Part shown: in pieces, positions 1 through 48,891 of the stretch | Position numbering within the stretch: the stretch's first letter is position 1 | How the letters are laid out: every line of letters begins with the position of its first letter | Source: Saccoglossus kowalevskii | Taxonomy: Eukaryota > Hemichordata > Enteropneusta > Harrimaniidae | Assembly (NCBI RefSeq): GCF_000003605.2 | Contig: NW_003128865.1 | Coordinates: 316,355-365,245 of the forward strand | Reading direction: 5' to 3' | Length of the DNA stretch: 48,891 nucleotides | Program-made: the position numbers and the translations under genes | The notes under the pieces: model-generated | Database searches by the model: none | What the model saw: the letters and a program-made list of their open reading frames with translations, nothing else | What the model was told of the DNA's origin: nothing

Positions 1-402
1 GGAACAATGGGGTCTTTGACGACAACTTGAATATTGATATTGCTATTCAGTATTTTACAAATTATTCACAAAAGTAAATTCATATTTACACAGCTAAGCA
101 ACAACAGGTGAACGAAATTACACACCAATGGTTGGTTCAACAAACAAGCTTATAAAAATTACAATAATAAAACCTTTTGGGGTTCTTTTAATTATTATTA
201 TCTTATTATCATTATTTAATCCAAATGTAGATATGTTACTATACACATAAATGTAATGATATGCAGTCATAATTTCAAGATTTCTTCACCAAATTTTGAT
301 TGTACCGTTGTCCGATTTTCATTGAAATTAATAAATACTATTTTGAAATCCTACTTTAGCCGTATTTAAGAATAACGGTAAACATACTCCTTCTCTTATT
401 AG
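1..402 (+). other. Gene A intron (start of window)
   Basis: AT-rich sequence ending in the acceptor ctcttattag. In gene C the corresponding intron is only 97 bases, so this one has expanded. No exon is seen in it. Confidence 0.6.
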
Positions 403-696
403 GGTCGGTGAATGTAGTCTCGCCGGGATTGAACTACGAAGAGCAAAACTCTTATGATGTAACAATATTTCTTGGCGATGAAGAAGGTTTTACAGACAAT
501 AAGGTGTTACACGTCACGTTGTTGCCTAACCTAGGACCTGAAATCACCAATCTCAACGATACTATACAGATTAGTGAAATGAGTGCAGGAGGAACAGATA
601 TTTTTGTTGTACAAGCTGTGGATAATGAAGGAGATGACTTTTACTGCGTCATGTTTGCCAATCCAAATGATGGTAATTTTGGGTTTACCTCGTCCA
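403..696 (+). CDS. Gene A exon: cadherin-like repeat, phase 1-1
   Basis: Acceptor ttattag before 403 and donor GTAAGT at 697. It encodes a repeat with SYDVTIFLGDEEGF, a linker ending NLGPEITNL, and a strand with VQAVDNEGDDFYCVMFANPN. It is the counterpart of gene C exon 47859-48155, and its second half matches gene B 23012-23173. Confidence 0.88.
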
Positions 697-904
697 GTAA
701 GTATATAATTTGATCTTTTAATCTATTCGGGTGATTTTATCATTACTAACTCGCTTCATTTGTTCTTTTTCGACATATACCATTTTGTGACATGGACGCG
801 TTTAACCAACCAGTATACGTGACGAATAACGACCACCAAATATGAACAGTTCATTGCGTATCACGTGACATACTATAATTTTGATGTTCAACAATCACAT
901 ATGA

Positions 905-975
<71 letters not shown>

Positions 976-3900
976 GGTTCTAGTTATTCTATAGGGAATT
1001 AACCGTTAGAAACTTGGGGAAATTTGAGGAAGGGATACAAACTAAATTCACCAACAAAATCGAAACTGAAGAAAAAAATATTCTGCACAGTTTTTTTACC
1101 ATTTTTTCCTTTCTCATAGTCGCCTCCATTGATTGGCTTTTATCCTATTTATCCGTCACGTTATATCAACCATTCGTTCCACTACCCGATAAGTTGTTAT
1201 TGTTATGTTAACATAAATCGCGTTGTCCGAAAGTCCAGGAATATTTAATCCTTGTCGGAGTTATAAATGGCACTTCTCAGAGCCAATCAGCGAGCAGTCA
1301 TCGATGGTTTCCAGAGTACCCTTTCTTTACTAGTATCATATCACTATCATTTTCTAGTATCATATCACTATCATATCTTTATTTATAAACACAATTTGGT
1401 CCAATTCGTCCTATACAGCTGGTGTAAAATATATTGATTGTTCACTTTGTTTATTGGGGTTTAAATATGTGCTGCCTTGCTACCGTAGTTTATCTGCCCT
1501 TGCAGTTCAATTTTACTTGGACTAGTTCTGTTTTGATGTTTCAATATGTGCTCGTTTCAAGCTGACTTCTCGATCGCCACGCTAAAAAATATAAATATAA
1601 ACATACGAAAGCACTTCATTGTATTGACAGCTAACGTCCTACCGCCACTCCGTTTGTGCAAGAGAAAGTAAAAAAATGAGCTTCTCACTTTAAAAACAAC
1701 CATAATCTACAAACAGTGCGTACGCTTTTTCGGGTTCGAAAACACCTGCATGACAATGTTTCGGTGGGCGTCTTTGAAAGAAGTACCACTGTCACGGTGA
1801 CGCATCGACCAATCAACTTGAACGACAAACAAAAGATCGCGTGGTGGAAGAAATATATTCGTAGAACTCTGCATGGGAGATTGATTTTAGAACTAAAGCC
1901 ATGCTAACTGATTCGTGGCTTTGCTAATTGAAATGGAGATTGAAAAAATGTCGACGCTGATGATATCAGCGCTCTTGTCAAACAGCAATTTTTACGACGA
2001 GATCAACAGTCGATTGACCGCTGAATATCCGAAATTTCTGAAGGAGAGGGCGACGATTCTGTAATGACCGTGGTATACACCCTCTAATAACTGTGCATCG
2101 AATTGTAATTACTGGAATTACAAAATTACGGGACTAAAACATTTCTCCAGACTCCATTAACACTGCGATAACGACTTTCTTTCGTTTTTATGGGGGAAAT
2201 ATAATCGTATTTATTATTCATACACGATTTGTTGAACACACTACATAGTTTGAAAATTAATTCAGCTTTTTCAGTCACAATTTAAGGCAAAAATATAGAA
2301 AATAGCAAATTATCTTTTTTTTTCTGCAATGTTCTTGTGTACTAGTATCAGTGATTATGAAAAATACATTTCGTTATGAAATATTTTTAATGTTCTGAAT
2401 TATCTTGTAAAAATCAGTTTTTCAGGTTTTTTTCTCGCAGAAAACAAAAGAATTTCACATTGTCGGAAACTCCATCGCAGTCTTCATTACAACCCAAAAT
2501 ATATCACTCAACCCTTTCAAGCCCTTAAGTGCGATTTCGAAAAGGGGCATAACACTTTTGAATAATAATGACAGTGTTCAAAGTTTCAACAAATGGTGTG
2601 GCTGGAATATTACCACGTGACAACCAAATGACCGGTTGATTAATGAGCGATTGACACCCCGCGCGGTTACGGCGACATTGTTTTGTCGCTTGATGTACAA
2701 TTATGCAAAAATCTCACGCGTTGCCCCCAAATATATAAACGTAGCTGGAAATAATTTCATAAGTCTCTAAAGGGCGGCAGTCGTCGTGCCGCGTCCTGTT
2801 CGATATAGGACTCATAGCGACGTATACAACGCGTGTAAAATACATTGTTTATTTACATGAAATTCGAACACGCGCTGCGCGACGACCACCGCGCTTTAAT
2901 TAACAATGAAAAATGTTACTGTGCTATAGTTCACGTAACTGACAGTATCCCCTAGCGCAGTCTCAAATTCAAATTAGGATTTTGATTTTCGTTGTTCATT
3001 TCAAAATCCTATTTTTGAAAAGGCGATGTTGCCACCACAGGCATAACTTTGGTAACTACAGCTACACTTTAAATTGTGATTACTTACCGCCAATTCATCA
3101 TTTGAAATTACCCCAAAACCATAATGTTAAATCTCAGAGAATGTGAGAATTCACCTGGCCGTCATTAGCCATTGACCGTTATAGCATTAGTTAATATGTT
3201 TTAACAATTTCTAACAAATATGCTCTCTTTAAACACAGCTAATTCTATCTACGTCATCAACTCGCCTATTCTGGATTTTGAAACTGTGGATGAATACACC
3301 TTGAGTGTAACGTGTCATGATTTAGGCGTCACTAACACTAAGCCTGGCACACCTAAAGTACTGACTGTTCAGGTCACTGACGAGAATGAAGCACCGATAA
3401 TTACTAACCTACCAGCAACAGTCAAAGTACCTGAAGACGCACTCAATTCTGTATCGATATTCCAAGCTGACGGTTATGATGTGGACGGCAATTCTCTCAG
3501 TTTTTCTCTCACAATAGTCTTACCTGTCTCCGGGCAAGGGAAGTTCGCTGTAGCCGACTCAAGTAAGCGATAGTTATTTGTGTCATTTTTTTAAACCAAA
3601 TACAGGGATTCATATCAAGTAAATCAATGATGTAACGTTTAAATTATCGGATCAATGCAACAATGCATATAAGTTGTCTAAAGGTGAAGATACCTGCAAA
3701 TAGCTGCAAGCACCGATAGTGGAAGTACTTGAGGTTAAGTATTTGATTTAAAGTGTTGAAGAAAGTAAATTTCTAGCACCAGCATGTATCATTCATGGTT
3801 AATACGTTTGGAGACGACTGTCCATGACGCCACGAGTGAAAGTTGTACCTTTTTTTCTAAACACGAAAACGTAAATATCGTACAGACGTTCAAACTATTC

Positions 3901-6900
3901 AGTCAGCTAATCATTCTAATGGAAGGTGATCATTAGCGCATGTAATGTCACCCAGGAATATATTACGGTCCGCGTTGAACATTGTGACCATGGAGATCAA
4001 GTGTATACCGTGAATGTACGGAAAACTATATTGTTAAGGGAGTTTTTATTAATTTCGATGAGTAAATCACCAGTGGATTGTTCCTCATAAACAGCTTGTG
4101 ATTAGTTTCTCCTTCACAATACTATGCATAGAGTGTTACCTTTTTTTTTTTTTTTTTACAAACAGATGGGAACGATGGTACTGTTTCTATATCTAACAAT
4201 CCTGGTTTCGACTTTGAGGATGTGCAGCAATATTCATTGGTGTTGGAAGCAACTGACGGAGAATTCACTGCAACTGGTACTCTGACTGTTGATATTATGG
4301 ATGTAGCAGAACCACCAGTTTTTGCGAATGATAATCAAGATGTATATATCGATGAAGAACAGGTGAGAAATATGTACTCCTTTTTCATGCTTGTTTTGTA
4401 ATTTATATTCGCCATTGATCAATTTAAAATAGGCATGGCTAATTTATAAAACATATCTTTACAGATTGTTGGGACATTAATATCTCTTGACTGGGCCGTT
4501 ACTGACGTGGATGATGTATTAACTGATTTAACATATAATATAATTGCTGGAACTTATTCTCCATACTTCAGCTTAACTGATGGAACCAATCCAGAATTAC
4601 GTATTGCACAAGTCATGGATTATGAAGCATCCTTCCCAGTCCCATTTCCCATAATGTTTACTGTCACAGACCCAGCTGGAAAGAAAGATTATCTAACAGT
4701 TAATGTATACCTTCAGAATATTTATGACAATGCACCAATTTTCACCCAGGCAGTATATTCCGCAGATTTGTTTGATGGAGAATCGCAAGGTAGTCCTGTA
4801 CTGCAGGCTCTAGCAACAGATGTTGATCTTTTTGACATCATTACGTACTCCATAGAGCCAGATAATACATATTTTGTTATTGACTCACAATTAGGAGAAG
4901 TAACTGTAAACGAACACATTAACTCTTCAATCAGTGGGAATATCATCAACTTTACACTGGTTGCCACTGATCTGGGATCGAATCGAGACACAGCTTTTGT
5001 TCAGGTTACCGTTGCAAGTGTCGACAAAATTCATGTGATTATTGATAGCAACGAACGTCCATATTGGAATTGGGAGGTGCCTTATGATTTGACCAACGAT
5101 ACCTATGTTAACAACGTCGTCACAAATAACCAGATCTTCGGTAGGATGGTATTCTTATGAATAAATATAAAATTCCATATACCAACTCACGCATGAACGA
5201 ACACACATAGATATTGAGTTATTTTTAGTTTATATATGTTGCTTTATTGTCTATTTTGATAGTCACGTAATTATGTCACTCTCACACTGATCTTGTTTTG
5301 TATGTATTACGTCGTTTTCACAAATTCGATCACATTTGTAAATCATATTTCAGAAAAAAGTGGTTCGATCATCTATAAGTTATATATGCCAAACACACGA
5401 TTTAGAATGACAACAGATGGTCAAGTTTTCGTAGCAGGTAAACTTATGGCAGAAGAAGAATACATATTAATGTACTATGTAGAAGACGATAGCGTACCTC
5501 CGATCAAGGCAGGGTGAGTGTACTCTATTCATATATATCCACAAACAAATCATATTAGTAACGAAGTAGTTGTTAAATCATACTCAAGTGATATTGAAAT
5601 TATAACACAAAAGAAATAAACAAAATATATTTTGTATGTATGTTTTTATGTTTTTATGTTTTCAATGTTATTCTAAAATAATTTATGAGGTAATGGACCA
5701 CTGTAAATCCACGTGGCTGATAACGTTTCTTAGGAATATCTTAACGTTGTAGATCGTACTACGACCAACTGAAGTGTGCTGAATCGTGACGCACAGTCAA
5801 CTGGCTTGTTGATCGTTTTTATCATTTGAGCTGATTGTCGTTATATTCATTAATGTGTATATTAAATAAATCAAATCAAAATATTGGCACCTAAATCTTA
5901 TTACATGATTCCATGTCAAATTACATAACTATTAAGTCGTAACATTTCCCTTGATCACGATGAAGAATAACCTGTAGTATTAATACCTAAGAGATGTTTA
6001 TTGGAAAATGTGTGTGTCCTTGTATGTATATTTGGAGAAGCAATATAAATAACTATTAGTCTCAGAGAAACAAATATACCAATTTGCATGTTAGTATTTC
6101 CAATAGAGATTTGAACATACCATAATACCATTCATATAAGTTACCATTCATATAAGAGGGGACCATATCGATCTTCTTGGGTTTGACTACTGGTGGTCCC
6201 ACACAACGCTTTACATTAATTTGGCTTTAGACCAAGTTAATAAATGTCATTTATAATTTTTGTAAATCAACTCACTTTATATGTAATTCAAGACAGTTAA
6301 CAAAAGTGTATGTAGCTTAGATTTAGGAGTTTATAAACTTATTACTGTATAAATCAGCGTACATCACAATGACCTGGTCACCCGAGTCACATATAGTCTG
6401 TATTCTGTTTTGGATTTTTACTTCCCACTTCAGCAAACTCCGAATTGAGTGTTTTATTACATGACAATCACAAATGTTATTTCAATGTACCGGTGTCTGA
6501 TAGATGGCGACGTGTCAGTTTTTTTCTGTTCATCGGCTGTTCAAGATGTACATGTGTCATAATGTTTATCGGAATAATGTGCAGATCCCAGATACAAACA
6601 AGTACATCCAAGTTCGGTAATTGTAAACGACGTAATATGTAAGGAGTGCTAATGTTCTCGCATTCAGTATGACTCTCGTTGCTTAAAATTAGATTGTCAA
6701 TTAATTCATACATTGATCTTCTATATATCATCTACAGTGTTTCAATGATTCGTATTGACACCTACATACCACAGATGGTTCTTGTGGACATACATCTGGG
6801 CATTTCAGTTGCTGATTTCACGTCCTCCAGACAGACTGCTTTTATTTCAGCTTTGAATAAACGTTATAAACCATGGAAATACAGAATATCCTCCATTCGC

Positions 6901-9900
6901 AGTGATACGGCGGTGGCTACAAGAAAACTTCTTCAAAAGTGAGTAGTATAGCAGTATCCACTACAAATACAAGTGTTTTTAGGTTTATAGTTATCACTTA
7001 ATTTCGTATATGACGCGCGAACACTAAATGTAGAACGTAAGTCAAATATCTCGACAATGTGAATAATGAATCCAATATTTTCTATTCATTTAATAACTGC
7101 ATAAAGGGTCAATGTTGTCACAATCCATTCTAAAGTGTCATTCATCACTGTTTTTTTCAGCACGGCAATTGTAGAAGTCTATGCGTTAAAAAATGATTTT
7201 ACCAATTCTCAGGACAATGTTGACAAGACTAAGGAGTTTGTATACTTTGTGGATCTTGCAGAGGCAATGCAAATTGATTCAGATGGCACACCAGGGGTTC
7301 TTTTAACTGGAACAGATTTTGACGACTTCCCTGTAGAAAGTGTGCAACCAACATATGAACTCATTAATACGCATAATAGCTATAGCTGGTGGCTTAACAC
7401 AGCTGAAGGAAATGCTACAATTGCCATCTTGATATTATTGGTGATAATTGTCATTGTCTCCATATGCTGTTGCTGCTGGTTCGTCATCCGCAAACAAGCC
7501 CGAAGTGATAAACAAGAAATCACTTCAAGAGCCGATGTTAACAAGAGTGGTGAGAATAATCTAAATAAGTAAGTTCACGTGATTTTATCGTCACATATAT
7601 TTAGAGGTTATGGACAGCAAACGAGGGTTACGCTCGGTTATTAGCGCCCGCTAAATATGCTAATTTTTCCCAGCAAGGTCTTTATCTGCTAACATAACAT
7701 ACTCGCACAAGAAATACACAACTGCATATTAGCTGCCCATTGCTTTGTGCAGATTTTCATTACTCCCAACGTCTTTTTCGGATATACAACTGTTGTAAAG
7801 GATGACGAAAAGCCATGTCTTTATAAACACCTAATCGTGTGAAAACATCATACCCCGATTTTCACTATATTGCGTATATAATGATTTCCACTGGGATTTG
7901 GGGTTCTATTTGCGTGAACTTACACTCATTTTGAGCAATCTGAAATTTATTGGCAGTTTATTCAAATTTTGTTTCGGTAATCGCGAAAGCTGACATGTGG
8001 CGATATATAAAGTGATACCAAATATGATGTAATAAAAATAATAGTAAATAGTAAAAATAAAATGAAATATAATAACATTAAGTTAAATTCACGCCGCACA
8101 TTACATCAGATTTTAAAATCAGATTGATACTAATTAAGATTTTACATTTGAACATTATCAAATATATTGTTAACGAACTATAGAAACAATTTTAAATAGT
8201 ACATCAGCAAAAATCCATCAGAAAATATACACCATGTATATAATCTCAAAGGTGACTGCAGGCTCAGCCGAAAAATCAAAACCATGACCTTTGGGTTTTT
8301 ACTGGCCCTAAACACACTTATAAATATCAGATCAATTTAATCTAACTGAATTCAACTCAATAAAACCCCTGTGCGATTGTCCAGTATTTTGTTCCGAAGT
8401 CTCGGTGATACAACTGAGCTGTCACTCTAGTAATTTGTGTGTCCACCATTTAGAATCAGGTGATTTCAGATAAACATTCAAATAAATATCAGATCAATTT
8501 AATCTAACCTGAATTCAACTCAGTAAAACCCCTGTCTCGGTGATACAACTGATCTGTCACTCTAGTAATTTGTGTGTCCACCATTTAGAATCAGGTGATT
8601 TCAGATAAACATTCAAATAAATATCAGATCAATTTAATCTAACCTGAATTCAACTCAGTAAAACCCCTGTCTCGGTGATACAACTGATCTGTCACTCTAG
8701 TAAGTTGTGTGTCCACCATTTAGAATCAGATAAACATTCAAATACGATTCTAAGGATTGGTTATTCTGCTGGCATTTTTAGTGAAACAGTGACATAGAAG
8801 CATGCAATTTTTGCAAAACCTTTATTTGGAAAATTCCTGAAACATTCCTTAAACATAATTACAATGTTACATAATAGTTTAATTTGTGAGTTATTTAAAA
8901 ATTCGTATGTCTATTGAATTCTAGCTCATCCATTGTACATATGTTAGAAGATAAGAAACTCATTGAAAAAGATGGGATCATTACTGATCAGTCAGAATTA
9001 CAGAAAAACGTGGGTGACAGTATAGATGAAAAAGATGCTGACAGTAATGGTATTAGGAAAGACCTAGTGGAGTGAGTTTATGTGATTGTACAAGCACGCG
9101 TAATATAAATAATTTCTACAACATTCGAGGTTGTCACTTTTTGCAATGTTAATGTGTATAACATATGTATATTCTTTTCCATCAAGCGTGCCAGCCGTTG
9201 AGAAGGCAGGTGATACGAAACTCATTGAAAAGGATAAGCTGTCGAGTGATCAGTCAAAACTAAAAAACGGCGTTGGGGACAATTTAGATGAGAAGAATGT
9301 CGACAAGAATGGTATTAAGAAGGACTCGAACGAGTGAGTTTAATTATATCAAAACACATAATACAAATAATTTCTAGAAAACTCGAATATGTTGTTTCTA
9401 TTTGTAATGTGAACTTTCAATGCATATGGTCCATTTCCTTCAAGCGCGTCCGTTGCCAAGAAAGCAGGTGTTACAAAGCAAACTAAGAAGCTAAAGGACA
9501 AAGATAATCTATCTAGCGATCAGTCAAAATTAAAAAACGGCGTTGGGGACAATTTAGATGTCAAGAATGTCGACAAGAATGGTATTAAGAAGGACTCGAA
9601 CGAGTAAGTTTATATAATTGTATCAGGAAACATAATACACACCATTTCTAGAAAACTAATATGTTGTTTTGTAATGTGAACTTGCAATGCATATGACCTT
9701 TTCTCTTCAAGCGCGTCCGTTACCAATAAAGCAGGTGATACGAAGCAAAATAAGAAGCTAATAGACAAAAATAATGTATCTAGTGATCAGCCAAAATTAA
9801 AGAGCGTCACAGGGGACAATTTAGATGGCAAGGATACCGATAAGAATACCACTAGGAAGGACCCGAACAAGTGAGTTTATGTAAAGTTAAAAGCTCATAT

Positions 9901-12455
9901 AAAATGTTTTCCAAGAAATTCAATATTATTTTCACTATTTGTAATGCACAAAACTGATCTGACTCTAAATAAGAAAAAGGAAGCCACCTAGAGATCCGTC
10001 AAAATTATAGAGAGACTTTGTAGACAATTTAAATGACAAGCAGTAAAAGGGATCTGAACGAGTGAGATAAGTCTTTTAAATTGAATGAGCTCAATTTAGA
10101 ATGTAAGTCGTTTCTCGTGTTCAAGATTAGTTTGTAATACATATGTCTTTTCTCATACATATTCTCTCAAGGTCATCCGTCGTTCATAAAGCAGGGGATA
10201 CGAATCTGAATGAAAAGAAGAAGCTGTCTAGTGATCAGTCTAAATTAAAGCAAAGTTCAGGCGTAAAAGATGACACTCGGGCGTCAGAAAGCACGTCGAA
10301 GAAAGATTCCACTTCCCTGTCACAGATGAAAAATACCAATCAGAAAACTGGGAAGGATGTCACGGTAGAGCAAAACAAATCATTAGCGACGGAGAAGAAC
10401 AACATACTAGTGAATACTCTATCTGCACCTGAAAGTAATGACAGGAAAGACAGTGTAATAGGTCCTCTTCCGGATATGTCCAAGAAGAATAAAACACAAC
10501 CAAAGACATTAACGAAAGGTTGGTCAACGTCTTAATACATTTCCATAAAGTACTTTATAGACGTTCAGAAACTTTAACAAGCACTCAACCTATTGGTTGT
10601 AGGAAATTCATTATTAGGTCAATAAGCGAAGACACAAAAGAAAATGGTTCAAGCTCTTGACTGAAGGAAAATGGACAAAGTGAGGTTTTGATATTTTTTT
10701 ATACTATCGAGGATTCGTACTAAGTCAGTTTCATTTGTTTCTCAATGCAGGATTGTCGACAAGAAGTCTTGTTTCAAACAAGAACTTGACTAGCAGAGGT
10801 GAGTACAGATTCAATAGAATAGAATAGAAGTCATTGTACAGTTCTCGGGCCCTATAAAGAGTCACTTATTTTCAAACGCCGTAGGCTGTCTGCCTGTCGA
10901 CTGTGGACAGTCTACAATCAGAAATACATGAATACATCGACTTCATTCAATCCTAGCAAAAAAAAGTAGTTAGTATTGGTTTTCAAAATGTAATTAGGTA
11001 TCTTACAAATATATATGTGAAAACAGTTAAATAAAGACATAAAAAATAGAACTATTAATCATGTAAGAACTATTATGTTCATCAACCTAGGCATTAAAGC
11101 TAGGCATTAATGTTGATACGACGATTTGGATGAAAGTNNNNNNNNNNNNNNNNNNNNNNNNNNNNNNNNNNNNNNNNNNNNNNNNNNNNNNNNNNNNNNN
11201 NNNNNNNNNNNNNNNNNNNNNNNNNNNNNNNNNNNNNNNNNNNNNNNNNNNNNNNNNNNNNNNNNNNNNNNNNNNNNNNNNNNNNNNNNNNNNNNNNNNN
11301 NNNNNNNNNNNNNNNNNNNNNNNNNNNNNNNNNNNNNNNNNNNNNNNNNNNNNNNNNNNNNNNNNNNNNNNNNNNNNNNNNNNNNNNNNNNNNNNNNNNN
11401 NNNNNNNNNNNNNNNNNNNNNNNNNNNNNNNNNNNNNNNNNNNNNNNNNNNNNNNNNNNNNNNNNNNNNNNNNNNNNNNNNNNNNNNNNNNNNNNNNNNN
11501 NNNNNNNNNNNNNNNNNNNNNNNNNNNNNNNNNNNNNNNNNNNNNNNNNNNNNNNNNNNNNNNNNNNNNNNNNNNNNNNNNNNNNNNNNNNNNNNNNNNN
11601 NNNNNNNNNNNNNNNNNNNNNNNNNNNNNNNNNNNNNNNNNNNNNNNNNNNNNNNNNNNNNNNNNNNNNNNNNNNNNNNNNNNNNNNNNNNNNNNNNNNN
11701 NNNNNNNNNNNNNNNNNNNNNNNNNNNNNNNNNNNNNNNNNNNNNNNNNNNNNNNNNNNNNNNNNNNNNNNNNNNNNNNNNNNNNNNNNNNNNNNNNNNN
11801 NNNNNNNNNNNNNNNNNNNNNNNNNNNNNNNNNNNNNNNNNNNNNNNNNNNNNNNNNNNNNNNNNNNNNNNNNNNNNNNNNNNNNNNNNNCATTGTATAT
11901 TCAATGTCACGCCTCAGTTTTTTACAATGATTTCATTGCGTACCATTGCTCGTGATATTTGGCTGTATTGCATTTTAACAAAAAATACAACATACTAACT
12001 AAGGGGTGGATACCTGGATTTTGTGTCAAAGATCAATTTCTATCGTGACACCAATATACTTGTTCGACTATGTACATGTATATTGCAGGATTAATATTAC
12101 ACCTTTTATGTTACAACATATCTGTGGAGATTATATGCTATACCTTCCAACAAATAGTATAGGCATTCCAATAGAAACAAACTGTGATGACTTATGTATC
12201 TGATTTACATGTCACAAAGGTCATTCTACTTGGCTGTATTTAATGTGGTTATTTTTTTCTTTGTGTCTATTAGACCATTTTTTGTACTTGCTGAATATTT
12301 GTCAGTCGTTTGTTTTTGTGGTTGTGTTATTTTTACTACATAATTTTAATTGATTATATTTTTCAGTTAGAAGACCCAGAGATGACAAGGATAATTTTAG
12401 TATTTCTAGCAGAGTAACCCCAAAATTCAAACCTGAAGGGCTGAAATGGTTTTAA
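403..12455 (+). CDS. Gene A: cadherin-like single-pass membrane protein (5' end outside window)
   Basis: Model: join 403-696, 3239-3562, 4166-4362, 4465-5140, 5354-5513, 6738-6938, 7161-7568, 8925-9071, 9187-9333, 9445-9603, 9712-9870, 10172-10518, 10751-10798, 12367-12455. After a 2-nt partial codon this gives 1118 codons with the TAA stop, in frame at every junction. Seen: cadherin-like repeats (DFE, DENEAP, YDNAP motifs), a membrane-adjacent domain, one hydrophobic helix (about 7414-7491) followed by RK, then a long Lys/Asp/Ser-rich tail made of repeated exons. Known: such repeats mediate cell adhesion or extracellular recognition at the plasma membrane. Inferred: an adhesion receptor. The ectodomain aligns exon by exon with gene B. 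The signal peptide and first repeats must lie upstream of the window. The gap at 11138-11890 could hide a further phase-1 exon. Exon borders are firm for the ectodomain, less so for the last two exons. Confidence 0.82.
904..975. repeat. (AAAT)n microsatellite
   Basis: Uninterrupted aaat/aata tetranucleotide run within the first gene A intron of the window. Confidence 0.95.
2767..2899. mobile_element. MITE copy 1 (TTAA-type, imperfect TIRs)
   Basis: The left end AGGGCGGCAGTCGTCGTGC pairs imperfectly with the reverse complement of the right end GCGCGACGACCACCGCGCT. The right flank is TTAA; the left flank is CTAA, probably a mutated TTAA target duplication. It is nearly the same as the copy at 38527-38650. 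No coding capacity, so it is non-autonomous. The superfamily is not determined. Confidence 0.7.
3239..3562 (+). CDS. Gene A exon: cadherin-like repeat with DENEAP linker
   Basis: Acceptor aaacacag and donor GTAAGC; 324 nt, phase 1-1. It encodes ILDFETVDEYTLSVTCHD, the cadherin signature DENEAP, and the start of the next repeat (VPEDA, DGYDVDGNSLSF). It is paralogous to gene B 24612-24923. Confidence 0.93.
3563..4165 (+). other. Gene A intron
   Basis: Intron ending in a long T tract and the acceptor aaacag. Nothing else is recognised in it. Confidence 0.6.
4166..4362 (+). CDS. Gene A exon: cadherin-like repeat, phase 1-0
   Basis: 197 nt, identical in length to gene B 26396-26592. It encodes the FDFEDVQQYSLVLEATDG strand pair, a linker VAEPPVF and the start of the next repeat (DEEQ). 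The acceptor follows a 17-T tract; the donor is CAG|GTGAGA. The final phase of 0 is unusual in this gene and is shared with gene B. Confidence 0.92.
4465..5140 (+). CDS. Gene A exon: two cadherin-like repeats
   Basis: 676 nt, phase 0-1, and the largest ectodomain exon. It encodes DWAVTDVDDVLTDL, a MDYEASF strand, a linker NIYDNAP (degenerate against cadherin DxNDNxP), and a second repeat ending in the VATDLGSNRDTAFVQVTV strand. It is paralogous to gene B 26790-27474, where the linker is the canonical DVNDNTP. Confidence 0.94.
5354..5513 (+). CDS. Gene A exon: end of last cadherin-like region, phase 1-2
   Basis: 160 nt, the same length as gene B 27643-27802. It encodes FRMTTDGQVFVAGKL and YYVEDDSVPP. 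Acceptor atatttcag, donor GG|GTGAGT. Confidence 0.9.
5514..6737 (+). other. Gene A intron
   Basis: Intron of about 1.2 kb. Small ORFs on both strands near 6445-6731 have no recognised homology, and nothing else is seen. Confidence 0.6.
6738..6938 (+). CDS. Gene A exon: membrane-adjacent domain, first half
   Basis: 201 nt, phase 2-2, the same length as gene B 29226-29426. It encodes MIRIDTYIPQMVLVDIHLG and KPWKYRISSIRSD. The pattern of strand, helix and strand next to the membrane recalls the ferredoxin-like or SEA-like membrane-adjacent domains of long cadherins such as CDH23 and PCDH15. That is an inference from pattern, not a detected match. Confidence 0.9.
7161..7568 (+). CDS. Gene A exon: membrane-adjacent domain, second half, and transmembrane helix
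   Basis: 408 nt, phase 2-2. It encodes AIVEVYALKNDF, KEFVYFVDLAEAM, a DGTP..LLTGTDFDDFP stretch, then WWLNTAEGNAT and a strongly hydrophobic helix (about 7414-7491) with a CCCCW cluster, followed by the stop-transfer residues RK. Donor AA|GTAAGT. If this intron were retained, a TAA follows at once at 7570, giving a protein with a very short tail. Confidence 0.93.
7569..8924 (+). other. Gene A intron with tandem repeat
   Basis: Intron between the transmembrane exon and the repeated tail exons. It contains the repeat at 8320-8745; the rest is AT-rich without recognised features. Confidence 0.6.
8320..8745. repeat. Tandem repeat of about 135 bp, three units
   Basis: Three units each carry ATATCAGATCAATTTAATCT, then AACCCCTGT, TCTCGGTGATACAACTGA and GTGTGTCCACCATTTAGAA. 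The first unit is longer (about 162 bp), with an extra block near 8371-8400. The second and third are nearly identical and spaced 135 bp apart. Confidence 0.88.
8925..9071 (+). CDS. Gene A tail repeat exon 1
   Basis: 147 nt, phase 2-2, acceptor ttctag, donor GA|GTGAGT. It encodes an acidic and basic repeat with KLIEKDG, TDQSEL and DEKDADSNGIRKDL. It is the most diverged live member of a tandem exon family (9187, 9445, 9712, 10172). Low complexity and cytoplasmic by position; function unknown. Confidence 0.72.
9187..9333 (+). CDS. Gene A tail repeat exon 2
   Basis: 147 nt, phase 2-2, acceptor catcaag, donor GA|GTGAGT. It encodes KAGDTKLIEKDKL, SSDQSKLK and DEKNVDKNGIKKDSN. The 3' two thirds are almost identical in DNA to exon 9445-9603, which indicates recent duplication or gene conversion. 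Confidence 0.78.
9445..9603 (+). CDS. Gene A tail repeat exon 3
   Basis: 159 nt, phase 2-2, acceptor cttcaag, donor GA|GTAAGT. It encodes KKAGVTKQTKKLKDKD, SSDQSKLK and DVKNVDKNGIKKDSN. It is four codons longer than the exon before it. Confidence 0.78.
9712..9870 (+). CDS. Gene A tail repeat exon 4
   Basis: 159 nt, phase 2-2, acceptor cttcaag, donor AA|GTGAGT. It encodes NKAGDTKQNKKLIDKN, SSDQPKLK and DGKDTDKNTTRKDPN. Confidence 0.75.
9968..10061 (+). pseudogene. Dead copy of the gene A tail repeat exon
   Basis: It aligns with the flanking repeat exons (GATCCGTCAAAATTA, GACAATTTAAATGACAAG, GATCTGAACGAGTGAG) at the expected spacing, but carries a TAG in the repeat frame, deletions, and no clear acceptor. 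It is therefore a decayed unit spliced out as intron. Confidence 0.75.
10172..10518 (+). CDS. Gene A tail exon 6, extended repeat unit
   Basis: 347 nt, phase 2-1, acceptor ctctcaag, donor AAAG|GTTGGT. It starts with the repeat (KAGDTNLNEKKKL, SSDQSKLK) and continues into Ser/Thr/Lys-rich sequence (SESTSKKDSTSLSQMKN). If the donor is not used the ORF stops at 10533-10535, which would be an alternative C terminus. Confidence 0.75.
10751..10798 (+). CDS. Gene A tail micro-exon, 48 nt
   Basis: Acceptor aatgcag, donor G|GTGAGT, phase 1-1. It encodes LSTRSLVSNKNLTSR. Length, phase and position match gene B exon 31913-31960, suggesting a common origin even though the residues have diverged. Confidence 0.65.
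10799..12366 (+). other. Gene A intron with assembly gap
   Basis: Contains the N run 11138-11890. The sequenced flanks show no exon-like ORF. Short ORFs that cross the gap are artefacts. Confidence 0.6.
11138..11890. other. Assembly gap (N run)
   Basis: Unknown bases. Because the flanking gene A exons are both phase 1, a missing symmetric tail exon could sit here without any sign in the model. Confidence 0.99.
12367..12455 (+). CDS. Gene A terminal exon with stop
   Basis: Acceptor atttttcag after a T-rich tract. The phase-1 join gives RRPRDDKDNFSISRVTPKF and ends KWF with TAA at 12453-12455. The phase matches the 48-nt exon upstream. No clear AATAAA was found close downstream, so the transcript end is not placed. 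Confidence 0.68.
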
Positions 12456-12949
12456 ACATCATACGCTTCTAGTGATATAAGTGAATATTCACAACTGGTG
12501 AATTATATACAATGCCTTTAGTCTATAACATGTTTTTGAAAAAAACAATATCCAAGTATCAACCTCATATCATTATTCCTCACTGTCTGAGTCTGGCCTA
12601 CCTGCAGGATCCCTTTGTTTCAACGTTCACGTTATTGTTTGTTAATTAAGTTGTGTTGATGTTTTTGTCCGACTGCGATTGAAAAATCATTACTTCTACT
12701 ATCTGATTAGCAGCATGGCCAACATGACAGAGATATTTATTCAAGAACATGAATCGATGTATGTTCCAAGTATGAACTGTATTGAAAAATGTAGTTTAAG
12801 AAATTAGGGATTTGGTAGCATACTTCTATCTATAATACTTAGTATCAAGTATATGCATAGTATTGGGCTGCGTTGCAAACTAATATAGTATCAAATTATA
12901 AAGTTAGTAGGTAATGTGTATCTTCAATCGTGCTCTGTAAATTATATAT

Positions 12950-13036
12950 GCGAATGGGTCGCTAATCAGTATACTGTTAGAATTATATATGCGCTTAATT
13001 GCGAATGGGTCGCTAATCAGTATACTGTTAGAATTA
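12950..13036. repeat. Direct duplication of about 36 bp
   Basis: The block GCGAATGGGTCGCTAATCAG plus TATACTGTTAGAATTA occurs at 12950-12985 and again at 13001-13036. Confidence 0.92.
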
Positions 13037-13671
13037 CATGCTTGTCTTCGATAGATTTCTTGAAATGATTGATGTACATAGTTACATGTATGCATAATTA
13101 GCGAGGTCACATAGCCAGTCAATATGAACATTATTCTGTTGTGTTAAATTCTCATCCGCAATAGTTCTCTGGAAACGGACTCATGACCACAATTTCCAAG
13201 AAATTGTAATCAGTATTGTTGTTGACTATTTTCAGCAAATTTCAACCTAGAGAAAATCTCTACGACACATATATATTTACCCCCCCCAAAACAAATTGCC
13301 ATGGTGCATTGTCAATAACAATAAGATGGTTAAAGGTAATTCAAACATAGTTGAACTCTGGTGACCTTGCCCTTTGTTATATAATATTTCCCGTTATCAT
13401 AGTTTGTTTCAATATGAATATGCATTGTCATTTTGAATTTTTAATACAAACAAGTTTTGGGGTTGAAACAACAGTTGGAAAGTCTGCCGAATATCTTTGA
13501 TAGAGGTAAACATCTTACAAAAACATTAGTGCCTAATTTGTTTAATAATTTTAAGGGACATAATGTTCAGCTTTATTCAAAGTAATTCAGATATTTTAGT
13601 ATAAAAACAAATTAGACGTGAACAGATTCATAAAACATGCAAGATAACTGAACATCTTAGCTGGCTTTTGT

Positions 13672-13748
13672 CCAAGTGTTTTGTACAGGTGTCTGTCCAA
13701 AATTAATGATTTACAGAGACAAATATTATATTCATTGTGTGACTACTG
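13672..13748. repeat. Dispersed repeat, copy 1
   Basis: Shares TACAGGTGTCTGTC, AAAATTAATGATTTAC and TATATTCATTGTGTGACTAC with 15560-15650. Confidence 0.85.
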
Positions 13749-15541
13749 TATTATTTGAAAAGTAAAAAAAACGCCCTCTATGAAATAGCTATCATGTTTG
13801 CAAGACCTGTTTTGTATGCAGAGAGAAGTCAACAGTACTGCTGCCTCCTGAGAATCTACATCTTCAAACACTGCTATCTGTTTTTGAAGTTCTAATAGCT
13901 GACACAAATTCCTATGAATTTTCATTTGTCGAATGAATTGTTTGTCAAATACAGAATACATATTTTTGAGTACAATTTTCTTTTCAAAATGTGGATGCAA
14001 CATTTTGCTTTTTATGTATATTTTATGTATTGTTTTTTTATTTGATAATTTTGGACTAAATAGATTTTATGTTAGCTTCAGATCTTGATCAAAGTTTTCC
14101 ACCCAGTTCATAGGAGTGCTTATATTGATTTTCTGACATCTTGTTTTCTGTAAAGATTTATTGGTAGGTTTGAAAATGTCTTTCAGACTGTCTAGTATTC
14201 CGATAGGATTTGGGATATACATTACCAAAGATATTATTACAAGATAAATGATTTGCTTCATTGAACACATAAAACAATGCATATTTCTACTGAGATCAGC
14301 GACCTTTGAATGTGTATCACCAGTGATCAGTCAAGTAGAAATAGTCAAAATATTTTATCAAATTTTCTCTGTCGTTCAGACTCAGGGAAGACTTTCTACT
14401 GATGAATAAGGTGACAAAGTTTGATAAAGTTTGGAATAGAATTAGTAAAGTTATTGTGCACACAATATCAATTATTAACGACGACGACGACAACGCCGGA
14501 CAGAAATATTTCCATTAATATGCCTTTCCCTTCCATCTTTGATGGTACGGGCAAGGTAAAAATGCAGAACGGTTAATTGCATGAGGCCATAAAGTTGGTC
14601 ATGTCAAGGTATAGACAATTCAGTTGTCTAAAATGTTGTCAATTTCACAAAACACAGAGTTTATATAACTTGCACTTGCTGTAAATTTACGGAATTTGCA
14701 TATTGCGATAAATTGTCCTCGTGTATTTTATACCCACGGGGAAAGTGAATGGCTTCTGTCGAACGAAATATATCCGTAGGCTAGATTAGTGCTAGTAACA
14801 TTATAACAATATATTTCATATTGTCTGTATACATGTATTTAATTAGTGTATGCCTGATACAGACTGTATGTATAAATTACAACTTATATGTATTCTACAT
14901 ATGACATTTATTCGAACCAAGAGCGCCTGAATTATGTAAATAATTATGTAAATAATAACATGCATGGTATAATTAAAATACTTAAGATAAAGACCTAATC
15001 AGAGTACTTGTCATTCCTAAAATCAAAATAGACTTACCACTCCCATCTCCAAGTATATATTAACATATTCAACAGTAACACACGCTCTGGTTTCCATTCA
15101 ACTTGGTGGGTACATATAGTTTTTGTCAGTATATTTTCTTGTTCTGTGTGAACATAGCTGGCATGGTGAATATTCGATTACTATTATATGTCCGCCGGAT
15201 CTGTTTATCATTGTAACTGAGCCTCTACTTCTGTGTGTAGTTCATATGTCAATGCTTTGAAGAGGACATACAAATTCACATCATGATAAATCAATCAGTG
15301 AGCATATCACTATGCATAAGGCCAATCCATAAGACCATCTATTGCACCTAGTTTGTTCCGAACCCAAATCATTGCAGCGCCATTATTACTGCTCTCGTGC
15401 CGCGCGGTATACACACTTTTCTTTGCAAATATACTCAATCTTTTTCGACAAGCATATGGACAGTATCAACTGTAGATTCTAATGATTTGTTTGAACGGAA
15501 GCAATGTGAGATGTTTTTTTATTTATTTCCGTCTTACACAA

Positions 15542-15650
15542 TTAAAGGGCGGCAGTAGTCCAAGTATTTGTACAGGTGTCTGTCAAAAATTAATGATTTA
15601 CTGAGACAAATATGAACTGCCTTATTATATTCATTGTGTGACTACTGAAT
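15542..15650. repeat. Truncated MITE end joined to dispersed repeat copy 2
   Basis: TTAAAGGGCGGCAGTAGTCC matches the left end of the TTAA-type MITE and then passes straight into the repeat also found at 13672-13748. Either the MITE is truncated, or the two belong to one composite element. Confidence 0.6.
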
Positions 15651-16019
15651 GGCATGCGCGATATATATATATATATATCAAACACATTATGGAGGAAAAC
15701 ATTTTAAATAGTAAATCATAAAAATGTCAGAAAATTAGAAAAAAAAATATGAAATTTATTTAAATAGCAGTTTTCAAAACAATGTCGTAAATAGTGTTAG
15801 CCAAAATTGATCATATTATACACAAATGAAAAAATGCAGATATTATACCAACAAAAATAAATACAAGCGAACAAACATTCACATAACAACACAATACATG
15901 ATTCAATGGAGCTAGCTTATGATTGTCCTCAGTGACAATACTGCTCGTTATCAGAGACAACTGGTTGAGGCAACGTAAATATTTACGGGCAAACATACAT
16001 TCACATAACAACACGGGAT

Positions 16020-16085
16020 ACAAAATCACACACACACACATCGTAGCGCCTCACCACTGGAGACGGACACAATAACCACTAAACC
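16020..16085 (-). other. tRNA-like fragment, possibly a SINE head
   Basis: The reverse complement contains TGGTTTAGTGGTTATTGTG, which resembles a Pol III A box, and a weak B-box-like TTTTGTATCCCG about 60 bases on, separated by a GT-microsatellite. It does not fold as a complete tRNA by eye. Decayed SINE or tRNA pseudogene, low confidence. Confidence 0.28.
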
Positions 16086-16564
16086 ACACTTACTTATTTA
16101 GTGGCCTAAAAAGCCAGCTAGAAAATGCGTATACGCCCACAGTACGTACCTATATTGAAATGAATAAGCTGGGTCTCAGACAGCATAAACAATGTGTAGT
16201 ATTTTAAGTATATACATAGAAAGAATGCATGAACATTTATGAATAAGTTGGATCAAAACACCTACATAAAATATATTTATATAATTGTAATATTATAAAT
16301 TGTGTGGTCGAGGTTATTACCGAGTTGGGGGAACTAAGCAATCGTAGCTTCATTGGTTGGTAGGCTAGAGGTATGTACGGCGGTGAGAGCGTACACAATA
16401 TGCAACGTTTAATTGGTTTAATCTTACTATACAGAACTTCCGACCCATAACTGAACTAATTACAAACTGTAAAAGAGTCCACAATGATGACTTAAGCATT
16501 GTGGTGAGATTGAACTGTTCGCTGGTGGACCATTTAACTGCGCCATCCCTCGTCACCAATCGAG

Positions 16565-16745
16565 CTACATGCCTAGTGGTAGCATGCCTAGCCACGTAAT
16601 GCATGTATGATACATGCCTAGTGGTAGCATGCATATTCACGCATGCATGTATGATACATGTCTAATGGAAGCGTGCCTAGTCACGTAATGCATGTATGAC
16701 ACATGCCTAGTAGAAGCATGCATAGTCACGTAATGTATGTGACGT
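16565..16745. repeat. 45-bp minisatellite, short locus
   Basis: About four units of the ATGCATGTATGATACATG / CCTAGTGGTAGCATGC / TAGTCACGTA type, the same family as the larger array at 25085-25862. Confidence 0.85.
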
Positions 16746-17341
16746 AACTGGATCTGGAATGACTGTGCTTTATTTGCATAATACGCATGCAACATTTGAC
16801 AGAGGGTGCTTTGTTATTTTTCCGTTCACACTTTTAATTTTGACTTGACCGTATGGAGTTTAGTAGACCCAGGATTCCGTAGTGTTTCCGGTCTGTTATA
16901 TCCGAGAGCTCACACCTTCTCGTGCTGATTACATTAATTAACATGTCTTTAACTTTATCATATTGACATGAGTTTCCAGGTTCTTTTGAAAAAAAGACAA
17001 AATGGGGTGTTGTACAAGTTCAATTCACGAATTGGACATTTTTTAGTTATTCTGTTGGCAGACAAACATACAGACTACGTCGGTCTTAAAAGAAACAAAT
17101 GTAAACGCGTTAAGGCGGCCTAACGTCGGCGTTATATTAGCCCTTTAGAATTTTTTTTAGCGAAGTCGGGTCGCCGTAGCTCTGTAACTATGAAAGCATA
17201 AACGCCCGAAGTGCATGGTGGCATTTGTTGATCCACTAAGGATCCTTGATTTCCGTCTGGAATGGTTTGGCTATAACAAAATATAGAAGATATATTTATG
17301 ATGACACATGATGATATAGGGCGGTGTTGTGTACCGGAATA

Positions 17342-17526
17342 TTGCATACGAACACCTAATTACGCGAAGAACCTGGAACACTTTCCTGGGGGTATTTAAA
17401 ACTAAAAATAGGCATTCCAGCTCAGCAGCCAATCAGCGACGGCCTAACGCTTAGATGACAATTTCGGTTTCAAATACCCCGGCTTAGTGTTCTAGGTTCT
17501 TCGCGTAATTAGGTGTTCGTATGCAA
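17342..17526. mobile_element. Foldback or MITE-like inverted-repeat element
   Basis: The left arm begins TTGCATACGAACACCTAATT, ACGCGAAGAACCTGGAACAC and continues to GGGGTATTTAAAAC. The right arm is its near-exact reverse complement, ending AATTAGGTGTTCGTATGCAA. Arms are about 60 bp each around a 60-70 bp centre. It has no coding capacity. Confidence 0.82.
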
Positions 17527-19803
17527 GGGATTTTTCCACACAAAAACGACGAATTAGGCCGAGTTTTGTTATCGGTTGGCTTAATATAACACCAATGAAC
17601 CGTATTTTTGTGAAAGATTGGTATTTTTGTCCTGATTTGTAGGAATCTGAAAAACGCGTTTCACAACTTGTCTCTTGTTTAGTTTTATGCGCCATTCAAG
17701 ATGGCGGCCCCCATATAGTAAATATCGTATTTATTTTATTATCACGTGTGCGCCAGTTGACTGTGAATCGAGTGTATGCAGCTGAGGTTTATTTTGACAT
17801 ATCTTATCTGTCCAACATTGTGGGCCAAAATATACTAGGCAATGATAACATTGATGAGTAGTGTCAATGTGAGTGTTGTAAATGCATTTTATAGAAACCA
17901 ACACATTAGGGACAGGTTGCAAAATAATTTACACTTGACTATAGTAACTCCGTGTAATCTATCGATGAGTGATGAACATTTTGTATATATACTCTGAGAG
18001 ACCAAGTCAATGTCACGCGTAATGTCCATCAAAGGCATAGTTTTACACAGGCATGCTAGAACATAGCTCTCTTTCAATAGCAAATATGACCAAAATATAA
18101 TAATTAAGAATGACGAGTAATTAATAATATTATTGCAACACAAGCTGAGTTTACATTGTCGATTGTATTCGTATGTTTCGGACAACATATCGGAGAATGT
18201 ATCGCTTAGTGTTCAATTTGCTCCTCTACCTTCTGAGCTGGCTGCACTTTTCGCACTTTACAAACGTTTTCAGATAGGTAGGGGTTCTCGATTTTCTATT
18301 ATAGCTAAAAACTGGTTGTAGCCGAGGGAATGCTTGTTAGGTCATCGCTATGCATGCCTTGCTTGTGCAAAATGAAATCAACGTCATTAAACAATGCACA
18401 TATTTCAAAATTTATATGTTTTATCCAGTACGAGCAGAGTGTTCAACGTCAAACAATCATGTCCAATAAACACATCAACAAACGGTTGGTATTCGTTCAT
18501 ATTGCACATACGATTATTAACTAATCACGGTTGCATATCTACTCATATGCCACATATCTTCCAAGATGCGTTTAATGGTGTCTCTTACATAATTGATCTG
18601 TTTTGTCAACTGCAAATACCTGGTGTGTCTTCAATGGTAAGCCCATGTGTTGTACAATTAGTTTCGCATGGATGCGCACGTATGTACAATCACCATTATT
18701 CCATCAAGTCACTTGAAAGTGAACACGAATGAATGCTCACCGTCGAACCATTGTTTATTGTGTTCCTTTCATGGCGTAGGAAACATCGCTCATAACAACC
18801 GCGCTGGCTAATCTAAACACGTGGGTATGACAATTTCACATATATGTTGCTCTTGGTACGATTTCGTTTTCATCGTAAAAACTACGAATTTCTATCATGT
18901 CTAGAGAGCATGAGTCAAGTTCAAGTCAAAATAAAGAGAATGATAATTTTAGTCACAATAAAATAACAAATGTATTTGTTTGTACCTAACTGACTTGTAA
19001 GTGAATAACTTTGTTCAGAGATTTAATATTCAATTTAATGTTGTAATAAATGGTGGTATAAACGGTCGTTCAGTTGTGCCAGAAATAGTACATGGATGTA
19101 ATTGACCGTTGCACTTGTTGTATTGTGTTCACCGAGGGTATTGTTGTCTTTGTAAATGAGAATAACGCGATTTGCAGTTGTTTTGGTTCTCTTTTACTAA
19201 CATGGTCTCAAACAATTAGAATCATTAATTGAGCCACTACAGGGCAGGTATCCATGACAACATATTATAAAATAAATCTGACCTGAACTCATTCTTGAGA
19301 TTTCCATGTGAACAGAAATATATATTAACACGTATCTGGCAGTGTGGTCGATAGAACACCAGGATTTATTTTATTAATTAGGATATGTGAATAATTTGGT
19401 TTATTTTGAGCACATGCCGTGGTTTGATAGGCTGAATACTTGAATTAGTATTGTTCATTGTGCAATGAGGTTTAATCAAACAAACACAAAATAAATAAAT
19501 GCAAACATCCATTATCATAACATAAAGTACAACTCCTGTGCGAGTCTGGCGACGTTCACGTTGCTATAGTACTCGTATTTAGTTGCGCGCAAAGTATTTT
19601 GGGTAAGCCATCAAATCAATAATTTTAATATTCAAGTACTTTTGACCCATTGTAAAGTTGGGATGCTAAGGGGCCTCATGCGACAAACAACTTTGTCATG
19701 ATATTTTTCATTTATTGTTAAGCCCGAAGCAAGACTTGGTTGCCGCTTGGACGGCGGGATAAATATTTGTAAACGGTAAACGCGCTGCGGCTATGCTACA
19801 AAT

Positions 19804-19861
19804 ATGTACACAATATTACATGTGTTAGCTGTCATGGTTTTGGTGCATATGACAAGGGCAG
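19804..19861 (+). CDS. Gene B exon 1: signal peptide
   Basis: The ATG at 19804 opens MYTILHVLAVMVLVHMTRA, then one base before the donor GTAATT (phase 1). An in-frame TAA at 19777 makes this the first Met, and A at -3 is a good start context. Length (58 nt) and phase are the same as gene C exon 1. An AT-rich GATAAATA at 19758-19765 could be a weak TATA element. Confidence 0.75.
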
Positions 19862-22800
19862 GTAATTAACTTTATTTGTACTTTTTTGACATAAATATAT
19901 GGTATATAAGAATGATTTCTATATAGTATTTACTCGTATCAAAAATAATATTGTATTTTAAAGTAAATCCTCCTTTTATGAAATGAGATTATACGAAAAT
20001 ACCGCAAAGTATGCACGAAGGTGGTACGGGGATCGTGATCGTATAGATCGACTCGTAGCGTTCCCATACAGCCTGTGTTCATACTTTGCGGCATCCACGT
20101 GATTACCTCAACTTTATTATTTACATCTTTTCTCTGCTTGTATTAATATTTCGATGAGAGATAACTGGCCAAAATGGCCAAAATGAACGTTACACGGCGC
20201 TGTGCGAAGATTCGCGGTCAATGCATGTTCAGTGACGGGATTCCATCACGCCGTGGCAGCGCTTCTGCAACTGAAGTCAACAAAGGAAAGCTTTCGAATG
20301 TGACGTAAGCTTGACGGACAATTTCCACAAGCCTGTAGGCTGATTCGCTCAGCTCCAAAAACAGCAACATCTTTTTTTGGTGTTGCCATGGTTTATACTT
20401 AAAACCGGCGCCCCGTTTACGAAGTTTCCAACAAAAATTCAGTCTTCAGAATTCAATTCACTTTATTACTGGCGCGTCTTTTGATGTTAACATTATCTTC
20501 ACGCAAGTTAACCCTTTGACCTAGATTTCGATAAGATGACAAACTTTTTATTCCTGCAAAATTTTGTTAGCACTGTGAAATATTAAACTATTAAACTTGA
20601 CACGATTAATAAATTGTAGTTACCCTGTATGCTTGGTTTTATATAATATCCATGGACCGCGTCTACTGCACTACATTTATCACCCTAGCCCATGCACTCT
20701 GTTGACAGTTGTGTTACCTTCAACGTATTTTTTCTTAGAAATGTTCCTGCCGTTGCTATCATCTGGCGGGTTCCAAATACTTGTCTACGGTCAATTTTCG
20801 CTCCAGTTTGACACAGCTAAATTTGCTTGTCGTGAGAAGTGTTTAGAGTGTTGTTGATTGTTTTCAACGTGACTTGTATCCAATGGTAGACGTAGTTTGC
20901 CTCATGCTCATAACAGACCCACGAAATAAATTGAGTAATTTCTCTGTCACAGAGCTCGTGATAACTCGTTTGTCTGGTTCAAATCTTGGACCAGTTTTAC
21001 AGCTTGAAGTTTTCACTGCTGTTGTCGTGACTATTTACGATTTATATTATTCGGATCTATATTACTCGGATAGTTTGACAGATAACTGAATTTATTATTT
21101 AAATGTCGTATGAATCTACCACTGGTTCATTTTTGACAGATTACGATTTTATCATATATTCTGCTCCTGGTTTTTAGTTTGACATATTTGACAAAAGCCG
21201 AATTAAATTACAAATATTGCGCGTGCGACCGGTTTTACAGTTCATTCAAAGTTCAAACTTGGCTGGGGGGGGTACAGTTGATGCAGTGTAACCATGTAGG
21301 TGCTGGTGGTCTCGTCGGTGCGCAACTCAGCCAAAATTAAAACCACGATCATTTGAACGCTGCTATAACAAGACTGGGAGATTTAGCGCGAAGGTATTAA
21401 AAAATCATTTTTTTAGGGCTGTAATCATGGCAACGATGGGCCAGGAACTATTATAAACGAAATCGGCCCAGCCAAAACAATCATGGAAGAGTCCGAGGTT
21501 TGTAATCTAAGATTTGTAAGATTTTCAAATATCACCACGACAACGGTAGGCCAAGCTAACTATCAAGCTTGAACGAAATAAATCCAGCAAAAAAATCACA
21601 GAAGAGTTAATACGTGAAGACACAGAAAATCACCCCCCCACACACACACACACACACCTACACACACACAAGTTATTATAAGAACAATCCTAGCGGAGCG
21701 GACTCCAAAAGGCCCATTCGAACGCGTCCGTAACACTTTCGGTCATATCCGTACGACATTTTACGAGCGGATAAATATATTTTGTGTGTGTGTGTTAGAT
21801 GTATAACAGTATTTTGTATTTTTTTTAATATTTCAGTGTTTGTTGAAAGTGTTTTACGATATTTTATTATAACTGTTATTTCTAGTACATTACGTCAGCA
21901 ATTTTCACTAGAATGCCTAGATATTGCTTGATAAAAGCACGTTTCATTTATCGTTCAATTGACAACTGTTGGTGTACTGACATATTTAAATTTATAACCA
22001 TTTGTTTGATTACCACAAAATGAATCATATCTCTCATTGTAAACAGAGGACGAAATTAAAAAAAAAATATGCCTTTTCTGGCACAAGCAGTTTGCCCGTT
22101 TCCATAACTACACGAAAATGACGACACTAAATACGTCAGTACCACCATGATAATCACTTAAATAGTTCTACTAACGTCAATATGGAATGTGATTCTGCTT
22201 TGAAGTTTGCCATCTATTGTACTCAAATAATACCCAACAGCATATCATGCAGTAATGTGAGACGCGCACTACATCGCATGACGTTAACGACGATGGTTAT
22301 TCAGTGATATATCCGTAGTCATGGATACTGACTGTTCGCTGAAATAGAGAATGAAAAGCGGTATATTGGGCGTGGAGACATCCATTAGTAGTTGCTGACA
22401 TCAATGACGTTAAGAATAATTTATCACAATGGACATTTTTTACTGCGATGTATAGAGTACACATATGCGTGGATTATATGGACTACAAAAAAAAAATCAA
22501 ATGTATTATACCACACCTTCGAAATATTCTTTCTTATATTTGAGGGCAACAAAAAATTGTGTGCTAATGATTTTCCATGTCCGCTACCATGTTTCGTAAC
22601 TATGTGCAATCAGCAGTTCTTTAAATCGAAAGAAAATTTGAGATCAGAATCACAGGTTGCATATCACGCATCAGTCCCTATGAATTTGCAATAAATCGTC
22701 ATACTCGATGTGTATATCGAGGAGCGAAAACTATTGACGGACGAGGGGATATGTGTCATATTTCAATTACTGGTATGCATGTGTATATTTCATCTAACCA

Positions 22801-25800
22801 TTCTTCCTTACATTCTTAGTTTATGTGTATATAGCATCTATACATTCACTGTTCATTTTCAATTTCTAAACTAGTTTAAATATTACATCTATCACTTTTT
22901 TATTCCTGTCTATTGTGTGTGCATATTGCTCTCAATTTTCCATTCAATTCTCTCCCAATTCTGCGTTTTATACTATACACTTAATGACTTAATGACATGT
23001 GTATCACACAGGAAGTCCTACCATTACAAATCTAGATGATACTGTACAGATTGGTGAATTGAGTCCAGGAGGATCGGTCGTTAAGGTTGTGGAAGCAACG
23101 GACGACGATGGCGATGCTTATTATTGTATCATGTCTGCAAGTCCGAACGACGGTAACTTTATAATAAACACAGGTATGCAAGCCATATTATATTAACATT
23201 CTAACGAATAAAAAATACCTGACTAGTTTAATAAATCTGATTTTGTATGGTAACACATTTAATATTCTGTTCATTCTATATGTCTGATTCACTACTTGTA
23301 AGCTAACACAGTGGTCGTATTCTGTAAGCATGTATCCAATACATCGTGGAGCATCCTATGTCATTTTTTGTATTAATGATTACCGTAGATACACACCTGT
23401 TAAAATCAGTTTACTATAGTAACGCGTTTACCATCACCATAATTATAGTTTAGATGATGTATTGGTAACAATTCATGCCATTTACATAATCAGTTGGACC
23501 ACTGGACACGGGTGTGTGGACGTTATTTCGGTTCTTTTGAAGTATATACAGTAGATTTACTAATTGAAATCATATTTATTAAAGTTATTGTTCATACATG
23601 AGTTGTTCAAAACACTATATGTTTTGTAATTTCATTCAGCTGCTGTCAGTCATAATTCAAGATATCGAGATTCAATATAGCGAATGAATTATCTTTTCTC
23701 TGTTAATTGTTTGTGTAATCGATAATTATGAAAATGATCATTAGTGTAAACATTTAGGTATAATATGTTTCTGGTTTTTCAGTTGTTTTTGTCCCCCCCC
23801 CCCCCACGAAAAAACTAAATAATTTCATAAAGTCGAAAACAAAAGTATTTATCGTAGTGTTTTATTGTGTCTCGGGAAAGTTGAACCTTCCATGTACTAG
23901 GTGAACACGCAAAACATATATTGGGTATATTGAGTTGCTTGGTTACGCCAACCATTTAAACGTTTGATTATTTTTTGCAATAATATACAAAAGATGTCGT
24001 TTACTGTATACAGTGTGTTGTCAAAATACACATACATTAATGTACTTACTACTCGTACAAAGGTATTACATATTACACAGAGCTCGTGACTTGTGAGGCA
24101 ACTAGATGAATTTAAATTAGCACTATGATATTAGACCCAAGAAATCAATTCACTTCTAGCCTGCTGCCATGAGGTAATGAACACCTAGAGGAAGGTACCC
24201 AGTCAAACACCACATATTCGTATACGCACTGCACAGAATGAGAATGCCAAACACAATCACATACAAATGTAGATATACTTTGTAATACATGGTCCACATC
24301 CAAATTAGAATATACGGTGACAAAAATAGAATAAGAAATATAACATAACCCAGGCGACGTGCACTGAAGACATCTTTCATCAAAAAGAAAGAATCCTTAA
24401 ACCACAACAGCTGTAATTAAAAGGGAGATTATGAGAAAGAGATGGTTAGGTTTTGTTTCAGGTCCTCACAGTTTCCACAAATATGTATTTTTTCACTTCT
24501 CGATGTTTCAGTTTCTGGAAACTAAAATACACATATATTATAGTTACATTCGTCACAATTCATTTTAGTTATTAAATACATCAATTTCCTCTACTTTCTT
24601 GTTTTCAACAGGTTCAAACACTATATACGTTAGCGATCCGCACACGTTAGACTTTGAAACCTTGACTGAGTACAAACTCACAGTGACGTGTCATGACAAT
24701 ATCAATGCTGGTACACCTCGAGTACTGACGGTTCAGATCACTAACGAGAATGAAGCACCGCAAATACCCAGCTTACCAGCCACGGCCAGCGTACTTGAAG
24801 ATGCTGTCAATTCGGTATCTATATTTGAAGTTAGTGGTTATGACGTGGATGGAAATGCACTGAGTTATTCTCTGGTGGTTACACCCTCTAGTGGCCAGGG
24901 AAAATTTTTTGTTATCAATTCAAGTAAGTATGCATGTGAGAATACATGTATGTGTGTGATACATCACAGGTAAGGTTAGTATCTACCTTGCATGCCCATT
25001 GTATCTTACGAAATGTACGATATGTGCCAAGTTGACACATGCACGATGACGTGATGCACATACGATACATGTCATTTGAACTCATGTACAGTCACTCCAA
25101 TGCATGTATGATACATGCCTAGTGGAAGCATGCCTAGTCACGTAATGCATGTATGATACATGCCTAGTGGAAGCATGCCTAGTCACCTAATGCATGTATG
25201 ATACATGTCTAGTGGAAGCATGTCTAGTCATGTAATGAACGTATGATACATGCCTAGTGGAAGCATGCCTAGTCACGTAATTCATGTACGATACATGCCT
25301 AGTAGAAGCATGCCTAGTCACGTAATGAACGTATGATACATGCCTAGTGGAAGCATGCATAGTCACGTAATGCATGTATGATACATACCTAGTGGTAGCA
25401 TGTCTAGTCACGTAATGCATGTATGATACATGCCTAGTGGAAACATGCCTAGTCACGTAATGCATGTATGATACATGTCTAGTNNNNNNNNNNNNNNNNN
25501 NNNNNNNNNNNNNNNNNNNNNNNNNNNNNNNNNTAGTAGAAGCATGCCTAATCACGCAATGCATGTATGATACATGCCTAGTTTGGAAACATGCCTAGTC
25601 ACGTAATGCATACATGATACATGCCTAGTGGAAACATGCATAGTCACGTAATGCATGCATGATACATGCCTAGTGGTAGCATGCCTAGTCACGTAATGCA
25701 TGTATGATACATGCCTAGCGAAATCATGGCTAGTCACGTAATGCATGTATAATACATTCCTAGTGGAAGCATGCCTAGTCACGTAATGCATGTATTATAC

Positions 25801-28800
25801 ATGCCTAGTGGAAGCATGCATAGTCACGTAATGCATGTATGATACATGCCTAGTGGGAGCATGGTTGCGTAATGTGGATGCGGAGGTGTTAAAATCACTA
25901 TTATACTTTTATTCAATGTATTGTCGGGAAACATATGTTGGTGTATTAAATCACTGTCCTATCCTACGTGGTTTGAGTAATGTGACGTGTCAATTTGAAT
26001 CACGTGATTTACCATACAAAAAAAACATGTTACTTTATACAAGGATATGCTGGACTTACATTTTAAAACTACCTTTTTACATAGACTTGATTATCGGAAA
26101 CTACACTTGTTTGCTCTCCGGGCTTTGGCGTTTTCGTCTCCCCGTTTTAACCATCCGAATAAAGATTACCAGTTCAAACCATACTATGACCACAGTCTAA
26201 ATCATTCGGTGATGTTCATTAATCGATAATCATTTACTGACAATAGCATGTAATATACTCACTGCACAAACAGTTGTAAAACACTCAGTTTTACACAGAT
26301 ATGTTTATTATCAAGATTGTTTATTTTAATTTATTACATAACACATGCAGGAAATGGAACATATCATTTAAGTCAGTTCTTATTACTCACAACAGATACC
26401 TACGATGCGACCGTTTCTATATCTAGCAATCCTTCTTTTGACTTCGAGGATGTTGACCAATATTCCTTAGTATTAGAAGCCACTGATGGGGCATTAACTG
26501 CAACTGGTACCCTGAATGTCGATATTGTGGATATAGCAGAACCACCCATATTTGTAAATGATAACCAAGATATTTATTTGGATGAGGAACAGGTATTCTT
26601 AATTTGATAATTTGAATATAATTACATTAGCGTTTACAGTGTAGACATTTAATAACATGCTGGTAAGTAAACCGAATATTCAATATTTCGCACTGGTGGA
26701 TTCACTACGACATTAGTGAGTATTGATAAAAGTAAACCATAGTCAAAATGTAGTAAATACACTGTATCGTAATTATATTTGCTTCACAGAGTGTTTTGAC
26801 ACAAGTGCCTGTTGACTGGACTGTTACTGACGTGGATGATGTATTAACTGACTTAACATATAATATGATTGCTGGGACCTATTCTCCATACTTCAGTTTA
26901 ACTGGTGGAACAAATCCACAATTACGTATTGCGCAAGTCATGGATTATGAAGCATCCTTCCCAGTCCCATTTCCCTTAATGTTTTCTGTCACGGATCCAA
27001 GAGGCGAGACAGATTTCCTGGTAGTTAATATATTCCTGCAGGATGTCAATGACAATACACCAACATTTTCTCAGGCAGTATATCCTGCAAGTGTGTATGA
27101 TGGCGCGAGACACGGTGTATCTGTTCTGCATGTTCTAGCTGTGGACGAAGATGAACTTGACAACATTACTTACTCCATAGAACCAGAGAATGCATACTTT
27201 GACATTGATTCGTTCTATGGGGAAGTGACTTTGAAACAAACCATTAACGCTACAATCATTGGGTGGACCACTCAGTTTACAGTGGTTGCTATGGATACAA
27301 ACTCGCAGCAAGATACGGCAACTGTTGTGATTAATTTTTTTAATACAGATCTTACATCTGAAATCATCCCCTTTCCATTCGCTGTTGGACAAACATATTA
27401 TAACTGGGAGGTTGCCTACAACGCCGAAGATGGTACGAGTGTTAATAATGTGATGATAGATAACGATTACCAAGGTGATTTTGTATATAAATATTTCATT
27501 TCGTTTAATTATATTACTATCATAAAATGTTGTTTCTGCTTTTTACAACAATTTAGAAACTAGTTACACATACTGTGGGTTTTTATAATAATATGATGTT
27601 ACCATACGTATGATTAATTATATATGTATATATTTTTTGTAGGTAACACTGATTCGATAATATTCAAGTTATATTTATCACATCCACAATTCCAAATGTC
27701 AACTAGTGGTCATGTATTTATTACAAACAAACTGGATTCAGAAAAAAAATATCTACTCACATGCTATGCCGAAGATGATAGTGTACCGCCTGCGGGATCT
27801 GAGTGAGTCATTATAACAGTTACATCTTTCACATGCATGAGAGCAATTACTGCATCATTATTTGTTACTTGTTATTTGTTAAATTAGATATTTGACCCAT
27901 TGAACTATATCCCAAGAAGTCAGCTCGAAAAGGCCTGTCATGAGCACTCCCTACAGTGACTACATGAGCAATAAACAAGCCTTAATCTCTGACGACACAA
28001 ACCACGTGAACTATTGTAACTATAAAATAGCCACGTTCGGGTTTTGTTTAACTGCACAATTTCTGAACATTCCCCTTGAATTCTATAGAAGATTACTTCC
28101 TCCCTCTCCCACTTGAAAATGTGCAGGTGGTGTTGTGTCTGAAGCCGATGTTAGTGGGCTTTTATCAAGTTGAAGCGTCATTCCGCTGATTATTTTGTTT
28201 TTTGCCTCATTTTGCAACACACAGTGTTGAACATTTGATAAACAGTTCCTCGCTAAAAACAACCGTAAAATGGTGGTTTCACTCTGCCTTCTTTTATGTG
28301 GGATGAAGCTAGGTTTAAAATGTACTCTATACCATGTAACTATTTTGTACACACTGTACACATATTTTGTCACAATATGTTAAATAGCTGATCACAGAAA
28401 CCGGAAGAGCTCACTGATGACATTAATGGTGATGCCGTAAGGCCGATACCTTTAATATTATTTACGAGAACTCAATTTTTTTAATTGGTTATGTACCTGC
28501 CTAATAACAATAAAAGATCCAAGATGTACTATCTCCCATTTAAGAGGAATACAAATGGAGTTTGACAAATATGATAACAGGGTTTGTTATTTTATATTTT
28601 AGAAATGTCAAAGCTTGCCAGAATTAATTTTTTTAGGTTGCAACTTATTTGTAAATGTGGTAAAAAAGTGCATGCACCTTCTACATTCGTAGGACAGCGG
28701 TAGCTCTTTGGTGAATATGATATATATGCCGATGGTAGCTTCTTTAAAATTTCGTCAGCTTGTGCTCTGAATAATTTAACCCGCATGTTTAAAACTCATT

Positions 28801-31800
28801 ATTGTGAGAGCATTATATCATAACATTAATATTGATACTTTTAGCAAATCTAATCTAATCTCTACAGGAAATTTTGAAAATGTAACAGCGTAGGTCAGAA
28901 ATTAACTCAATAAACATTACTAATCACCATATGATTAATTATTCGGATTCATAAGAAAATACCAAAAATGTCACACAGCAAAACAACGTATTTGATGTAG
29001 AGATTGTTCACATTTGAGCTGTTTCACGTGATATTGCTGTTGAAATCTGAAATCTTTCAACTTGCAAAAGTAAATTATGCAAATTGTGCTTACACAACAC
29101 GTGGTCACGTGACTTCTTTTAACAATTATTTTTTTATAATACAACATTATTATACTAAAAAGAAGTTTAAGAAGAGACACAAATACATTTTATACAGCCA
29201 ACATCCCTTCTGTTAATATCCACAGCGTTTCTATGATTCGTATCGACACCTACATACCACAACTGGTTGTTGTTGACCTCTATTTGGGGATTTCAGTTGA
29301 CGAATTCACTACAGTAAAGCAAACAGAGTTTATTGAAACACTGGACGATATCTATAATCCGTGGAAGTTTAGAATATCAGCGATTCATGGTGATATACAG
29401 GTTTCTTCAAGAAAACTACTTCAGAGGTAAATGAGTGTAAATGTGTGTAAATGCGATAATTTATTATAAGTGTTGGGGAATATTTATACATGTACACATT
29501 ATTAAGAAAACGTGGAAGACAAGGCAGACTAACAGTACATGACATTATTCAGATGCTTACAAGCTTAATACAGACTACTTTAATAAACTATTATGTCTAT
29601 TATATAGTGTCGTCACATACATTGACATATCTATAAACACAATTTCATTTTTTCAATTCAAAGTTTTGATCTGTGAGAATATAACTATTACAGATTTTAC
29701 AAACGCAGTGTGCCGTGCACCGGCATGTTCCAGCACGTTTACGTATAAATATTCACTGTGGGAAGATATGCGTAGAGGGCGTTTTAGACCATTTTGTACT
29801 GTTATACCAGATAATACGAGCGACGTAGTACTCGACGCTTTTTGGCCAGTGAAAAATAGAGCATGAAAATCACCCGATGTTTTGTGAAACGGTGATCGCA
29901 AGTCAGTGTTGCCCGCGTTCGCCTAGCAAGGGCAATAGTTAAATGAAACTTTTCCTAGCTCCTATAATGATAGATATTGATACATATATTGATTGTATTT
30001 CCAACGCAGCTTGTAGGTACATTTTGTAACAACCCATGACTGTTGTCAGTTATTGTCAGCAAAATAAAAATATACGAGTATAACAATGGTGCATAGCCAG
30101 ATTTCATGACCTAAACACAACATCGATTTCATTGATTTTTATCGATTTGTTTTTTTACGGAATGAGCTCGTATTGGACAACTGGTCAAGATCTACCACAT
30201 ACATGTGTAAATATGTATGTAAAGTTCAGTTTGTGCACTTCACTGGTATGCACGGTCTAACCTCAACAGTATGAATGTCGGAATACTTATTCAACTTGGA
30301 GGTTCGACAATTCCTGGTTTTCCCGTCGACAATGTTAGCTAAAGATAAACATTACTGTCAACAGTCCAACAATTATTGTGCATTCAACAAGTCTTTATTA
30401 ATACATTGAGTTATTTCTATACAGACCATTAACTATTTCTAACATGGATTTCTACTCAGCACTGCCACTGTGGAAGTATATGCTTTAACAAACGATCTTA
30501 CTGACAGTCAAGACAATGTCGACATGATTAAAGAATTTGTGTACTTTGAGGAGCTCACAGCGGCAATGAGAAAAGACACAGATGGAACACCCATGGCTAT
30601 CATAACTGGATCGGAGTTTGACAATTTTCCTATAGTTAAGGTGGAACCAGCGACTGAGCTAATTACAACATATAACATCGGCAACTGGTGGCTTGAAACT
30701 GTTGCGGGCAATGTTACAATTGCCTTTCTTTCGTTACTGGGACTTTTACTCTTTCTGCTAATTGGATTTTGTTGTTGGCGGTTCTTTATAGCCAAAAAAT
30801 GTAGACGTGATAAAAAAGAAGTCATTGAGCAGAAAGACACAAAGTTAGTATATACATAATAATGCGTGTAACCTTTACCATTAATCATACCGTTTTATTT
30901 GTTAACCCTTATAATGTTTTGAGTGTGATGTGTTTATTCACAAACCGGATATATTCATCCGCTTTCAGAGTCTCGAAGTCTTCATTTGTCATTTTCTTTA
31001 GTTAATGTATGAATTTGAATTCGCTGTTTTCATTTCAGACATTGTGTGATTGAAATGCCTGCTGTGGAAGACAAACCTCTGCCCCAAATGCATGACAGGG
31101 AAGCACATATAATGACTAAGGACAAAAACAAGACTGACATGTCCGAAGAATCGTCTACAAAACCTGCATTGTTTAGAGAGTCGAATATAGCCGTTCATAA
31201 ACAACCAGTTACCACAATACAATATACCAAATCTGTACCAAAGGAAAATGAAAACACCTCACACACTACCAAGACTACATTGTCATTTGCAATCCCCGAT
31301 ACTAAATCCAAATCATCCGTTGTTTCTCCTAAACAGCCGTCCAACCTTCCAAACTCAAACTCAACCACCAAATCAACATCTGTATCCACGCCATCCAAAA
31401 ACTCTCCCTCCCAGATGACTGACAAAACCACGTTGACATTTAGAGTGGACGACCCTAAATCACAGTCAGCCACCAAAGACACGGCCACACAGCCGTCTAC
31501 TCTTCTAAACAGATCGACTGATACCACCACATCAACATCTGCATCCACACCATCCAAAAACTCTCCCACCCAGATGACTGGCAAAACTACGTTGACATTT
31601 AGAGTGGACGATCCCAAACCCCAGTCAGCCAAAGACACGGCCGCACAACCACCTATTCCAATCATATTGACAAACGATGATACCGATTCCATTGGGTCAT
31701 TTCACTCTGATGATGACGAAACAAAAACTCCGACGAACAAAAGTGAGTTAAGTGAAAAATAACAATATGTACGCTTAATTTTATTTAAAAAGTATGCTCA

Positions 31801-34800
31801 TAACTTGTCAAAGCCAAAAAAAGTATGTAAATATATAGCTGTCAATATATATAGATGTATCAACAATATTGCTGTTGTAAACTGCATATCATAATATTTA
31901 TCTTATATTCAGATAAGTCTGGGAGAAGACGCAGTTTGCGCAGAGCGAGTGTTGTATCAGGCAAGTTATTTGTTGTAGTAGTCACATTGTTAAGATATCA
32001 GTGAACTTTAACCTCATATTCAATATAACATATCCATGAAGAGAAGGCTTTTATTTTTGAAAAGTATTATTCCATGGCAACAGTAATTCTTACGTATATG
32101 ATTATTAGTACTTAGAGTTGACTAGAACGTATCAATTTTATACAGGAAAGAAAAAGAGACACAGTATACGCAGATCAAGTGCCTCGAAAGATCAGCTCAA
32201 GTTGCTTCAACTTGGGGAAGGTAAATAACTACAATTTACACCTAGTTTTGTCGATATTTTTTTTGATTCTAAATTCAACTCGCATTATAATAAACATATA
32301 TAGGCCCGTTACTTTTACTTTATGATCAAACTTATGTGAATGCATTTGTGAATCGCTGCTTTTCATCATGTACCATTTTTATTCAGCGAAACCTAAAAAA
32401 AGACACAGTATACGCAGAGCCAGCGTAGCTAAAGGACAAATACAATCACTTCAGGTTAATGATGGACAAGGTCAGTTATTTTGATTTACCCTAGTTATAC
32501 TTGTGAATTGAAACTATTATCACCAGATATCACTTATTCGTAGCGTTGGTATATACTCGTGACGTCATGGGTACGGTACGGTTCGGTTCGTTAATAATAC
32601 CAACCCACGATCGCAATGGCTATATATTTAATTGGTTTCACAACAAATAATACTGACCATAACATAATTGCTGTTTTTAGTATTTTGGCGTCAGTACTCC
32701 TTGGTGCCGGCGGTTTAGTACAAAACGTCTTGTCGAATTCGAGAAAAAAAAATCGAGCAAATCACAAAATACAGCATGTTTCACCATAAAAAGTACTATA
32801 TAGTAGTAGATGGAGTATCATTTACTGGAGAAAAACTGAAATATGTATTCAAAAGACCGCAATGAAAACCTATTTGGCCACCGAATTAGAGGTCACCTTA
32901 CAACACTGATAGATACTGGGACTTTCATCTAGAGAGATTAACGATAACTCACTACTACAAGATTCGGTTTTCGAAAATCATGTTCAATATGTAATCATAA
33001 ATGTCCATATGTTGACTATGTAGTGTAACATCGTCCACCTGTGATGTCTTAATATGTAAATTTATGTGACTAATAGATCTAGAACGTGATTGGTCAGTAC
33101 AAACTCCAGGTGCGGTTGTAAGTCAAATATGTAAGGGAATGCTGTCAACTCGTGCATTATTCTTTACAGAAGAAAATCATGATCGAACCATATAAATACA
33201 GCTAGGTTTTTAATTTTTTGCCAAGTTTATATGCAATCTTCTATTAGGTTTTGTGAATTCATTCCTCCAAGTCGAGACATAAATCTGCACGTGGCATGAG
33301 TTCAAAATTCCAAATTAATACTGGTAGTAATCTAGAGACATCACAGATTACATTCTATATTGCATCACAAGTCAATTCCTTGCAGAAACAAGAGCCATGA
33401 AATAACAATTAGTCACGTTTCCATGTAGTAATTCTCGGTATGTTCACGGTAAATTCAAACCGAGGCCCTTTCACAGTCCGGAATTGTACAACTCAAAATA
33501 AAAAGTCAAACAAACCGGGTAGCATCAAAAAAACACATCGAGAACGAATGAAAATGTTTGATATTCGCCGCGGCAATGACATTTACTGGCTAGAAGTCGA
33601 GTCTCAGTCAAGGTTTCCATGTCATTAGAAGTCACATTTAACTAACGATAACGATGTCAAAGATACATATAAAAAGCCCTGTTTCACAATAGATGTCCAT
33701 ATATTGAACTATTTGTAAAACTGCTGCGAAATAAATACATGAAATAAATAAGATATCCAAATCGTGACTCTACAATATATATATATATATCGTTTATGCT
33801 AGCGTCACAAAGATTGTAGAAAAAACTGCCTGTGGTTACATATATATTATTGATCACTGCATAATATAATTGTAATATATTTATAGGGAAGCCTAAGAAG
33901 AGACATAGCATTCGTAAAGCCAGTGTATTTAAAGAGCAGATTCAATTGCTCAATGTTCCTAATCCAGATGATCCTTCTGCAGATAGCAAACAAGGTCAGT
34001 AATCGCATTACACACTGGTGCCGCTTGTGAAGTGAACTTAATTTCGGATTAGTACATCATTATTATATATCTGTGCAACTATTAAACATATTAAATGGTA
34101 TTTTGTCTAAACTTGTGGGGAAAATCGGATTACACCGATAAGAACAAAATACAATAGTGTATGATATATATTCCCATTCCTCGAACTGGTCAGATTGTTT
34201 TGCACATACAAAGATGTTAACAGTATTGTATATATTGTAATTGTAAAAGAGTCGGGGTTATTTGTGCATTCATATATATTTGAGTAATGTGTGCAGAATA
34301 ACTGGATGTTTAAAGGCATGCAAACGGTTCCAATAAAAAGAAACAGCATGTCTGGCAAGCGCATTGTTTTACTGTTATCAGTGTGACAGTAATTAATGCC
34401 TAAACATAGTGACATTGGGTGATCAAACAGCTTTAAATCCAACGTCGGTAGTATTCACTAAATACTCATCTCATATACGCCTTACAAAACAAAACGTGTG
34501 TGCATGATTAAAGGTATGATGTATTTATTTACAGCCAAGCCCCAAAAAAGGCACAGCATTCGTAAAGCCAGTGTATTAAAAGATCAGATCAAGCTGCTCA
34601 AAGTTCCTGAATCAGACAATCCATCTGCTAATAGCAAACAAGGTCAGTAAATTCATTATATACCTGTGTACAACATGGGCGGAGTAGAAATAATTATAAT
34701 AATTGACATCTTGTTTGCAATGTGATCACGATTGGTGAATAATTGTGATGTCACACCACGAGGTCAGTAAAATTGACACAAGTGGTGATGTCAGAGTGTA

Positions 34801-36149
34801 TGCACGGTATGGCTGTTACCGCCATAAGGACACTTTGTTATTTATACAACGGAAAATGGATTTCAACTTAAGCTATTTTCGCAAAATGCTGGTCAAAAAT
34901 GATAAAACAGTATCAATCTGCAATTTTCTGCAAAATAGTTACTTTAATTAAATAAATGTTTCTATCACACCAGAGTAATAGATAATCTACTACTACAACA
35001 AGTGACCAAATACAAGTTATTAAATAAATATTTCGCCTAGCGTTGCATTCAAAGGGTTTGTTGTCTTTATTAAAACATTTTTACTGGGTATGTTGTACTG
35101 ACCATAAATACGTAACCTTATATGTCTGTAGTTGTCTATGACGTCGGAGATTTCGCTAGTTCATGACCATCTAGTTCATGTCCACTTTCATCACATACAA
35201 TGTTAACCATTATTTCGGTGCATTGAGGTGCACGTCTGCTTACAGTGGCCATGCAATTTGCCATGGTTGTGATATCACTTTCCCGCCTAGAGAGAGTCTA
35301 TTATACCTCAATCAAATGCAATGTATGAGTTAAAACTGTCTGTGGTTACATATATATTATTGATCACTGCATAATATAATTGTAATATATTTATAGGGAA
35401 GCCTAAGAAGAGACATAGCATTCGTAAAGCCAGTGTATTTAAAGAGCAGATTCAATTGCTCAATGTTCCTAATCCAGATGATCCTTCTGCAGATAGCAAA
35501 CAAGGTCAGTATTTACATTTTACACTATTGGCTCATGTCAACTTTTAGTATCGGATTAATGAATCATTATTATATCTTTTTGTAACTAATAAACCGTTTA
35601 AATTTGAGAAAAAATGTGATTAAGTAACATTGGGCAACAAGCTAAGAATACTTAAAATCAACTCCCATTATACATAGTCACGCCCGAAGCCTATATCCGC
35701 ACTCATTGTTATTTCACTTTTGACGTACAATTAATGAAATCTCCTTTATACAGGAAAGCCAAAGAAAAGGCACAGTATACGCAGAGCCAGTGTAGCTAAA
35801 GGACATGCGCAGTCAGCTCAAGCTAAAGGTTAGTACTTTTATATTGGTGTCCTCCTTGTTTTCTTATACACAGTGGAATGGGATTAAATGATGATACTAA
35901 CGAAATATTTTATAGGATTAAATTTGTCACAACAATCTATATATATATATACATGGACAAAATTATTTTTATACGAAATATAATCTAATATACTATGTAA
36001 ATTTGTTTTTATGTGACATGTACGTCAATAATATGTAATATTCAGTGACAAAATTATATTTCCGCTTTCTTGCAGCCGGGTCAGAAAATAAGGCCAGAAA
36101 GGATCGTAGGGTTTCTGTCTCACTTGCAGACCAAATTAAAAATGTTTAA
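19804..36149 (+). CDS. Gene B: cadherin-like single-pass membrane protein with basic-motif repeat tail
   Basis: Model: join 19804-19861, 23012-23173, 24612-24923, 26396-26592, 26790-27474, 27643-27802, 29226-29426, 30460-30843, 31039-31742, 31913-31960, 32146-32220, 32387-32470, 33887-33994, 34535-34642, 35397-35504, 35754-35828, 36076-36149. The total is 3543 nt, exactly 1180 residues plus stop. Seen: signal peptide, cadherin-like repeats including a canonical DVNDNTP linker, membrane-adjacent domain, one helix (about 30713-30787) followed by AKKCRRDKK, a Ser/Thr-rich tail, then eight short exons each with an R-[RK]-x-S motif. Inferred: an adhesion receptor at the plasma membrane whose tail may be phosphorylated by a basophilic kinase. 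Relative to gene C it lacks the first cadherin exons. All junction phases match; transcript evidence would settle the 5' end. Confidence 0.85.
19862..23011 (+). other. Gene B intron 1
   Basis: About 3.1 kb. It holds an inverted repeat CCGCAAAGTATG (20002-20013) with CATACTTTGCGG (20080-20091), and a C/CA-rich microsatellite near 21634-21670. No counterpart of gene C exons 44271, 46217 or 47453 is found here. ORFs at 20597-21089 and 22392-22694 are unrecognised. Confidence 0.6.
20002..20091. repeat. Short inverted repeat
   Basis: 12-bp perfect arms CCGCAAAGTATG and CATACTTTGCGG flank about 66 bp. Possibly a small foldback element; no other evidence. Confidence 0.6.
23012..23173 (+). CDS. Gene B exon 2: truncated cadherin-like repeat exon
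   Basis: 162 nt, phase 1-1, acceptor cacacag, donor GTATGC. It encodes TITNLDDTVQIGELSPGGS and VEATDDDGDAYYCIMSASPN, matching only the second half of the gene A (403-696) and gene C (47859-48155) exons. The start falls exactly where gene C has ACAG inside the exon, in the same codon phase. Confidence 0.88.
23174..24611 (+). other. Gene B intron 2
   Basis: Contains a poly-C run at about 23794-23807 and a possible minus-strand exon at 24156-24410, listed separately. Confidence 0.6.
24156..24410 (-). CDS. Possible antisense exon for a hydrophobic protein fragment
   Basis: On the minus strand an acceptor-like ctcccttttaattacag ends near 24415 and is followed by an ORF of about 84 residues ending in TAG. 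The residues include FSARRLGYVIFLILFLSPYI and YLHLYVIVFGILILCSAYTN, which suggest two membrane helices. I do not recognise the family. It lies wholly inside a gene B intron. It may be the last exon of a nested gene, a fragment of one, or chance. Confidence 0.25.
   Translation of the reverse strand: MLWFKDSFFLMKDVFSARRLGYVIFLILFLSPYILIWMWTMYYKVYLHLYVIVFGILILCSAYTNMWCLTGYLPLGVHYLMAAG
24612..24923 (+). CDS. Gene B exon 3: cadherin-like repeat
   Basis: 312 nt, phase 1-1, acceptor ttcaacag, donor GTAAGT. It encodes LDFETLTEYKLTVTCHD, the linker NENEAP and SGYDVDGNALSYSL. It is paralogous to gene A 3239-3562 and four codons shorter. Confidence 0.93.
25085..25862. repeat. 45-bp minisatellite, main locus
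   Basis: About 17 units of TGCATGTATGATACATGCCT plus AGTGGAAGCATGCCTAGTCA plus CGTAA. Each unit contains near-palindromes (CATGTATGATACATG and GCATGC). It is interrupted by an N run at 25484-25533, where the array was probably collapsed or unresolved. Confidence 0.95.
25484..25533. other. Assembly gap (N run)
   Basis: Fifty N bases inside the minisatellite. The true array length is therefore uncertain. Confidence 0.99.
26396..26592 (+). CDS. Gene B exon 4: cadherin-like repeat, phase 1-0
   Basis: 197 nt, the same length and phases as gene A 4166-4362. It encodes FDFEDVDQYSLVLEATDG and IAEPPIF. Acceptor caacag, donor CAG|GTATTC. Confidence 0.92.
26790..27474 (+). CDS. Gene B exon 5: two cadherin-like repeats
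   Basis: 685 nt, phase 0-1. It encodes DWTVTDVDDVLTDL, MDYEASF, the canonical cadherin linker DVNDNTP, then a second repeat with LAVDEDELDNITYSIEPEN and VVAMDTNSQQDTATVVI. Acceptor cttcacag, donor G|GTGATT. Confidence 0.95.
27643..27802 (+). CDS. Gene B exon 6, phase 1-2
   Basis: 160 nt, the same as gene A 5354-5513. It encodes FQMSTSGHVFITNKL and CYAEDDSVPP. Acceptor ttttgtag, donor GA|GTGAGT. Confidence 0.92.
27803..29225 (+). other. Gene B intron 6
   Basis: About 1.4 kb. Minus-strand ORFs near 28083-28373 and 28592-28786 are unrecognised and lack splice or start support. Confidence 0.55.
29226..29426 (+). CDS. Gene B exon 7: membrane-adjacent domain, first half
   Basis: 201 nt, phase 2-2. 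It encodes MIRIDTYIPQLVVVDLYLG and NPWKFRISAIHGD, strongly conserved with gene A 6738-6938. Acceptor cacag, donor AG|GTAAAT. Confidence 0.92.
29427..30459 (+). other. Gene B intron 7
   Basis: About 1 kb with no supported feature. An ORF at 29666-29866 is unrecognised. Confidence 0.55.
30460..30843 (+). CDS. Gene B exon 8: membrane-adjacent domain, second half, and transmembrane helix
   Basis: 384 nt, phase 2-2. It encodes ATVEVYALTNDL, KEFVYFEELTAAM, a DGTP..IITGSEFDNFP stretch, NWWLETVAGNVT, then a hydrophobic helix (about 30713-30787) and the basic stop-transfer AKKCRRDKK. Donor AA|GTTAGT. Retention of this intron would add a few residues and stop at 30857-30859. Confidence 0.93.
31039..31742 (+). 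CDS. Gene B exon 9: Ser/Thr/Lys-rich cytoplasmic tail with internal repeats
   Basis: 704 nt, phase 2-1, acceptor catttcag, donor A|GTGAGT. It encodes a low-complexity tail with three copies of a K-T-T-L-[ST]-F-x-[VI]-x-D-x-K motif (KTTLSFAIPDTK, then KTTLTFRVDDPK twice), separated by STPSKNSP[ST]QMT spacers, and an acidic end (TDSIGSFHSDDDE). It has no counterpart in gene A. Likely disordered, with many potential proline-directed Ser/Thr sites. Confidence 0.88.
31913..31960 (+). CDS. Gene B basic-motif exon 1, GC donor
   Basis: 48 nt, phase 1-1. It encodes KSGRRRSLRRASVVS. Acceptor attcag. The donor reads G|GCAAGT, a GC-AG intron; the nearest GT alternative would break the reading phase. The core LRRAS matches the classical PKA substrate consensus. 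Confidence 0.82.
32146..32220 (+). CDS. Gene B basic-motif exon 2
   Basis: 75 nt, phase 1-1, acceptor tatacag, donor GTAAAT. It encodes KKKRHSIRRSSASKDQLKLL. Confidence 0.85.
32387..32470 (+). CDS. Gene B basic-motif exon 3
   Basis: 84 nt, phase 1-1, acceptor attcag, donor GTCAGT. It encodes KPKKRHSIRRASVAKGQIQS and a short acidic or polar end. Confidence 0.87.
32471..33886 (+). other. Gene B intron between basic-motif exons 3 and 4
   Basis: About 1.4 kb, no supported feature apart from a TA-rich run near 33775-33791. The last part (from about 33830) is identical to 35340 onward. Confidence 0.6.
33830..34001. repeat. Exact duplication, copy 1 (partner at 35340-35511)
   Basis: About 172 bp of intron end, exon and donor match the segment 1510 bases downstream with no mismatch by eye. 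Flanking intron beyond it is diverged. Confidence 0.9.
33887..33994 (+). CDS. Gene B basic-motif exon 4
   Basis: 108 nt, phase 1-1, acceptor ttatag, donor GTCAGT. It encodes KPKKRHSIRKASVFKEQIQL followed by a VPNPDDPSADSKQ linker. Its DNA is identical to exon 35397-35504. Confidence 0.88.
33995..34534 (+). other. Gene B intron between basic-motif exons 4 and 5
   Basis: No feature seen. Its start resembles 35505-35600, showing that the unit was duplicated together with intron sequence. Confidence 0.55.
34535..34642 (+). CDS. Gene B basic-motif exon 5
   Basis: 108 nt, phase 1-1, acceptor ttacag, donor GTCAGT. It encodes KPQKRHSIRKASVLKDQIKL with a VPESDNPSANSKQ linker. Confidence 0.88.
34643..35396 (+). 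other. Gene B intron between basic-motif exons 5 and 6
   Basis: No supported feature. An ORF at 34745-34951 is unrecognised. Confidence 0.55.
35340..35511. repeat. Exact duplication, copy 2 (partner at 33830-34001)
   Basis: Second copy of the identical block that covers basic-motif exon 6 and the preceding 57 bases of intron. Confidence 0.9.
35397..35504 (+). CDS. Gene B basic-motif exon 6
   Basis: 108 nt, phase 1-1, identical in sequence to exon 33887-33994, including its acceptor and donor. Confidence 0.86.
35754..35828 (+). CDS. Gene B basic-motif exon 7
   Basis: 75 nt, phase 1-1, acceptor tatacag, donor GTTAGT. It encodes KPKKRHSIRRASVAKGHAQS. Confidence 0.86.
36076..36149 (+). CDS. 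Gene B terminal exon with stop
   Basis: Acceptor cttgcag, joined in phase 1. It encodes GSENKARKDRRVSVSLADQI and ends KNV with TAA at 36147-36149. It keeps a degenerate motif, RRVSV. The longer ORF in another frame (36070-36291) does not agree with the incoming phase. Confidence 0.82.
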
Positions 36150-37542
36150 CGTATTGTGTGAATATGAAGAATTGTTTAATATTGCTTCAAACTATAAAAA
36201 TAGGATGTGGTTATTTTTCATGAAAACGATTCATGTACTCCTCAGGATCGAGATGATTTTTTTAGATTATTTATCGTTGTCGTTATTATAGCATTATTCC
36301 TTGCAAACATGTATATTCTAGTGTATACTAAAATGTGTGTTATTGCATTTCATTATGATTCATAGTATTCTGACGAGGTTTTTCTGAAATTATCTTTTGA
36401 ATGAGAATCTTCAGTTTTATTCTTTTAGAACCCAATTATTTGTGTTCTGATTGTATTGCACATCACGCACCACTATAAATTACCCAGAATTTACTTTGAT
36501 TTGTACCGTTGGTGTTTTGGCTTATTATTTACTACAACAACTATTCCTACTATTGTTGTATTTTTTTTTCAAAATTACGCTTTGTAGTGTGTGATCAAAA
36601 TGTCAAATTTATCTCAAACTCTGGCGGAAGTCAGCTAATATGTGTAGTTCTTTGTTACAAATCACACATGCTATGATTGTGGGTAATTGTATCAAACACA
36701 ATTATTCAATGTTTTACACTTCAGATGTTATTGTGAATTTGAATTCCTCTATGTGAGAAACATGTTCACCTTTCATATATACACAGATATTATAAATTAC
36801 CAAAATGACATAATCATTTTTTTCCAAATAATAATTAATATGTTTAAATAATTGTTTTATCTAGTTTAACTTTCATTAGTACCATGTATTGGTATATATT
36901 ATACAGACTCGTTAATAATTGTTCGATAGAAAATTATTCACCAGGAAAAATATTATCACATTTCAATTTATGGTGATTGTTATTCAAAATTGTATTTTGT
37001 ATAAACGTTTTTAGATAGAGAGTTTTTTTTTTAAATTCAATAGAATCTTCTCGAAAACCGCTGATGTTTTAGTTAATATTCGTACACGATGTATAATAGT
37101 AGTATCAGAACGAATATACTTATAACTATAGGTTTCGAGCAGGTTTATTAATTTTAGCGTTCCTAATGCACATTATATACTATATTACTTTATCAAATGT
37201 ACCGTCTTTCACTTATCAAATGTTTGGTTGCTAAGCGATTATGCGATGTTTAGTAAATCATCATTTATTGAGTATGTTAAAAGTTATTCTGTAGTTATAC
37301 TTGGTAATGCAATCAATTTTAAACTATTTTTTTAATATTATATCACGACTCTCAGAATGTTGCTGCCGTGGATTGAACGTTGATATCTGAAAAGGGATAT
37401 GGGATATGCTGCCGTGATCGTAGTTGATATTTGTAAACTTATGTGTGAATGAAGTAATGCTTCAGACTTCATACAGTGTGTGAGAATGTTCTCTACTGTA
37501 TATATTATATTGTATATATATCCATTCATGGTAACTCAATTG

Positions 37543-37548
37543 AATAAA
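37543..37548 (+). terminator. Candidate poly(A) signal for gene B
   Basis: AATAAA in the sequence TGAATAAATAAC. No nearer canonical hexamer was noticed downstream of the stop at 36149. Weak evidence. Confidence 0.3.
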
Positions 37549-37796
37549 TAACAATTGTCTCACAAACTGATGAATTATTTTTACAATTTAATTTTGTTTG
37601 AAGAAATTGCAAACTAAGAACCAATCTTGTTGGAATTATTATATTAATTACTCAATTAGGCATATCAATTAACCAAACTTATTTAAATTCAATATTTAAA
37701 AAAAAATATTTAGATGCTCTGGGATAACTGATTTGGATTTGGCTGCAATCTGTTTTTATTTATTACCAAATTACCATTTTAATAAGCCTATTTTAA

Positions 37797-38077
37797 NNNN
37801 NNNNNNNNNNNNNNNNNNNNNNNNNNNNNNNNNNNNNNNNNNNNNNNNNNNNNNNNNNNNNNNNNNNNNNNNNNNNNNNNNNNNNNNNNNNNNNNNNNNN
37901 NNNNNNNNNNNNNNNNNNNNNNNNNNNNNNNNNNNNNNNNNNNNNNNNNNNNNNNNNNNNNNNNNNNNNNNNNNNNNNNNNNNNNNNNNNNNNNNNNNNN
38001 NNNNNNNNNNNNNNNNNNNNNNNNNNNNNNNNNNNNNNNNNNNNNNNNNNNNNNNNNNNNNNNNNNNNNNNNNNNNN
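37797..38077. other. Assembly gap (N run)
   Basis: Unknown bases in the intergenic region. Confidence 0.99.
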
Positions 38078-38526
38078 CACAAAAAGTGTGGTGATGAGGG
38101 GTCATATGACTCATTTATAAGTATAACTGTTGCAGATACGGAAATGCAAGCAGTGTTATCATCATGAGACGGTTAATATAACATACATAACCAAATATGA
38201 CCATGTGACTCATTAAAATGCACAACCGTAATATCCCTGATACAGAGACAGACGCGACTCTTTGTCGTAACGTGTTCCATTTATTTTCATCGCGAGTGAG
38301 GCGCCTTTGATTGCGTTTATTTTATTTTTTATTCTCGAAATGTATCACTGGCTGCGTTTGTTTTGTCATGTCTTGCAACTGAAAGTCCAAGCTTATTTTG
38401 TTTTGGCTGTATAGTTATGTGACCTCATTAATTATGCCAGCGTATAACATTCACTCGAATCAACTGTAGAGTTAGTGAGTGCTGGTGCGTAAACAACAAA
38501 AGTGATTAAGGTTGAAACCGTGAATA

Positions 38527-38650
38527 TTAAAGGGCGGCAGTCGTCGTGCCGCGTCCTGACACTCATAGCGACGTATACAACGTGTGTAAAATTCATTGTT
38601 TATTTACATGAAATTCCATCACGCGCTGCGCGACGACCACCGCGCTTTAA
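38527..38650. mobile_element. MITE copy 2, flanked by TTAA
   Basis: TTAA at both ends (38527-38530 and 38647-38650), with imperfect terminal inverted repeats AGGGCGGCAGTCGTCGTGC and GCGCGACGACCACCGCGCT. The interior matches copy 1 (2767-2899), apart from a deletion of about 9 bp after GCGTCCTG. Confidence 0.82.
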
Positions 38651-40547
38651 TTACCAAATTTACAGAAATTAGCCCATTTTAGTTGTTCCAAATACCGTCA
38701 GATTTCAATGAAACTTTGTGCTCTGGCGGAATCAACGGATGCAATTAAGTTTGAGATTAAAATCAATGCATGTTACTTACTCAGATTTGCATATATTAGA
38801 CAATCGTCTGATATGATAAGGTGTTCTGGGCAGTTATAGACAGCACACCAGGGATATAGTACATACATTTATTCTTCTCGCTTTAATAATAGTTTGTTTT
38901 ATAATTTTAAACGTATATTAGTCGACGGGTATTCTTGTTAAAAATTTTTTTTTTACATTTTGTAGTAATATTAAATGTGGTAATATAAATATAGCACATG
39001 GAGTTTTTTCTAAGATTTCTTTGATTTAGATTGCAGTTTAAACGATCTAAGCTTCCCATTCGCACAATGTCGACGACCCAGTGCTGTTTGATACGTCTCG
39101 ATTAATGTTTTCAATTTGATTGATTATGTATCCTAGCAACTGGCGGACTATTTACGTATGTTTAGTGAACTTCCCTGAAGTCAATTACGACCTAATATAT
39201 GGTTGTCAATTGAATGAAATGTGACGCCATTATACACAATTCAAACACTTATAATTTATCAACAATTTAAAGGTGTCCAAAGGTAAAAACATGCAAACTG
39301 TATTAGTTTTAATATATTTGAATACTATACAACCAAATAAACTACACTCTGTAAAGTCCAAACGAACAAAAAAAATATGCTGCTCCTGGTAATGTGTTTT
39401 CATGATTGTAAAAGGTTGTGTTGAAGTCTTTTGCTTTTATTTCAAAAAAATTATCTTGGCGATCGGATTTACCACAATTTGTCCGTGTGTCATATTCCTA
39501 ACTTGGGAATGAAAATGAACAATTCCGTTGACTCTGTATATATGTACCTCATTGCATTTCCCTATGGGACGGTTTATAACGTGTCATATCTTTCTACTAT
39601 TCCAGATTCCCCCTGCGCGCCCCTTGATCAGTACCAAATGATCACTGTTCCATTTATCAGCCCGATTGGTTTTATTAACATGCGTAGATCACGCTTTACG
39701 GCTACGGAGGTGTGGAGATGAATGGTTCTAGAAAAAATTCATACGGCGATTGTTGATATACAACTAAATATCCACAGTTAATGTCATTCGGGATAATTAA
39801 TCGACACATGCTTGTGTATTTCGTATGTAAGTTAATGATTCTATACTGTTGTTGCATTGTTTAATACTCGCCAGTTCGATCGACTTTTGTGCCGCCGACG
39901 GAACATTACCAAGCCACAAATGGTATGTATATATTTGAAATATGGACCAGCAAAAAGCAATTTATGTGTCAGTATACCATTATATGCACAGTGTTTTGTT
40001 AAACTCTGCATGGTATGTTCAAATGGCAGAAAGCTGGTGATGATTTTGCGGCTCCGCAAATCATTGTTTCGGAATTTGAAAACATCCGAGACACTAATAA
40101 ACTACTGTATACTAGTGTCTTGTATAGAGAGAAGCCTTCGTATCACAATTTGGGTACAAAAACAGATTAAAAAGTAATCTTGTATCTAAACTACTTGATG
40201 AAAAACGCTTTTCATCGATTATGTTTACCTTGAGCGCTGAAAAACGTTCCTGATTGATTTTGCAACCCTAACTTAATGGAAGCTTAATGTTATTGTTCGA
40301 AAATGTACCACGTGATATTATCGGTTTATACGTGAAAGCTTATTTTGTATTCTACAACGGGATATTCTGTCATTTCTGTACCACACTGCATCCCGCATAT
40401 CCGAACCATCCACCTACATTGTCATGGAACGCGATAATGAACTTGAATACTAATAGAAAAGTTAGGGGGTCCAACACAATAACACATATGATGAATTTGG
40501 TTTTTTTCTCTACTGAGTACGCGTCCATGCTTGAACTGAAGAAACAC

Positions 40548-40555
40548 TATATATA
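40548..40555 (+). promoter_or_regulatory. Candidate TATA box for gene C
   Basis: TATATATA followed by GG, 59 bases before the gene C start codon. That leaves a plausible transcription start near 40580 and a short 5' UTR. Positional inference only. Confidence 0.35.
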
Positions 40556-40606
40556 GGTGCATTGTAAAACGAATAGATGCTACGTCCCGTGTCCTGAAAT
40601 ACAGAG

Positions 40607-40664
40607 ATGAAGAGTGCACTATTGTATCTGTTTGGTTGTATCTTAACATATAGTGGGCACGCCA
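40607..40664 (+). CDS. Gene C exon 1: signal peptide
   Basis: The ATG at 40607 opens MKSALLYLFGCILTYSGHA, one base before the donor GTGAGT (phase 1). An in-frame TGA at 40595 rules out an upstream start; G at -3. It has the same 58-nt length and phase as gene B exon 1. Confidence 0.78.
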
Positions 40665-43600
40665 GTGAGTATATGTCATTATGTCATTTTGGTAATTTAT
40701 AATATCTGTGTATATATGTAAAGATGTAGTCAATATTTGATCTGATATATGGTTTGAGGTTGTGTCAAATATTATAGTTTAAATCTTAAATAGTCGTGTT
40801 TTAATTATTAGTGTTACAGAGCACTAAAATAGATAGCTACGTCCGGCGTATGTAATTTATGATTGCTCCCACGCAGAGTTGAATATTATATACGCAATCT
40901 GTTTGACAAGTTAAAAATCTACAGTTAGGATTGATGTGTTTTCGCTTCAACGTTAAGTATATTATCATAATACATTTATCTCAGAAATGTTAAATGACAA
41001 CTTTATCGCCACTTTTATAACTTCTTCTTCTCAGTCTATTTTATTACGTGTTCCATCATTTATTTAACTTATTTAGTTCTACTATTATTTCTTGAACGTG
41101 TTGTATCAGTGTAGTCAGTGTTAACATATCACGTGATCACGAGTAACTCTTATCTTTGTGGAAATATAACATTTAACATTGTAGTTTGCAAAGCGTAACT
41201 AGACATTTGTGAGCCCAAATGCAAATGACATATACTCAACTCATCGTCGAGTAAACCTGTGTTAGTTAATAACCACATTACCGTGATTATTTTATTACAC
41301 ACGTTAACATGACTTACGACCGTAAATTGTTTTGAAATAAAAGCATTTTAATCCGCGATTGAAATGATGACGCTGAAATAGCCGTCGCCATGCCAACCGG
41401 GTCTTATCTTCCTCAGTTGTTATCATCTTCAAAAGGCCTTGAACATCAATATTGCTGAAAACAGGAAGTCCATGGGCACTACAGCCTCATTATGCGTTCG
41501 TGCTGTGAAACGTGAAATTGATAGGCAAGTCAGCCACCTTTTAGCGGTCATTACTAAACACGGTATTGTCTCCTTGATATTCACCTAATACGTACGTGAA
41601 CTCACAGAGAAACATCATTGAAGCGTTTTATTATAACCTACCATGAAATCGAGTAATGAGATGATGACTGATTTGGGTAATTTCATTTAAATATTAAGGT
41701 AGAAACAACAAAATTCAGGCAGACTTCAAAAGCAAGTCATCCACGTTACATGCGTCAAAAGATACAATGAAAGTTGTCATACAAACTATGACGGTTATTT
41801 CCTTTTTGCTCATTTGTATGTGACCAATGGTTCACACTTATTATCATATGTACAGACCTTATCATGGTTTATTTTATACCAATATCATTGCAATTATCAG
41901 TCGCAGCGGAGTCCACGCACAATATCCGTTTTTTTAACTGTTTAATTATATTTGCCAGGGTATCGAGATTTTGTCAGCAAATTGGATTTTGTGTGCATTG
42001 TTTGGTTTGATTGTTTCGCAAATGCATTAGTGTGTGAACTCAAACTAATTTCAGAGACAGGAAAATTACTTTACAAAAAAACATAATTTGCTTTCAACAA
42101 AATACCATTCAATTTAAAAATTTCACACATTTAAGTGCACTCTAAGGTACACGTGTAGAGATGACGTAGGTTTGTAAGAAAATTCAGGTTCGATTTGAAA
42201 TCAAATGATATAGCACTGATGTTTGGTGACTAGCAATTGAGGTATGTTCGGAATAACAAATACAATTCGCTAAGGAACATGACATGCTCGTTACAGTCTA
42301 GGATCACTAATCTTGTGTTATTATAGTGATATGCGCTGAGAACGATAAAATCTATTGTATCGTTTCACAAGTAATTTACTCCAGGATTAATGATGTTATT
42401 TTAACCAGATACAACATATGTCCATACTGTCACGTTCGTTCGTTCGTTAATGAAAATAAAATCAATAATATGCCAAGTATCAGACTGACATGATCTACGT
42501 TAAGAGATTTTAAATCAAGAAGACATTATGACAGACTCCCCTCAATGTACGTTTTTTTCCCACGAGTGTTGCGAAGTATCCGTTTTTACACGAGTTACGC
42601 GAAAACGAAAATTAGCCTCCACAAACTATGTTTCGTTCACAACATCCTAATCCCATCCATGGTCGAGAACATGTAATTTTCAGTATTGTTGTTGTTTGTA
42701 TATTGATAGATACATTACACTACTATGATTTATCATTATTTTAAAACGTTGGTTTGTACCACGAGTCTGAGTATTCTCTAATGCGCATGTGCACTCGTTG
42801 TTGTGTATATGTGCATTTTTTCGTCTATTACCAATTTTACTTGTCATCTTGGTATTTTGACTTTTTGCTTATTGAAAATGAAAAGATGGAACATCACGGG
42901 GATCGAAGTGTAATAATCTTTGACAGAGGCAGCCTTATTCTATTTTATGCACGGACACATTCTCGCCGTTGTTTTACCTGTAAACGGCTTTTATGGAAAT
43001 TTATAAAATATTTATAAAACAATTAGTGTTTTGCGTTTCGTATGTTTTGCATATCAGCCAAGTTTAATACTATACAATAAATATCGCAATTACATAAACA
43101 ATAGTGTGAAGTACATTGTGTAATTTATACAATCTAACAGAGAACATACATAATTTAAACAACATGATCACAATAATTCCCCGGTGTTCTGAGTTAATTA
43201 TTCATACTACTGCCGCATTAATTGAGAGTTTAGATTATTGCTTTGAAAGATGCAATTGTGAAGCAGAAACTTCGCTATTCAATCAAGTTACATATATTTA
43301 CATGTTATGATATCAAGTATCCGGACATCATTTAATTTCTGAAAACCAAAAATTGAATGGAATTTCCATACACGTTAACAAAATAAAGAGGGGCCCTGGT
43401 AGATAACATACCTGCCGTGTTTGCAGTATTTCGTGTATTAAACAGACTTATCACATACTCAGTGTTAAACTCCATTATGTAATACATTTTTATGATAACT
43501 GACGTGCGAATACGCTGTTGTTAAATCAGATTTGCAATGCATGGATACCTCAATCGCTTCTGAAAAGAATATTTGGTATTTGACAGAAATGCATTCGACT

Positions 43601-46600
43601 TGCCGCTAGTTTGTGTATATGGTGGTATATTTGATCTTATGATGTGTTTTAAGTTAGTGGACCATTAACTAACATTTATTAACTATTTGCTGTAATTTCA
43701 TTTCATTTGCTATATTCTAGTAATTATTATGTGTTTCCGTTGTTAAAGAGTAGACAAAATATTAAAGGAATTAATGGTAATCATACTTTTGATAATAAAT
43801 TTAATTTAATATTCGACATACAAATACGTGTGCTTGCAAGGAAATAAAGGGAATATGGTATTATTATTTTTAAAACATGTGAAGTATGCACGTATTAACG
43901 TTCCAGGATATCTCGGCAGCTGCCAACACTTTACTTCATAATTTATGACATGGTACTTCCTGCTGGCATTTCACTATAATTTACATATATATATATGATA
44001 CCATTATAAAAACTGGCACGACACGGACACGTTGTACTGATACTTGCATACATTATGGAATAATTTCGTTGTACAGCATCGTTCAAATTGTTGAATGTGG
44101 GCATCAAAGAAGACTAAGCGTCAAGATATAGATCATTTCCATACCAATATTATGCCCTCGTCGCTGTATTTTAACTCAAGTATTCCCAATAAATCCTAAA
44201 GTCGGTTGATTATTGTTAAAGACACTAACTATATTTGAAATTAGTCAATAGAATGTATTACATTCTCTAGGTTTAAATTTTGGAGGCCTAAATACACCAG
44301 TAGTGGTTACTGTGACTGAGACAATTGCCGATGATGAGGTGGTATACACAAACATTGACGCCACTGGACAAGGAGGAGCTGCACAATATTTCTATGTATT
44401 AGAAAGTATAACCCCTGACCCCGGAGCCATGTCCCCATTCTTGTTTGTACAGGGTAAGTGAACATGAAGTTGACTGTTATGAGCTATATAGGGACACAAT
44501 CAAACGTGTGGATATATAGTGACGTAATTCGAACACGTGGTTACATAGCGACGTAATACAAACACGTGTTTATATAGTGACGTAACACAAACACGTGTTT
44601 ATATAGTGACGTAACACAAACACATGTTTATATATCGACGTAATACAAACACGTGTTTATATAGTGACGTAACACAAACACGTGTTTATATAGTTACGTA
44701 ATACCAACACGTGTGTATATAGTGACGTAATATGAACACGTGTTTATATAATGACGAAACACAAACACGTGTTTATATAGTGGCGTAAAAAACACGTGGT
44801 TAAATAGTGACGTAATACAAACACGTGGTTACATAGCGACGTAATACTAACAGGTGTTAATATAGTGACGTAATACAAACACGTGTTTATACAGTGACGT
44901 AATACAAACACATGGTTACATACCGACGTAATACAAACAGGTGTTTATATAGTGGCGTAATAAACACGTGGTTATTTAGTGACGTAATATTAACACGTGT
45001 TTATATAGTGCCGTAATACAAACACGTGGTTACATTTCGACGTAATACAAACAGGTGTTTATATAGTGGTGTAATAAACACGTATTTATATAGTGACGTG
45101 ATACAAACACGTGTTTATATAGTGACGTAACACAAACACGTATTTATATAGTGACGTAACACAAACACGTGTTTATATAGTGACGTAATACAAACACGTG
45201 TTTATACAGTGACGTAACACAAACACGTATTTATATAGTGACGTAACACAAACACGTGTTTATATATAGTGACGTAATACAAACACGTGTTTATACAGTG
45301 ACGTAATACAAACACATGGTTACATACCGACGTAATACAAACAGGTGTTTATATAGTGGCGTAATAAACACGTGGTTATTTAGTGACGTAATATTAACAC
45401 GTGTTTATATAGTGCCGTAATACAAACACGTGGTTACATTTCGACGTAATACAAACAGGTGTTTATATAGTGGTGTAATAAACACGTATTTATATAGTGA
45501 CGTGATACAAACACGTGTTTATATAGTGACGTAATACAAGCACGTGTTTATATAGTGACGTAACACAAACACGTGTTTATATAGTGACGTAATACAAACA
45601 CGTGTTTATATAGTGACGTAACACAAACCCGCGTTTATATAGTGACGTAACACAAACACGTGATATAGTGACGTAATACAAACACGTGTTTATATAGTGA
45701 CGTAATACAAACACATGGTTACATACCGACGTAATACAAACAGGTGTTTATATAGTGGCGTAATAAACACGTGGTTATTTAGTGACGTAATATTAACACG
45801 TGTTTATATAGTGCCGTAATACAAACACGTGGTTACATTTCGACGTAATACAAACAGGTGTTTATATAGTGGTGTAATAAACACGTATTTATATTGTGAC
45901 GTGATACAAACATGTGTTTATATAGTGACGTAATACAAACACGTGTTTATATAGTGACGTAACACAAACACGTGTTTATATAGTGACGTAACACAAACCC
46001 GCGTTTATATAGTGACGTAACACAAACACGTGATATAGTGGCGTAATAAACACGTGGTTATATAGTGACGTAATACAAACACGTGTTTATATAGCCACCC
46101 AATACTAGGAATGAGACTTACCATCTGCATTACAAAGAATGCATATATACAATCTTTTTATTCACCAGGCTGTTGTTGTTAATTACATTGTTCTATTAAT
46201 ACATTCATTTTAACAGGTCCCATAGGGGCATCAAATACTGCAGAAATTCGGGCAGTTGTTCCTCCAGGTTTCGATTTTGAAACAGAGCCAGAGTACGTGT
46301 TAGAAGTAACAGTGGTCGATCAGAATGACATTGCCGTTGCAGCCGTCACCGGCACCTTGACGGTGCAAGTAGCAAATGCGGTCGAACCTCCCCGTTTTGT
46401 TAATTTTGTGAATGTGGGAAGCATTGGAGAACTTGTCACGGAATCTGAAACCTTTATGATGGTGACGGCTACTGATGACGATTCGCCGCTGACGGTTATA
46501 ACGTTTAACATTATTGGGACCGACCCGTTCGGTGCACCTTTTCAAATTGGTCCAGTCGTGTACGATGTCGCAACGTCCAATGCCGGTTAGTTTATTTTAG

Positions 46601-48155
46601 TAGCGTGTGGATTAAGAGATAGTTTTGCTTGGGCCAATGTGAATATTATTCTCTGTCTATCAAAATATATATGAAGAAAAATATAGTGGTTAACAACATA
46701 ATAAAAAACAATACTCCTCGCTAACCGCTCTGAAACAATGTATAAATAGCTTGCTTTAATTGTGATTACAGTTGTATTTCTATAGCATTTAAAGTTAGTG
46801 AATAACACATGAACTACCGGTATGGTACATACCAGTATAACAGTATTCATATACATGTCAATATCACATCATTTAACACTCTCATTGTAATTATTACTTA
46901 TATTAATATGTTCCAATATGTTGTCATGTTTAAACAACAGTAGCAGTGAGCGTAACTTATACGTGTAGGAAAAAAATGAACAATTCAATTTGTAACAGAA
47001 CAGTTTAATATATTTTTATATTCGGTTTGGGTGGTTATTTGGTATATCGTCTACCACGGGTTGCACTAACATGAAAGCAGCAAACCGCTCACGGCCAATC
47101 AGAACGATGTACTCATGTAGTTGAAATGCGGGTAATGATATAACTAATATAGCTGCTTTGATTGTAGTCATACTGTATTAAATTATATTCGTATTCTGCA
47201 ACTGAGTTAATTTTTGATAACATCTCCTTTGGCGCAAAATAAATGAAATAAAATATGTAATAGAATGACAAGTATTACACGTGGAAACGGCACCCAGCCG
47301 TAATCTGGGAACCCTTCTCACTTCTCTATAAGACGTCATGTTTGTACATTATATGTTTAATCAGTACCAAATATTGTCTACCATATATCATTTTCATCGG
47401 TCTATTTACTACTTTTGCACATTTTTATGAAGTGTTTTCGTTATCTCAACAGTTGCTGATATTCAGAATGCACCTTTCCCAGGCTTTGATTTTGAGACTG
47501 GACCAACCTCATACGAATTATATATTGAGGCTGCTGACAACAATGGAGGGTCAACGACCTCTACACTGACGGTTGCCATAGTAGACGAAAATGAACCAAT
47601 CTCGATAACCAATTTGCCGAGCACGATCTATGTGCCAGAATCCATGTTGGGTAATGTGTTCCTTGTGGAATGGGCAGATATTGATATTGTGCCGGCTGGT
47701 ACCCCTACGTTTATGGTGTCATCCACCCCTGCGAATGGACCATTTAGTATAGACACATTAGGTAGTGACAGTATAACGTTTCTTCAGCAACATACACGTG
47801 TAGTTTGCAATTCGAAATCACAATGTGTTATTTATAACCGATGTGTATCTGATTTCAGGAAATGTTAAAGTGGTAATCCCGGGATTAAACTTTCTTGAAC
47901 GCAACTATTGGTCTGTTACTGTTTACGTTGAAGATCCGGATGGTCTCAGTGACAGTAAAGTCTTGTCAGTTTGGGTGACAGATGTCAATACAGGTCCCGA
48001 TATTACTAATCTAGACGACACTATACAGATTGGTGAAAAGAGTTCAGGAGGGTCGGCCATATTTGATGTACAAGCTGTAGATGACGATGAAGATGATTAT
48101 TTCTGTGTAATGTTTGCTAATCCAAATGATGGAAATTTCAAAATGAACTCAACGA
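40607..48155 (+). CDS. Gene C: cadherin-like protein (3' end outside window)
   Basis: Model: join 40607-40664, 44271-44453, 46217-46585, 47453-47761, 47859-48155, continuing beyond the window. Every junction is phase 1, giving 405 complete codons plus one base. Seen: a signal peptide, a first domain with GGLNTPVVVTVTETIADDEV, then cadherin-like repeats with FDFETEPEYVLEVTVVDQND, VEPPRF, FDFETGPTSYELYIEAADNN and VDENEP. Gene A (403-696) and gene B (23012-23173) are paralogues of its last exon here. The transmembrane part and tail should lie downstream. Inferred: a secreted-path membrane adhesion protein like A and B. Gene C shows what the N-terminal part of this family looks like when complete. 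Confidence 0.82.
40665..44270 (+). other. Gene C intron 1
   Basis: About 3.6 kb of AT-rich sequence. No exon-like ORF with matching phase was recognised. ORFs at 42754-43017 and 43116-43310 are unrecognised. Confidence 0.55.
44271..44453 (+). CDS. Gene C exon 2: first extracellular domain
   Basis: 183 nt, phase 1-1, acceptor cattctctag, donor GTAAGT. It encodes LNFGGLNTPVVVTVTETIAD and AAQYFYVLESITPDPG. No paralogous exon is found in gene B; gene A would have it outside the window. Confidence 0.82.
44454..46216 (+). other. Gene C intron 2, almost entirely minisatellite
   Basis: The intron is filled by the 29-bp repeat array listed separately. Only the first 30 or so bases and the last 120 are unique. 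Confidence 0.9.
44485..46096. repeat. 29-bp minisatellite with CACGTG and TGACGTAA motifs
   Basis: About 55 units of TATAGTGACGTAATACAAAC plus ACGTGTTTA. Most units hold the palindrome ACACGTGT, with the E-box core CACGTG, and TGACGTAA, a CREB/ATF-like half-site. A variant block starting with CATGGTTACATACCGACGTA recurs at 44911, 45315 and 45714, giving a higher-order period of about 400 bp. Confidence 0.95.
46217..46585 (+). CDS. Gene C exon 3: cadherin-like repeat
   Basis: 369 nt, phase 1-1, acceptor ttaacag, donor G|GTTAGT. It encodes FDFETEPEYVLEVTVVDQND, a VTGTLTVQVANAVEPPRF linker and MMVTATDDDSPLTVITFNI. Confidence 0.92.
46586..47452 (+). other. Gene C intron 3
   Basis: About 870 bases with no supported feature. 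Confidence 0.55.
47453..47761 (+). CDS. Gene C exon 4: cadherin-like repeat
   Basis: 309 nt, phase 1-1, acceptor tctcaacag, donor G|GTAGTG (weak). It encodes FDFETGPTSYELYIEAADNN, the linker VDENEPISITNLP and FLVEWADIDIVPAGTPTF. A 97-base intron separates it from the next exon. Confidence 0.9.
47859..48155 (+). CDS. Gene C exon 5: cadherin-like repeat
   Basis: 297 nt, phase 1-1, acceptor gatttcag, donor A|GTGAGT. It encodes NFLERNYWSVTVYVEDPDGL, VTDVNTGPDITNLDDTIQIG and VQAVDDDEDDYFCVMFANPN. It is paralogous over its whole length to gene A 403-696. It contains the in-exon ACAG at VNT|G where the gene B exon begins. Confidence 0.92.
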
Positions 48156-48891
48156 GTGAGTATTCTTTTAATAAAAATGAACTTCATTCATGATATATTA
48201 ATATAGACACGATTCGTACAACATAACACTCATATTGGGCGTTTGTTATGTTTCACTACGGCAATTACAGTATCACCAGCTACAACACGAATACTTTTGT
48301 TTACGTATTTGTCATTGATCAAAAGTTTACTTTTGTTGCTACTATCATGGAATAATAATATGCACAATACACACAGCATGTAGGCGGTTAAAATTCCTGG
48401 TTCGGAGCGCAATTTTATTTTTGCGTGTGTTCGCATTGAGTGTTGTCTCCATCTCTTCATCCCGTATTACAGGGAAATACGGACGTTATTATGAGTGAAT
48501 CGTCAAACTGAATACAACAAAGACAAATGGTGTCTTTTGTTCATGATTCGAAATAAAAAAAAATAGTATACATCGTAACGTCAACGTAACGCCATAGTTA
48601 CAGTGCGTCGTAATTTTGCGGTATTTTATACGCGAATTCCAAATATAGAACGATTACGCGCGTAAGCGTCCTCTAATAATAAAAAAACAAACATGGCTGC
48701 CCCAGGGTTTGTCAAACGAGGGGGGGGGGCAAGGGTTATTTTCGTTCAACGTAATTGCAATATTTTTTTGTCCGTACAACGTAAATAGAAAAAATAAATT
48801 TCGTAATTCTGTAATCACAGGCTAGACGTACAACGTAATCAATCAAATATTTTTTTTGTACTCTGTAAAAATGTGTCATTTTTCTCGTACG
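48156..48891 (+). other. Gene C intron 5 (continues past window)
   Basis: No exon seen. It has a poly-G run near 48720 and several scattered copies of CAACGTAA between about 48570 and 48840. Confidence 0.55.

Follow-up and report, generated by a model that had tools for sequence, protein, structure and literature searches.

What kind of receptor carries a cytoplasmic tail in which candidate kinase sites are multiplied exon by exon, and are those sites under constraint? The question is raised by gene B, which lies in a 48,891-nucleotide stretch of animal genomic DNA (C2073:316355-365245, here called the window). A first-pass annotation of this DNA had described an adhesion receptor whose tail ends in eight exons, each with a basophilic-kinase site. 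The explanation offered here is that gene B encodes a single-pass cadherin receptor in a tandem cluster, with a cytoplasmic tail built as an exon array through which kinases of the PKA/PKC class would grade its charge or docking. Taken as a whole, this explanation is tentative and stands slightly short of an even chance.

Layout of gene B

The following features of gene B, given in window positions, underlie the analysis.

26757..27563, + strand: open frame with a cadherin-repeat exon (PF00028, E 1.9e-9, 38.2 bits against a cut-off of 28.8)
30455..30843, + strand: membrane-proximal and transmembrane exon; 5' edge approximate; donor gttagt, phase 2
31039..31742, + strand: first tail exon; Ser/Thr/Pro-rich; net charge 0; none of the counted basophilic motifs
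31913..31960, + strand: array exon 1, 48 nt; RRRSL-RRASV; GC donor; probably related to the unit
32146..32220, + strand: array exon 2, 75 nt; KRHSI-RRSSA
32387..32470, + strand: array exon 3, 84 nt; KRHSI-RRASV
33887..33994, + strand: array exon 4, 108 nt; KRHSI-RKASV; same sequence as exon 6
34535..34642, + strand: array exon 5, 108 nt; KRHSI-RKASV
35397..35504, + strand: array exon 6, 108 nt; copy of exon 4
35754..35828, + strand: array exon 7, 75 nt; KRHSI-RRASV
36076..36149, + strand: array exon 8, final coding exon, continuing the frame of exon 7; single site RRVSV, then stop

Judged from its translated frames, gene B has the putatively extracellular cadherin repeats that define the cadherin superfamily. 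The cadherin-repeat frame at 26757-27563 is 57% identical to gene A (4462-5164) across 234 residues, and PF00028 also appears below its cut-off in three further gene B frames, and also in 27618-27806. In the protein joined from the membrane-proximal exon and the tail, hydropathy peaks at 2.79 over 19 residues within 30455-30843, against 0.58 for the runner-up, predicting a single transmembrane segment ahead of the tail. The earlier identification of an adhesion receptor of the cadherin kind is thus supported by a PF00028 frame above cut-off and by one hydrophobic span before the tail.

Gene B shares cadherin repeats and one membrane span with classical cadherins. Unlike their catenin-binding tails, its tail is an exon array, and the 588-residue protein joined from the membrane-proximal exon and the tail gives no Pfam Cadherin_C match with the E limit set at 1. 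The transmembrane frame of gene A gives a sub-threshold Cadherin_C_2 match (E 0.099) that disappears when the A tail is joined to it. Within the first tail exon of gene B, a 159-base coding repeat of 1.8 copies (31364-31647) forms a second level of tail repetition.

All eight array exons have AG acceptors. Donors are GT in exons 2-7 and GC in exon 1. GTA or GTG is the usual donor start, and here donors begin with GTC in exons 3-6 and with GTT in exon 7. The intron after 31742 and the introns between array exons are all in phase 1, and the frame joined from the transmembrane exon has a single stop, at the end of exon 8. The coordinates, core sequences and phases that the first-pass annotation gave for the eight exons were all reproduced, and its claim that array exons 1-7 can be removed without a frameshift holds for every one of the 128 skip combinations, each of which retains the frame to the exon 8 stop. 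Read-through at any of the eight donors (that of exon 31039-31742 and those of array exons 1-7) meets a stop after no more than 14 added residues. In the 1151 bases 3' of the gene B stop, AATAAA and ATTAAA are absent. Because the array consists of copied in-frame exons, the number of kinase sites could vary through exon addition or skipping.

Copies, paired sites and apparent constraint in the array

The first-pass annotation took all eight exons for variants of KKRHSIRRASV and proposed a protein search with the repeat profile. Such a profile, built from units 1, 2, 3, 4, 5 and 7 and run against 2170 open segments of the window, recovers array exons 1-7 at E values of 5.1e-8 or lower, far ahead of the next segment (E 4.3). 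In leave-one-out searches, throughout which unit 4 (identical to exon 6) stayed in the profile, units 2, 3, 5 and 7 are each recovered at E values no higher than 2e-7. With exon 1 left out of the profile, it is still the best segment after exons 2-7, yet at E 0.27. A DNA profile of units 2, 3, 4, 5 and 7 finds exons 2-7 at E values of at most 9.4e-17 and exon 1, which lies outside the profile, at E 0.011. Exon 8 is missed by the protein profile and ranks 39 among 1763 reported sequences when set against 2000 shuffles of itself. By these comparisons, the array would comprise six certain copies (exons 2-7), one probable copy (exon 1) and one doubtful copy (exon 8), all in one frame, and the earlier claim is corrected in that a true variant of KKRHSIRRASV is confined to exons 2-7. 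A possible decayed unit near 34330, inside array intron 4, was also considered; its score is equalled in 5 of 300 shuffles and the DNA profile does not report it, leaving it as a lead only.

The closest pair of copies gives a view of how the array may have changed. Exon 6 matches exon 4 at all 108 bases, and their flanks agree at 59 of 60 bases upstream and at 27 of 40 downstream. Identity is 20/20 in each window of 20 bases across 33832-33991, 12/20 directly before and 15/20 directly after, and a weaker, gapped similarity runs on to 34096. The near-perfect stretch thus spans about 160-180 bases and falls off on both sides, and these edges suggest either a recent duplication of short extent or an older one overlaid by a short tract of conversion.

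Elsewhere, the unit was sought in the 572,110,611-base assembly of the same genome. All matches fall inside the gene B array (4 of 4 with an E limit of 0.001, and 7 of 7 with a limit of 10), and since these searches scored only the best candidates (6 and 7), they do not amount to absolute absence from the rest of the genome. A tblastn search at E up to 0.5 finds no B unit in the stretches of Z, Y, C, D, E, C4774 and C346, several of which are part N. The tail has no sequence match in the PDB at E up to 10 and no Pfam family above cut-off, the best being PhnJ at E 0.0098, which is read as chance. Among viral contigs, 21 stretches fit a pattern and none is confirmed as a relative. In the literature, no cadherin tail of this kind is described among the matches listed, in a search whose coverage excludes most subscription journals.

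Each of array exons 1-7 carries two basophilic sites exactly five residues apart, and exon 8 carries one. The first site of the pair is KRHSI, or RRRSL in exon 1. The earlier count of one R-[RK]-x-S site per exon was therefore correct as to those sites, which are present, and overlooked the second site in each of exons 1-7. A unit peptide with its two serine sites is as follows.

KPKKRHSIRRASVAKGQ

Across its 226 residues, the array contains 15 [KR][KR]xS-hydrophobic sites, against a mean of 0.59 and a maximum of 4 in 5000 shuffles; these do not represent 15 independent events, since the copies share descent. Nine sites take the form R[RK]xS-hydrophobic. R-R-x-S-hydrophobic is the PKA-type substrate consensus, and the array sites that fit it are candidate PKA-type sites; the R-x-S-x-R of the first site (KRHSI-RR) presumably suits PKC as well as PKA. 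Single motifs of the form R[RK]xS[VAIL] do occur by chance, with 10 matches outside the array when the window is read in all six frames, including one that runs across a stop. The first serines of consecutive doublets are spaced 15, 26, 28, 36, 36 and 36 residues apart.

The array has a net charge of +43 in its 226 residues, against 0 for exon 31039-31742, and this part of the tail is strongly basic and probably disordered. The units (net +3 to +8 each) present a basic cluster with kinase-type serines, as in membrane motifs of the MARCKS and Lgl kind. The first-pass annotation had also entertained basic membrane-binding patches. In its amphipathic-face form, this idea finds no support in units 1-7, where the best hydrophobic moment is reached or exceeded by a fraction of 0.23-0.65 of shuffles; for unit 8 the fraction is 0.045. 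An amphipathic helix of the MARCKS-like or calmodulin-like type was accordingly dropped as a main argument.

Comparison between units indicates where the repeat resists change. In the 11-residue core KKRHSIRRASV, pS is 0.80 and pN 0.07, against 0.62 and 0.38 in the rest of the unit, giving pN/pS of 0.09 and 0.61 from ten non-independent pairs of units 2, 3, 4, 5 and 7. Counting changes in two independent pairs, 3-7 and 4-5, gives 7 synonymous and 1 nonsynonymous in the core (P under neutrality 1e-4 to 5e-4, varying with the transition bias assumed) and 9 and 16 in the rest of the unit (P 0.08 to 0.29), values that do not reject neutrality. The contrast between core and rest in these pairs gives a Fisher p of 0.017, in codon tests that draw on few changes and on synonymous sites near saturation. 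An unconstrained R-R-x-S core, which the first-pass annotation had named as telling against its reading, is not what these ratios of 7:1 and 9:16 suggest. All 5 distinct units of exons 2-7 retain the serine of each site, which accounts for two of the nine invariant columns, and the H and I of the core likewise never vary; the other 6 columns in which at least one unit has S or T are variable or gapped. Since a merely basic patch needs no serine, the invariance of both serines points to constraint on the core as a kinase-type site. On the few changes available in one genome, the 11-residue core looks constrained.

The tandem cluster and its tails

Gene B is one of a series. Its transmembrane exon has ten matches in the genome, seven in tandem on contig C2073 and three on other contigs (E 7.8e-8 to 2.4e-5). 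The seven tandem exons lie within C2073:265068-416613, about 150 kb, at these contig positions.

265068: gene Z
297571: gene Y
323513: gene A
346812: gene B
388844: gene C
402454: gene D
416236: gene E

Over about 105 residues, the transmembrane exon of B is 54 to 58% identical to those of five of its six siblings and 36% identical to that of E. Matches to the cadherin-repeat sequence of B occur in A and C; the comparison with Z and Y covers the transmembrane exon and the tail. Gene A carries a tail array of its own, in window positions.

8925..10518, + strand: gene A tail, five exons with an unrelated repeat and phase 2 joins (8925-9071, 9187-9333, 9445-9603, 9712-9870, 10172-10518)

Genes A and Y are 89% identical in the transmembrane exon, and both have a phase 2 tail array unrelated to that of B, with no paired sites and only single motif matches. 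Their tail DNA agrees at 1470 of 1631 aligned bases, with A longer by one 267-base unit of exon plus intron and, further downstream, by three smaller gaps of 53, 49 and 29 bases. The number of tail exons thus turns over within the cluster, and the earlier idea that tail exons come and go in frame is borne out at the level of the cluster by this 267-base difference. The Y array lies in C2073:299233-300516 and shows by eye a diverged unit-like frame at about 299950-300080, where A looks broken at about 9940-10065. Gene Z seemingly has a single unit of the A/Y type, judging from open frames in a region where 18,154 of 20,000 bases are N. Downstream of their transmembrane exons, C and D have open frames of yet another kind, with no exon array seen among them. 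Because A and Y amplified an unrelated repeat without the B motif, amplification by itself is no evidence for kinase function.

Two candidate relatives of the B unit in gene A were rejected. The profile of the unit reports neither a 48-nt exon nor a candidate last exon (10842-10969, with RRLSA), and the latter is partly missing in Y, across the 49- and 29-base gaps. Several further observations concern the cluster. A frame after the C transmembrane exon (C2073:389966-390190) has R-K-x-S-V shortly before its stop and is somewhat like B exon 8, and a frame after the last tandem transmembrane exon (C2073:417656-417763) bears a putative resemblance to part of a WW domain. Some 56 copies of a 29-base unit are repeated in tandem (window 44485-46094) within the cadherin-like exons of gene C or immediately upstream of them, and a similar 45-base tandem repeat occurs at two cluster sites (window 25099-25863 and 16566-16753).

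In vertebrate clustered protocadherins, many ectodomain exons are joined to one constant tail. The likeness to the present locus lies in a tandem cluster of related adhesion genes. Whereas the vertebrate proteins share their tail, each of the seven paralogs here has its own transmembrane exon, and the ectodomains compared (A, B and C) are alike while the tails seen differ. As read in genomic DNA, the frames of A, B, Y, C and D indicate tails that are different or belong to the gene itself, and no shared constant tail.

Candidate mechanism and competing readings

The proposal as a whole is that the tail of B consists of repeated paired sites by which kinases of the PKA/PKC class grade its charge or docking. 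It is advanced with caution, at a little less than even confidence; the kinase, the phosphorylation, the switch, exon skipping and the use of all exons are steps that we infer. The basic tail segment would have arisen through repeated in-frame duplication of one exon, so that each full unit presents a pair of basophilic serines at a distance of five residues, in KRHSI and in R-[RK]-A-S-V or sequences close to these. Several of the 15 sites would most likely be phosphorylated by an AGC-type kinase (PKA or a PKC isoform), leading to a stepwise loss of positive charge from the tail. These charge steps could in turn grade how firmly the tail attaches to the inner membrane or an acidic partner, or phosphorylation could create docking sites. 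Unit number would fix the range of the response and would be altered by exon duplication, conversion or skipping.

Two known systems share parts of this arrangement. The P-site of Lgl/Llgl1 comprises several serines in a membrane-binding loop, and their phosphorylation by aPKC causes the protein to leave the membrane (PMC11996676). As described in the portions of the source available, it resembles the proposed B tail in offering closely spaced serines to a kinase of the PKC family (PMC11996676), and it is the nearest working analogue with published data. It differs from B in that its serines, at least three, form a single cluster within a propeller-protein loop; the protein is no receptor, and those portions mention no exon array (PMC11996676). 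The PEVK region of titin, an entropic spring spread over many exons, has sites for PKC-alpha and CaMKII-delta in exons 219 and 225, and in mice lacking PEVK exons 219-225 these two sites are lost and the splicing of other PEVK exons is altered (PMC7274174). As far as the available text describes it, titin PEVK is, unlike the B tail, a mechanical spring of muscle rather than a receptor tail, with sites in particular exons and not a pair in each unit (PMC7274174).

How many of the sites reach the protein depends on splicing. It is somewhat unlikely, though far from negligible, that some array exons go unused in the mature mRNA, leaving the protein with fewer units than the gene; the GC donor of exon 1, the GTC and GTT donors of exons 3-6 and 7 and the in-frame outcome of every skip are consistent with this, whereas the open frames, AG acceptors and compatible phases of all eight exons argue for their use. 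The paired sites might alternatively serve as a docking ladder, in which basic-serine motifs bind a folded partner, for example 14-3-3 in a phosphorylation-dependent manner, and copy number sets avidity. The regular doublets, five residues apart and with first serines at intervals of 15 to 36 residues (15, 26, 28, 36, 36, 36), and a core far better conserved than the linkers fit such a ladder, which we consider unlikely overall. The best known 14-3-3 motif has proline at +2, and the array sites, having no such proline, do not match it; nor does any partner suggest itself, because the tail has no PDB relative and no Pfam family over cut-off.

Charge and youth of the copies give two further explanations. 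The conserved part might be a basic targeting signal, for nuclear import after tail cleavage or for RNA or microtubule binding, with the serines secondary. A KPKKR cluster in exons 3, 4, 6 and 7 and the strong net charge agree with this, but it does not explain why both serines, the H and the I never vary among the distinct units of exons 2-7, of which there are 5, and it is accordingly judged improbable. More improbable still is largely neutral exon amplification in a fast-evolving cluster, with a tail that tolerates repeats and a core that is alike because the copies are young. The amplification of an unrelated exon in A and Y, the extra unit in A, the apparently single unit in the mostly N stretch of Z, the recent or converted copies in exons 4 and 6 and the rest of the unit, which is consistent with neutrality, all suit that explanation. 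The core does not, since its pS of 0.80 is near saturation while pN is 0.07, so that its likeness is not explained by the youth of the copies.

The components of gene B (a cadherin, tandem exons and basophilic sites) are of known kinds, while their combination in a selected, gene-specific, in-frame ladder of paired candidate kinase sites, in the tail of a cadherin whose cluster has unlike tails, was not met in the part of the literature searched. If expressed as read, gene B would be an adhesion receptor whose kinase sites can be counted in the genome and altered exon by exon, and a natural test bed for whether multisite phosphorylation acts in a graded or a switch-like way. A broader and rather speculative view, to which we give low credence, is that the cluster keeps its ectodomains alike and diversifies its tails, that two lineages independently made in-frame arrays, and that B is a phosphorylation rheostat whose site number is set by exon copies and splicing. 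If this view is true, the cluster would mirror the vertebrate clustered protocadherins in reverse, offering one kind of contact and many graded responses. With a different array and a one-unit difference among its siblings, the cluster allows the birth and loss of exons in signalling tails to be traced within a single locus.
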